From Chiridota heheva (lineage: Eukaryota > Echinodermata > Holothuroidea > Apodida > Chiridotidae): a DNA stretch of 64,000 nucleotides. Numbering within the stretch: the stretch's first letter is position 1; every line of letters begins with the position of its first letter. The stretch is taken from contig JAIGNY010003250.1 in NCBI GenBank assembly GCA_020152595.1, forward strand, positions 409,501-473,500. Reading direction: 5' to 3'. Under the pieces are notes generated by a model. That model saw nothing but the letters and a program-made list of their open reading frames with translations. It ran no database searches and was not told the DNA's origin. Shown here one piece after another: positions 1 through 64,000 of the stretch. A program made the translations under genes and the position numbers.

Positions 1-256
1 ATGAAATAAAATCCTCAATTGTTGGAGAAAAAAACCCTCAATTCTGGACCAAGATATGGAGGTGAACATCTTAGTGAGATGGGGTTTTAGGGGCTTAAGC
101 CCCCACTCCCCAAACTAAAAGCTAGACATGCTGGTTGGTCATTTCTTGCTTGAACCATGGGAATTCCTTCTCCCAAAATTCACAGCAAGTGGTCATGACT
201 ATATGTTAGGAACATTTGTTCGCCTTCTAATTCGTCCTGATAATGATACAAGAGCT

Positions 257-924
257 TTCCTTGTTCTACCACAATGAATGCACCACTCCTCGTTCTACCA
301 CAATGAATGAACCATTCCTCGTTCTACCACAATGAATGAACCACTCCTCGTTCTACCACAATGAATGAACCACTCCTCGTTCTACCACAATGAATGAACC
401 ACTCCTCGTTCTACCACAATGAATGAACCACTCCTCGTTCTACCACAATGAATGCACCACTCCTCGTTCTACCACAATGAATGCACCACTCCTCGTTCTA
501 CCACAATGAATGAACCACTCCTCGTTCTACCACAATGAATGAACCATTCCTCGTTCTACCACAATGAATGCACCACTTCTCGTTCTACCACAATGAATGC
601 ACCACTCCTCGTTCTACCACAATGAATGAACCACTCCTCGTTCTAACACAATGAATGAACCACTCCTCGTTCTACCACAATGAATGAACCACTCCTCGTT
701 CTACCACAATGAATGAACCACTCCTTGTTCTACCACAATGAATGCACCACTCCTCGTTCTACCACAATGAATGAACCACTCCTCGTTCTACCACAAGGAA
801 TGAACCACTCCTCGTTCTACCACAATGAATGAACCACTCCTCGTTCTACCACAATGAATGAACCACTCCTCGCTCTACCACAATGAATGCACCACTCCTA
901 GTTCTACCACAATGAATGAACCAC
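257..924. repeat. 30-bp minisatellite, about 22 copies
   Basis: The unit contains CTCCTCGTTCTACCACAATG followed by AATGAACCAC. Copies alternate between AATGAACC and AATGCACC variants. It lies in intron 19. The plus-strand reading frame through it has no gene character. Confidence 0.95.
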
Positions 925-1586
925 ATATTTTTGTCATTTTTCTTATACTAAGAGTTTTAATTTTAGCAAAACATGACATAAAATGCATAACACTTTTGAG
1001 GGAATGTTTTAATGTGATGTCACTATTAATTTGCATTAACCAGCTGTTTTACACAATTCTCCCAGACTAACTGCTTGTACGACTGTATGAATAAGATCAT
1101 TTTCCACTATTTACAAAATCTATGGGAATATTCCTTTAAGCAACAATACTATGACAATACACATTCAAATCAATGACTGCCATTTGAACATTCAAAGAGA
1201 GCTAATTCTCTGGCAAAAAAGGTTTGGCAACAGTAAATGACCCCCCCTCCTCCCCCTCCCCCTCCTCCCTCCCCCCTCCTCCCCCCCTCCCCCCTTCCCT
1301 CCCAATTCAATATCATAATACAATTGTGGTTTGAGGAGAGTCAATTTTATTAAATCTAGAGAATGAATAATCTATGAAATTAGTGAGGAAGGATGGCATA
1401 AGCTTGAATAGAGAAAATGGATCTCTGGAACATTACACATTAAACAAAGAATGTATAATAGCTAAGTATTTATAATATCATATGTTATGCAGGAAATAAC
1501 TTGATACGTCAGACACCACAGTGCCACAATGTTCATGAATATGCAAAGTATTGCAACTAATCTTTTCAGGGCATGATGCCCTAGTG
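925..1586. other. Intron 19 sequence, C-rich tract
   Basis: AT-rich intronic sequence with no exon or gene signal. A nearly pure C/T stretch at about 1239-1303 (CCCCCTCC repeats) could form a G-rich structure on the minus strand, which is the sense strand. Confidence 0.6.
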
Positions 1587-1762
1587 CAGTGGCATGGCTA
1601 GCATTTCCATATTGGTAGGACAAGTAACATAGATAAACTGACAGAATACAAAATATGGCCCCTGCCGACGGATGGTACTAATTTTGAACCAATACAAATT
1701 CAATATTGAGGAATATTGGTGGGGCGTTCGCCCCCTCTGCCCACCCTTTGGCTACGCCACTA
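1587..1762. mobile_element. hAT-like MITE, 176 bp
   Basis: It starts CAGTGGCATGGC and ends GGCTACGCCACTA, imperfect terminal inverted repeats of the CAGTGGCGTAGCC type. It is flanked by CCCTAGTG (1579-1586) and CCCTAGTA (1763-1770), an 8-bp target duplication with one mismatch, as hAT elements make. Too short to encode a transposase. Confidence 0.75.
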
Positions 1763-1770
1763 CCCTAGTA

Positions 1771-2320
1771 ACGATATGACAGTTCTTGACATGGATTTGG
1801 TTACATTTTGGTCCGCAATATCATAATTTTCACTGCACTGCATATGAGAAAATATGTAAGTAACACACTATCCTACAATGTAAAGATTATGCAAGGCAAC
1901 TACCTGTGGTAATGAAGCCCAAGCATGCACTATGTAGAGTACAACAGTAAAATACATACATGGATTTTCAGGGCACATATGACCATTTTGGACAGGGTTT
2001 TGGCTACTCTGTGTCCATGGTGTCAATTTTGCCACAAAATGTATGATTTTTTTTTAATGATTTTGTTTCCTTTTTTGTGCTATTTTATGCTCTTTGACAA
2101 TTTTAATCTGAATTTTATGATTTTATGCCCATCTGGGAGGCCTACTTTAAATACTGAATCACAAATGTTTGTAAAAAATTTCAGAACGAAATGAGGATGT
2201 CAAACGAAACTACAACAATACAACACTGACTGATTTACAAAATTTAGAGCATTTTTAGTTTATTTTCATGTATCTGTCCATAAAACTTTAATGTAGTATG
2301 TGTGTTAATGTGGAGAGACA
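1771..2320. other. Intron 19 sequence without recognisable feature
   Basis: AT-rich. I see no exon, RNA gene or transposon end. The last 20 or so bases (GTTAATGTGGAGAGACAATG) match the left flank of the related element near 59.85 kb. Confidence 0.5.
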
Positions 2321-4506
2321 ATGAATGTTTCTGATTAGTAGAGATATCTACACAAATACTGACAAGCAAATAATTAATGTTTCTGATTGGTAGATATATC
2401 TACACAAATACTGACAAGCAAATCATGATTGTTTCTGATTGGTAGAGATACCTACACAAATACTGACAAGCAAATCAAGAATGTTTCTGATTGGTAGAGA
2501 TATGTACACAAATACTGACAAGCAAATCATGAATGTTTCTGATTGGTAGAGATATCTACACAAATACTGACAAGCAAATCATGAATATTTCTGATTGGTA
2601 GAGATATCTACACAAATACTGACAAGCAAATCATGAATGTTTCTGATTGGTAGAGATATCTACACAAATACTGACAAGCAAATCATGAATGTTTCTGATT
2701 GGTAGAGATATGTACACAAATACTGACAAGCAAATCATGAATGTTTCTGATTGGTAGAGATATCTACACAAATACTGACAAGCAAATCATGAATGTTTCT
2801 GATTGGTAGAGATATCTACACAAATACTGACAAGCAAATCATGATTGTTTCTGATTGGTAGAGATACCTACACAAATACTGACAAGCAAATCATTAATGT
2901 TTCTGATTGGTAGAGATATCTACACAAATACTGACAAGCAAATCATGAATGTTTCTGATTGGTAGAGATATGTACACAAATACTGACAAGCAAATCATGA
3001 ATGTTTCTGATTGGTAGAGATATCTACACAAATACTGACAAGCAAATCATGATTGTTTCTGATTGGTAGAGATACCTACACAAATACTGACAAGCAAATC
3101 ATGAATGTTTCTGATTGGTAGAGATATCTACACAAATACTGACAAGCAAATCATGATTGTTTCTGATTGGTAGAGATATCTACACAAATACTGACAAGCA
3201 AATCATGAATGTTTCTGATTGGTAGAGATATCTACACAAATACTGACAAGCAAATCATGAATGTTTCTGATTGGTAACGATATCTACACAAATACTGACA
3301 AGCAAATCATGAATGTTTCTGATTGGTAGAGATATCTACACAAATACTGACAAGCAAATCATGAATGTTTCTGATTGGTAGAGATACCTACACAAATACT
3401 GACAAGCAAATCATGAATGTTTCTGATTGGTAGAGATATCTACACAAATACTGACAAGCAAATCATGAATGTTTCTGATTGGTAACGATATCTACACAAA
3501 TACTGACAAGCAAATCATGAATGTTTCTGATTGGTAGAGATATCTACACAAATACTGACAAGCAAATCATGAATATTTCTGATTGGTAGAGATACCTACA
3601 CAAATACTGACAAGCAAATCATGAATGTTTCTGATTGGTAGAGATATCTACACAAATACTGACAAGCAAATCATGAATGTTTCTGATTGGTAACGATATC
3701 TACACAAATACTGACAAGCAAATCATGAATGTTTCTGATTGGTAGAGATATCTACACAAATACTGACAAGCAAATCATGAATATTTCTGATTGGTAGAGA
3801 TATCTACACAAATACTGACAAGCAAATCATGAATGTTTCTGATTGGTAGAGATATCTACACAAATACTGACAAGCAAATCATGAATGTTTCTGATTGGTA
3901 AGAGATATCTACACAAATACTGACAAGCAAATCATGAATGTTTCTGATTGGTAGAGATATCTACACAAATACTGACAAGCAAATCATGAATGTTTCTGAT
4001 TGGTAGAGATACCTACACAAATACTGACAAGCAAATCATGAATGTTTCTGATTGGTAGAGATATCTACACAAATACTGACAAGCAAATCATGAATGTTTC
4101 TGATTGGTAACGATATCTACACAAATACTGACAAGCAAATCATGAATGTTTCTGATTGGTAGAGATATCTACACAAATACTGACAAGCAAATCATGAATA
4201 TTTCTGATTGGTAGAGATACCTACACAAATACTGACAAGCAAATCATGAATGTTTCTGATTGGTAGAGATATCTACACAAATACTGACAAGCAAATCATG
4301 AATGTTTCTGATTGGTAACGATATCTACACAAATACTGACAAGCAAATCATGAATGTTTCTGATTGGTAGAGATATCTACACAAATACTGACAAGCAAAT
4401 CATGAATATTTCTGATTGGTAGAGATATCTACACAAATACTGACAAGCAAATCATGAATGTTTCTGATTGGTAGAGATATCTACACAAATACTGACAAGC
4501 AAATCA
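2321..4506. repeat. 52-bp minisatellite, 42 copies
   Basis: The unit holds TTTCTGATTGGTAGAGATAT then CTACACAAATACTGACAAGC and AAATCATGAA. Length divided by 52 is 42 copies. Variants (GATATC, GATACC, GATATG, GTAACGATATC) recur in ordered blocks, a sign of higher-order duplication. It begins about 106 bp past the exon 19 donor. TGATTGGT near the start and GCAAATCA near the end of the unit are nearly inverted, so each unit could fold into a stem. Confidence 0.97.
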
Positions 4507-4612
4507 ATAAGTTGAAGTCACATCGCAATTTCCTTGTGACCAGATTCCCTCTTGAAGTAAATTCTATTTAGTAAGTGCCCACCTAGAAATAAGGTTAATG
4601 TCTGATACTCAC

Positions 4613-4743
4613 GCCAATCTGAGAACGATGCCATCAAACGTATCTGGGACAATTGCACCGGCTTCAGCAAGGGCCTGATTCTTAGCCAATGAAGATTCCT
4701 TCAGAACATCTATGCCGCCCCCAGTATGACCAAAGTATGCAGG
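4613..4743 (-). CDS. ACLY-like: ACLY-like exon 19 (phospho-His)
   Basis: Codons 737-779 plus two bases of 780. [20 protein letters not shown] aligns with [20 protein letters not shown]; His742 corresponds to the phosphorylated His760. [16 protein letters not shown] matches NQALKEAGVFVPRSFD. Acceptor ATTCCAG, donor GGC|GTGAGT, phase 2. No later exon was found down to position 1. Confidence 0.95.
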
Positions 4744-7700
4744 CTGGAATAAAAACAGATGATATATGAACGAACTAGATGAGCAACAATAACATATTGA
4801 AAATGATCAGTTATATTACTAGCGATGCTAAAGTTTTATGCAAATAGATCACAGTCATATCACTAGCGATGCTAAAGTTTTATGCAAAAAGATTAGTCAT
4901 ATCACTAGCAATGTTAAAGTTTTATGCAAAAATATCAGTTATATCACTAGCAATGCTAAAGTTTTATGCAAATAGATAAGTCATATCACTAGCAATGCTA
5001 AAGTTTTATGCAAATAGATCAGTCATATCACTAGCGATGCTAAAGTTTTATGCAAAAATATCAGTCATATAACTAGAGATGCTAAAGTTTAATGCAAAAA
5101 GTCACTAGCGATGCTAAAGTTTTATGCAAATTTCAGAAATTTTAACACCCAACACTTTAAAGCTCTCTATCACTTTTAATTTTTGCTGACAATGCCACAT
5201 TTATAATTTGCACAGCTATCACATGAAAGATTTGCGCCCTTACAACAGCGATGTTCAGTTTTTCCACATGTTAGAAAATCGAACATCTCAAGGCCACCGA
5301 AAATTTATGCATCACTGCCCTCACACTTCCATACATACAGTGTACGATTATACATACACTGTACGTATGGAGTTTGTTTCGGGAATGGTTTAAACGGACA
5401 CAGCGTGTACATTATTTAAGAAATATTTAATGAGGGCGCTGCAAGTAGCAATGTCGTAGATGTCAAGGCACAATATTGGCATGATAAATCCATACAGGTC
5501 TATGGACAGATGCAACAAATGCCTGTTCAACCCCACACCAAAAAGAGCATTAATAGTCATTGAATCTTGAAAATAGCATGTGCAGTTTTAAAGTTATCGA
5601 AGTTTGAACATTTTTTTTTAAACTAAACAAAATGTGATGTATGAACAAAAAAACACCTCCAATTTTTTTTTATATGTTTCTTCCCTTCATTTCTGACCTT
5701 TAAAATGTTCAAAATTTGCCTTTTACTTCTTGAAGTTGGTTGGGATTAGTGTAAAGATCTTTATTAAAATCAACCTCCTCTTTCAAGGAGAAATGGCAGA
5801 TGGTTAAAAAACAATGGATTTACATAATAAAATAGAGACTATGTCCCTTTCATACATCACAAGAGTAACACAAAAATTTCTTAATGCCCATATGTGCACA
5901 AAACTCTTCAAAAAGCTGTAAAATGACCACTTTGATTTTGATAAAATTCGTTTTAGTGGATTGTAAATCAACTCCCCCCTCCCCCTCCTAACTTCTTTCT
6001 CTCCCATCCTGCCCATAAACCTTTAAGATTCAAAATGTCTCCTGTTTTATGAAAACATAGAAAGTCTCACAAAATGTTCAGGTATCTGAAGACCGTGACA
6101 TGCTCAATTATGAGAGATTTCCCTACAAAAGACTTACTCTTCCGTCATAAGTGAATAAACAACAAAATTGAATAAAACAAAGGAAAGAAACATTTTGACT
6201 TCTTGTTTTCATAGACTGATAGATGATACGTTTGGTTTGATAATGTTTAACAACACTGCAGCAGTCAGAGTCAAATGTACCAAGATATTGAAAATTGATT
6301 AAAGGGGCATTTCTACACCCATTAAAGCAAAGTACTCACCAAGACAGAAAATTGTGCCTCACTACATCAAATTTCTATACAGTTTGAACAAAATAACATT
6401 TCTAGCAAATTTTACAGTGTCGCCAGAAAATCTCAATTGTAGATTTAATCATGTGTGAGCAAGTCAGAACATTTTCTAATATTTTTTTCCTGTTGGATTT
6501 TCTAAAAAATCGCTCGCCACCACATTAGGTGTGCAACAGTCTTAAGAAAACTCTGGAAAATCTTGAAATAAATCTTTAAGTAGGAGAAGCTAAACTATGT
6601 AATGTTGAGTTTAGAGATTATCATCCCAGCTATGTGCTAAGTTTTAAGTGTATCCACAGTGCTCTGACGAATAAAAATTTCTTTTCAGCACGTACGTGAA
6701 GTTTCCTTTAAATTTCTGGGCGAAAAAGGAAATAAATGCTACGAACAAGTAATATCCAACCTTTGATGAAAATTATTTAAAAACTCATCTTAGTTGTTCA
6801 CAATTAGGTAAGTTAAGGTATTTTACATCCCTGCTAAACAGCTGAGGTTGTATAGAGATGTTCATGGCTGTTTGATAAACCAGTTGTGAAGCAGTGAATG
6901 AAGACCCACCAGGGATTGAACCAAGGACCTCGAGCATCCCAAGCTGATGCTATAACAGCTAGACCACGGAGGTCTTCGGCTATGACTGTTAGACCACGAG
7001 GTCTTCGGCTAAAACTGTTGAACCACGGAGGTCTTCGGCTATGACTGTTAGACCATGGAGGTCTTCTACAGCCGGCAAAGCACTTACTTCTTGCTGGAAT
7101 TCTGTCACACACGTCCCAATGCAGAAGGCAATGACTGGCTTGGTGATTTTACCGTTCTTCAGAGCCTCGCATACATCATACTCCTCTACACCGCCCATCT
7201 GCAAACATAAAACAATAAAACTGTATAAAATATTCATGCATAGCAGCTTGAACAGTAGCTGCCTGCTCACAACAAACATAGGAAGCCTATTTTGCCAGTT
7301 CATATTTAAAGGAGACATAAAGTCTGACTTTTACCTCCTTCGTCATGATAGAATCAATAATAATAAGTCATTTGCCCATAAATCACATCCTCCAAAACAA
7401 TCTAACATATATTTTCCAATTTACAACAATAATTCTGTCAAAAAATAATTTACATGGGAGCAGCCATTTTGTTCATACTGCCCTCTAAAGATGACATCCT
7501 CCTCAACACAGTTCTTGATAACAATAGAATGTATTTCTATTTCAAATTTTCTAGCTCATAAGAAATTAATTTTTTTTGCATGGATCTATGAAATGTTATT
7601 TGTGCATGATATTTTGTCTATAAAACTTCATGTCAAAGTACACTGACAAAAAATATCAAGAAAAATATGAATAAATACATTATTGCATCTCAACACATAA

Positions 7701-10700
7701 TGCCAGCTTTCACTTACAACTGACTTTGTCTCCTTTAAAGCATGTACATATGAACAACATATTTTTGTATTGCTTTAAATGAGAGCAATTAACAGATTAA
7801 AAAAAACATTTCAAGCATTATCAAATATGAACTCTTTCCTAAATTTCTTAAATTCAACACCATAGCAATAGACATAACCCAAATCCACACACTAAAGACT
7901 TTTTACTAAATATTAAGTTTTTCGTTTGCTTGTGTTTAATGGTACAACAGCTAAAGTCATTTGTGCCAAAAGCTTGTACTGAGTGCAAAGAGATGTGCTA
8001 GTCTTATGGCAGTGCTAGAGATGTGTTAGTCTTATGGCAGTGCTAGAGATGTGTTAGTCTTATGGCATTGCTAGAGATGTGCTGGTCTTATGGCAGTGCT
8101 AGAGATGTGTTAGTCTTATGGCAGTGCTAGAGATGTGTTAGTCTTATGGCAGTGCTAGAGATGTGCTAGTCTTATGGCAGTGCTAGAGATGTGTTAGTCT
8201 TATGGCAGTGCTAGAGATGTGCTAGTCTTATGCTAGATCTTAGTCTTGTAATGGCAGTGCTAGAGATGTGCTAGTCTTATGGCAGTGCTAGAGATAGAGA
8301 TGTTAGTCTTATGGCGGTGGCAGTGCTAGAGATGTGTTAGTCTTATGGCAGTGCTAGAGATGTGCTAGTCTTATGTGCTAGCATGTGCAGTGCTAGTCTT
8401 AGATGTAGAGATGCTAGTCTTATGGCAGTGCTAGAGATGTGCTAGTCTTATGGCGGTGCTAGAGATGTGCTAGTCTTATGGCAGTGCTAGAGATGTGCTA
8501 GTCTTATGGCAGTGCTAGAGATGTGCTAGTCTTATGGCAGTGCTAGAGATGTGCTAGTCTTATGGCAGTGTGCTAGTGCTGGCAGTGCTAGAGATGTGTT
8601 AGTCTTATGGCAGTACTAGAGATGTGTTAGTCTTATAGCAGTGCTAGATATGTGTTAGTCTTATGACAGTGCTAGAGATGTGTTGGTCTTATGGCAGTGT
8701 TAGAGATGTGTTAGTCTAATGGCAGTGCTAGAGATGTGTTATTTGACACAATTAAAGCGTGTCATTTTCCAAGGGCTCGACATCGAGGGCCGTGGTGGAA
8801 GGGGGACATGGTTTACAATAATTTTAAGCAGTACCAGTGCCTTTTCGCTATTCGCCCGATGAGCAATTGCCAACGTTGGTCCTGGTTCCCGAATCTCAAA
8901 CCCATAAACGGGATTTGCCTACCGAAAGTTGGGAGAATCAGTCAAAAGTGGGAGGGGGCGGTGAGAGAAAATCACAAAGTCACGCTATGATACTAAAAAA
9001 TCACCAAACAAAGTACACATTTGGAAAAAAAGTGGGGTGGGCCAAGTGCCCTCTTGCTCCCCCCAAATCCCGACAGAAGTACCACTTTTGAAAATAAAAA
9101 GTGCCACTCAATTACTGTCAAAAAGTGCCTTAACTTGATTTGTTAATGTATTTTTAGTGAAGAAAAAAACAGAACCAAAAGGTTTTGTGGTTCTTATGCT
9201 TTTTTCCATGCTGATTGATTTTGTATTAACTGTTATGTCATTGCATATCATGAAATATTTGACATGACATGAATCATTCTTGACATATCATGTATACAAA
9301 CCCATTTCAGCAAAATCATATTAATCCTTGCCCACTAAGGATATTAATGCAATTCAATGTTTTTATAAAATGAACACATACAAATTTACTAGCTAACATC
9401 ATAATTCTACAAAATATGAAACAAAACAGACATGTGATCGTTAAAATATGATAATTTCAAGACTTTAACAGTAAGCCCTGCTTACTCATTAATATGCATG
9501 ACATCACCACCAAAATCAATAGGGCACCCCTCGCCCTGAATTGTATCCACCACCCGTGATTCCTTGTTTTTTGCCCCCTCACCCTGAATTCCCTCCACCC
9601 TCCGTGATTCCCTGTTATTTCCCCCCTTGCCCTAAATTCCATCCACCACCTGTGATTCCTTGTTTTTTGCCCTAACCCTGAATTCCCTACACCCTCCGTG
9701 ATTCCCTGTTATTTTCCCCTTGTCCTGAATTCCCTCCACATCCATGATTCCTTGTTTGTTGCCCTCTTCACCCCGAATTCTCTCCACCACCCGTGATTCC
9801 TTGTTTTTTTCTCCTGACACTGAATTCCCTCCACCACCCGTAATTCCTTGTTTTTTGCCCCTTGCCCTGAATTCCCCCACCACCTGTGATTTCTTGTTTT
9901 TTTTCCCCTCACCCTAAACTCCCTCCACCATCCGTGACATCCGTGATTCCTTATTTTTTCCCCTCGCCCTGAATTCCCACCACCATCCGTGACATCCGTG
10001 ACTCCTTATTTTTTTCCCCTTGCCCTGAATTCCCTCCACCACCCATGACTTCTTGTATTTCCCCCTCACCCTGAATTCCCTCCACCATCCGTGATTCCTT
10101 GTTTCCCCCACCCCCTCACCCTGAATATCCTCCACCATCCGTGATTCCTTGTTGTTTTTTCCCTCACCCTGAATTCCATCCACCACCCGTGATTCCTTGT
10201 TTTTTGCCTCACCCTGAATTCCCTCCACCACCCGTGATTCCTTGTTTTTTTCCCCTTACCCTGAATTCCCTCCACCATCCGTGATTCCTTGTTTTTGTTT
10301 TCCCCCTCACCCTGAATTCCCTCCACCACCCATGATTCCTTGTTTTTCCCCCTCACCCTAAATTCCCTCCACCATCCGTGGTTCCTTGTTTGTTTCTCTC
10401 TCACCCTGAATTCCCTCCACCATCCGTGATTCCTTGTTTTCCCCCTTCACCCTGCATTCCCTCCACCATCCGTGATTTCTTGCTTTTTTCCCCCTCACCC
10501 TGAATTCCCTTCACCATCCGTGATTCCTTGTTTTTTCCCCCTTGCCCTGAATTTCCTCCACCACATGTGAGTCCTTGTAGTCTTCCAAGTACAGGTGTTT
10601 TTCATGTCCAAAGCCTTTCAATACAATCTTCGGCAAAAAGTATCTACGTGACCAAACCCCGGTCTATCACATCCACAAAACCAAGCAATATATTCAGTTA

Positions 10701-13700
10701 TTTTAAAAGAAAACACACCTCTCCAATGAGAATAAAGGATTTCACTGACGGGTTTTCATGGAGATACTTGATGTGGTCCATAAATCCAGTACCAGTGTAC
10801 CTATATGGAAAAACAAAAAAATCAACATCAATTATTTGAAGTACAGTTTCAATCTTGAATTACTACCATCTAATCAAAGGGCATTTATTGTGTTAATGTG
10901 AACAGAAATATACAATACAGTTGAACACTTCTGATTGGTCTTAAGCTGACATGCAAATGAGTAACTGTTGCAGAAGGGATGTTACTATTATGAATCAGAA
11001 TTACCGGAGGCTTCAAACAGTTTTCTTAGACAAGATTCCCTATTTAAACCACACCTATCCAGCTCCACATAGATACCATGGTTTCACCCGCAAACATACA
11101 TGCATGTAGAAAACTTGACATATCACATACATTTACAAATGAAAAGACTGAATATTCGAAATAGTATTCTAATATTTTATTTAAGTCCCCCAAAGAGGAA
11201 GTATGTTTATACCTGCATATACGAGGTTGTTTAGATGTAAAAACTGAATGCATAATATTAATGAGCAAGTTACCAAAGAGAAAATGCAACACTTTAGTTT
11301 CAACTTCAATGATCGTGTTGTTTAGGCAACATACACTTTCCTATGCAGCCTCTTCAGGCACTTGACAGCTACACTGTACCTAATTATTTGACATTCCAAC
11401 TCCACCTAAAACAACCCGATTTTTGTAGCCTGTGCTATGACATGTTATCAGGGTCTTAGTGAAAGGAGAGCTGGGCAAGCTGTGGATTCCCCTCCCTTAC
11501 ATTTACGTAAGGTCATATTGGTGAAAGCATCGGAAGAAAACATAAAATGGAATAATGTTAACATTTTTTACAAATTTTTGTAAATTGTTGACCAAGCTGC
11601 ACTTTATCAGTTCTTTTATGAGTTTGGCTCCCCCTTTTTAAATTTCTGGCTACGTCTCTGCCTCTTATAGAAAAAAAAATCAAGAATTTATAGGAACAAA
11701 ATTGATCTTACCTTCCACCTCCAAGAGAAATTCCGAGATATAAACCATCAGTATTCCGAGCAATGGACACACACAGCTCTGTTGATAGACCGCCAGATCG
11801 AGATAGCATGACCACTGACCCAGGTCGATGAAGACCAAGAGAGATCACGTCAGGCATCGGACCACCAATGTCACCAAGAATGTTACATCTCAAGGCCCCA
11901 GGCTTAAAGACATTCACTTGCAATGCATGTTTGGGCTAAAAGAGGGGAAAAATAAATTTAATGGATTAGTTCAGGGGTTAAGCAAGTCCATCTAATATGA
12001 AAGAGGACTTCAAAAGAAACAAAATAGTGAAGAAAGCATTCAAAAAATCATATTCCATTAAGCAGATATTTAAGTTTAATGTTTGGTATCATTTGTGTAG
12101 AAATGACTGAAATGAGACTAGTTGTGATGTCACAGCCTCATATTCCTCAATGTCTTTATATATTCTATCATATTTCTTTCTCAGATTTTGTGGCTTAAAA
12201 ACCATTGGATATGTCAGGAAAGTAGTAAAATGGAATCTTGGAAGGGTAATTATAATCTACCACCTGAAGAATGGCATCCCTCCCAATGTCCCACATGGCA
12301 TCCCTCCCAATGTCCCACATGGCATCCCACCATGCCCCACATGGCTTCCCAATTGATGTCCTACATAGCATCCCACCTTATGTTCCACATTGGATCCCAC
12401 CATATGTTCCACATGGTATCCCTCCCCATGTCCCAATGACATCCTAATTTATGTTCACATTCCATGTCCCCATGGCCTCCTACTCTATGTCTACTACATG
12501 GCCTACTACCTTATGTCACACATGGCATCCCACTCTGTCCCACATGTCATCCCGGCTTGTCCCACATGGCATCCCATCTTATGTCCCACATTATATCCAA
12601 CCATATGTCTCACATTGCATCCCACCATATGTCTCACATGGCATCCCATTCTATGTCCCACATTATATCCAATCATATATCACACATGGCATCCCTCCCA
12701 ATGTCCCGAATGGCATCCCACCATGCCCCACATGGCTTCCCACTTGATGTCCTACATAGCATCCCACAATTAAGTACATGTACAATTAAGATCATGTGCA
12801 ATTAAGATCATGTGCAATTAAGATCATGTGCAATTAAGATAATGTACAATTAAGATCATGTGCAATTAAAATCATGTGCAATTTAAATAATGTGCAATTA
12901 AGATGATGCACAATTAAGATCATGTACAATTAAGATCATGTACAATTAAGATCATGTACAATTAAGATAATGTGCAATTAAGATAATGTACAATTAAGAT
13001 CATGTACAATTAAGATCATGTGCAATTAGGATAATGTGCAATTAAGATCATGTACAATTAAGATCATGTACAATTAAGATTATGTGCAATTAAGATAATG
13101 TGCAATTAAGATAATGTACAATTAAGATAATGTACAATTAAGATCATGTACAATTAAGATAATGTACAATTAAGATAATGTACAATTAAGATCATGTACA
13201 ATTAAGATCATGTGCAATTAAGATCATGTGCAATTAAGATAATGTCCAATTAAGATGATGTACAATTAAGATCATGTACAATTAAGATTATGTGCAATTA
13301 AGATAATGTGCAATTAAGATAATGTACAATTAAGATCATGTGCAATTAAGATCATGTACAATTAAGGTCATGTACAATTAAGATCATGTACAATTAAGGT
13401 CATGTACAAAAATCATGTACAATTAAGAAGATAATGTACAATTAAGATAATGTACAATTAGGAAAATGTGCAATCAAGATAATGTGCAATTAAGATAATG
13501 TGCAATTAAAATCATGTACAATTAAGATCATGTGCAATTAAGATAATGTACAATTAAGATAATGTACAATTAAGATCATGTGCAATTAAGATAATGTGCA
13601 ATTAAGATAATGTACAATTAAGATCATGTACAATTAAGATCAAACCAAAGATATATAAAATATAAAGGAAAAGATCTTCATTGGATACTTACAACAGATG

Positions 13701-16700
13701 GACCAATCATCATCACTCCCTTTTGCTTGGCAAGTAGGATCAGCTCCCTCATTTGCATAAGTGGGATGTGGCCAACCATCATGATGATGCAACGAATCTG
13801 ATCAAAAGTAATAGTTTTGATACGAAAACCTTCAGCTTTTACTTCCATTTTAATCTTTCATATACAAGAGTGTCTTTGATTACTCATCATTTCCTAAAAC
13901 CCCCATCAATAAGAACCAAAACTGATGGTTATAGTTAAATCCATACTAATATCATGAAGGCCCATGAAGTGCTTATTCATGGTTTCCTTGGCTTAAGTTG
14001 ACGAGAGCACATGAATCAACCTGGACAGGACACCAGTCCATCACAGGTCAACTCCTCCATCAGTGCTGGTACTCCTTTTACAGCTGAGTGGACTGGAGCA
14101 GGCAGAGTGAAGTGTCTTGCTCAAGGTACACATGCAGGGCTCCCAACAGGAATCGAACTCTGTACTTCAGGTTCCTTAACTGCTGAGCCACTGTAGCACT
14201 GTGCAGTTCTCTTCCCACTCAAATAAGGAATGCCCCTTTAATTTACATTCCTGGTAGTCTTTCAGTGGGATGGCATGTGGGACAGAGGGTGGGATGGCAT
14301 GTGGGACAGAGGGTGGGATGGCATGTGGGACAGAGGGTCGGATGGCGTGTGGGACAGAGGGTAAGATGGCGCGTGGGACAGAGGGTGGGATGGCACATGG
14401 GACAGAGGGTGGGATGACACGTGGGACAGAGGGTGGGATGGCACGTGGGACAGAGGGCGGGATGGCACGTGGGACAAAGGGCGGGATGGCACGTGGGACA
14501 GAGGGCGGGATAGCACGTGGGACAGAGGGTGAAAAGTGTGTTATTAGCGGCGAGAGGATTTGCATTGTTTGCGATGTCTGGTTAGAAGAAGGTTACCCCA
14601 AGATCGAAACTGTACTTTAAATATATCTTTGATGATAATTTTTCTAATGTTGATTTTGATCCATTTGGGTACACTGGTTTAAAAAGTTCTGAAAACTCAT
14701 CTTTTCTCCTGTTATACAGATTGGATTTTGTAATTTAAGACATTATTATGTATTTTTAAGACTGCATAATTGTGTTGTATTTTTGTACTTAATCTTGCTT
14801 TATACTTTTGGGAATTTGTATTACTTTGTTGTATTTTTGTATTATAATTTGTTTATCTTTGTACAGTGCATTGAGACTGTCAGTATAATGCACTATATAA
14901 AGTTGCATACATAAATATACATAATTATTATTATTATTTATTTGTATTATCATTATTATTATTATTTATTATTATTATCATCATCATCATCATATTTTGG
15001 AGACACCGACTATTCGAGATCTTTGGCCAATTTGATTTCTACATCCCCACCTGCATCTGCCCTTTCCCCCTCCCATCGGAAATTTGAAAGAAATATGGCT
15101 TTTTGGCACCAGAAAACAGTTATTTATAGACAGAAGAGATCAATAACAAATACCATCAGTCCTAGGAAGTTGCAGCATTGCACATTCTGCTTTATTATTT
15201 TCTTCCATCTAAAAGATCACAACCTATGGCCAACTTGGACACATGGCTACCATCTTATCATTTCTAAATTTAAAAAAGTTTGATTATTTTTCATTTTGAA
15301 GGTAATCTGGCACCCACCTGTTTTGTTGCATCATTTGAATTGATTGATCAAATTTACATGAATTTAATCCAATACAAACCTGTGGAATCTGGATTGCTGT
15401 CCAGGCAACTTTGTATGCATAAGGTCCAAAGGCAACATTTCCGATGACCGAAATCTGGGGATGTTCAGCCAGGGCTGTATCAATTGTGCTGTAAACTGCA
15501 AACGCATAAAAGATCCATTTATTAAAAACAGAACTCACATAACAAATGAGATGAACTTGGAAACATTCAACAAAGACAGATTAGTTAAAGGAGTACATAC
15601 AACTATAAAATACACTATTTCTGCTAATAGACAAGTCCTTTAAATTTTGAATATAGCACAGTTATGGCTGATCAACCTTTGAAGATTTGTTGACATATGC
15701 AAAATGTGTGAACAGGAGCTATTTTGATAATTTTGAGAAACATTCAGAGATTCAGAAATTTGTTTTTGATAAGAATAGATGATTGCCACTCATATATCAA
15801 GATGCAATTGAAAGTGCTCTTTAAATCTTTGTTTTAATGGTTATATCCCCAAAAAGGGATAGACAGCCTTCAAACTACTCCAGTCCCAACAACTGCCTCA
15901 CAACAACCACAACTGCCTTAAAGCCTATATAACTGCAAAAGCCCCTACAACTGCTCCAAAGCCCCTACAACTGTCCAAAAGCCCCCACAACTGACCAAAG
16001 CCCCCACAACTGCCCCAAAGTCCTCACAACTGCTCCAAAGCCCCTACAACTGCTCCAAAGCCCCTACAACTGTCCAAAAGCCCCCACAACTGCCCCAAGT
16101 CCCCACAACTGCTCCAAAGCCCCTACAACTGCTCCAAAGCCCCTACAACTGCTCCAAAGCCCCTACAATTGTCCAAAAGCCCCCACAACTGACCAAAGCC
16201 CCCACAACTGCCCCAAAGTCCTCACAACTGCTCCAAAGCCCCTACAACTGCTCCAAAGCCCCTACAACTGTCCAAAAGCCCCCACCACTGACCAAAAGCC
16301 CCCACAACTGCCCATGCACAGTCCTCACAACTGCTCCAAAGCCCCTACAACTGCTCCAAAGCCCCTACAACTGTCCAAAAGCCCCCACAACTGACCAAAG
16401 TTCCCACAACTGCACCAAAGTCCTCACAACTGCTCCAAAGCCCCTACAACTGCTCCAAAGCCTCCCACAACTTCCCAATTTCCACACAACTGACCAAAGC
16501 CACACAACTGCCCCAAAGTCTCTACAACTGAGCCCTTACAACTGCTCCAAAAACCCATACAACTGCCCTAAATGCCACAACTGACCAAAGCCCCACAACT
16601 GCCCAAAGTGCACACAACTGCCCGAAGCCTCTACTACTGCCCCTCGACTACCCCAAAAACTCCCACAATTGCCCCAAAGCCCCACGACTGCCCCACAGCC

Positions 16701-18145
16701 TCTAACTGCCCCAAAGCCTTCAAATTGCCGCAAAGCCCCTACAACTGCTCCAAAGTCCCACAAAAGCCCCCAATTGCCCTAAGCCCCCACAACTGACCAA
16801 AGCCCCCACAGTTGCCCCAAAGTCCCCACAACTGCCCCAAAGCCCCATAACTGCCCAAAGCCTCCATTACTGCCCCCACAACTGCCCCAAAACCCCACAA
16901 CTGCACCCAAAATTCCCACAACTGCCCCCAAAGCCCCCACAACTGTCCTAAAGTCCCCGTAACTGCCCAAAGCTCCACAACTTCCAATACAACCTGCTGC
17001 TACATGACTCAACAAGATCACCTTTGATAGACACTTTTCCTTCACCCCAAAGCCCTCAAAACTGCCCAAAGCCTTCACAAATACCTCAAAGCCCTTACAA
17101 CTTCTTAAAGCCCCTCACAACTGCCAATACAACCTTGCTAGTGACTCATTGAGATCTCCACTCACCTGGGATGATCACTCACCTAGGATGGTCACTCACC
17201 TGGAATGGTCACTCACCTGGGATGGTCACTTACCTGGGATTGTCACTCATCTGGGATGGCAACTCACCTGGGATGGCCGCTCACCTGGGATGGCCGCTCA
17301 CCTGGAATGGTCGCTCACCTAAGATGGCCACTCACCTGAGATGGCCGCTCACCTGGGATAGCCGCTCACCTGGGATGGCCACTCACCTGGGATGGCCACT
17401 CACCTGGGATGGCCACTCACCTGGGATGGCCACTCACCTGGGATGGCCACTCACCTGGGATGGCCACTCACCTGGGATGACCACTCACCTGGGATGGCCA
17501 CTCACCTGGGATGGCCACTCACTGAGGACGGCCACTCACCTGTGATGGCCACTCACATGGGATGGTCACTCACCTGGGATCGTCACTTTTCCTTCGCCCC
17601 AAAGATACTCTTCTTCTTTCTTCTTACTAAAAAAGGAAATTTTGAAAGGAATGAAAGTCAAAAATCAAGGATGGCAGCAGGAGGGACCAAAAAAACTAAC
17701 TACCACCCTTTAAATGACCCTTGAAACTTGCATTAGACAGTCAGAGAATAAGGAGAGAAACACTTGAATTAACATATTCTAGAGCTCCATTGAACAGATC
17801 CTGGTACCCAATGCTGCCAGAGATGTCTGAAAACCTTATTTTTCCAGTTTAAATCTGCATTGCCAATTTGTGTCCACTTTCATTGGGGTTTTTTGGGCTC
17901 TTGAACAATGAAAGAACAACGAAAATGGTCAGCAGTATTGAAATAGGCAAAATATTGACTTTCCAAGTTTTCCGCATTCACAGTAAAATGAAAACGCTGA
18001 CAAAGAAAAATCTCATCACTCATCTGATTTTTGATACATAACATAACAACATAACATAACATAACAACATAACATAACAAGATTACGGGCTAAGAAGGTT
18101 GAGTCACCCCATGAAAAGCGCAAACCAACACCACCACCACCACCA

Positions 18146-18182
<37 letters not shown>

Positions 18183-21100
18183 GCCCAGAGTTAGTAAAGA
18201 ACTTATTAATGTTGACTTTGAAATTGTGAACAGAATTGGAGCTAACTACCCACCGAGGCAAACCATTCCACTCATTAACAACTCTTTGCAAAAAGCTAAA
18301 ACACTGAATATCTATCCATGAGAACTCTTTCGTCAACTTCAAACTGTTACCACGTGTCACATGAGGATCAGCTGAAACATGCAAGAAATAACAGGAATCA
18401 AAGCATCACTACCAGATAGGAACTTAAAAACCTGAATCATACTGCCACGTACTCTTCTCAACTCAAACGTGGACAAACCAAGAATTCGCAACCAAGATTC
18501 ATAAAAGAGATTCCTTACTTTGGGGTGGCTCTTCGCTGAACCTGCTCCAAAATAACCTTATCCTTTTCATAAAAGGGACTCCAAGCCTGAATAGTGAGAC
18601 CTGACTAACTGCTTATACAAATTAAGAACAACCTCTCTGCCAAGAAAACAAACATTTCTTCTAATCAAACCAAGCATCCTATTTGCCCTTGCAGCTGCTA
18701 AAGCACACTGTTTAGAAGGTTTCAGATTGCTAGTAATGACAACACCGAGATCCCTTTCTTGATCAACACAACCAAGATTTGAACCATTCAGGCAGTAATC
18801 AAAAGCCAAATTGTTCTGACCAAAATAAATAACTTTGCATTTATCAACATTGAATGTGTATTGTATATACACATTTGTATTGTATATTGTATATTATTGT
18901 ATTTTCCTAGTTATAAATTGTACATAATTTATGCTGAAAATAAATAAAGATTTAAAGATTTAATGACATCTGCCATGTTTGGAACCAAGAAACTAACTTA
19001 TCCAGATCAGTTTGCAAAAGTGAAGAATCCCTAGCATCATCAACAATCCTGTACAGCTTAGTGTCATCAGCAAATTTACAAATCCTGGAGCCAAGGGAAA
19101 CATCAATATCATTAATGAAGATTAAGAAAAGAAGCGGACCTAATACAGAACCCCAAGGAACGCCACTTGTAACCTTCTTTTATGGAGATACTTCACCATT
19201 AACAACAACTCTTTGTGACCTGTCAACTTACCAAGAATATATCCAACTGGCACACTTTTCCTCCACACCAAGTGCTCGTGTTTTCATCATGAGCCTGCCT
19301 AACGGAACCTTATCAAATGCTTTTTGGAAATCTAAATAGATAACATCCACATTATGACCAGAATCAACTTGTTTAGTTAGTAACATTATCAAAAAACTCC
19401 ACTAAATTAGAAACACAAAACCTCTTAGATAAGAACCCATGCTGGGACAAATTCAACAAATCATTGACCAGTTAATGATCTAGTACACCATCCTTAACAA
19501 TGGACTCCATGACCTTGCACACAACACTAGTTAGACTCACTGGCCTATAGTTAGAGGGCAAACTGTGGTCACCCTTATTAAAAATAGGAGTGACATTAGC
19601 AATTCTCCAATCACTAGGAACAACACCAACATCAAAGCACTTTGAAAAGATAATACTCAGGGGAACAGAAAGAACACCAGAACACTCACGTAAGACAGCA
19701 GGGTGTATATCATCTAGACCGGGTGCTTTATTTGAATTCAAATCCTTCAACTTCTTAGACACAACATCAACTGAAAAATCAACATTCTTAATGGATACTG
19801 GAAAGTGCACAAAAAGATAATCCACAACATCATCAGCAGGGGACTCCTTAGTAAAAACAGATACAAAGTAGTCATTGAAAACCTCAGCCGTATCTCTACC
19901 ACCAGACCACTATTGATAGTAACACCATCATTACCCTAAAGGGGACCAACAACCTCCTTGTTTTTTTGCTTTGAGCGAACATACGTATGAAACGACTTAG
20001 GATTAATATTAACCTTAACCTTAACGTTTTTTAAAAAGCACTTTAGTATCTCTTATCAAACCCTTTGTGAACTTTATATGATACTTATACCTAGCAAGCA
20101 CCGCAGAACACCCACTACATTTATAACACCACCACAACTTCTTCTTTTTCCGAACAGCCTGCAAAACCTTCCGAGACATCCACACTGGCCGATTACACCC
20201 ACAGACTTACTTTAATGGGACAAACCTATTTACACCCTCCAAAAGTATAGATCGGAAAACATCCCATAATTTACAATGATCTAATTCATGGAGCAAAGAA
20301 GTCCAATCGAATGTCAAATTATTCTAAAGTGCAGCAAAGTCAGCATTCCTAAAATCTAAAACCAGTTTATTAGCTGAAGAAACCTTTGTGAAACAATACA
20401 GATCAAAACTAATGAAGTCATGATCATTACACTCTACCTTACCACTACTTAGCACATTTCTAACCATACTTTCTTCACTACTGAAAATCAAATCCAGACA
20501 ATTTCTTCCACGCGTGAGAAACAACACATGCTGGGTGAAAAAACAGACAGATACAGCTTCCAGAAAATCTTTACTATGTGGACCACTAGTACAAAGATTC
20601 CAATCAATATCTGGAAAATTAAAGTCCCCAAAAACAATAACCCTCTTAGAAGCAACTAGACACCCAATGTTGTTGAACTTACGTATTCATACAAAATAAT
20701 TATGATGAATTTGAACATTTGTACCAAAGGTGCACGAAAAGTGTGCTCAATTTTTTTGAGACTCAAGAAAACTACGCCCTTACTTGTTGATTGTCAGCTG
20801 CGGTATCATGAGGTGGGATTATTTGAAAAAATACAAAACCACAATTGCATACCAAACAACTATCACATACCTTGTATAATCATAGGAGTGCCGTACAACA
20901 TTTTATATAGGGTCAAGAAGCCTTTCAGAGAAAAAGATTTTGTGCTTGCAAAACTTACTCCTGGATAATTTTAAATGCTAGACTGAATATTAATTGACAT
21001 CCTCTCTACCTTAAAGCATGATGATCAACTTCCATTAAAGGTGTATGGACATGAAAATCAAACAAAAAAATTTATAAAAAAATCTAGTAAAAAAAAATAC

Positions 21101-24100
21101 AACAAAAGAAATCATTCAAATCAGTAAATCACTGACCATTTTACAGCTTGTTTAATTCTTAAGCTAAACTTTGTATATTTTATTCAAATTTTGTGGTGTA
21201 TTACACGGCGACTTTGGTATTTTTGTTTGAAAATCCTCTGTTTTTGAAATGTCTATCATACAGTAATTCTTTAAAGTGGTGCAGCAAATTTTGACCAAAA
21301 TGTTTTGAGTCTTTGCCATGCGTCCAATTAAATTGTAGCAGAAATAGAATTTCCCATCATTTCCAGGGCCTAAGATTTAGGACAAAATTTTCAAGAATAA
21401 CATGAAGATTTTTAGCTGACCGGAAAGTTATACATCACAAATTTATGCACAAATTTAAAAACTGATGAAACTTTGATCACTTATAACTCAAAAAAGTGCA
21501 ATTTCCAAAGTTACAAAACTGATCTACTTAAATTTCAACCAATGTAATAATTGCTATATGTCTCAGCATAGAACAAATCACTGTTACCTTATTCTAAACA
21601 CATCAATCCCAGTTCCTTGCAACCAGGGAGTTGCCATTTAGATGGCAACTCTAATCTGACAATTAGCAAAGAAAGTCCAGCTTACCTGCCAGGTCTGACG
21701 ATTGCAGATATTGATGGCGTACTTCTGGAACAAATGTAGTCATAGTTTAGAATTCCTTGAATCGCAAGAGGCATCATATTGACAACTGCCATCTGTGCGT
21801 ACAACAAAATGATCAATCTCAAGATATCATTTTCTTTGTATATTGTAGGTGGGTACTTTCTTTGCTCAACAGCTAAGGTTATATAGAGATGTTCACAGCC
21901 ATTTGTTGAACCAGTTGAGAAGCACTGATGAATGAAGAACCATCCGGGATTGAATCCAAGACCTTCAGCATGCTAAGCTGATGCTATGACCGCTAGACCA
22001 CAGCATGCTAAGCTGATGCTATGACCGCTAGACCACAGCATGCTAAGCTGATGCTATGACCGCTAGACCACAGCATGCTAAGCTGATGCTATGACCGCTA
22101 GACCACAGCATGCTAAGCTGATGCTATGACCGCTAGACCACAGCATGCTAATCTGATGCTATGACCGCTAGACCACAGCATGCTAAGCTGATGCTATGAC
22201 CACTAGACCACAGCATGCCAAGCTGATGCTATGACCGCTAGACCACAGCATGCTAAGCTGATGCTATGACCGCTAGACCACAGCATGCTAAGCTGATGCT
22301 ATGACCGCTAGACCACAGCATGCCAAGCTGATGCCATGACCGCTAGACCACAGCATGCTAAGCTGATGCTATGACCGCTAGACCACAGCATGCTAAGCTG
22401 ATGCTATGACCGCTAGACCACAGGTCTCCTATGGACAGTCTTATAACAGTATGTAAGCAATAATGGGCAAAATAAAGCAAATAGTTCCAAACTTAAGTCC
22501 CAGTAAATGGCCAAATTGTTGTTGTTAAATGATTTTAATAACTTATTTTGTATTAAAATTGCAGCAACAGACTTCTCTGCTTCATTCATTTGAGGACGAG
22601 CAGATGATTCAGACAGAAGCTTGGTATCTTCACTACTACCCCCAAGTACTAACTCAATGTGAAAGATACTTTCTTGACGTTTAGTATTTGGAAGTTAGGT
22701 TTGATTTTTAAAAGAATTACATAAAGATTTTGAACTGTCACGGTTTTTACCAAATTTCAATATATTGAAAATCCTCAACAAATCATATAAAAACTTTCTT
22801 TTTTTGTTCAGTTCTTTCATGATTTAGGTGGGATCAGAATTCAGTTTGATGGAGAAACTGGCCTAGCCCCTGAAAGATGTGGTTTGAGGGGGAAACAGTC
22901 CTAGCCCCTAAAAGATTTGGTTTGAGGGGAAAACTGGCCTAGCCCCTGAAAGATGTGGTTTGAGGGGGAAAGTGGCCTAGCCCCCAAAAGATGTGATCTG
23001 AGGGGGAAACTGGCCTAGCCCCTGAAAGATGTGGTTTGAGGGGGAAACTGTCCTAGCCCCTAAAATATTTGGTTTGGGGGGGGGGAACTGGCCTAGCCCC
23101 TGAAAGATGTGGTTTGAGGGGAAACTGGCCTAGCCCCTGAAAGATGTGGTTTGAGGGGGAAACTGTCCTAGCCCCTAGAATATTTGGTTTGAGGGGAAAC
23201 TGGCCTAGCCCAAAGATGTGGTTTGAGAGAGAAACTGGCCTAGCCCTAAAAGATGTGGTTTGAGGGAAACTGGCATAGCCCCTGAAAGATGTGGTTTGAG
23301 GGGAAACTGGCCTAGCCCCTAAAAGATGTGGTTTGAGGGGAAACTGGCATAGCCCCTGAAAGATGTGGTTTGAGGGGAAACTGGCCTAGCCCCTAAAAAA
23401 ATGCGATTTGAGGGGGAAACTGGCCTAGCCTCTGAAAGATGTGGTTTGAGGGGAAACTGGCCTAGCCCCTGAAAGATGTGACACTGAATTAACCTGGCCA
23501 TGCCAAGAAGTAGAACACATGCATTTTTTGGATACGCCATTACTTTTGAATAGATGCAACCTAGTCGGTCCTTCCAATCTTCATCAATGAACTAAGTTCA
23601 AGTTCAAATTCAAGTTCACAACATTTAAATGGTGCATTATCTAAAAAAAATTCTTGCAATGTGCATATAACAATACTATGAAAATAATAGTAAATAAGGT
23701 AAGTAAATATAGCAACAAGATAATGCAAGGCAAAAATACAGATTAAATTACAGAATGGAAAGCACAATTAAGAAGATAAGTCCTAAGTAAATGTTGACTG
23801 AAGGGATCTAGCAGATTGGATTGAAAGGACCAGACTATTCCAAAGCTTTGGTCTGTGCACTTTGAAAGCGATGAAGGAAAAGATTAGGAAATCAGCAAGC
23901 AAACACAGACTAAAATATGATTTACATGCATGTCTGAAGTTTGAATATGATTTACATGTATGTCTGAAGTTTAAATATAATTTACATGTATGTCTGACGT
24001 TCAAATATAATTTACATGTATGTCTGAAGTTCAAATATGATTTACATGTATGTCTGAACTTCAAATATGATTTACATGTATGTCTGACGTTCAAATATAA

Positions 24101-27100
24101 TTTACATGTATGTCTGAAGTTCAAATATGATTTACATGTATGTCTGACGTTCAAATATAATTTACATGTGTGTCTAAAGTTCAAATATGATTTACATGCA
24201 TATCTGAACTTCAAATATGATTTACATGTATGTCTGAAGTTCAAATATGATTTACATGTATGTCTAAAGTTCAAATATGATTTACATGTATGTCTGAAGT
24301 TCCAAGGCATTTATACCTTTCTTACCTGGGTATACTTGGTAAATATTTCTTCCTCCTGGGCAGGGGTATACAGTGGACCATTCTTGTGGGTGGTTTTATC
24401 AGCATCTGGTGTTGCAATCTGCTGATTCATATAAGAAAAATGATCTAAAGATTATTATAATTCTTAGCATAGACAGGATTTGAAGGGGCAAGGAGGCACT
24501 TTTCCCCACTTTTTTCTTCTTCTAAATATGTATCTTTTGTATGATTGGTAATTTTCTGCATCTTAGTGTGATTTGTGATTTTTTCCCCCACTTTTGACTT
24601 TGACCCCCACTTTCGGTAGGCAAATCCCAGCCATGGTTCTGACACCCAGAGGATACATCAGCTAAATTATTTAAATATCTTATTGAAATTTTTATTAAAA
24701 TCTCTTCAAAATTGACTATTTTACACTTTACACCGGATTCAACTTCTCGTATCATAAATTGTGCAAGTCCTTGAGATATCACATTTACAATCTTTATTTG
24801 GCAAAACCACTTTAAGCCCTGCCACTGCACATACTGTAATACTGAGATTCAAAGTTTTCATACCATGAGCCTGTAAATACTACCTAACAATATTTGTAAA
24901 CCAACTATGAAACAAAACGGACATACAGTTGTTGAAATATGTACATTTCAAGATTTTTACGTTAAGTCCCGCCCATTCAATAATATGCATGACATCATCA
25001 CCAAAAACAATAGGGCACATCTACGAACCATGGGCTACCTGTGCACCATATATGATATGAATCCACTTTACCATTCTTGAGATATTGTGTTTACAAAATT
25101 GGCATCACACACACATGCACACACACACGCATACACATACGACATCGTGACCGCAATGTTTCCTGATGCTATCGCATTGGAATCAAAAACTCTTTTACAC
25201 ACTATATTGATTATTGAAACAATTTACTACAAATTTACTAAATGTATCACAATTGATACAATATAATGTATACCTCGATTTCAAATAGATACATGTACAG
25301 CATCAAAAACAATTGATGTTTGAATTTACATTACGATATATCCTTGGTCTGTTACATGCGGCGCCCTCTATAGTCTTCTTTCCTAGAGCGTATTCTATGA
25401 TGTCATGGACAGGCACCTCCCCTCCAAAAAGATAAATTGGAATGCCTGCAAATTTAAGAAAAAAATGCACAAAATTTTGATTAAGTCTTCCATTTTAATT
25501 TTCAGACCCGTAAAAGGGTCCAAAGGTAAAAAGAAAAATTATAATTGGCCAACTTATTTAACCAAAGAGATAAAACTGGGATGCCTGAAAAATAGGAAAT
25601 AGAAATTAGTCTTCGATATTCAAATTTCAATGCCTGTAAAAGGATCCAAATGGAGAAAAAGAAAATTGTGATTGGGCAACTTATTGAACAAAACTCATTT
25701 CAAAAGTAGGCAGGAATATCAAGCAACAGATCAAATCACGAAATGTTCTGAAAAAGATGACAAATTTCAGCAAAAAGAATTATATCACTTTGCGCATCTT
25801 TTAACAGTCCATGGCGCCATCATAAATAAAGTACAGTATACAGTATGTAAATGAAAAATAGTTTTGTTTCAAAATACTAACAAAATAATGATTAAATTAT
25901 GGCTGTACAAACAACTCTGCCACACCCCTTATCATGCTTCTGTCCTCCTTATTCCTGTACATTAAACAATAACTTTAAGTTCTACACAATACACTTTTAC
26001 AGATTAATCATTTGAATTTTTTTTTTTCTTTTCTTTATGATGAGACTTTCACAGTAACCTACTGCAGTGGTAGAATTCCCTCGGTGTCTGAAAGTGAATA
26101 ATTCAATTGAAAGATTTAGGCTTGAAATCAAGAAGTTTCCATGTTCAGTTTGCTAATTGCTACTGTTTGAATTTCTGCAATTAAGTAAAACTAATTGAAG
26201 AATGATTAGGTGGGGAGGTAGGCACAGTACATTGGATATCTTACATCCCCTTCTTAACATCTAGGTTATGATATAGCCGTTTGATAAACCAATTGTGAAG
26301 CACAGATCAAGAGAAACCCACCAGAAATCGAACCCAGGGCTCCTAGCTTGCCAAGCTGATGCTATGGAGGTCTTTTGTTTGGGGACACAAATAAACAATT
26401 TGAAAATGACAGCTTTAGACCATGGAGGTCTTCTGTTCAGGTACACAAATAAACAATTTAAAGATGACAGCTAGACCATGGAGGTCTTCTGTTCAGGTAC
26501 ACAAATAAACAATTTAAAGATGACAGCTAGACCATGGAGGTCTTCCGTTCGGGGACACAAATAAACAATTTAAAGATGACAACTAGACCATGGAGGTCTT
26601 CTGTTCAGGTACACAAATAAACAATTTAAAGATGACAGCTAGACCATGGTCTTCTGTTTAGGGACACAAATAAACAATTTAAAGATGACAACTAGACCAT
26701 GGAGGTCTTCTGTTCGGGGACACAAATAAACAATTTAAAGATGACAACTAGACCATGGAGGTCTTCTGTTCAGGTACACAAATAAACAATTTAAAGATGA
26801 CAGCTAGACCATGGAGGTCTTCTGTTCGGGGACACAAATAAACAATTCAAAGATGACAGCTGGACCATGGAGGTCTTCTGTTCGGGGACACAAATAAACA
26901 ATTAAGAGATGACAGCTAGACCATGGAGGTCTTCTGTTCGGGAAACAAATAAACAATTTAAAGATGACAGCTAGACCATGGAGGTCTTTAGTTCAGGGAC
27001 ACAAATAAACAATTTAAAGAAAATAATTTGATTTGAAATTACATTAATTGATCCATGTAAAAAAAAAAGCTATTGTTAAATACTTGGAGATATTGTAATT

Positions 27101-30100
27101 ATGAAAAATATTGAGGCTAATTATTGTACACATCTCTACCAGGGGTGTAGGAATACTTGGAGATATTGTAATTATGAAAAATATTGAAGCTAATTATTGT
27201 ACACATCTCTACCAGGGGTGTAGGAATACTTGGAGATATGTAATTATGAAAAATATTGAAGCTAATTATTGTACACATCTGTACCAGGGGCGTAGGAATA
27301 CTTGGAGATATGTAATTATGAAAAATATTGAAGCTAATTATTGTACACATCTGTACCAGGGGCGTAGGAAGGGTCACCCTTCAGGGGGGCAAAAAGCAAA
27401 ATTATTTCCCGGTGACAAGTGAAAAAATTGCACTGGTAATTTAGGTTTCCATTAAAGTTGCTAATAATCAGGAAATCCCCTTCAATTTCTGGAACATTTC
27501 CTTAACATTTAAATAAAAAATTTCCTTCATTTTCTGGAAATTTTGGCCATTTTTCAGTGATTTTGGGCCAGTTTTCGGGAATTATTGGCCAATTTTCTGG
27601 AAATTCAACCAAAATATCCAAGAATTTAACCACATTTTTAAATTTTATGTTAATAATTTCCTAATTTCACCTCCCAACATGGGCAGAAAACATACAACCG
27701 GGAGGGTGAAATCCGCAGTTTGTCCCCTTGCCACCCCCACCCCCCCCTCCCCCTTCTTCTCCTGCTTCATATGTCAATGATCTCTACTTTCATTCATAGC
27801 CACATTTTCATGTGTAAATATGTTTCAAAAAGTTATTATGTCAGAAGTAAAATGGAGTCATTGTCAAAATGCTGCCAGGAAGTAAATAGGAGGCACAATA
27901 TCAGCTGTATATGCTCTTGTCATGCAACACTGTAACATCACATCTTTAACACTGAAGCATTATGAAAACAGCTTTTTCATAAAAAAAATTGCCCTCAAAA
28001 CTTGTCACCAACAATGCATGGCTTAACAATCAAATACCACCTGATCACACGAAGACAGTTTAACTTCCTTTGTAAACATATGTTGGAAAAGTTGATGGTA
28101 GAGTAACAAGTATTGCAGATCCGTACAACATATTAACCCAAAAGCTATTTCAAGTTGGATAATAAACTTGGCTTAATGATCATGTCATAAACATTGAATT
28201 ACAGACCCTTGAAATGGCTGGTAGGAGGCTTTATTCTATCCTTATAGTAATTACCTAATGCTGTAAGTGGGATATGTCATTTACGTAGTTTCACTTCCTT
28301 TGTAAATATTTATTGAAAAAGTTGATGGTACACCAAGAAGTGTTGCACATCAGTTAATGTTAAATTTAATTCATACTTAGGGTGCTACCTATGACCCATC
28401 CAGCGCTCACCACCAGTTTCCTCCACATAAAAAGATAAAAGTACATGGCTCTCCGAGGATACTGGGATAGGACAACAGTTCATCGCAGGTCACCTTTCCA
28501 TGTTTCATCATTTTACAGCTGAGTAAACTGGATGAAATAGAGTCAAGGGTATTGTTAAAAGACATAACAGGGGTCAAACTTGGTAAGTCGGATACAAGCA
28601 CGACTCCTTATGACCACTGAACGGTACAGCTTGTGACATTAAAATAATCTCTGACTTGAGGACCCTTTCATAGATATTTAGGACCCTTTCATAGACATTT
28701 AGGACCCTTTCATAGACATTTAGGACCCTTTCATAGACATTTAGGACCCTTTCATAGACATTTAGGACCCTTTCATAGACATTTTCGACCCTTTCATAGA
28801 CATTTACGACCCTTTTATAGACATTTAGAACCCTTTCATAGACATTTAGGACCCTTTCATAGACATTTAGGACCCTTTCATAGACATTTAGGACCCTTTC
28901 ATAGACATTTAGGACCCTTTCATAGACATTTAGGACCCTTTCATAGACATTTAGGACCCTTTCATAGACATTTTCGACCCTTTCATAGACATTTAGGACC
29001 CTTTCATAGACATTTAGGACCCTTTCATAGACATTTAGGACCCTTTCATAGACAATTAGGACCCTTTCATAGACATTTACGACCCTTTCATAGACATTTA
29101 CGACCCTTTCATAGACATTTACGACCCTTTCATAGACATTTACGACCCTTTCATAGACATTTACGACCCTTTCATAGACATTTACGACCCTTTCATAGAC
29201 ATTTAAGAAGTAACACTGTCCTGGTACTAGAAGACTAATTTGTAATTACCTAATGCTGTTAGTTCTGGGGGTATAACCTCATTCTTGTAACCAACCACAC
29301 CAACTGTGGAACGGATAATAAGAGTTATCTTGTGGTCTTGCAACCTTTCTTTGAACTCATCCAGAGCCTGAAACATTCCCTGTGGACCAAAAAATATATA
29401 AATGTTTCAGAAAGGGAAATCAAAATCAAAATCATAAACTAGAAATCAAGATCAAATTTGTGATAACAATGTAAATATCCATGAAATTGCATATAATACA
29501 TACAATTATTCTGAAAATAAAAACTGCAAGAAGAGGCATGTACATTTGGCAAATGCTTCCAAATTCTTATATTCTTATCAGCAGGGCCGTTGAGAAAACC
29601 ATAAGCAAACTAATATTTGGGAGCCATCATATCTCGAAAAATGTGGATGACCAAGTAAAGGGTCTGCCGCTATTGTTGTTACCATTCAAGCATGGGTTTT
29701 GGCCAATTGTTGCTCCTGTGGTTATGTTTTCACTGTCATTTTACGTTTTTGGTCCCCTAAATATATACTTCGTCACATTTAGTGACCTCTAAGCACGGGT
29801 CCGGGGCGACTTGACCCCTTCTCAGCCAGCAGTACTTCTTATCATAAAATTCTTCTTGAACCAAGAATACTAAAATCACTATTAAAATCATCTGTAAAGT
29901 TTTTAAACATTTTGATGACTTGGCAGAAAAATTCAAAAGTGTGTGTACATGTAAGAGACGTTCTATCATCACATGATATCATTTACCTGTCCCTGTCTGA
30001 CTTTATTTTTCATGAGTGTAAGTACATCAATCGCCTGACTGCCGGTGATCAATACTTTCCCTTCTGGATGTTTCTCTTCAAGCATAAAGTTCAGAATTGT

Positions 30101-33100
30101 TTTGAAGAAAGTGTACATCATGTGCGGCTCTGCGGGGCCAGAGAACTGAGCGTAGCAGCCTAATTCATCGAGACATCCCATTTTCAGTGCAGTGTCCCTG
30201 ATATCAGAATCAAGAAATGGAGAAAAAAGTGAAATGATGAATGCAGCAACTCTGATGTTTGATACTGCAATGCTTGTTTTAATGGAAATTATAATCAGTG
30301 TAATTATGATACGCTAGAAAAACTGCACCCTGTTAGCATAAATTGAAGGATTACTTCAGTGGTCAAGCAAGTGTGTCTTATATGAAAGAGGAATTCAAAA
30401 GAAACAAAATGGTGAAGAAACTATTTCAATAATTCATTCCGTGAAGGAGATATTAAAGTTAAAGTTCTGTCTTATCTATGTAAAAATGACTGGTGTAGCA
30501 AGTCTACTATGGAAGGTTGGTACTCTCATCCTTACATTCTTAACAATTGTTAATGTATTCTAAAGAAAATTGATTTAATGTTGTATATATGAATTATTTT
30601 TCCTCAAACTTTCATTAGTTGGCAAATTATAATTACCCTTACAAGATTCTGTCTTACTACTTTCCTAACATATCCAATGGTCGTAAAGCCACACAATCCC
30701 AGGATAAAATATGATAGAATACATAAAGACTGAGGAATCTGAGTCTGTGATGTCACTAGTCTGATTTCAGTCATTTCTATACAAATGATACCAAACTTTA
30801 AATTTAAATATCTCTTTAACGAAAAAAGATTTTTCAATGCTTTCTTCACCCTTTTGTTTCTTTTGAAGTCCTCTCTTGATATAAGATGGACTTGCTTGAC
30901 CCCTGACCTAATCCTTCAATATCTCATTAGGTTTATTACCTCTGCCAATGAAGTTGGCCGGAGGTTATTTTTTGCCTGCATTTGTCTGTTTGTTTTTATA
31001 CAATCAAAACAATTGGTTTCTTGCCTGAAAGGAAATCAAACAATTAATGCTTAGTCTGAATAAAACTATAAAAAAAATAATATGACCTTGGAAAAAGGGA
31101 GATAATCCTGAAGTATTTAGAATACATCCAGACAATATAGATCACAATTGAAAAAGAATTTCTTTGGTAATAAAACTATGGTATGCATTCCACAGAGTGC
31201 TAAAATTCTAGTTAAACATTTAATTCTAGTGCTACATCACATCTATTACCTATGTTTGAGGACTATGTAAGAGTAAGAATAGTCAAGTTAAGTTTTACAA
31301 TTTAAAAAAATGCCTTTCCTGGGTCATGGGAGATCTGATAGTTGTAAGAAATGTCAACAAAAATGTCTATGGAATACAGTTTAAGCAAATACCAGTCAAG
31401 AATGTCATTTTCAATAGTTTTTCTGAAATCAATCACTTTTTTCTATAAGAAAATTGTAATTGCTTTCAAATAATTATTACATGAAAAAACAACATTACAG
31501 AGCATTTTTCAATCTGAAATGGTATTTGAAATTTCCATTGAGTTACTGCATAATCACTTTCACCTTGCAAATGATCACTTTCCGCTTCCAAATGATCACT
31601 TTCCGCTTCCAAATGATCCCTTTTTTTGCAAATGATCACTTTCGCCTTGCAAATGATCACTTTCCCCTTGCCAATGATCACTTTTCCTATGCAAATGATC
31701 ACTTTCCCCTTGCAAATGGTCACTTTCCTCTTACAAATGATCACTTTCCCCTTGCCAATGATCACTTTCCCCATGCAAATGATCACTTTTCCCTTGCAAA
31801 TGATCACTTTCCCTTGCAAATGATCACTTTCCCCATGCAAATGATCACTTTCCCCATGCAAATGATTACTTTCCCTTGCAAATGATCACTTTTCCCTTGC
31901 AAATGATCACTTTCCCTTGCAAATGATCACTTTCCCCTTGCCAATGATCACTTTCCGCTTGCCAATGATCACTTTCCCCTTGCAAATGATTACTTTCCCC
32001 TTGCAAATGTTCACTTTCTCCATGCAAATGATCACTTTCCTCTTGCAAAATGATCACTTTCCCTTTGCAAATGATCACTTTTCCCTTGCAAATGATCACT
32101 TTCCCCTTGCAAATGATCACTTTCCTCTTGCAAATGATCACTTTCCCCATGCAAATGATCACTTTCCCCATGCAAATGATCACTTTCCCTGGCCAATGAT
32201 CACTTTTCTCTTGCAAATGATCACTTTTCCCTTGCTACTGATCACTTTCCCCTTGCAAATGATCACTTTCCCCTTGCAAATGATCACTTTCCCCTTGCAA
32301 ATGGAAGAGATCAAATCTACTAATAGTTGCTATACCAGCTTCTTCAGTAAAACATTAAATGTCACATGGCAATCACACACCACTAATACAGATTTATATT
32401 GGAAGCTACCACCAACATCTGAGAGGCTGAGGATAAGACGACTAAAGATGGCAGGACCATGGAGGTTGAAAGCACCTCCATGGCAGGACACTGTGTCAGG
32501 AGAGAAAATGAAACTGCCTCCAAGGTTCTTATGTGGCAACCTAAGCATGGAGAGAGATCTAGAGGGCAACCTAAGAAAGATATCAAACTTAGCAGAAAAT
32601 ATCAGTTTTAATTGGCAAGACATCAAGAGCTGCATGCTGGGAAGGCCAACACAATAGTCTGACCTCCATACAGTAAACAAGTAAGAGCTGCTAAAAATCA
32701 AAATTCTTTCAAATGGGGAAATGAAGTTTTATTCAATAAGAATTCAACAAATGAAAGATATCTTACCCTAGGAGAAGGGAAATACCGCCACCACTGATTC
32801 CCGACCATATTCTTCCTTTCTTGTTCAGCACCGTGAGCTTCAGGTTTGTGGGCGTTCCTGCTTCAAGCTTTGCCAGATGTAGCTCCTGTAAATAATTTAT
32901 ATTCAAAAATACTAAGAATTTTAAGCCATTTACAGAGGCTCAGTGGTTAAGGAGTCATGCTTGTACGCACCATTTACAAAGGCTAAGTAATTAAAGAGTC
33001 ATGCTTGTACGTACCATTTACAGAGGCTATGTAACTAAGGAATCATGCTTGTACACACCATTTACAGAGGCTCAATGGCTAAGGAGTCATGCTTGTATGC

Positions 33101-36100
33101 ACCATTTACAGAGGCTCAGTGGCTAAGGAGTCATGCTAGTACGCACCATTTACAGAGGCTCAGTGGCTAAGGAGTCATGCTTGTATGCACCATTTACAGA
33201 GGCTCAGTGGCTAAGGAGTCATGCTAGTACGCACCATTTACAGAGGCTCAGTGGCTAAGGAGTCATGCTTGTATGCACCATTTACAGAGGCTCAGTGGCT
33301 AAGGAGTCATGCTTGTATGCACCATTTACAGAGGCTTAGTGGCTAAGGAGTCATGCTTGTACGCACCATTTACAGAGGCTCAGTGGCTAAAGAGTCATGC
33401 TTGTACGCACCATTTACAGAGGCTCAGTGGCTTAGAAGTCATGCTTGTACGCACCATTTACAGAGGCTCAGTGGCTAAGGAGTCATGCTTGTATGCACCA
33501 TTTACAGAGGCTCAGTAGCTAAGGAGTCATGCTTGTATGCACCATTTACAGAGGCTCAGTGGCTAAGGCTAAGTAGTTAAGGAGAGTCATGCTTGTATGC
33601 ACCATTTACAGAGGCTCAGTGGCTGCTTGTATGTACCATTTACAGAGTCATGCCTGTATGCACCATTTACAGAGGCTCAGTGGATAAGGAGTCATGCTTG
33701 TACGCACCATTTACAGAGGCTCAGTGGCTAAGGAGTCATGCCTGTACGCACCATTTACAGAGGCTTAGTGGCTAAGGAGTCATGCTTGTATGCAAAAAGA
33801 ACCAGGTTCAATATTCCCACCACGAACATTATGTTCTTGCGCAACTTGAAACTGATTAGAGCCGGCCTGATGGGCCTTTATGACTTTATTATGGATTTAA
33901 CTTATTACCTAGCAGATCCAAGGGTGCTAATTTAATAATATCGGAAACAATATATGCATGAGTGTTCTCACAGTAATCTTCCCTCAATTTTCATATCAGG
34001 ACCTGTTACCCTACAAAACATAACTGATATTATCAAATTATGCATATGTCCCTTCAAATTCATAAGTAGTCTTTAATTTTTTTACTGCTTTGTTTGTTTG
34101 ATTGATGAAGAATTAACGGCACCATGACAGTGAGGGTCAAATTGTGCCTGAGAGGTTAGATCACTCCAGAGGTAGGAAGAAAAGAAAATAGGATGAGTCT
34201 GAGAGAAAGTACAGGGAATAAAAGCCAGGAAGCTGGGATTGAGAAAGAAAGTTCAGGGGTGCTAAAATGGCAAAAGTATGTAGAGGGGTGGGAGGACTAA
34301 ATATGGTTGAAGAGGGAGGCACGATGAAGGAAGGAGATCATTTTATCCTGAGGGTTTTTCTGGAAGAGCTCGGCTATGGAGTTGTGAGGGGTAAGGGAAG
34401 CTCTGGGAAGGTTATACAGGGGGAAGACAAAGAGGATATGGTGGACTGTGAGGGGGCAATGGCAATTGTTGCAGAGGGGTGGGGTTAGCCAGTAAGGAGA
34501 TGGGAGTAAGTGAGGTGAGTTTGACCTATTCTAAAGGCGAATAATGTGGATGTTGTCGATACGGGAGAGATTGTGGATGGTGGGTTTGGTCAGAATGCTG
34601 GGCAGGATGTCGTGGAGCTTGTTGTCAATTTATGAGTCCCATGAGGTTTGCCAGCGGCCATGAACAAGGGAAGCAATAAGCTCTGCGATGGTTCTTTTGA
34701 TTTATTTTCCTACTATCTGCTAGACAGGAAATCTGACATTTAAAGGATTACTTCCAAGCAAGTTTATATATGAGAGGACTTTAAACAAACAAAATGGTGT
34801 AGACATCATTCAAAAATCTGATTCTGTTACGGAGATATTCAAGTTTAAAGCTCTGACTTATATGTGTAGAAATGACTGGTGTAGTAAGTCTACTATGGAA
34901 GGTTAGCCCCAACATCCTCACATTCTTAAGAATTGTTAATGTATTTTAAATAATGTTAATATTTTTATTATTTGAATAATTTTTCCTTGAACTTTCTTCA
35001 GGTGGTAAAGCATAATTGCCCATTGGTTTTAAAGCCACAAAATCACAAGACAGAATATGATAGAATAAATTTAATACATTAATGGGTTTAATGAATTTGA
35101 AGCTGTGACATCACAACTAGTCTCATTTCAGTTGTTTCTACACAAAGGATACCAAAGTTTAAACCTTTCTTCATACATATCTGCAAATTTGTACTATTAA
35201 AAACTTATTCAAAGCTATACATTGTTTCATACAATAATAATTACCGGCCTAACACTGAAATTTGACAGGAAAAATCGGCATATCTTGACGCTCCATACAA
35301 TCACCCCAGTGATGCATAATACAAGTTTATGAAATTTATTAGCATTTCACCGACATGAATAAAGCAAAGTCAATAGGTGGCATGTAATCTGCCAGTCTTT
35401 TCCGTTAAACTTTGTGGTTAGGTCGGTAAATTTTGTGTAAAAGCCAATGTCAATATGTTTCTAATAATATAAATTTTCAATTTTTGTTCGTTTGGTGACA
35501 TTTTGCAGTAATTTACAGTGAGGTACCATTTTTGACAACATCCCTCCATAGGCTCTTAAGTTGTAGCACAACCTTTAGGCTTATGTTTGGCCAGGAGATC
35601 TATACTTACCTCTGGGAAAGGTTCCCTGCCACACGTTTTGGTCCATTCCACCTCTCCCCATTTCTCCAAACACAACGGTTGAGCGTTGGAATCGAGACGA
35701 CCCGCTAGATCTAAAATGTGCACTTTCCCATCTTTGATGACTAAGAAAAATTTAGATTTAAATGAAAGTTATAAGGTGTGTATATATATATTTGAGGTTC
35801 CACCTAAGATTCATGAAGATTCATGAACAAGAGACGTAAGACAAGTAATAGTTTTCCATAATATATTGTTGGACTATTCAACTAAATAAAAGCGTGTTGA
35901 TGAAAATGTTTACATGATGATGAAAGAGCATGATTCACATGATGGTACATAATCTAAAATGGTTTATGATGAGCTTTTGATATGCATAGGTCCCAAACTC
36001 TTGAATTCTCTCCCTTCCTATATAAATGCATTAGCTTCAAAATCTTTGTTTGTCTACCAACTGTGGTGTAGCGGTTATCATACATGTTTACAGACCACAA

Positions 36101-39100
36101 GGCCCTGGGTTCAGACCTGGGTTGAGTAGACACGCCAGTGCACCACAACTGGTTATCAAAGGCCGTGGACATTGACTAGGTTGTCGATGTTATGTCTATC
36201 CGTACGTCCTACCTGTGTTCTCATCCGGGTCGTATTAAGCGTTTCGTGATAGCACTGTTACTATCATAACCGAATACGCAGGCAACAACCCCGTCATTGT
36301 AATTGTGTGTTCACTCGTCATCGTCGCGATCTTTGTTTAAAAATTATTTAAAAGCGTTCTTATTCTTACATTATACTTACTTTATGTGTTCTTGGATCAA
36401 TTTTATCCTGACTGGTTTGCTTTTTTTCAAATTTGTCTTTAAATGCAGTTTCCCATTTTGTTGTATCTCTCTTTATTTGATCACATTTTTGGCCATAATT
36501 TATCTCAATATGACTATTGTTACACAATCATTGTAATAAAAAAAAAAATTGTGTGTGTGTGTGTGTGTAAGGGGGCGGTTGGGGGTGGGGAAGTGTTCGT
36601 TTATCTGTTTATGTGCTTTGTGTTCTGGAGGCCACACGTTTATAAGTTACTCTAACTTCCTGTGTGGCGCTCCTAACCACTTTTGTAATTAATGAATGTA
36701 TACATCAATATCTTTGTTTCATTGTATGTATCATATTGTATACCTGTATATATCTGTACTCTGTATTAAAGTGTGCTTGAATAAATGTTTGAATCCATCA
36801 ATCAATCATGGTAAATAGTATAATAAACTGAATCTTATAATACATCCCTCTTTAAGAAGAGAGATAATACAGCTGTTGGTATTTTATACATTTAACATAA
36901 AGTAATGTTCAGGGACACAAAGACTTGTTCTTTTTATAACATCAACTGAGATCATCTTGAACTTTAACTGCTCAAAATCCTCAACTGGTGGTAGCACTGA
37001 CAAGTTACAGTTTTTTTTGTTCTTGCATGTGCACAATTGTTGCCTCAAGTGCACAGCGGCAACGCTACGGGAAGCATTTTCCCCCCATAAGATCACTTTT
37101 CCTCCCCCAGATTTTTTTTTTTTTATAGGCATAGTGACATACTTTGTCCGATTTATAGGCTTCCCCCAGACAAATATGACACTCTCTTGCCACCCCCTCC
37201 CCACCATCCATCCTTCATGACTAAAATCCTTGTGTCGCCACTGAAACTTGCAAGTGCATGATCTAGCTTTAGCCTATTGACCTTTCCAAAAGAAATTCTT
37301 CCACCTTTTTTTATATGATATAATGAGCTGTTCTTTGAGGCGCTCCACCAGCTCAGTAAATTGTTTTGCCTGAAGTTTGCAGTGTGATGAAATCATCACA
37401 GCTTTTTTCTTGTTGCTGGCAGAACTTTTGAAGGTTGAACCTACACAGTCTAATGTTAGTTTAAAGCTCAAAATGTTTTGCAAATTGTTCAACAACTGTC
37501 TTGACGTTTTCACTCTAGTCTTAGCAGTTTAAAGGTTAGGCCAGTGTTATTAATATTATACTGTTGCATTTCCCATTAACAACGTTAGTAAATACTCGTA
37601 AACGTTAGGCTAGTAAGTAGTAGTATTAAGTATAGTGAACTAGCCCACACTCACCTTCAACAACTAACTGAATAAACTAGAACGTAGTAAAATAATAATT
37701 TCTCACGATTTCTTAAAAGTCCACTGAGTTCTTAATTTATGCTATATTTTATTTCACAAAAAAATTTCATCGTAATTCGTAGTTGTTAATGTCATCGTAT
37801 CGACCTACTGGCTGACTGGCCTATGCGATGTTGTTGTTTACATCGAGAGGGAAACCCGGAAGTGGTAGTCACTTGATGAATCATCGATGCTACATGCTGG
37901 ATTGATATGGAACGCCAAGTGGGCTAAAACTCGGTGGTAATCTAGTAGGCGGTCGAATATATGAGGCGATGATCAACTATAGAAGGCGGTGGTAAAAAAT
38001 CGAAGTTAGTGATAAAATTCATCTACCAACTAAAATTTATCACCCCCTCATAAATATGACCGAAGAAAATTCATCACTACCTTCGATTAGTGACCACCAC
38101 TTCATACAATCTACCACCACCAACTGAAATGTATTACCACCTCACAGATATGGCCAAAGAAAATTCATCACTACCTTCGATTAGTGACCACCACCTCTTA
38201 CAATCTACCACCACCACCTCATACAATCTACCACCACCAACTGAAATGTAGTACCACCTCACAGATACGACCGAAGAAAATTCATCAGTACCTTCGATTT
38301 TTTAATAGTAATAGTAGTAATAGTAATTATTTTGTATAGCGCCCTTTCTATACAAGTATATTCATGATGCTTTACAAACATCGGAGCTTTAGAATAGGGA
38401 TCAGAGCTGCCCAAACGGCGCATCATCCATCCATTTGCTCGGAGAAATGAATTAACACCGCGTTTTCACGCTTCTCTTCTCGAATAGTGTTCAGAGAACC
38501 AGGTGGGGTGTGAATGTCCTACCATCGGGACCGACGGCTTAACGTCCCCTCCGAAGAATGGCGAGCGCCATGCAACCATTGCCACTTCTCTCAACACCTG
38601 AATGGGGGAGCAGGAGCTGCAAACGACGTACTTCGATCGGTGATCGGTGTATGTGGAAAAACGGGTTAGACCTGACCGGGGGTGAACCGGTACCTCCAGC
38701 ATCTCAGTCGTGCGCTCTACCAACTGAGCTACCTGACTCATTTTACCACCGCCTTCTATTGTTTATCATCGCCTCACAACGACGACAGGTGAACACACAA
38801 TTACAATGACGAGGTCGTCGCCTGCGTCTTCGGTTATAATAGTAACAATGCTATCACGAAACGCTTAATACGACCCGGACGAGAACACAGGTACGACGTG
38901 CGGACAGACATAACATCGACAACCAAGTCAATGCCCACGGCCTTTGATAACCAGTTGTGGTACACTGGCGTATCTACCCAATCCAGGCTTGAACCCGGGG
39001 CCTCGTGGTCTGTAGACAGGTATGATAACTGCTACACCACAGTAGGTAGATAAATTCGATCGCCTATTTATTTACCGCCTAGTTTTTGCCCACTTGGCGT

Positions 39101-42100
39101 TCCATACTCAACCTATTTTTGGCGTAAATCGAAGTATGTTCCATGCAATTATTGTTTCCGAATTCTGGAACTTCCCCAGGTAAAAATTAACGTGAAATGG
39201 TTGAATTTACACGATGGAGTAATTAGTGACATTCGTTGTAGCCACTTTTTCAAATTGTCAGAAAACTTTATCTTTATTTCAAGTTGATGTGGTATGCCCA
39301 AATGTATTGTGCCCTTCGTCTCGAACAAAATAAACAGTAGTCTTGTAAAATTACTGCAACTTTGTAGGTATCCTTTATCTTTTTATTATCAACAGGTCAA
39401 TCGGTAATGTCCAGGCCGTTTAAGTGGTTACAATCGTGGTTGGTATTACACATGCTCGAATGAAACCGAGGTTACAGTAGCGCTAGCTTGGTTGTACCTC
39501 CATGGTTAAACAGTGAGGACGAACGTCATATTGGGATGCTGTGGTGCAGTGCAGTTCACGTTGACAGTGATGCAAAATAAATTTCAAATAACATCTGCAA
39601 TATTCAAAAATATCTTCGAAGTAACGATTGGAGGGAAGCAAAAGATGGGATGATGCAGGACCCGTTGAATGGGTGTCGTACTGCGTGATGCTGACGGAGG
39701 TGGTGAGACTTGAAAAGAAGAATTTGCAACCCTATTGCACACCCAAGATCGAAAAGGGTGGAGGCATGTGCTTGCACAGTTGACGTCGTAGATGCCATGT
39801 TACCGGGGTGAGTGAGTGAGTGATCATAAGGAGTCTGATGTTACAAAGATGAATGAATTAAAGAGACGTAAGGCAAACAATATATTGCTGGACTATTAAA
39901 CTAAGCATGTTGACGACATAGGAAGCGGATGCCAAGTGGGGCCCCCCCACACACACACACCACACACACTTCTTCAAAAAGTTCCCCTATTAAAATTGAA
40001 AAATGCCCCTAAATTATTGTCAACCGTACAAGTACTGGAAGAATATGCGCACACTTTAAACAAAACATTATAAAAGTGCCCCTTTCAAAATGAAGTGCCC
40101 CTTGATTACTGAACCAATGGTAGAAAACTGGCGACTTTTGTTAATCACATGTACGGGGAATGTGTCCCCATTGGAAAAGTGTTCCTTTCTAAAAATGAAG
40201 TGCCCCTTTTACTTTACTTTATTGTTTTGGGCTCACTAATTTTATCTACAGATTGGAGTGGGCATACGCATATGACTTGAGAAGTGCCCCTTCAGAAGTC
40301 GTCCCCGACTTTTCGAAAGCTTCTATGCACCCCTGGTTGACGAGATGATTACATGATGATGTAAGAGAATAATTCAGACGGCAAATTATCTGAAGTAGGT
40401 TTATGATGAGTATTGATACGCATGGCGATGAGGATAATAAAAGATCTCATATATTACAGTGTGATTTAACCATTGCCACTTCTCATTGCCACCTCTTAAT
40501 GTCACCTCTCATTGCCACCTCTCATTGCCACCTCTCATTGCCACCTCTCACTGCCACCTCTTATTGCCACTTCTCATTGCCACCTCTCATTGTCACCTCT
40601 CATTGCCACCTCTCATTGCCACCTCTCATTGCCACCTCTCATTGCCACCTCTCATTGCCACCTCTCATTGCCACCTCTCATTGCCACCTCTCATTGCCAC
40701 CTCTCATTGCCACCTCTCATTGCCACCTCTCATTGCCACCTCTCATTGCCACCTCTCATTGACACCTCTCATTGACACCTCTCATTGACACCTCTCATTG
40801 ACACCTCTCATTGACACCTCTCATTGACACCTCTCATTGACACCTCTCATTGACACCTCTCATTGACACCTCCATTGACACCTCTCATTGACACCTCTCA
40901 TTGACACCTCTCATTGACACCTCTCATTGACACCTCTCATTGACACCTCTCATTGACACCTCTCATTGACACCTCTCATTGACACCTCTCATTGACACAT
41001 TGACCTCTCATTGACACCTCTCATTGACACCTCTCATTGACACCTCTCATTGACACCTCTCAATGACACCTCTCAATGACACTTCCAGACTTCTCAGAGT
41101 CTTATTACCACATTTCCAAGATTATACAACAAACTGAAACATTTTACAAATTATGTGATAAACAACAAAGCCTTATTTCTTGAGTCGTTGGAGCGCAGAG
41201 CTCTGAAAACTATGAAATAAAAAAATAAAAAGTACTGACAGTACTTACCTAATGGGTTGATCTCCAGTAGTGTAAAATGAAGATCCCTGTACACTTCAAG
41301 AAGTTTCTTTATAAACAGAGCAATCGTTCTGCAAAGAATAAAACATTCTCTGGAATATTTTGAGGATTTAAAGGTTTAGTTCAGTGGTCAGGCAAGTTTA
41401 TCTTATATTGAAGACGAATTTAATAGAAACAAATTAATGGTGAAGAAACTACTTCAATATCGTATTCCGTTAAGGAGATATTCGAGTTGAAAGTTATGTC
41501 TTATCTACGTAGAAATGACTAATATAAGTATGGAAGATTAGCGTCCTCATCATCACATTCTTAACAAGTGTTAATTTATATCAAAAGAAAATTTATTTCA
41601 CTTTCTTACTATTATGATTATTTTTCCACGACCTTTCTTCAGGTAGTAAATCATAATTACCTTTACTAGATTCTGTTTTACAACTTTCCTGACATATCCA
41701 ATGGTTTTAAGCCAAAATCGGAGGATAAAATATGATAGAATGCATCAAGATTTTGAAGAATCCGGGGATGTGACGTCACTAATAGTCTGATTTCAGTCGT
41801 TTCTACACAAATTATACCAAATTTTTAACTTAAATAGCTCCTTAACGGAATAAGATTTTTGAAAGATTTCTTCACCATTTTGTTTCTTTTGATGTCCTCT
41901 TTCATATAAGATTAACTTGCTTGACTCCTAAACTAATCCTTTTAAGTATTGTGACAGCAAGTTTCCTGATGATGACGTCATCATGTCTACTTCACCCACA
42001 AAGCCTACGTTCTCACTGGATCATGATCCCTGACTTTAAACCAGTTCGCGCGATGATTGCAGAAAAAACTATGTCATTTATTCTCACGTGAGTACTTGCC

Positions 42101-45100
42101 ATAGGTGTAGGAGTCGGGTGTAACGTGCTCCCCTACTTTTCTGATAAATGACAAAAAAGCCCCTTTTGAAAATGAAAAGTGCCCTTTAATTGCTGACCCA
42201 ATAGTAGGTAAGTTTTGTCAGTCCTATGTACGGGATGAATGTGTCCCCATCAGAAATTCCCCCTTTCTAAAAATAAAGTGCTACTTTTACTTTACGTTGT
42301 TGTTTTGGGCTCACTTATTTTATCTACAGAGTGGGATGGGGGCATATGACTTTAAAAATTCCCCCCTAAGAGGTCGTACGCTCCCCTCAACCCTCCCCAC
42401 GCAATCAATCAGAACCACTGCAGGCGATCTGATCGTGAGGCATGTTACCCACAAGTTAAAAGGTTAGTAATTGAAACACCCGCGAAATGTAACAAAGCAG
42501 GCTAACTGGTCGCGCGACATAAACAAGTAACCAACTTGATCGCTGGTCACTGATCTGAGCGCGTTCACAGTTAACACACGTTTTTTTGTATTATCATAAA
42601 ATATTTTTTTGTTGAGAATCTCAAGTAAGATCATGCTCAATGATCCTGGCACACTCCTTTAGAAATAATTGAACAACTTTTCTGCGAGGAATAATAGACC
42701 ACCTTTCTGCGAGGAATAATAGAACAACCTTTCTGCAAGGAATAATAGAACAACCTTTCTGCAAGGAATAGAACAACCTTTCTGCAAGGAAGAACAACCT
42801 GTCTGAACAACCTTCTGAGGAATAATGGAACAACCTTTCTGCAAGGAATAATAGAACAACCTTTCTGCGAGGAATAATAGAACAACCTTTCTGCAAGGAA
42901 TAATAGAACAACCTTTCTGCAAGGAATAATAGAACAACCTTTCTGCAAAGAATAATAGAACAACCTGTCTGCAAAGAATAATAGAACAACCTTTCTGCGA
43001 GGAATAATAGAACAACCTTTCTGCAAGGAATAATAGAACAACCTTTCTGCAAAGAATAATAGAACAACCTGTCTGCAAGGAATAATAGAACAACCTTTCT
43101 GCAAGGAATAATAGAACAACCTTTCTGCAAGGAATAATAGAACAACCTTTCTGCGAGGAATAATGGAACAACCTTTCTGCAAGGAATAATAGAACAACCT
43201 TTCTACGAGGAATAATGGAACAACCTTTCTACGAGGAATAATGGAACAACCTTTCTGCGAGGAATAATGGAACAACCTTTCTGCAAGGAATAATAGAACA
43301 ACCTTTCTGCAAAGAATAATAGAACAACCTGTCTGCAAAGAATAATAGAACAACCTTTCTGCGAGGAATAATAGAACAACCTTTCTGCAAGGAATAATAG
43401 AACAACCTTTCTGCAAGGAATAATAGAACAACCTTTCTGCAAGGAATAATGGAACAACCTTTCTGCAAGGAATAATAGAACAACCTTTCTGCAAGGAATA
43501 ATAGAACAACCTTTCTGCAAAGAATAATAGAACAACCTTTCTGAGGAATAATAGAACAACCTTCTTTAGAACAACCTTTCAAAGAATAATAGAACAACCT
43601 TTCTGCAAAGAATAATAGAACAACCTTTCTGCGAGGAATAATAGAACAACCTTTCTGCGAGGAATAATAGAACAACCTTTCTGCAAAGAATAATAGAACA
43701 ACCTTTCTGCGAGGAATAATAGAACAACCTTTCTGCAAAGAATAATAGAACAACCTTTCTACGAGGAATAATAGAACAACCTTTCTGCAAAGAATAATAG
43801 AACAACCTTTCTGCAAAGAATAATAGAACAACCTTTCTGCAAGGAATAATAGAACAACCTTTCTGCGAGGAATAATAGAACAACCTTTCTGCAAAGAATA
43901 ATAGAACAACCTTTCTGCAAGGAATAATAGAACAACCTTTCTGCAAAGAATAATAGAACAACCTTTCTGCGAGGAATAATAGAACAACCTTTCTGCGAGG
44001 AATAATAGAACAACCTTTCTGCAAAGAAAAATAGAACAACCTTTCTGCGAGGAATAATATAGAACAACCTTTCTGCATGAGGAATAATATAACAACCTTT
44101 CTGCAAAGAATAATAGAACAACCTTTCTAAGAGGAATAATAGAACAACCTTTCTCAAGAATAATAGAACAACCTTTCTGCGAGGAATAATAGGAACAATG
44201 CAAGGAATAGAACAACCTTTGCAAAGAAAATAGAACAACCTTTCTACGAGGAATAATAGAACAACCTTTCTATGAGGAATAAGAACCTTTCTGCAAAGAA
44301 AAATAGAACAACCTTTCTGCAAGGAATAATAGAACAACAACAATTTCTGCAAGGAATAATACCTTTCTGCAAAGAATAATAGAACAACCTTTCTGAGGAA
44401 TAATATAGCAAGGAATAATAGAACAACCTTTCTGCAAAGAAAAATAGAACAACAACCTTTCTGGAATAATAGAACAACCTTTCTGCAAAGAATAATAGAA
44501 CAATAATGCAAAGAAAAATAGGAACAACCTTTTAGAACAACCTTCTGCGAGGAATAATAGAACAACCTTTCTGCGAGGAATAATAGAACAACCTTTCTGC
44601 GAGGAATAATAGAACAACCTTTCTGCAAAGAATAATAGAACAACCTTTCTACGAGGAATAATAGAACAATAATAGAACAACCTTCTGAACAAAAGAATAA
44701 TAGAACAACCTTTCTGAACAACCTTTTCTGCAAGGAATAATAGAACAACCTTTCTGAGGAATAAATAGAACAACCTTTCTGCAAAGAACAATGCGAGGAA
44801 TAAGAACAACCTTCCAAGGAATAATTTCTGCGAGGAATAATAGAACAACCTTTCTGCAAAGAATAATAGAACAACCTTTCTGCGAGGAATAATAGAACAA
44901 CCTTTCTGCAAAGAAAAATAGAACAACCTTCCTGCAAGGAATAATAGAACAACCTTTCTGCAACCTTTCTGCGAGGAATAATAGAACAACCTTTCTGCAA
45001 AAAGGAATAATAGAATAATAACAACCTTTCTGCAAGGAATAATAGAACAACCTTTCTGCTGCAGGAGGAATAATAGAACAAGGAATAATAGAACAACCTT

Positions 45101-48100
45101 TCTGAATAAAGAACAACCTTTCTGCGAGGAATAATAGAACAACCTTTCTGCAAGGAATAATAGAACAACTTTCTGCAAAGGAATTAGAACTGCAAAGAAT
45201 AAGGAATAAATAGAACAACCTTTCTGAGGAATAAGAACAACCTTTCTGCAACGAAAAATAGAACAACCTTTCTGCAAGGAATAATAGAACAACCTTTCTG
45301 CAAGGAATCTGAACAACCTTTCTGAGGAATAATAGAACAATGCAAAGAATAATAGAACAAATGCGAGGAATAATAGAACAACCTTTCTGCAAAGAATAAT
45401 AGAACAACCTTTCTGCAAGGAATAATAGAACAACCTTTGCAAAGGAATAATAGAACAACCTTTCTGCAAGGAATAATAGAACAAACAACCTTTCTGCAAA
45501 GGAATAATAGAACAACCTTTCTGCAAAGAATAATAGAACAACAACCTTTCTGCAAAGGAATAATAGAACAACCTTTCTGCAATGAGGAATAATAGAACAA
45601 CCTTTCTGCAAAGAATAATAGAACAACCTTTCTGCAAGGAATAATAGAACAACCTTTCAAGAATAATAGAACAAGGAATAATAGAACAACCTTTCTGCGA
45701 GGAATAATAGAACAACCTTTCTGCAAAGAATAATAGAACAACCTTTATGAGGAATAATAGAACAACCTTTCTGCAAAGAAAATAGAACAACCTTCTGCAA
45801 AGAATAATAGAACAACCTTTCTGCAAAGGAATAATAGAACAACTTTCTATGAGGAATAATAGAACAACCTTTCTGCGAGGAATAATAGAACAACCTTTCT
45901 GCAAGGAATAATAGAACAACCTTTCTGCAAGGAATAATAGAATAATAGAACAACCTTTCTGCGAGGAATAATAGAACAACCTTTCTGCACAAGGAATAAT
46001 AGAACAACCTTTCTGAACAAAGGAATAATATAACAATAGAACAACCTTTCTGCAAGGAATAATAGAACAACCTTTCTGCAAGGAATAATAGAACAACCTT
46101 TCTGCAAAGAATAATAGAACAACCTTTCTGCAAAGGAATAATAGAACAACCTTTTCTGCTGCAAGGAATAATAGAACAACCTTTCTGCAAAGAATAATAG
46201 AACAACCTTTCTGAACAAGGAATAATAGAACAACCTTTCTGCAAAGGAATAATAGAACAACCTTTCTGCGAGGAATAATAGAACAACCTTTCTGCGAGGA
46301 ATAATAGAGGAATAATAGAACAACCTTTCTGCAAGGAATAATAGAACAACCTTTCTGCAAAGAAAAATAGAACAACCTTTCTGCAAAGAATAATAGAACA
46401 ACCTTTCTGCAAAGAATAATAGAACAACCTTTCTGCGAGGAATAATAGAACAACCTTTCTGCGAGGAATAATAGAACAACCTTTCTGCAAAGAAAAATAG
46501 AACAACCTTCCTGCAAGGAATAATAGAACAACCTTTCTGCAAGGAATAATAGAACAACCTTTCTGCAAAGAATAATAGAACAACCTTTCTGCAAAGAATA
46601 ATAGAACAACCTTTCTGCGAGGAATAATAGAACAACCTTTCTGCGAGGAATAATAGAACAACCTTTCTGCAAGGAATAATAGAACAACCTTTCTGCAAAG
46701 AGGAATAATGGAACAACCTTTCTGCAAAGGAATAATGGAACAACCTTAGAACAAAGGAATAATAGAACAATTTTCTGCGAGGAATAATAGAACAACCTTT
46801 CTGCAAGGAATAATGGAACAACCTTTCTGCGAGGAATAATAGAACAACCTTTCTGCAAGGAATAATGGAACAACGAGGAATAATAATGGAACAACCTTTC
46901 TGCGAGGAATAATAGAACAACCTTTCTGCGAGGAATAATAGAACAACCTTTCTGCAAGGAATAATAGAACAACCTTTTCTGAACAAAAGGAATAATAGAA
47001 CAACCTTCTCTGAACAACCTTTCTGCAAAGGAATAATAGAACAACAAGAATAATAGAACAACCTTTCTGCAAAGAACAATGCAAAGAATAAACAACCTTT
47101 CTGAGGAATAATAGAACAACCTTTCTGCAAGGAATAATAGAACAACCTTTCTGCGAGGAATAATGGAACAACCTTTCTGCGAGGAATAATGGAACAACCT
47201 TTCTGCAAGGAATAATAGAACAACTTTTCTGCGAGGAATAATAGAACAACCTTTCTGCGAGGAATAATGGAACAACCTTTCTGCGAGGAATAATAGAACA
47301 ACCTTTCTGCAAGGAATAATAGAACAACCTTTCTGCGAGGAATAATGGAACAACCTTTCTGCGAGGAATAATAGAACAACCTTTCTGCGAGGAATAATGG
47401 AACAACCTTTCTGCAAGGAATAATAGAACAACCTTTCTGCGAGGAATAATAGAACAACCTTTCTGCAAAGAATAATAGAACAACCTTTCTACGAGGAATA
47501 ATAGAACAACCTTTCTGCGAGGAATAATAGAACAACCTTTCTGCAAGGAATAATAGAACAACCTTTCTGCGAGGAATAATGGAACAACCTTTCTACGAGG
47601 AATAATGGAACAATCTTTCTACGAGGAATAATGGAACAACCTTTCTGCGAGGAATAATGGAACAACCTTTCTGCGAGGAATAATAGAACAACCTTTCTGC
47701 AAGGAATAATGGAACAACCTTTCTGCGAGGAATAATGGAACAACCTTTCTACGAGGAATAATAGAACAACCTTTCTGCGAGGAATAATGGAACAACCTTT
47801 CTGCGAGGAATAATAGACAACCTTTCTGCAAGGAATAATAGAACAATCTTCCTGCAAGGAATAATAGAACAACCTTTCTGCGAGGAATAATGGAACAACC
47901 TTTCGAAATAATAGAACAACGAACAACCTTCTGCAAAGAATAATAGAACAACCTTTCTGCGAGGAATAATGGAACAACCTTTCTGCAAAGAATAATAGAA
48001 CAACCTTTCTACGAGGAATAATAAAACAACCTTTCTGCGAGGAATAATAGAACAACCTTTCTGCGAGGAATAATAGAACAACCCTTCTGCGAGAAATAAA

Positions 48101-51100
48101 AACACAGTAACACATTTATAAATATCTGGATATTTTCCAGTTTTGTGACAACGTGTACCATGGAGGGGATTGTCACCATATGTATATGGTATATGCAAGG
48201 ATCATGAAAATCATATATATCAGAAGATTTATTGGCAACTCCAAAAAAATTCTTTAGATACCTATCATTTATCAATCTTCAAGTTTATTTCTGAGTAAGG
48301 CGGTCATTTTATTCTAAAAATATCATGCATAGTTTTCGACTTACAACTGATCAAAGCTTCAAGATGTTTCAATCATGAACTTGGATTTTTTGTTCTCTGC
48401 AAATAATCCATTCATAAGTTTATTCGCCTAAATTTTAGTAAAGATTAATATTACACATTCATTCCCTTACATCCAAATCTGTAATGATAGTAATTTTCAG
48501 TGTGGTCTCCAAAATGTTCATTTAAGAAGTATGCCTCGATTATCTTAACATAACCTGGGACAGTGCTGTTGAGACATGATTTCCTAAATATTTTTTAATA
48601 TAACATCCACCGTGTTCTGTCTCTGAAGTCTAACCCCCTTATCCCTCCCATTTCTCCCCTCCCCTCCCCGTTTTTTTCATTCTTCAATATTATCCTGGCT
48701 GTGGAGATGTCATCCTGAGCATGGAAAGGATTAGCCTGAACTGAAAGTGCGGGAATAGAAACTTAAGTCACAAAATGAAAGAAATTTCCTACAGAAATGG
48801 GGCCATGCAGAATTATAAAATTATACTAATTAAGATGCAAACAGTCACCATTCAAAAGATATAAATATGGAAAAATGGAGAGGCAAATCCCCCTTTGTAC
48901 CCACTATTCCCACTATACCGTCTACGCTTCTAAAGGGTATTTCAAGATTTGCATGAGAGTTTTCACTAATCCCTTAAAAAGAAGTGAACATGGTGTCCCG
49001 AAGAGTTTTGCAATTGGTGAAATATTGTCAAATGAAAACATATGTATAATCTCGCATGGCAACAAGATGACAACAAATGACTTAAAATAACTTATCAATA
49101 TGACTTTAGATGTATGCTGTTCACTTTATGTGCAGCTGAAAATGACTTTCACAGGTTGAAGGTCAATCATGAATATTCATCATATGAAAAGAGTTGAGGG
49201 AGAACAGTAATACAAGTATTCAAAATTCTCAAACTACTGAGAAAAATATTCAGTTTTAGTTATACTTTATATTACCGTCAACAGAGAGTTATACACTCAC
49301 TGATACCACATTCCCAGAACTAAAATCTTTATTCACGTGCTAAAAAAAATACCTCAAATTGTGTGTGCGTGTGGGGTTGGAGGTGGGGGATCGGGGAGGG
49401 GAGGGTAGCAACCAAAAATCATCCCCAGCCAAAAACCTAAAAATACCGTTCGCAAGCAGAAAAATGCACTGATCCAAAATATTGCTGACTACTTTTGAGG
49501 ATTTCTTGTTTAACAAAGTGTTCTGAGATTTACATATTGCTGAGTAATTTTCATTCAATTTTACAATTGTTTTTTTTCCATTTTTTTAATGATTCCCTAA
49601 CTATACCTCCAATTTTCCCTTCAGAAAGAACAGTAATCCATGGTATTGTTAAATAGCAACTATTCTTCAACAAACCTCATTTACCAGTTGACATAAGAGC
49701 TTTTTTTCTCCATAACAAAATATGATAGTTAAATTTGATAAATAAAAATATCCAGTGAATTATTTGAAAAATATTTAGGGCTACGTTAAACTTTCCCTCG
49801 AATTAAGTACAGGTCATCATAATAATCTGTATTGTTTATTTTTTTATTAAAATATGATAGAAAACTAAACAAATCCTTTATTATAAGATTTTGATTGGAA
49901 AAATGCCAGAAATACGTTCATCAGGCTACTCTGTATTAGCTTAAATCGGCATCACTTTAGGGTAATCTGGTATTCTCAGTGTATTGGCTTTTTCTGTACT
50001 AAAATATGATGGAAAAAAAAAAAAATTGGTTAATACAAATTTTATCATTCGAAAAAATCCAGCATTATGTTGAGCATTGCCCTTTTATAAAGTACAGTTT
50101 TTCAGGATTTGGCTTTTCTTAAATAAAGTATGATGAAAAAGATATGTAAATACAAAATTTTAATTGGAAACAATCCAGGAATACGCTCAGTTTTCCCCAG
50201 TCTCATACAGTAGGCCTACAGGATAATCTCTGTTAGCTTAAACTCGCAACGCTTAGGGCATGTAGGGTAGCTCAGTCAGCTGAGCGTAAGACTGGCATGC
50301 TGGAGGTCCCAAGTTCGAGTCCAACGTCGAGTTAACCAGCAATTTTCCCACAGATCTGCAGAATGATATACGAAGACATAAAGCGAAGAGGTTTGTTTTC
50401 TGCATAACACTTTCTCCCCAACCCGATCTTTGTGAAAAGAGGCCAATGGTTGGGTGGCGCTCACCGTCTTTCGGAGGGAACGTAAAGTCGTCGGTTCCGA
50501 TGGTAGGAGTTTCACCTGCCTGGTTCTCTGAACACTTCTCGAAAAGAGCAGATTGTTAACCCGGTGTGCATTCACTTTCCATCCTGACAAAATTTGTTAC
50601 GGGTGACACTGGCTTTCCTGGTCATGCCTGGCATGTACTTACGTGTGCAAACAAGGCATGTACCTAAACGTACAAACAAACACTTACTCCCTCTTTGTCC
50701 TGGGAACTTCCTGCAGTAGTGTACACAACACTTCCTCTTCTCTGATCGGGTGGTTCAGTGGAACATGTAGCCGCTGCGCCTGAGTAAAGAAAAACCATAC
50801 AATTAAATCCCTGACTGGTTACAGACTGTGTTACGGCAAGGATCTGTAGAAGCTCCTTGGTTACGGTTATCTTGTATATTTACAGAATTCTAAATAATCC
50901 GTTAGCTCCTGATTAACTCAAGGACTTTCTTGGATTCTACAGACCAGAACCGGGATGATAGGGGCTGTGCTATTTAATGACTGAACAGGCACAGGGATGC
51001 TAAAGTATCAAGGAATGGGGGAGAGGAGGTATCCTTAAAGGTATCCTCAAAGCGGGATTTACCCAGTATACAATATGCTCTGGAAATAAGTGTAAAATGA

Positions 51101-54100
51101 AAATATAAGATTAAACATCTTCCAAATTTGGTTTTGACTATTTTCCTAGCGAAACAGTCAGTTTTCGGTATATTTCAAAAAAAAATCGGTAAATTTATGA
51201 AATTTTTGGTAAATTTATAAAATGTCGGAAAATTTCTGAAATTTTCGGAGAACTTTTCTTTCATTTTAGAAATTTTCTTATTTCGGGAAAGTTATTTACG
51301 GGCAAATTTTATCTTCCAATTTTTTCCAATATTTTTACCAAAATGGTATAATTTCACCAAACTTTCCAATAATCTACCACAAGTTTCTTTCATTTTTAAT
51401 TTTAATTTACCTCCCACCCGGGCCTGATGAAGTCCTATTTTAGCTTCTTTTATATCATCAAAACTGAACATTGCTCAAATGAAAAACATTCTTTTTTTTG
51501 CATGTTACTATCTTTTATTACCTATGTAGTAATACCCTAGGACCTGGGATAAAATTAATAAAACAATTAAAAACTGGCGCTTCTCAATTTTGGGGTCAAG
51601 GGTCAGAGGGTTAAGTTATTTTACATATAGTTATTGTACAATAGAAATAAGTGTTCAAAATGAGCATGTTTTAACCTTTTGCATGCTGCATTCTTTTTAA
51701 TCAAAAGCAAGTCTGAGTTATGGGGTCATGACAGGTCGGTGAGCTGAATGGTGTTTTTATGTTTCAAAGGTCAAAAGTCGTGGGTCAAAAATCAAATAAA
51801 TGTTTACAATGAGCAATTTTGACCTTTTTGCTGCATTTTCTAAAATGAAAAGCAAGTTTGATTTATGGATGACCTTAAGGGGTAATGCATGACGTGATGA
51901 CAGGTTAGTAATGCATGACGTGATGACAGGTTAGTAATGCATGACGTGATGACAGTTTAGTAAAGCATGACGTGATGACAGGTTAGTAATGCATGACGTG
52001 ATGATAGATTAGTAATGCATGACGTGATGACAGGTTAGTAATGCATGACGTGATGACAGTTTAGTAAAGCATGACGTGATGACAGGTTAGTAATGCATGA
52101 CGTGATGATAGATTAGTAATGCATGACGTGATGACAGGTTAGTAATGCATGACGTGATGACAGTTTAGTAATTATTATTATTATTATTATTCACAACTTC
52201 TACAGCGCCAAATCCAAAAAAGGCTCTTGGCGCTTTACAAAAGACAAAACATGAAAGACACAATAAAAGCTCAAATACAGTAAAACGATACAAGGGCCTA
52301 AACAGTATACAAACCTTAATAACCGATACAAGGGCCTAAACAGTATTATAAAAAGGTATATACAAACTGTAAAAGCAGTAAAAAGCGAGGTAGAAAGGTA
52401 TAAAACTGGTAATGTACAAAAAGTAGAACTTACAAGTAAAAAACAATCAAAAGTACTGAAAATAGCTATGAGTCAAAAGCAGCCACAAACAAGTGAGTTT
52501 TGAGGAATTTCTTGAAAGTTTTGACATCAGGGGCACATTTGATGAAAACGGGCAAATTGTTCCAGAGAGTAGCAGCAGAGTGACTGAAATTGTTATTTGA
52601 GTAACGGGCAGTGTTGGTTTTGGGAACAACAAGTAAATATCTATTTTGTGATCTAAGATTACGAGGTGGATTATAAAGGGTAAGTTCATCAGCCAGGTAG
52701 GCAGGGGCGAGACCATTTAGAGATTTATAAGCAAAGAGCAGTATTTTGAAAGTAGGTCTGTAACATACAGGGAGCCAGTGGAGTTGTCTAAGAATGGGTG
52801 TAATGTGGTCATGCCGGGGAGTTCTAGTTCTAGTAATGCATGACGTGATGACAGGTTAGTAATACATGAACTGATGGCAGGTTAGTAATGCATGGCCAGG
52901 TGACATGTTAGTAATGCATGACGTGTTGACAGGTTAGTAATGCATGACCTGATGACAGGTTAGTAATGCATGACGTGATGACAGGTTAGTAATGCATGCC
53001 GTGATGACAGGTTAGTTGTTTGTTTGTTTATCACGTTGAGGCATATGCCAGGTGAAGCCCACGTAAGTCACAATGACTTGTTTTCAGTGTGGATCCAAAG
53101 AATTTGCCAGAATGGAAAGTGGATAACATCCTGCTCCTTTCGAGAAGTGTTCAGAGAACTAGGCAGGGGTGAAACCCTGTTAGTTTTCCCTCTGCCCTGC
53201 CCCGTTTCTTATGCTTCGGGGCATTGACCCTGCTGTGGGCTTACCTTGTTCTCTATTTCGCCAACACCCATTCCTCCTTGTGCGTGGAATAAAATGACGT
53301 CATACTCCAGTTCAGAATATATTGCCACATAATGTTCATCTGAAGGTTCGTGCGGTAAGAACGGTTCAATGATGAACTCCCTTAAAGTACACTTCAGCCC
53401 GTCAACCTATAGTTACAAGAAATTGATACATCAATTGTTTAATTAGTTGATGATTCTGTTACAACTATTTTGTGGTATTTGTTCTCATTCTTTTTATTCC
53501 ATCAATACAGTGGAGTACTGGTGGAGGGGGGGGGGGGGCTTAGTTGGCTTTAAATAACAGTTATAATCTTTTCTTGAAACAAATCTTGAATACATTTTAT
53601 AAAACAAGCCTTTTATTTATCTCCAATCAAATTTTTCTTTGACAAGGGCATGAATGAACCACTACCACCATCGTATCAACTGTTACCTTGAAGCATATAT
53701 GCCCGGGAGTCTCTCAAAGTCACTGACAATTTCCAGGATATGTCAGGCAAGTCCATGTGGGGGCCTGAACTAACAGACTAACGCGCCTTTTTCAGATGTA
53801 TTACAATTGTGTATGATTGACTGCATGCACAACTGTTACGCTCATAGGTATGTGCAGAAGAGATATCTTATCTCCACACAATTGATAAAGTCCGCAGCGT
53901 AGTAAGATATTTGACATGGGGGAAATAGGAGGGGGAGGATTTTATTTCAGTCTTAACAAAGCTAGAATATATACGAGTCTCTTATGTCAAAAACTATTTG
54001 CTAAGGGAGGGGGAGGGAGGGGAGGGGGGGGGGAATCGTAAAATTATTGGATTTGTTGGCGACATTTCCAGAAAATTGTAGAAAATTTCCAAAAACTTAA

Positions 54101-57100
54101 GAACAATAATATTGAAGAAATTCCACGAAAATGAAGGAAATTTCCCAAAAATTTAACAAAACTTCGAAAATTAAAGAAAATTTTATGAGAATGAATCAAA
54201 TTTCCCCAAAATGAAAGTAAATTTCACATAAAGGAAGGAAATTTCCTGAAAATTAGAGAAAACTTCCAGAAAATTAAAGAAAATTTCAAAAGCAAAAGTT
54301 CCGCAAAAATGCAAACTCGAAAATTGAGATTTTGAATCTGATCAATGTTGACTATTGAGTTATCATTTATTATTTATTATCTTATTGTTTTAATTTCATA
54401 GGGTTATTTTCAATAGTCAAAATACTCACCACTGAAAGGGAGGGGGGGGGGGGGGCATTGAATAGACTACGGCTGCTTAATCTAATGCCCTCAATGACAT
54501 GCGCAACACCCTGCCAGAAATTTCATCTTAGCACCCCCAAATGTTTTGACCAATTACGCCGCTGAATCAATATGACGATTTAAATCGAAGAGTGTGAGCG
54601 TAGCCTGCAAACATCCATCAGAGACAGTGCCAGCGAAGGTTCTTCCTCCTTTGGGGACATTTATCCCTGGGCCCTCCAAACCCCTCTCCCTCCCACTCCT
54701 TGCAAACTTTACCCTGAAACTTATATTTGGTCCAGACTCACTCTGGATTACCCTTCCACTCATTCAACACGCACACCGACACATGCATGGAGAGCAAAGG
54801 GGAAATGGTGGGCAAGAAGCGGCGATCCTGGGGAGGGACCCGGGACATGTTCCCCAAAAGTTTTGTTGACGAATACGCTTATGTCCGGCCTAAAAATGAA
54901 GCCTTTATATAAAGCCTAGTTGCATGGCTGGCTACACCACTGGCAGTATGGGTTCGTCCCCCACCCCAAATGTTGAAGGAAAAATCGTCGCCACTGGGTA
55001 CGCGGCATATGCATGCACAAGGAAATGACGGGTTTTGTGGGTCTTTAGCCGAGTGCATTTCACAACTACTATATACGTTGAAAAATAAGTTACAAATTCA
55101 CACGTCATTCTCGATAGTCATCATTCATTCATTCATTCATCATTTATCATTTATCCAGTATTTCAAATGTACACAGTGCTGAAAATTGGATGAAAGATTT
55201 CTAAAGATTTAATCCTCGTCATTCAAATTTATTGCTGTAATTATTATTATTTGTTATGTAGCAAAAGGCGCACCGGGAAATTTCCCGGTATCGCGGGGGC
55301 CAGTCTTCTCCTGCTCATCGGTGTTTTATGATTAGAAAGACAAACATGTTTGAATCGTATACCTCTACTTGTGCGCTCATCCTTGCTCTAATCCAATCTA
55401 TAGCATCTTCCAAAGTCACATTCAGCTTCATCAGTCCAAGTGCACCGCGCCTCTTGATTCCCTGGTCCGGTTTCACCACCAATTTTTGCTGATAAAATGG
55501 AGAATGCGAGGGATTAAATACGAAAAGCGATTTCCCGATTTTGTTTTTAAATTGGCAAACAGGCCCATAGCCAGCATTGGGGAGCCCCCTTTGCGAATGT
55601 ATGTGCCCCTCCCCTACCCTTGCAAATACTCAAACGAAAACATATAACACAAGGGCATCTGCCCAAGTGCCCCTCGTTAAGTGATTGTGCCCCCCCTTGC
55701 GAGAAGTCGTGGCTAACGGATGGTTGACAAAACAAGCATTAAAGGAGCACTTCGCAGAAATGAATAGGCGTGTTATTTTGGAGTTTAGAAAATTCCAATT
55801 AACTTTTCTTGCACCTATTGGTTTGAAGAAATGTTGATATAAATATTCTAATTAACTGATATCAGATGTAATTAATGTTTAAAGGAAAAGTATCGTCCCA
55901 CAAATATATTCAGAAGTAAACGCCACCGGAAGTAATGTCACTTCTGGTTCCCAATTTTCCCTATTGATCTCGGGAAATCTGCGATGTTATGACAACACAA
56001 CCGCCTGACAAAATATAGATATTTGTTTTCAAAAACATCAAAGATTTCTCAAAATCAATAAGAAAAATTAAAAACCGGAAGTGACGTTACCATCACGGCG
56101 ACGTTCATTTTAAATGTATTTATGACACGATACCTTTCCTTTAATTCATATTTTCAACAACAGCTGCAAAAAAATGAAACAAATTTTATTTCAAAATATC
56201 ATGAATTAGCCAAAAAGACGCCTCACTTTCGACCAAGAGCTTCTTAAAACTCCTTTATTTTAATTTAACACAGGGCCTTTTTTAACACACTAACTAGGGA
56301 AGATGTGCCCCACCCAGTTTAACAATCTCCCCCACCCCCATCTCCCCTATCTCCCCCCCATTTATCTCCCCCATCTCCCCTCCCCCTCTACACGTTTGTC
56401 CCTTTTGATCCCAGTTTGGTCCCAAATATATATTACCAAAACAATTTCAACAATACACTTTCTTAAACAGGAAACAAATTTCCCGAAGATGAAAGAAAAT
56501 GTTCGTAAAATCAAAGAAACTTGTCCGGAAGTGAAAGAAATTACGCTAAACACCAACATTGCCACAAAATTCCCTAAAATGAGCAAAATGTTCTGATAAT
56601 TAAAGAAAATTATCCTGGAAATTGAAAAGAACTACCCCAAAATGAAAGAAAATTTAAAGGAAGGGGGGGGGGGGGACATGTTATGACTTAGATATTGATT
56701 GAAAAGGTCCCTTTTGTGTATTGTCCCCCCTCCCTGGCTAAGGATTTATTTTAAAAGGCACTGGCTTAACACACCGCCGCAATTTTTTACTTGGGTTGTC
56801 AATGCAGAATGTCTGTGACTTCAAGATTGGTTACTTCAAAGTTTCAATGAGTGAGCTCTTTTGCGAGATCTGAGCAGCGGTAAGCCTACTTCATTAAAAT
56901 GTATTGCGTCCATTTCTTTGAACCGATAATATCAATAAACAAATATATTTGAAATTACAAGAAGAGTTTGAAAAATGTATCTGAAGGCCCATCTTTCTCA
57001 AACTTTCTGCAAAAAAATGCATGGAAATTAAAAGTGCTTATACTTGCCGAAATACATTCTAAAAAGGGAATGGTTAAATTTGACCATAACATGGTCAACT

Positions 57101-59065
57101 CTATACCGAACCAACTTTGGTTAAATTTGACCATCATATGGTAATTATTGACAAATTTGACCATATTGTGGTCAAATTTGTCATTTCAATTTTGACCAAA
57201 GTTGGTGCGGCTGTTCGGTGCAGATTTGACCATGTTATGTCAAAATTTCACAGTTCCTTTTCTAGAGTTTATAAGAGCGTATATTATTCTGGGGTCCCTA
57301 TAGAATATTCGAAAACACTTTTCCTGCAGCGGATAATCTTTGATATGAATATTCGCATTATCATTTATAACGGTGAATAGCTTCTTTCATTTGACATAAG
57401 ATGGACCTCTGTATTTTCATAATCGAGTTAAAAGTTAAAATTTCCGAAGAATTAGCAAGAAAGATACAGTGACGACACCAGGATTTGATCACAGGGGGAG
57501 GGGGAGCCTGGGAAGGGGAAAGCGAGGGAAAATTTGTCTCATGGGGGGGGGGGGGGGAGGCCTAGAAATTGGACAAAATATGTCACTTTACAATAATTTC
57601 TGGGGGGCAAGTGGGGAAAGCGATTTCGTGGGGGGAGGCGAATGACCCAATGTCCCTTCCCTGCAGAGCCACCACTGAAAAGTTATCCTGCATTTTCGAA
57701 CGAGAGCTCATTTTACAGTGACATAACTGAAACCCAGTAATGGAAATGATAAAGCACATACGGATGGCATTAGAAACGATCATACGGTTGATATGATAAT
57801 GTTATTTCCCAAATCATCTATCAGTCAATACGCAGAATAGACAGCTCTTTCAAGTCATTAGATGGCTAGGAGTTCATAGACCCAAGGATCCCTGCACCAC
57901 GTGGGTAACATGCGATCTCCCTGCCCTTTCCCTTACGGGACAACGGGGGCAAGAAGTGCCCTTTTGGGATTTGTTTTTATTAAAAGCGTTATTTTTGTCC
58001 TTGCTAATAAGAAATAACGGTAACGATACTCAAGAACCTTTTTATGCTAAGAATAACGGTCGTTTTCGACATCAAAAATGTCAGTTCTTTAATTTGTGCC
58101 TCTTCACTTTCAGGTGCATGCTGCATACCCGATATTAAACGCCGCCACTTATTAAAGGTGCCGTCAAGTTCTGGAGTTTCGCCCTCTTTCTCAAGTTTTT
58201 CGCGTGATGAACCTTTAAGGTTAAGATACGAATCCCGTCCCCGTAACAAATGTTAAAATATTCATTTAGATTGGTGTGCACTTCAGCAAACTCGAGCTTG
58301 GATGCCGCGGCACTGAATGAAGGATAATAATTAGATTGAAAAATCGTCTGTAAGTAAATGCTCTCTATTATAGTACTTGTTGTATAATGTTTCGAAGCTG
58401 TACACGCCTATGTTCAATATTTTTTTATTTATGAATTTGGAAATAGAATTGTTTTAAATATCAAAAATCCTGGTCGGTCTTTCGTGCAAGGAAGGATGGG
58501 TATAGGGCCTATGCAAATTTGCAGTGTGGCCCCCATTAGGTTTTTTCATTCAATACCTGTTCAGGGTGTATGAAGGTCAGCGCTCACCCCCATCATCCCC
58601 TCCCCGAGCGAAAACATTGCCATGGTAAATATAGTTTCCATCAAACTTTGCTGCTAATCGGGCAATTTTCGGCAGTTCCTTCAGTTCTACTCAAAATGTC
58701 CGTTTCTTTTACCAAACTTTCCGTCAGTTTGCCAATGTTTTCCATTAAATCTGAATATTTCGCTCAATCTTACTTTCCAAATAGGAAGACACAATGCAAC
58801 TGAGCAGGTGAAAATATTTCATAGAGAGGAAGGGGAGGGGGGTACGTGGTCCCTGCTCCCCGCTTCTTACGCCTCTTTACTTATTATTGAAGCGTGCAAT
58901 GAGAAAATTAAACCTTACCTTTGAAATCCATGGATGAAGTCTTGCCAGAGCAGACAAATTGGTCGTCTCCTTAACTGATATACACCGAGGGCTTTCAACA
59001 TCTCCCTGCAACCATCCACTAATTAGCTTTTTTCCATAAGACTCTGTAATTTTATTGGCAACCAT
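4613..59065 (-). CDS. ACLY-like: ATP-citrate-lyase-like gene, 19 exons, 3' part outside window
   Basis: Nineteen exons join in frame on the minus strand (lengths 147, 126, 162, 92, 80, 131, 119, 211, 130, 116, 96, 107, 53, 116, 105, 224, 82, 111, 131 bp) to give 779 codons plus 2 nt. The product aligns end to end with about the first 800 of 1101 residues of human ACLY, which makes acetyl-CoA and oxaloacetate from citrate, CoA and ATP in the cytosol. Residues 1-246 are the ATP-grasp part, about 247-420 the citrate/CoA part, about 421-470 a short linker lacking the RTASF phosphosite of human ACLY, and 471-779 the succinyl-CoA-synthetase-alpha-like half with phospho-His at 742. The ATP-grasp motifs are intact. 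Citrate contacts and the AEGIPE glutamate are replaced, so citrate lyase activity is doubtful. The citrate-synthase-like C-terminus must lie below position 4613 or outside the window. Membership of the ACLY family is secure; function is not. Confidence 0.93.
4805..5131. repeat. 42-bp minisatellite, about 8 copies
   Basis: The unit contains CACTAGCAATGCTAAAGTTT then TATGCAAATAGATNAGTCATAT, with some truncated units. It lies in intron 18 just upstream of the exon 19 acceptor side. Confidence 0.9.
5132..6160. other. Intron 18 sequence without recognisable feature
   Basis: No exon, RNA gene or clear transposon end seen. Short ORFs here lack any family resemblance. Confidence 0.5.
6165..6545. mobile_element. 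Decayed Harbinger-like MITE copy
   Basis: Aligns along its length with the better preserved element at 62472-62862 (for example AAAATTGAATAAAACAAAGG, AAAATTGATTAAAGGGGCAT, ATTTCTAGCAAATTTT). Its right end, AAAAATCGCTCGCC, keeps part of the terminal repeat, but the left end is lost. CpGs of the other copy are mostly TpG or CpA here. Confidence 0.75.
6815..7067 (-). mobile_element. tRNA-derived SINE (family III) with 5' head array
   Basis: Read on the minus strand, GTGGTCTAGCTGTTATAGCA (A box) and GGTTCAATCCC (B box) form a tRNA-like head followed by a body ending near 6815. Its 5' side, 6959-7067, is a tandem array of about 3.6 copies of a 30-bp unit holding GAAGACCTCCGTGGTCTAAC, i.e. leader plus A box. 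Related copies lie at 21845-22422 and 26225-27017. Confidence 0.82.
7088..7198 (-). CDS. ACLY-like: ACLY-like exon 18
   Basis: Codons 700-736, phase 0 at both ends. [20 protein letters not shown] matches [20 protein letters not shown], and [12 protein letters not shown] matches VCWCIGTCATMF. Acceptor GTTTGCAG, donor GAA|GTAAGT. A SINE-derived array begins about 20 bp into the next intron. Confidence 0.95.
7199..7988. other. Intron 17 sequence without recognisable feature
   Basis: AT-rich intronic sequence upstream of exon 18. No additional coding signal. Confidence 0.5.
7990..8740. repeat. 28-bp minisatellite, about 26 copies
   Basis: The unit contains TGCTAGAGATGTGTTAGTCT then TATGGCAG. 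A scrambled stretch at about 8228-8415 has partial and inserted units; the rest is regular. GTGTTAG and GTGCTAG variants intermix. Confidence 0.95.
8745..9525. repeat. Dispersed repeat, related to 24470-25030
   Basis: GGGATTTGCCTACCGAAAGT and the AAAAGTGGG segments recur inverted at about 24500-24640. The stretch from about 9420 (GAAACAAAACAGACAT to CAATAGGGCAC) recurs directly at about 24908-25020. It is therefore a composite interspersed repeat, with one part inverted between the copies. No transposase is visible. Confidence 0.7.
9530..10580. repeat. About 46-bp minisatellite, roughly 23 copies
   Basis: The unit contains CCCTGAATTCCCTCCACCAC, CCGTGATTCCTTGTTTTTT and a C-rich spacer of variable length. 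Long ORFs on either strand are by-products of the repeat. It begins about 128 bp past the exon 17 donor. Confidence 0.95.
10719..10800 (-). CDS. ACLY-like: ACLY-like exon 17
   Basis: Completes Arg672 and codes 673-699. [20 protein letters not shown] matches [20 protein letters not shown], and the exon ends SFILIGE, matching MIVVLGE. Acceptor TTCCATATAG, donor GAG|GTGTGT. Confidence 0.93.
10801..11711. other. Intron 16, no recognisable feature
   Basis: 911 bp between exons 16 and 17, one of the few introns free of arrays. No coding or RNA signal seen. Confidence 0.55.
11712..11935 (-). CDS. ACLY-like: ACLY-like exon 16
   Basis: Residues 598-671 plus two bases of 672, the longest exon. [18 protein letters not shown] matches RPGSVAYVSRSGGMSNEL, and [15 protein letters not shown] matches TTDGVYEGVAIGGDR. 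Human TVGGIKPGCFKIGNTGG is replaced by a longer, unrelated stretch ([19 protein letters not shown] then LGDIGG), changing the loop next to the active-site phosphate. Donor AAG|GTAAGA. Confidence 0.94.
11955..12267. mobile_element. Long-inverted-repeat MITE, truncated copy (inverted)
   Basis: Starts GGATTAGTTCAGGGGTTAAG and continues GAGGACTTCAAAAGAAACAA. Inner sequence (CATTGGATATGTCAGGAAAG) is the reverse complement of the same part of the copy at 30343-30919, so this copy points the other way. It is cut off where the 24-bp minisatellite starts. Confidence 0.8.
12268..12772. repeat. 24-bp minisatellite, about 21 copies
   Basis: The unit is close to CCACATGGCATCCCACC plus ATATGTC. The same unit appears reverse-complemented at 14262-14532, on the other side of exon 15. 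Confidence 0.93.
12770..13644. repeat. 16-bp minisatellite, about 55 copies
   Basis: The unit is AATTAAGATCATGTAC with ATCATG/ATAATG and GTAC/GTGC variants. It ends about 48 bp past the exon 15 donor. Confidence 0.97.
13693..13797 (-). CDS. ACLY-like: ACLY-like exon 15 (catalytic Glu replaced)
   Basis: Codons 563-597, phase 0 at both ends. [13 protein letters not shown] matches KADQKGVTIIGPA. The preceding motif, IIAEGIPE in human ACLY (TEGIP in succinyl-CoA synthetase), reads MMVGHIPL, so catalytic Glu599 aligns with Gly571. The exon lies between two inverted 24-bp-unit arrays, and a 16-bp array begins about 50 bp past the donor GTT|GTAAGT. Confidence 0.93.
14005..14205 (-). mobile_element. 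tRNA-derived SINE (family IV)
   Basis: On the minus strand GTGGCTCAGCAGTTAAGGAA (A box) and GTTCGATTCCTG (B box) head a body with CTTGAGCAAGACACTTCACT, CAGCTGTAAAAGGAGTACC and GACCTGTGATGGACTGGTGT. A decayed copy sits at 28390-28622, and the same head type heads the array at 32925. Confidence 0.85.
14262..14532. repeat. 24-bp minisatellite, about 11 copies (inverted relative to 12268)
   Basis: The unit GACAGAGGGTGGGATGGCAY plus GTGG is, reverse-complemented, nearly the unit of the array at 12268-12772. Confidence 0.95.
14700..14995 (+). mobile_element. LINE-type 3' tail with ATT microsatellite
   Basis: GTACAGTGCATTGAGACTGT then AATGCACTATATAAAG and an (ATT)n tail have the form of CR1/L2-group 3' ends. 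No coding part is left. Confidence 0.55.
15380..15495 (-). CDS. ACLY-like: ACLY-like exon 14
   Basis: Residues 524-562. [20 protein letters not shown] aligns with [20 protein letters not shown]. Human FASLRSAYDST, part of the phosphate/CoA pocket, is [11 protein letters not shown] here. Acceptor CGTTTGCAG, donor CAG|GTTTGT. Confidence 0.92.
15496..15868. other. Intron 13 sequence without recognisable feature
   Basis: Short AT-rich stretch upstream of exon 14; only the acceptor region is recognised. Confidence 0.5.
15870..17115. repeat. About 20-bp minisatellite, about 60 copies
   Basis: The unit is close to CCCCTACAACTGCTCCAAAG. The 5' part (to about 16460) is regular, with a higher-order pattern of about 180 bp (near-identical blocks starting about 16010 and 16200). 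The 3' part is diverged. Confidence 0.93.
17157..17585. repeat. 17-bp minisatellite made of 5' splice sites, about 25 copies
   Basis: The plus-strand unit is ACTCACCTGGGATGGCC. On the sense (minus) strand it reads CCATCCCAGGTGAGTGG, i.e. the last bases of exon 13 and its donor CAG|GTGAGT. The array starts inside exon 13 and runs into intron 13. Reading past the true donor meets a TGA at once, because frame GGT GAG TGA follows. Confidence 0.96.
17574..17626 (-). CDS. ACLY-like: ACLY-like exon 13, 53-bp microexon
   Basis: Completes Ser506, codes 507-523 ([17 protein letters not shown]) and gives the first base of Val524. [15 protein letters not shown] aligns with QKFYWGHKEILIPV of human ACLY. 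Only this segment restores the phase between exons 12 and 14, which are otherwise incompatible. Acceptor TTTTTTAG. The donor CCAG|GTGAGT is the first unit of a 17-bp tandem array that continues through about 17157, so the true splice site is followed by some two dozen look-alikes. Confidence 0.9.
18143..18181. repeat. CAC repeat and A-run
   Basis: CACCACCACC followed by about 38 A on the plus strand, inside the decayed LINE (reads as poly-T in its own orientation). It may mark the A-tail of a separate plus-strand retroposition. Confidence 0.7.
18182..20690 (-). pseudogene. Decayed CR1/Rex1-type LINE (endonuclease end and reverse transcriptase)
   Basis: Read on the minus strand from 20690: [14 protein letters not shown] (end of the AP-endonuclease), then about 19472-19825 with [15 protein letters not shown] and [20 protein letters not shown] (RT fingers), then [35 protein letters not shown] and the catalytic box [11 protein letters not shown] near 19070, and [11 protein letters not shown] to [11 protein letters not shown] at 18660-18870. 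In-frame stops and frameshifts break it in many places, and the 5' half is missing. Non-autonomous relic in intron 12. Confidence 0.93.
18868..18962. mobile_element. Short insertion inside the LINE
   Basis: About 95 bp of A/T-rich sequence (TGTATATTGTATATTATTGT, AATAAATAAAGATTTAAAG) separates [10 protein letters not shown] from [11 protein letters not shown], two segments adjacent in intact RTs. It looks like the 3' tail of another retroelement. Confidence 0.65.
20700..21685. other. Intron 12 sequence without recognisable feature
   Basis: No exon signal is found here and none is needed, because exon 13 accounts for the protein gap. Confidence 0.5.
21686..21792 (-). CDS. ACLY-like: ACLY-like exon 12 (start of second half)
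   Basis: Codons 471-505 plus two bases of 506. [20 protein letters not shown] matches [20 protein letters not shown] of human ACLY. Human WGMQTR before it is NMMPL here. Acceptor GTACGCACAG, donor CAG|GTAAGC. Confidence 0.94.
21845..22422 (-). mobile_element. tRNA-derived SINE (family III) with 13-fold amplified tRNA 5' half
   Basis: The body at 21845-21966 (B box GGATTCAATCCC on the minus strand) is preceded, 5' in its own orientation, by 13 copies of a 35-bp unit reading TGGTCTAGCGGTCATAGCAT then CAGCTTAGCATGCTG. That unit is exactly the D-arm/anticodon-arm half of the tRNA-like head, so the locus carries 13 A-box sequences and one B box. Confidence 0.9.
22848..23480. repeat. 38-bp minisatellite, about 17 copies
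   Basis: The unit contains GGTTTGAGGGGGAAACTGGC then CTAGCCCCTGAAAGATGT. G-run length varies from 3 to 9. Confidence 0.95.
23911..24305. repeat. 30-bp minisatellite, 13 copies
   Basis: The unit is TTTACATGTATGTCTGAAGT plus TCAAATATGA. It ends about 20 bp past the exon 11 donor. Because 30 is divisible by 3 and the unit lacks stops on both strands, it makes long overlapping ORFs on both strands that are not genes. Confidence 0.95.
24326..24421 (-). CDS. ACLY-like: ACLY-like exon 11 (linker)
   Basis: Codons 439-470. It is polar and low in complexity ([20 protein letters not shown]), as expected of the linker between the two ACLY halves, and ends EIFTKYTQ, matching the human LFSRHTK that starts the second half. 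The acceptor is a tandem CAGCAG (24422 or 24419), so inclusion of Gln439 may alternate. Donor CAG|GTAAGA. Confidence 0.83.
24470..25030. repeat. Dispersed repeat, related to 8745-9525
   Basis: 24500-24640 is the reverse complement of about 8910-9080, and 24908-25020 matches 9420-9520 directly. See the entry at 8745. Confidence 0.65.
25330..25445 (-). CDS. ACLY-like: ACLY-like exon 10 (end of N-terminal half)
   Basis: Residues 400-438. [20 protein letters not shown] corresponds to [20 protein letters not shown] of human ACLY, after which the linker starts. The donor AAT|GTAAAT is the weakest of the set; I chose it because it alone keeps the frame into exon 11. Confidence 0.82.
25446..26220. 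other. Intron 9 sequence with internal near-repeat
   Basis: About 25401-25600 and 25600-25700 share AAATGCCTG-type and GGATCCAAA segments, suggesting an old duplication. No gene seen. Confidence 0.4.
26225..27017 (-). mobile_element. tRNA-derived SINE (family III) with 5' head array of 56-bp units
   Basis: The minus-strand body at 26225-26363 has B box GGGTTCGATTTC and matches the 6.8-kb and 21.9-kb copies (CACAATTGGTTTATCAAACG). Its 5' side is an array of about 12 copies of a 56-bp unit with GAAGACCTCCATGGTCTAGC, the leader and A box, plus AT-rich filler (AAATTGTTTATTTGTGT). Confidence 0.85.
27079..27368. repeat. About 72-bp tandem repeat, 4 copies
   Basis: The unit contains AATACTTGGAGATATTGTAA, GAAGCTAATTATTGTACACA and CCAGGGGTGTAGG. 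The last feature resembles the CAGGGGCGTAGGAA end of a hAT-type element, which continues at 27357. Confidence 0.93.
27357..27765. mobile_element. Decayed hAT-like element
   Basis: Starts CAGGGGCGTAGGAAGGGTCA. The interior has repeated TTTTCTGGAAATTTTGGCCA-like tracts and a C-rich end near 27725-27755. The right end is not certain. Similar G/C-run plus AAATTTCC interiors occur at 51.17, 54.0 and 56.5 kb. Confidence 0.5.
27766..28389. other. Intron 9 sequence without recognisable feature
   Basis: Two stretches (about 28060-28110 and 28280-28345, TTTAACTTCCTTTGTAAA and TTTCACTTCCTTTGTAAA followed by GAAAAAGTTGATGGTA) repeat imperfectly, 220 bp apart. Otherwise nothing is seen. Confidence 0.45.
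28390..28622 (-). mobile_element. tRNA-derived SINE (family IV), decayed
   Basis: On the minus strand GTTCAGTGGTCATAAGGAGT heads a body with CAGCTGTAAAATGATGAAAC and GACCTGCGATGAACTGTTGT, matching the 14.0-kb copy. The B box is degraded (TTTGACCCC). Confidence 0.75.
28657..29204. repeat. 21-bp minisatellite, 26 copies
   Basis: The unit is GGACCCTTTCATAGACATTTA. Units nearest exon 9 (from about 29070) read TTACGACC, while the others read TTAGGACC, so variants are sorted along the array. It ends about 45 bp past the exon 9 donor. Confidence 0.97.
29250..29379 (-). CDS. ACLY-like: ACLY-like exon 9 (loss of citrate Arg)
   Basis: Codons 357-399 plus one base of 400. [19 protein letters not shown] aligns with VTIFVRRGGPNYQEGLRVM of human ACLY. 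The first Arg is kept, but the citrate-binding Arg379 is Ser380 here, and the RGGPNYQ motif is gone. Acceptor GGTCCACAG, donor TTAG|GTAATT. A 21-bp minisatellite begins about 45 bp past the donor. Confidence 0.92.
29380..29986. other. Intron 8, no recognisable feature
   Basis: 607 bp, array-free. ORFs within it lack similarity to known families as far as I can judge. Confidence 0.5.
29987..30197 (-). CDS. ACLY-like: ACLY-like exon 8 (citrate-site region, altered)
   Basis: Residues 286-356, the second-longest exon. [20 protein letters not shown] matches [20 protein letters not shown], and [11 protein letters not shown] matches REKHPDGKILI. The next segment, GGSIANFT in human (citrate-binding Ser343, Asn346, Thr348), reads [10 protein letters not shown], with those three positions aligned to Gln340, Asp343 and Leu345. 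Donor CAG|GTAAAT. Confidence 0.93.
30343..30919. mobile_element. Long-inverted-repeat MITE, full copy (577 bp)
   Basis: The left end, GAAGGATTACTTCAGTGGTC then AAGCAAGTGTGTCTTATATG, is matched by the reverse complement of the right end (ACTTGCTTGACCCCTGACCT, AATCCTTC). The inverted repeats extend about 170 bp inward (AGAGGAATTCAAAAGAAACA and TGTTTCTTTTGAAGTCCTCT). No coding capacity. Other copies are at 11955, 34740 and 41368. Confidence 0.9.
30920..31557. other. Intron 7 sequence without recognisable feature
   Basis: AT-rich, with no exon or transposon end recognised. Confidence 0.5.
31558..32304. repeat. 21-bp minisatellite, about 35 copies
   Basis: The unit is GCAAATGATCACTTTCCCCTT, with 20-22 bp length variants and CATGCAAA/TTGCCAATG variants. 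Each unit holds TGATCA. The array runs straight into the LINE fragment at 32305. Confidence 0.96.
32305..32657 (+). pseudogene. 3' fragment of a LINE reverse transcriptase ORF
   Basis: The plus-strand frame ending in a TAG at 32655-32657 contains [20 protein letters not shown] and [18 protein letters not shown], the C-terminal zone of endonuclease/RT polyproteins (typical form: N.SW..H.TN..L, then the RRL...GH stretch). Only about 115 codons remain, with no RT catalytic motifs. The upstream in-frame continuation is minisatellite, not gene. Confidence 0.75.
32767..32885 (-). CDS. ACLY-like: ACLY-like exon 7 (CoA-ligase core)
   Basis: Codons 247-285 plus two bases of 286. [20 protein letters not shown] aligns with human [20 protein letters not shown]. 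The following AS of the human GGGAS turn is IS here. Acceptor TTTACAG, donor GG|GTAAGA. Confidence 0.94.
32925..33960 (+). mobile_element. tRNA-derived SINE head amplified about 19-fold, with single 3' part
   Basis: About 19 copies of a 44-bp unit (GGCTCAGTGGCTAAGGAGTC, ATGCTTGTACGCACC, ATTTACAGA) end in one copy that continues to AGAACCAGGTTCAATATTCC, a B box, and a further body to about 33960. The unit is the tRNA-like 5' half of SINE family IV. It begins about 40 bp upstream of the exon 7 acceptor. Confidence 0.88.
33961..34738. other. Intron 6 sequence, purine-rich part
   Basis: 34130-34680 is G/A-rich on the plus strand (GGGGTGGGAGG-type runs) without tandem order. No gene found. Confidence 0.45.
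34740..35185. mobile_element. Long-inverted-repeat MITE, partial copy
   Basis: Starts AAAGGATTACTTCCAAGCAA, keeps the inner sequence of the 30.3-kb copy in the same orientation, and ends inside the right inverted repeat (GATACCAAAGTTTAAACC). Confidence 0.82.
35610..35740 (-). CDS. ACLY-like: ACLY-like exon 6 (end of ATP-grasp)
   Basis: Residues 203-246. [15 protein letters not shown] matches KDGVYVLDLAAKVD with the second Mg2+ ligand (Asp) kept. KWGEVEW and CGREPFPE match KWGDIEF and FGREAYPE. Acceptor TTCTTAG, donor GAG|GTAAGT. Confidence 0.95.
35815..36000. repeat. Dispersed repeat, uninterrupted copy
   Basis: GAGACGTAAGACAAGTAATA, ATATTGTTGGACTATTCAAC and GGTTTATGATGAGC recur around the hAT-like insertion at 39835-40430, where the same sequence is split. 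Confidence 0.75.
36050..36320 (+). mobile_element. tRNA-derived SINE (family II)
   Basis: The tRNA-like head has A box GGTGTAGCGGTTATCATACA and B box GGGTTCAGACC (resembling tRNA-Val). The body holds AACTGGTTATCAAAGGCCGT, CATCCGGGTCGTATTAAGCG and GTCATTGTAATTGTGTGTTC. A close copy lies inverted at 38768-39058. Confidence 0.9.
36321..37045. other. Intron 5 sequence, GT microsatellite
   Basis: (GT)n at about 36550-36568. The stretch to about 36800 ends TTGAATAAATGTTTGAATCC, like a retroelement 3' end. No coding part recognised. Confidence 0.5.
37054..37250. mobile_element. Possible hAT-like MITE, 197 bp
   Basis: An exact 8-bp duplication CAAGTGCA flanks it (37046-37053, 37251-37258). The left end CAGCGGCAACGCTACGGG is hAT-like; the matching right motif TGTCGCCACTG stops 8 bp short of the duplication, so the right border is uncertain. 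Confidence 0.5.
37960..38300. repeat. Imperfect tandem repeat, about 95-bp units
   Basis: About three copies of a segment with CCACCACCTCATACAATCTA, CCAACTGAAATGTA and GAAAATTCATCACTACCTTC. The SINE pair at 38301-39058 interrupts this sequence; CTACCACC/CGCCTTCT-like text resumes between and after them. Confidence 0.75.
38301..38741 (-). mobile_element. tRNA-derived SINE (family I), complete with ATT tail
   Basis: On the minus strand GGTAGCTCAGTTGGTAGAGC (A box) and GGTTCACCCCCGG (B box) head a conserved middle (GCCGTCGGTCCCGATGGTAG, CTGGTTCTCTGAACACTATT). A 3' tail with TTGTAAAGCATCATGAATAT, GGGCGCTATACAAAATAATT and (ACT/ATT)n completes it. The tail resembles the 3' end of the L2-like LINE at 52.2 kb. 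Confidence 0.92.
38768..39058 (-). mobile_element. tRNA-derived SINE (family II), second copy
   Basis: Reverse complement of 36050-36320 with few changes (GGTGTAGCAGTTATCATACC head, GGGTTCAAGCC B box, GTCCGGGTCGTATTAAGCGT body). This copy's B box is closer to consensus and it has more CpGs than the plus-strand copy. Confidence 0.92.
39059..39834. other. Intron 5 sequence without recognisable feature
   Basis: No exon or mobile-element end recognised. Confidence 0.45.
39835..40430. repeat. Dispersed repeat split by a hAT-like insertion
   Basis: 39835-39916 and 40336-40430 together match 35815-36000. The element at 39917-40335 separates them. Confidence 0.75.
39917..40335. mobile_element. hAT-like MITE, 419 bp, with exact 8-bp target duplication
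   Basis: Flanked by GTTGACGA (39909-39916 and 40336-40343). The ends read CATAGGAAGC and, reverse-complemented, CAGGGGTGCATAGAAGC, so the left end has probably lost a few bases of CAGGGGCGTAGGAAGC. A relative without clear ends lies at 42095-42425 (shared GTTTTGGGCTCACT and ATTTTATCTACAGA). Confidence 0.82.
40470..41085. repeat. 13-bp minisatellite, about 46 copies in two blocks
   Basis: The unit is CACCTCTCATTGC up to about 40757 and CACCTCTCATTGA from there on, a sharp switch between two homogenised blocks. It ends about 163 bp past the exon 5 donor. Confidence 0.97.
41249..41328 (-). CDS. ACLY-like: ACLY-like exon 5 (metal-binding LEINPL)
   Basis: Completes codon 176, codes 177-202 and gives the first base of 203. 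[14 protein letters not shown] matches YEDLYFTYLEINPL of human ACLY, including the Asn that coordinates Mg2+ in ATP-grasp enzymes. Donor TTAG|GTAAGT. Confidence 0.95.
41368..41945. mobile_element. Long-inverted-repeat MITE, full copy (578 bp)
   Basis: Left TTAAAGGTTTAGTTCAGTGG, right CTAAACTAATCCTTTTAA, with inverted arms of about 170 bp and the same inner sequence as at 30343-30919. TTAA at both borders may be part of the target site. Confidence 0.9.
42095..42425. mobile_element. Relative of the 39.9-kb hAT-like MITE
   Basis: Shares AAAAGTGCCCTTTAATTGCT, GGGATGAATGTGTCCCCATC and GTTTTGGGCTCACTTATTTT with 40040-40290. Borders are unclear. Confidence 0.65.
42665..48095. repeat. 26-bp minisatellite, about 5.4 kb, roughly 200 copies
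   Basis: The unit is AATAATAGAACAACCTTTCT plus GCGAGG, GCAAGG or GCAAAG. Two regular flanks (to about 44150 and from about 47100) enclose a middle with many truncated, fused or indel-bearing units. The minus frames contain no stop in the unit, so ORFs of up to 1053 codons arise whose peptides repeat every 26 residues ([20 protein letters not shown]); these are not genes. Intron 4. Confidence 0.97.
48096..50258. other. Intron 4 sequence without recognisable feature
   Basis: AT-rich. The stretch 49700-50180 carries three loose repeats (AAAATATGATAG/ATGATGGAAAA plus TTTTGATTGGAAAAAT-like text with CCAG.AATACG), probably an old tandem element. No exon found. Confidence 0.45.
50260..50592 (+). 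mobile_element. tRNA-derived SINE (family I), 3'-truncated
   Basis: The head GGTAGCTCAGTCAGCTGAGC (A box) and AGTTCGAGTCCAACG (B box) is followed by TGGCGCTCACCGTCTTTCGG, GTCGTCGGTTCCGATGGTAG and TGGTTCTCTGAACACTTCTC, matching the copy at 38301-38741. It lies about 100 bp from the exon 4 donor side. Confidence 0.9.
50688..50779 (-). CDS. ACLY-like: ACLY-like exon 4
   Basis: Codons 146-175 and two bases of codon 176. It begins AQRLHVPL, matching human AQKLLVGV, and runs through a variable helix. Conservation is weak, but the acceptor (CTTTACTCAG), the donor (GA|GTAAGT) and the phase fit both neighbours. Confidence 0.85.
50780..51878. other. Intron 3 sequence, decayed repeat
   Basis: 51170-51410 consists of drifting GGTAAATTT/GGAAAATTTC-like 20-30-bp pieces, similar to the interiors at 27.5, 54.1 and 56.5 kb. 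Nothing else recognised. Confidence 0.45.
51880..53016. repeat. 26-bp minisatellite split by a LINE
   Basis: The unit is GTAATGCATGACGTGATGAC plus AGGTTA, about 11 copies at 51880-52167 and about 7 more at 52832-53016. In the first block a four-unit higher-order pattern (AGGTTA, AGTTTA, AAGCATG, GATAGATTA variants) repeats. Confidence 0.95.
52165..52831 (-). pseudogene. L2-like LINE, 3' fragment with intact RT C-terminus
   Basis: The minus-strand frame from about 52820 to a TAG at 52466-52468 reads [57 protein letters not shown], the conserved C-terminal domain of L2/CR1-group RT proteins, without stops. The 3' UTR follows (TTTGTAAAGCGCCAAGAGCC, GGCGCTGTAGAAGTTG) and ends in (AAT)n at 52167-52184. 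5'-truncated; the RT catalytic part is absent. Confidence 0.9.
53085..53165 (-). mobile_element. SINE family I fragment
   Basis: On the minus strand GTTCTCTGAACACTTCTCGA and CACTTTCCATTCTGGCAAA match the central/3' part of the 50.3-kb SINE. The head is missing. Confidence 0.7.
53245..53406 (-). CDS. ACLY-like: ACLY-like exon 3 (ATP-grasp)
   Basis: Codons 92-145, phase 0 at both ends. [11 protein letters not shown] corresponds to the human FLIEPFVPHSQ strand, and the exon ends with [11 protein letters not shown], matching GGVDVGDVDAK. Donor AAG|GTAAGC. Confidence 0.95.
53508..54564. mobile_element. hAT-like non-autonomous element, 1057 bp
   Basis: Left CAGTGGAGTACTGGT and, reverse-complemented, right CAGCGGCGTAATTGGT. 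It is flanked by CATCAATA (53500-53507) and AATCAATA (54565-54572), 7 of 8 identical. The interior has G-runs (53527-53536, 54003-54031, 54440-54455) and decayed AAATTTCC repeats at 54060-54300. No transposase seen. Confidence 0.68.
54573..55362. other. Intron 2 sequence, ATTC microsatellite
   Basis: (ATTC)n/(TCAT)n at about 55120-55152. GGCTACACCACTG at 54933-54943 looks like another hAT right end without a clear partner. No gene. Confidence 0.45.
55363..55488 (-). CDS. ACLY-like: ACLY-like exon 2 (ATP-grasp)
   Basis: Codons 50-91, phase 0 at both ends. [17 protein letters not shown] is nearly identical to the ACLY nucleotide-binding loop (human LVVKPDQLIKRRGKLGL), so the Lys and Arg residues that hold ATP are kept. 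Acceptor TTTTATCAG, donor GAG|GTATAC. Confidence 0.95.
55560..55723. mobile_element. hAT-like MITE, 164 bp
   Basis: Left CAGGCCCATAGCCAGC; right GTCGTGGCTAACGGATGG. Flanks are TTGGCAAA (55552-55559) and TTGACAAA (55724-55731). The C/G-rich interior is like the other members. Confidence 0.65.
55724..57050. other. Intron 1 sequence, decayed repeats
   Basis: 56305-56400 is C/T-rich, and 56460-56690 is built of drifting AAAGAAAATTTCC-like pieces ending in a G-run (about 56661-56676). No exon. Confidence 0.45.
57055..57280. mobile_element. Fold-back MITE, about 220 bp
   Basis: Left arm AAAAAGGGAATGGTTAAATT, GACCATAACATGGTCAA, ACCGAACCAACTTTGGT; the right arm is its reverse complement with few changes (TTGACCAAAGTTGGT, TTCGGTGCAGATTTGACCAT, TTCCTTTTCTAGA). 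TTGACCAT-ATGGTCAA short palindromes recur inside. Confidence 0.82.
57467..57677. mobile_element. hAT-like MITE, 211 bp
   Basis: Starts CAGTGACGACACC and ends GAGCCACCACTG. Flanks GAAAGATA/AAAAGTTA agree at 6 of 8 positions. Interior G-run of about 15 at 57544-57559. Confidence 0.6.
57678..58918. other. Intron 1 sequence without recognisable feature
   Basis: No exon, RNA or clear element. Donor-proximal part of intron 1. Confidence 0.5.
58919..59065 (-). CDS. ACLY-like: ACLY-like exon 1 (start codon)
   Basis: Codons 1-49. The ATG at 59065 has A at -3 and G at +4, a good animal start context, and the upstream reading is not ACLY-like. [11 protein letters not shown] and LHPWISK match the N-terminal ATP-grasp lead-in of ACLY (human has GKELLYKFI and DHPWL). 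The donor reads CAAAG|GTAAGG, phase 0. The 5' UTR begins upstream, but its extent cannot be told. Confidence 0.88.
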
Positions 59066-59834
59066 TTTCTTAACTTTTTATTTGCCGCTATTAGATGAAA
59101 TCAAGTTCTGGTATTGTCCGTCCGTCCGCTAAATGAGAGAAGAAAAAACAACCTTTGTTCGTTCACTGAGGATGCGAGCAATATAGCGATTTTTTTTCTT
59201 TTTTTTCTGAATCAGATCTCGTAAAAGTAACAAAACCTCTTCCTACCTGCCAACACGCTGTTTCTAATGTTTCATTCATTTATGACATCAAACGAGCTGC
59301 CTCATTCATGCTGCAAAATGATCAACTTGGATCACAATAATGGCATTTCAAATCAATGGCTTTGAGATTGGTTATTTATTATGATAAATTTGGATCAATT
59401 GATTAAATAACAAATATTTTTGTATTGATACAGCAAGCGTTACTTCCGTGCTAACTGATTACCATTGTGTTTTATACGGATAATTGGCAATTTGAAATCT
59501 TCATCCCTACCTGCCATAAAACCGTTGGTTCATCTGAAAAACAAGATATACATGTATCACGATTTTATACTCTTAACTATAATGGATCAATTCACTCTTT
59601 GGTAAATTCCATAAGGTCCAGTGCCTATATGCATGCATGCTCTTCTGTAAACAATATATAATGCATGGACATGTTACCCAAACGGGTACCAGCATCTGAT
59701 CTGTTGAGAAACATACGGACACCTTACATGTCGTCTACGGGTATAGGCAGCATTAGCTCTCTATTATATCAAAAACCATGAAATTAAAAATAACTAGAAA
59801 TCATCCAAATCGGTTGAAATGGATCATCGCCGAG
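59066..59834. other. Presumed 5' UTR and promoter-proximal region
   Basis: Immediately upstream of the start codon. I see no clear TATA box or upstream exon, and the start of transcription cannot be fixed. Confidence 0.4.
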
Positions 59835-60010
59835 ATATCGTGTTAACGTGGCGATACAAGTAATGAACCCGACGTTCCTGATTGGTGGAAATATTTACAT
59901 CATCACCGACAAGCCAATCAATTACTGCAGCGGAAGTGACGTCACTAATATGTAACGGATTTATTGGGGACGGATCAAGCAATTTTCTCGAGACGAGGTT
60001 CCTCTTTCAA
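59835..60010. repeat. Unexpanded relative of the 52-bp minisatellite
   Basis: GTGTTAACGTGGCGATACAA, CTGATTGGTGGAAATATTTA, ACCGACAAGCCAATCAATTA and GCAATTTTCTCGAGACGAGG match, in order, the left flank, one unit and the right flank of the array at 2321-4506. TGATTGG and CCAATCA here form a perfect inverted pair. CGGAAGTGACGTCAC nearby contains a CRE-like TGACGTCA. Confidence 0.8.
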
Positions 60011-62471
60011 GTGTCAGACCTTGAAATTCAAAGTATAGCTGGGGATGCGTTTTTATATCTTGGGGGTGTTACTGCTAGTCTTCAGACAGTCGGGCTAAAA
60101 TTCGACACAATATGACGTACAAATATTCCCATTTCTCACAGACAGCTTGAACATTTTCATTTTTTTGCCGACAGGGATCTAGATATCTCCGACACGGTGG
60201 CTGCATTTCCCTGACATGCCACTTCTATAGCGTCACCTTGGCTTTCGTGACCTTTTGCTTATAGGTATAGGCCTAAAAAAAAGAACATAAACACATACCA
60301 GTCACGGTCATATGATTTCCAGACCGAATTATAGCTGCAAACTTATGCCTATAGTAAGTTGAAAGTATGTCTATGAAAACCAATTATCTAGAAATTCAAC
60401 CATTCATGGCAGAACACAAGGGCGTGATGTGCCCACTGGCGGTAGTGCAAACTAACAAAATTAAATTTCCCTACCAAAGTTGAGGGAGGAAGGAAGGGAG
60501 GGGGGGGGGTGTGGGTGTGGGAGGCATCAAGTTGCACTAAACTAAAAAAAATCACAATGTACAAAAGATATGAATATGGAAAAAATGTGTGTGTGTGTAT
60601 GTGTGTGTGGGGAAAGGGGGGAGGGGTGGGTGTCTGTGTGTGCGTTGATTAGTGGCGCCAACCGTCAGTGGACGTGTTGTGTTGTCACAATGTGGCTTTG
60701 TGTATTATCTGGCTTCCTCAAATACGTCTAGGTTATTCGATTGGATTCCGACACACAAGATATGTACCTGATACCTATATACGTCAACGGTTTGTCGGTT
60801 AGATTCCAACGTCCACGGTTGAAGCCACGAAATCAGTGTCCTCGTTATAAGATGGAAAATGATACTAAAATAAATATCTATTTACACCCAAATTATTGAT
60901 AAATTCAGATTTTCTTTGATTATATTCCCAAATTAGCTATATTAAAAGGCGTCCACGGTTTTATAGTGTGAACATGTAGTCCACGTTTGGCAGCGTAGAC
61001 AAGTATTGTGTGGGAGGGGGAGAGGGAAGGGGGGTGCTTGGGTGTGTGTGTTTTGGGTGGTTCCCCCTTGCACTCCTCGACTACTGTATCCGTGTGACCT
61101 TGTCCATCTGAATGTATTTGGAAATATATGGCAGAGCCGTATGCACTGGAGGGCTCTTGCCCCGCTCCCGCAATAATTGGTCAAGTGCATAGTAAATCCA
61201 TATCACTGATAAATCAAGTTTGGCCGCTCCAATAATCCAATGTCTCCTACCGGCCTACGGGCCTGCACACTGTTAGAAGATTTAAGCAACAATCGATTTA
61301 CGTGATAGTTTTCAAGTGATGACGTCATAACAATTTTTTTTTTTTTTATATAATATTTCTCTGTATTTTCGATAAATTCTAAACTGTTTTGGTCATGTCA
61401 CGCGGGTGTGTGTGATTTGGAATCGTGGGTATAGTGGTTTTCTATTGCAGATAAATGACAATAGTTTTACCCTGCGGCTGTCATACCAAATGGCCTCATA
61501 CACCGTCAACAGATTGATAAAAAAGTGATCATTTTGTCCTCGATGCTTGTTTCCAGGCATCCAGGGAAGCCGCTTTGTTACCTGGATATTTCGGCGTTAA
61601 TAATAAAGTACAAAAGCCCATTTCTGAATAGTGAGATAACATTTGCTACGAACTACATGCAATACAGTATTCGCAGTCATGTAATGACTATAGCTTTTAC
61701 TACGGTCATGTGTTTATCTGACTAATTCCTGAAATGCTTGTTACTTTACTTTTCTCATTTACTGGTGATTCGGGTCAAAAGGTTGCATAGTTTAAATAGC
61801 TATTGATAGTACTAACAATTGTTACGATTTGTATCGATGTGATTGTGTCCATTATACTGATAGTGATTGAAAAGGTTCTCGAATAAGATAATCAAGGAAT
61901 TCATTAATGTTTTATGACGTCACAGTTTGAATCCTATACATGGTGATAAACAGTCGGGTACATGCACCTGAAAATGATGGAAACAGCAATCATTCATCTG
62001 TTCGAAGCATAAAATATTTTGGAGTAGCACAAGCAGTATTTTTATAGGCAGGATCGAAAAGACGATTTATTTAAAAGAAAAAAATCTAAACAAGGCACTT
62101 CTTACCCTTCTTACCCCGCGAAATGGAGAGCATACACCTCTTTTCCCGTGAACTGAAAAGCAGCCTGGGTTCATCTCTCACGGAGATCACTCCAGGGGTG
62201 GCATAGGCGGCGGAACCGCCCCGATTACCCCGACGATGGTCGGGGGGAAATTTCTCCGACAATGGTCTGACGAAGGCAATAATTTGTCCGACAATGGTCT
62301 GACCAAGGTTATACAATGTGATATTAGGCCTATTCAGTATTCACTTTAATGTTCTAATGCATAACTAACAATTTTCGTATCGAGTTCGCGATTAATATTT
62401 CACGAAAAACTATTTCAAATTAGCCTCGGTACGCGGTGTTAAGTTCGCTATAGCCACACACACAATTATTA
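60011..62471. other. Upstream intergenic sequence
   Basis: Contains a G-run with (GT)n at about 60495-60640 and G-runs at 61010-61040. No gene recognised on either strand. Confidence 0.45.
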
Positions 62472-62862
62472 AGGCCGTAACACATCGAACGCGACGCGGC
62501 GAGCGATTTTTTAAACAAAATTGAATAAAATAAAGGAAAAGAAAGATTTTGACCTCTTGTTTTCAGAGAAGGATCGTCATCGCATGGCTATTCAGATGAT
62601 AACTGAAAATTGATTAAAAGGGCCTTTCTACGCCCATTAAAGCATAATTCGCGTCGCGACAGAAAATCGCGCCCCACTAAAGCGGATTTCTCCGCAGTTT
62701 GAACAAAAATGCATTTCTAGCAAATTTTCCACTATCATTAGAAAGCCGCAATTGTAAACTTCATCGTGTGTAAGCGAAAAGTCAAAGCATCTTATGATAT
62801 TTGTTTCCTGTATGATCATCTAAAAAATTGCTTGCCGCGTCGCGTTCAGTGTAACGGCCTTT
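62472..62862. mobile_element. PIF/Harbinger-like MITE, about 391 bp
   Basis: Ends AGGCCGTAACACATCGAACG and, reverse-complemented, AGGCCGTTACACTGAACGCG; the inverted repeats run about 42 bp (CGACGCGGCGAGCGATTTTT). TTA lies outside both ends, the 3-bp target duplication typical of PIF/Harbinger. CpG-rich, unlike its intronic relative at 6165-6545. Confidence 0.85.
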
Positions 62863-63520
62863 ACGGTTAAACATGTGCGCCCTATAGTGTAATTTCTTAG
62901 ATTTCCAGGATTAATGAAACAATATGCTGTGTTTACCAATGACGTAAAACGCGTCAAATGACGCAATCTTTCACAACGTAATTGTAGGTTAGCCATTTGA
63001 AGAAAGCGCCCCTTGAAACATGGACGGGATGAAACTGTCAGTGTCATTTTCATTACGTTAGAGGACACTCTCTCAGCGAGTTGAGAAGGTATTACGCAAT
63101 TATTTGCCCACACAGGTAGTTGAGACAACTCAACAAAAAATGCTGTAATTTTTGAAAAACTGAATATTTAAACATCAAACGAGTTCTTACTTGGATCATT
63201 TATACCCTGAAAACTAGTTTAATTATTTCATTTGGTGCAGAAATCGTAGACATAGCACTATTTTCAGCAGCGTAATTCTGAGTGACTTTCACAATCTTTC
63301 CGACTCACTAGCGTAACCTCCCCTTCCCCTCCCCTTGACACCTTTTCGATAAACAATCCTGCGGTTAACGCCATTTCCATTCATCAGTGCAATATACGCG
63401 TAAGGACTCTTTGTGTCTAGAGGTCAGGAGTTATGCACCATCGAGCATACTTACGTAAAGCAAACACGTTCAGTGCGAAAAGTATTTTCCAAAGATAATT
63501 GTAGGCAATAGCAATTACGA
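62863..63520. other. Upstream intergenic sequence without recognisable feature
   Basis: No gene or element seen. Confidence 0.45.
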
Positions 63521-63521
63521 G

Positions 63522-63645
63522 ATAATCATACACATAACACATGATCATACACATAACACATAATCAGACACATAACACATAATCAGACACATAATCAGAC
63601 ACATAACACATAATCAGACACATAACACATAATCAGACACATACA
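63522..63645. repeat. About 18-bp tandem repeat, about 7 copies
   Basis: The unit is close to ACACATAATCAGACACATA, with some units shortened. Confidence 0.85.
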
Positions 63646-64000
63646 CTCATGCTTCTTTAAATAACACATGGCACATTATTGATGTTATTCAAATAAAAAC
63701 TACCCTTGTTTTGTCGTTATACGGGGAAGTTTTATTGTTGGAATACTGTTCTTGATATTTCTTATCTTCGAAATAAATTTACGTGGAAATACGAAATATA
63801 GCGTCAATTTCGATGTTCAAAGGTTGAATCTTCCGACAATTTGTCAAATTAAAACAAATTTTACATATTTCACACCTTTAGAGGCGTTAAAACGCGGAAG
63901 TGGAATTGTTTGGAAATAAACTGATGCAAAACGCCACATGCGGTTACTGAAATGCCACTGGCACCGAAAATCAGGATGGAGATCTGTTCAAGGGGCGAGT
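63646..64000. other. Window end without recognisable feature
   Basis: AT-rich sequence, no gene recognised. Confidence 0.45.

What the first reader, a model, noticed from the sequence alone, without database searches (positions are those of the whole stretch)
17157..17626. A minisatellite built from a 5' splice site: about 25 tandem donors after microexon 13
Seen: the 53-bp exon 13 ends ATCCCAG and is followed by GTGAGT. The next about 420 bp repeat a 17-bp unit containing that same exon end and donor (CCATCCCAG|GTGAGTGG), most copies with a full CAG|GTGAGT. Inference: slippage at the exon-intron border created an array of competing U1 binding sites. As 17 is not a multiple of 3 and the sequence after the real donor reads GGT GAG TGA, any downstream donor adds a stop codon, so use of the array would regulate output by nonsense-mediated decay. 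Alternatively, U1 may be sequestered or the many sites may strengthen definition of a tiny exon. I know of no described case of a donor-site minisatellite of this size.
Basis: partly seen in the sequence, partly recalled or inferred. Interest (0 to 1): 0.9.

Follow-up and report, generated by a model that had tools for sequence, protein, structure and literature searches.

The report
Tandem splice donors in an ACLY-like gene
A 17-base repeat that contains the working splice site at the end of a small exon has multiplied about 25-fold in a gene related to ATP-citrate lyase; similar repeats are known from human ABCA7 and IFI6, so this is a good new animal example and not a new kind of system.

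Summary
On the minus strand a 53-bp exon (17574-17626) of an ATP-citrate-lyase-like gene ends ATCCCAG|GTGAGT, and 25 units of 17 bp (17156-17580), counting the exon's own border, repeat it. 15 of 25 units are exact CAG|GTGAGT; 22 of 25 keep AG|GT[AG]AG. Homology to ACLY and to an inverted paralog (matching exons 81 kb apart) fixes the exon end and phase; every downstream donor would add an in-frame TGA. The paralog's exon has one donor and no array; the genome's canonical ACLY shows no intron here. A relic of exon tail and donor beyond the array has no array either.

The claim that no case is described is wrong. Human ABCA7 has a 25-bp VNTR starting at the exon 18 donor, with PTC transcripts (PMC5954066); IFI6 has a donor minisatellite (title and citing passage). 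In this genome 2 of 19 other assessable donor-core arrays also sit on real exon ends.

Most likely: chance minisatellite birth at a donor, tolerated because the exon-proximal copy works, with minor leaky PTC splicing. A regulatory role is untested.

The parts
17574..17626 (-).
   Evidence: ACLY alignment; paralog exon with same phases; acceptor TTTCCTTTTTTAG|T
17568..17573 (-). productive 5' splice site GTGAGT of the exon (unit 0)
   Evidence: phase joins to next exon as IPV-Y; same donor position in paralog
17156..17580 (-). donor minisatellite, 25 units of 17 bp, consensus ATCCCAG|GTGAGTGGCC; 7 nt of unit 0 are exonic
   Evidence: TRF; unit list and U1 duplex energies
17020..17052 (-). relic duplicate of exon tail and donor (CTTTGGGGTGAAGGAAAAGTGTCTATCAAAG|GTGATC) without array; similar flank runs on to about 16930
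   Evidence: tblastn hit [11 protein letters not shown]; local alignment score 114 against a maximum of 50 in 200 shuffles
15938..17125 (-). separate degenerate minisatellite of about 20 bp (CTTTGGGGCAGTTGTGGGGG-like) in the same intron, interrupted by the relic
   Evidence: TRF rows 15938-16987 and 17046-17125; sequence
15380..15495 (-). next exon ([17 protein letters not shown]...); its first two bases TT complete the codon begun by the last G of the 53-bp exon (V)
4612..59065 (-). ACLY-like gene: 18 exon blocks alignable to the paralog, no stop inside any of these blocks; gene may extend below 4612

Best explanation
A 17-bp tandem duplication arose across the exon/intron border of an ACLY-like gene, probably by slippage or unequal exchange between short direct repeats (ATCCCA in the last unit and ATCTCA just after it lie exactly one unit apart), and expanded to 25 copies, as DNA does throughout this minisatellite-rich window. 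It was tolerated because the copy next to the exon keeps the coding end and the working donor. Inferred for RNA: U1 can pair about equally with most units; the exon-proximal donor gives the only coding mRNA; a minority of transcripts use a downstream donor, read GE* and are degraded by nonsense-mediated decay. The array is thus a by-product with a small splicing cost, not a regulator selected as such. Shown: array, exon end, phase, stop, paralog without the array, relic copy without the array, purifying selection on the two paralogs since their split. Inferred: birth by slippage, leaky use, NMD, near neutrality.
For: Unit register includes the last 7 exon nt. 15 of 25 units, the true donor among them, have a U1 9-mer duplex energy of -11.7 kcal/mol. 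In-frame TGA after the donor. Inverted paralog C3110 about 486-518 kb: same exon, one donor, no 17-bp array, but a different 16-bp array of 112 copies in the same intron. Canonical ACLY on C2342: the matches on either side of this position abut, with no room for an intron. pN/pS 0.29 between the paralogs over 716 codons in 18 blocks, no stops. 27 arrays cover 30% of the window. Two further exon-end donor arrays in this genome, fermitin and cysteine-synthase-like, out of 19 other assessable arrays. Human ABCA7: retention of one VNTR unit gives a PTC, at about 2 +/- 1% as I read the paper's 'respectively'.
Against: No RNA was available. Competing comparable donors are said to favour the intron-proximal site (discussion passages of PMC6002489), which would predict heavy unproductive splicing, not a leak. 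Substitution events avoid GTGAG (2 of 25 events in 5 of 17 columns; fixed-block P 0.010), a possible sign that the donors are kept, although any-block P is 0.13. The paralog selection test averages over a time longer than the array's life. In the canonical ACLY the two abutting matches are offset by one base, so that stretch is itself frame-shifted or misassembled and is a weaker witness.
Confidence: 0.6

Rival explanations
1. Poison-donor regulator: the array is maintained so that a tunable share of transcripts takes a downstream donor, gains the TGA and is lost by NMD, setting output of the gene.
For: Every downstream donor adds GE*; 22 of 25 units keep a good donor core; GTGAG columns carry 2 of 25 events (fixed-block P 0.010); [quoted passage not shown]
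Against: Paralog with the same exon lacks the 17-bp array; any-block P 0.13; in ABCA7 the unit-retention isoform did not change with VNTR length, exon 19 skipping did; homogenised minisatellites keep their consensus without selection.
Confidence: 0.12
2. Multiple U1 sites strengthen definition of a 53-bp exon, or delay/alter splicing of the following exon as in ABCA7 exon skipping.
For: Exon is tiny and U1 sites are strong; in ABCA7, exon 19 skipping rises with VNTR length.
Against: The 56-bp paralog exon has no such array.
Confidence: 0.1
3. Wholly silent: only the first donor is ever used and the array has no measurable RNA effect.
For: Both paralogs are under purifying selection with intact blocks.
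Against: The two known human relatives both show use of at least one downstream unit.
Confidence: 0.2
4. Assembly artefact: copy number or presence of the array is wrong.
For: No reads could be inspected; a one-base frame offset in the canonical ACLY of the same assembly could be an assembly error.
Against: Units differ (33 of 425 sites from consensus), the genome search with this stretch gave one match only (a search that skips very common words), and other arrays of the same style are frequent.
Confidence: 0.03

Closest known systems
Human ABCA7 intron 18 VNTR (De Roeck et al. 2018, PMC5954066)
   Same: Minisatellite starts at the GT of an exon's donor; unit length not a multiple of 3 (25 bp); 23.7 copies in hg19; downstream unit use gives frameshift and PTC, and PTC transcripts rise with cycloheximide (passages; section 21 read).
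   Different: Different gene, unit and species; ABCA7's VNTR begins at GT, while here 7 exonic nt are in the unit; length polymorphism and RNA effects are shown there and unknown here.
Human IFI6 (6-16) splice-donor minisatellite (Turri et al. 1995)
   Same: Minisatellite providing multiple splice donor sites; a citing paper says two downstream repeat units serve as donors, giving three mRNAs.
   Different: From memory: 12-bp unit, in frame, so extra donors add amino acids; here 17 bp and a stop. Original paper not held.
Fermitin-like (L046, C102) and cysteine-synthase-like (L048, C189) arrays in this same genome
   Same: Exon end and donor match the repeat unit; reading past the donor meets an in-frame stop.
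   Different: Units of 32 and 30 bp; in L048 the first two donors are 23 nt apart and TRF starts the array 10 nt after the true donor; in L046 many units have CTGAGT instead of GTGAGT (16 GT[AG]AG cores, the true donor included, in about 30 copies).

Membership tests
Minisatellite overlapping a functional 5' splice site (ABCA7/IFI6 kind) | Tandem repeat with unit of about 10-100 bp | tested here: met
   17 bp x 24.9
Minisatellite overlapping a functional 5' splice site (ABCA7/IFI6 kind) | Array contains the real donor of a coding exon | tested here: met
   ACLY and paralog homology fix the exon end and phase
Minisatellite overlapping a functional 5' splice site (ABCA7/IFI6 kind) | Further units are donor-like | tested here: met
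   22 of 25 units AG|GT[AG]AG[TC], true donor included
Minisatellite overlapping a functional 5' splice site (ABCA7/IFI6 kind) | Downstream units used as donors in RNA | not testable with these tools
   no RNA data
Minisatellite overlapping a functional 5' splice site (ABCA7/IFI6 kind) | Copy number varies between individuals | not testable with these tools
   one assembly only; no relatives held
ATP-citrate lyase (host gene) | Homology along the protein, intact frame | tested here: met
   phmmer E 3e-106 to PDB ATP-citrate synthase 3pff and 3.5e-105 to 6hxh, labelled human ACLY (query a concatenation with one altered and two added residues); 18 blocks without stops; block with FGHTGG at 4612-4758. 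The whole protein was not assembled.

The most novel reading that the evidence does not exclude
In this animal, 5' splice sites are repeatedly turned into donor minisatellites (three genes seen), and in the ACLY-like gene the array acts as a copy-number dial: more units mean more unproductive donor use and less enzyme, giving a fast-mutating rheostat on a duplicated metabolic gene.
Probability: 0.1. Interest if true: 0.65.

Novelty: new member of a known kind. Interest (0 to 1): 0.4.

Why it matters
It extends donor-overlapping minisatellites from two human genes to another, unnamed animal genome, with a built-in control (a nearby paralog with the same exon and no such array) and two more independent cases in the same genome. 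That makes it a natural test of how the spliceosome chooses among two dozen near-identical donors 17 nt apart, closer than the U1 footprint quoted in PMC6002489, and of how often minisatellite birth at a splice site is tolerated.

Tried and rejected
Considered a special enrichment of donor cores in minisatellites. The triple CAGGTGAGT pattern gave 100 matches (25+75), against 385 (326+59) for the same pattern read backwards; the triple CAGGTAAGT pattern gave 40 (4+36) against 251 (110+141). There is no sign of enrichment. Matches cluster in arrays, so these are not independent counts.

Considered that arrays hug donors in this gene. Of 18 exon blocks, 4 have an array within 60 bp on the donor side and 2 on the acceptor side. 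My random-shift control averaged 5.9 on each side but lets exons fall inside arrays, so it is a weak null and no claim is made.

Considered the relic 17020-17052 as an alternative exon. I saw no in-phase acceptor before it, and its donor AAAG|GTGATC is poor. Rejected by inspection, not by a test.

Tested selection on the units. A post-hoc block of 5 columns (GTGAG) is poor in events, P 0.010, but 0.13 when any block may be chosen. The events were merged by hand from the table. Rejected as proof.

Pfam alone did not identify the fermitin or PALP exons (E 0.029 to an unrelated family, and 0.18 to PALP). PDB sequence searches did.

One search listed 6 further CAGGTAAGT arrays (my notebook says 7, which is a miscount); their flanks were not fetched and are not assessed. 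Searches for AAGGTAAGT arrays, AAGGTGAGT arrays and a Pfam family in the genome got no answer. The species was not identified.

Full report
Check. The window is base 409501-473500 of contig C3110 of an unnamed 1.1-Gb genome with 3744 contigs. The gene is on the minus strand. Tandem Repeats Finder gives 17158-17580, period 17, 24.9 copies, 89% matches. Laid out in register with the exon end there are 25 units from 17580 to 17156, the first being the exon's own border. Of the 25, 15 read CAG|GTGAGT exactly, 4 CAG|GTGAGC, 1 CAG|GTAAGT, 2 TAG|GTGAG[TC], and 3 are not good donors (CAT|GTGAGT, TCA|GTGAGT, CAG|ATGAGT). Duplex energies of the 9-mers with the U1 5' end are -11.7 kcal/mol for the true donor and for the 14 other exact units. 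Units 4 and 6-11 equal the consensus and the edges are worn, as usual in minisatellites.

The exon. Concatenated exon peptides of the window match ATP-citrate synthase (ACLY) chains in the PDB sequence set, best E 3e-106 (the query was my concatenation, with one residue typed as in human and two added). In that alignment [18 protein letters not shown] falls on HKQKFYWGHKEILIPV. The next exon starts after TTTGCAG at 15495 with TTTAC, and G|TT gives the V of IPV. So 17574|17573 is the coding donor. Its acceptor is TTTCCTTTTTTAG|T, and the exon is 53 bp.

Stop. Reading on through the true donor gives G-E-stop, the TGA ending 8 nt into the intron. All 24 further units lie beyond it, so each donor there would give a premature stop, with further exons downstream (six blocks below 15500). 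NMD is the expectation from established knowledge; it was not observed.

Paralogs. A second ACLY-like gene lies inverted on the same contig, about 486-518 kb, its matching exon 81 kb from this one. That exon is 56 bp, with the same phases, ATTCCAG|GTGAGAAC, and no 17-bp array; its intron carries a different 16-bp array of 112 copies starting 300 bp on. Across 18 exon blocks and 716 codons neither gene has a stop, pN 0.20, pS 0.68, ratio 0.29; block ends were trimmed by hand. A third gene on C2342 resembles human ACLY more closely (85% in this stretch). There the match to ...FYWGHKEILIPVF ends at the very base where the match to KNMADAM... begins, so no intron fits; but the two readings are offset by one base, a frameshift or an assembly error. 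So the intron is seen in the divergent pair only, and the array in one member of it.

History. Just beyond the array lies a second copy of the exon tail and donor (17052-17020), followed by flank similar to that following the array (local score 114, best of 200 shuffles 50). That copy has no array. Together with the paralog it points to an array-free ancestral state. The end of the array reads ATCCCAGGTGAGTGGAGATCTCA: ATCCCA and ATCTCA are a short direct repeat at exactly the unit length, a plausible seed. That step is inference.

Same thing elsewhere in the genome. Three CAGGTGAGT within gaps of 5-26 occur 100 times (25+75) in 22 distinct arrays, ours included. Two of the 19 start on recognisable coding exon ends. 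L046 is fermitin/kindlin, [23 protein letters not shown]...KYKPKQ|GTGAGT, E 7e-18 to fermitin 3, with a 32-bp unit, 30 copies. L048 is cysteine-synthase-like, GKVDAVTFGTGTGGTLAG joined to VGIYLKEKNPNIQVVLADP, E 3e-21, with a 30-bp unit, 20.8 copies; TRF starts that array 10 nt after the true donor, but exon end and donor match the unit. L050 lies antisense to an EGF exon. For the other 16 I saw no convincing exon by eye in the peptides; weakly conserved exons could be missed. Reading past the donor meets a stop ending after 20 nt (L048) and 36 nt (L046). Reversed-pattern controls were more frequent than the donor pattern (385 against 100; 251 against 40), so donor cores are not favoured as seeds.

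Function. No RNA exists here, so any mechanism is inference. I commit to: array as tolerated by-product, exon-proximal donor productive, downstream donors a minor PTC-bearing leak. The closest tested case, ABCA7, reports two frameshift isoforms at '14 +/- 6 and 2 +/- 1%, respectively', which I read as 2% for retention of one 25-bp VNTR unit (section 21 read); that isoform did not change with VNTR length, whereas skipping of the next exon did. A caution: comparable competing donors are said to favour the intron-proximal one (discussion passages of PMC6002489), which would make the array harmful. Against this stand the intact gene blocks and the spacing of 17 nt, shorter than the 23+12 nt U1 footprint quoted in the same passage, so neighbouring units could not all be bound at once.

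Selection on the array. 25 substitution events, merged by hand, fall 2 in the five GTGAG columns; P 0.010 for that block taken as fixed, 0.13 for any block. This is a hint, no more.

Novelty. [quoted passage not shown] Turri et al. [quoted passage not shown] paper not held). Searches for precedents were made, of which I saw listings and opened passages of six papers (PMC4526556, PMC3618361, PMC2572611, PMC12783039, PMC2915984, PMC5954066). In these I saw no such case outside human genes; the library holds open-licence papers only. The find is therefore a new member of a known kind, made more useful by the paralog without the array and the two sister cases.

Noticed in passing
window 1-64000: 27 merged minisatellite arrays (period at least 10, at least 4 copies) cover 30% of the window, the largest a 26-bp array of about 209 copies (42664-48099).
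   Followed up: partly
L046 3225-4184 (C102) and L048 3672-4284 (C189): Two more minisatellites built on real exon-donor borders, in a fermitin/kindlin gene and a cysteine-synthase-like gene.
   Followed up: partly
L046 3225-4184: In the fermitin array many units carry CTGAGT in place of GTGAGT, including the first three units after the exon, as if donors had been lost next to the true one.
   Followed up: no
C3110 about 486-518 kb (L008-L011) and window 4.6-59 kb: Inverted pair of divergent ACLY-like genes beside a canonical ACLY on C2342; the pair is 74% identical in one conserved exon.
   Followed up: partly
L013 1455-1630 (C2342): The canonical ACLY has a one-base frame offset between two abutting conserved stretches, a real frameshift or an assembly error.
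   Followed up: partly
window 18360-20686 minus, 52469-52855 minus: Remnants that look like non-LTR retrotransposon reverse transcriptases, the first inside the intron before the 53-bp exon (named from memory).
   Followed up: no
L010 4979-6762: The paralog's corresponding intron holds its own unrelated 16-bp minisatellite of 112 copies.
   Followed up: no
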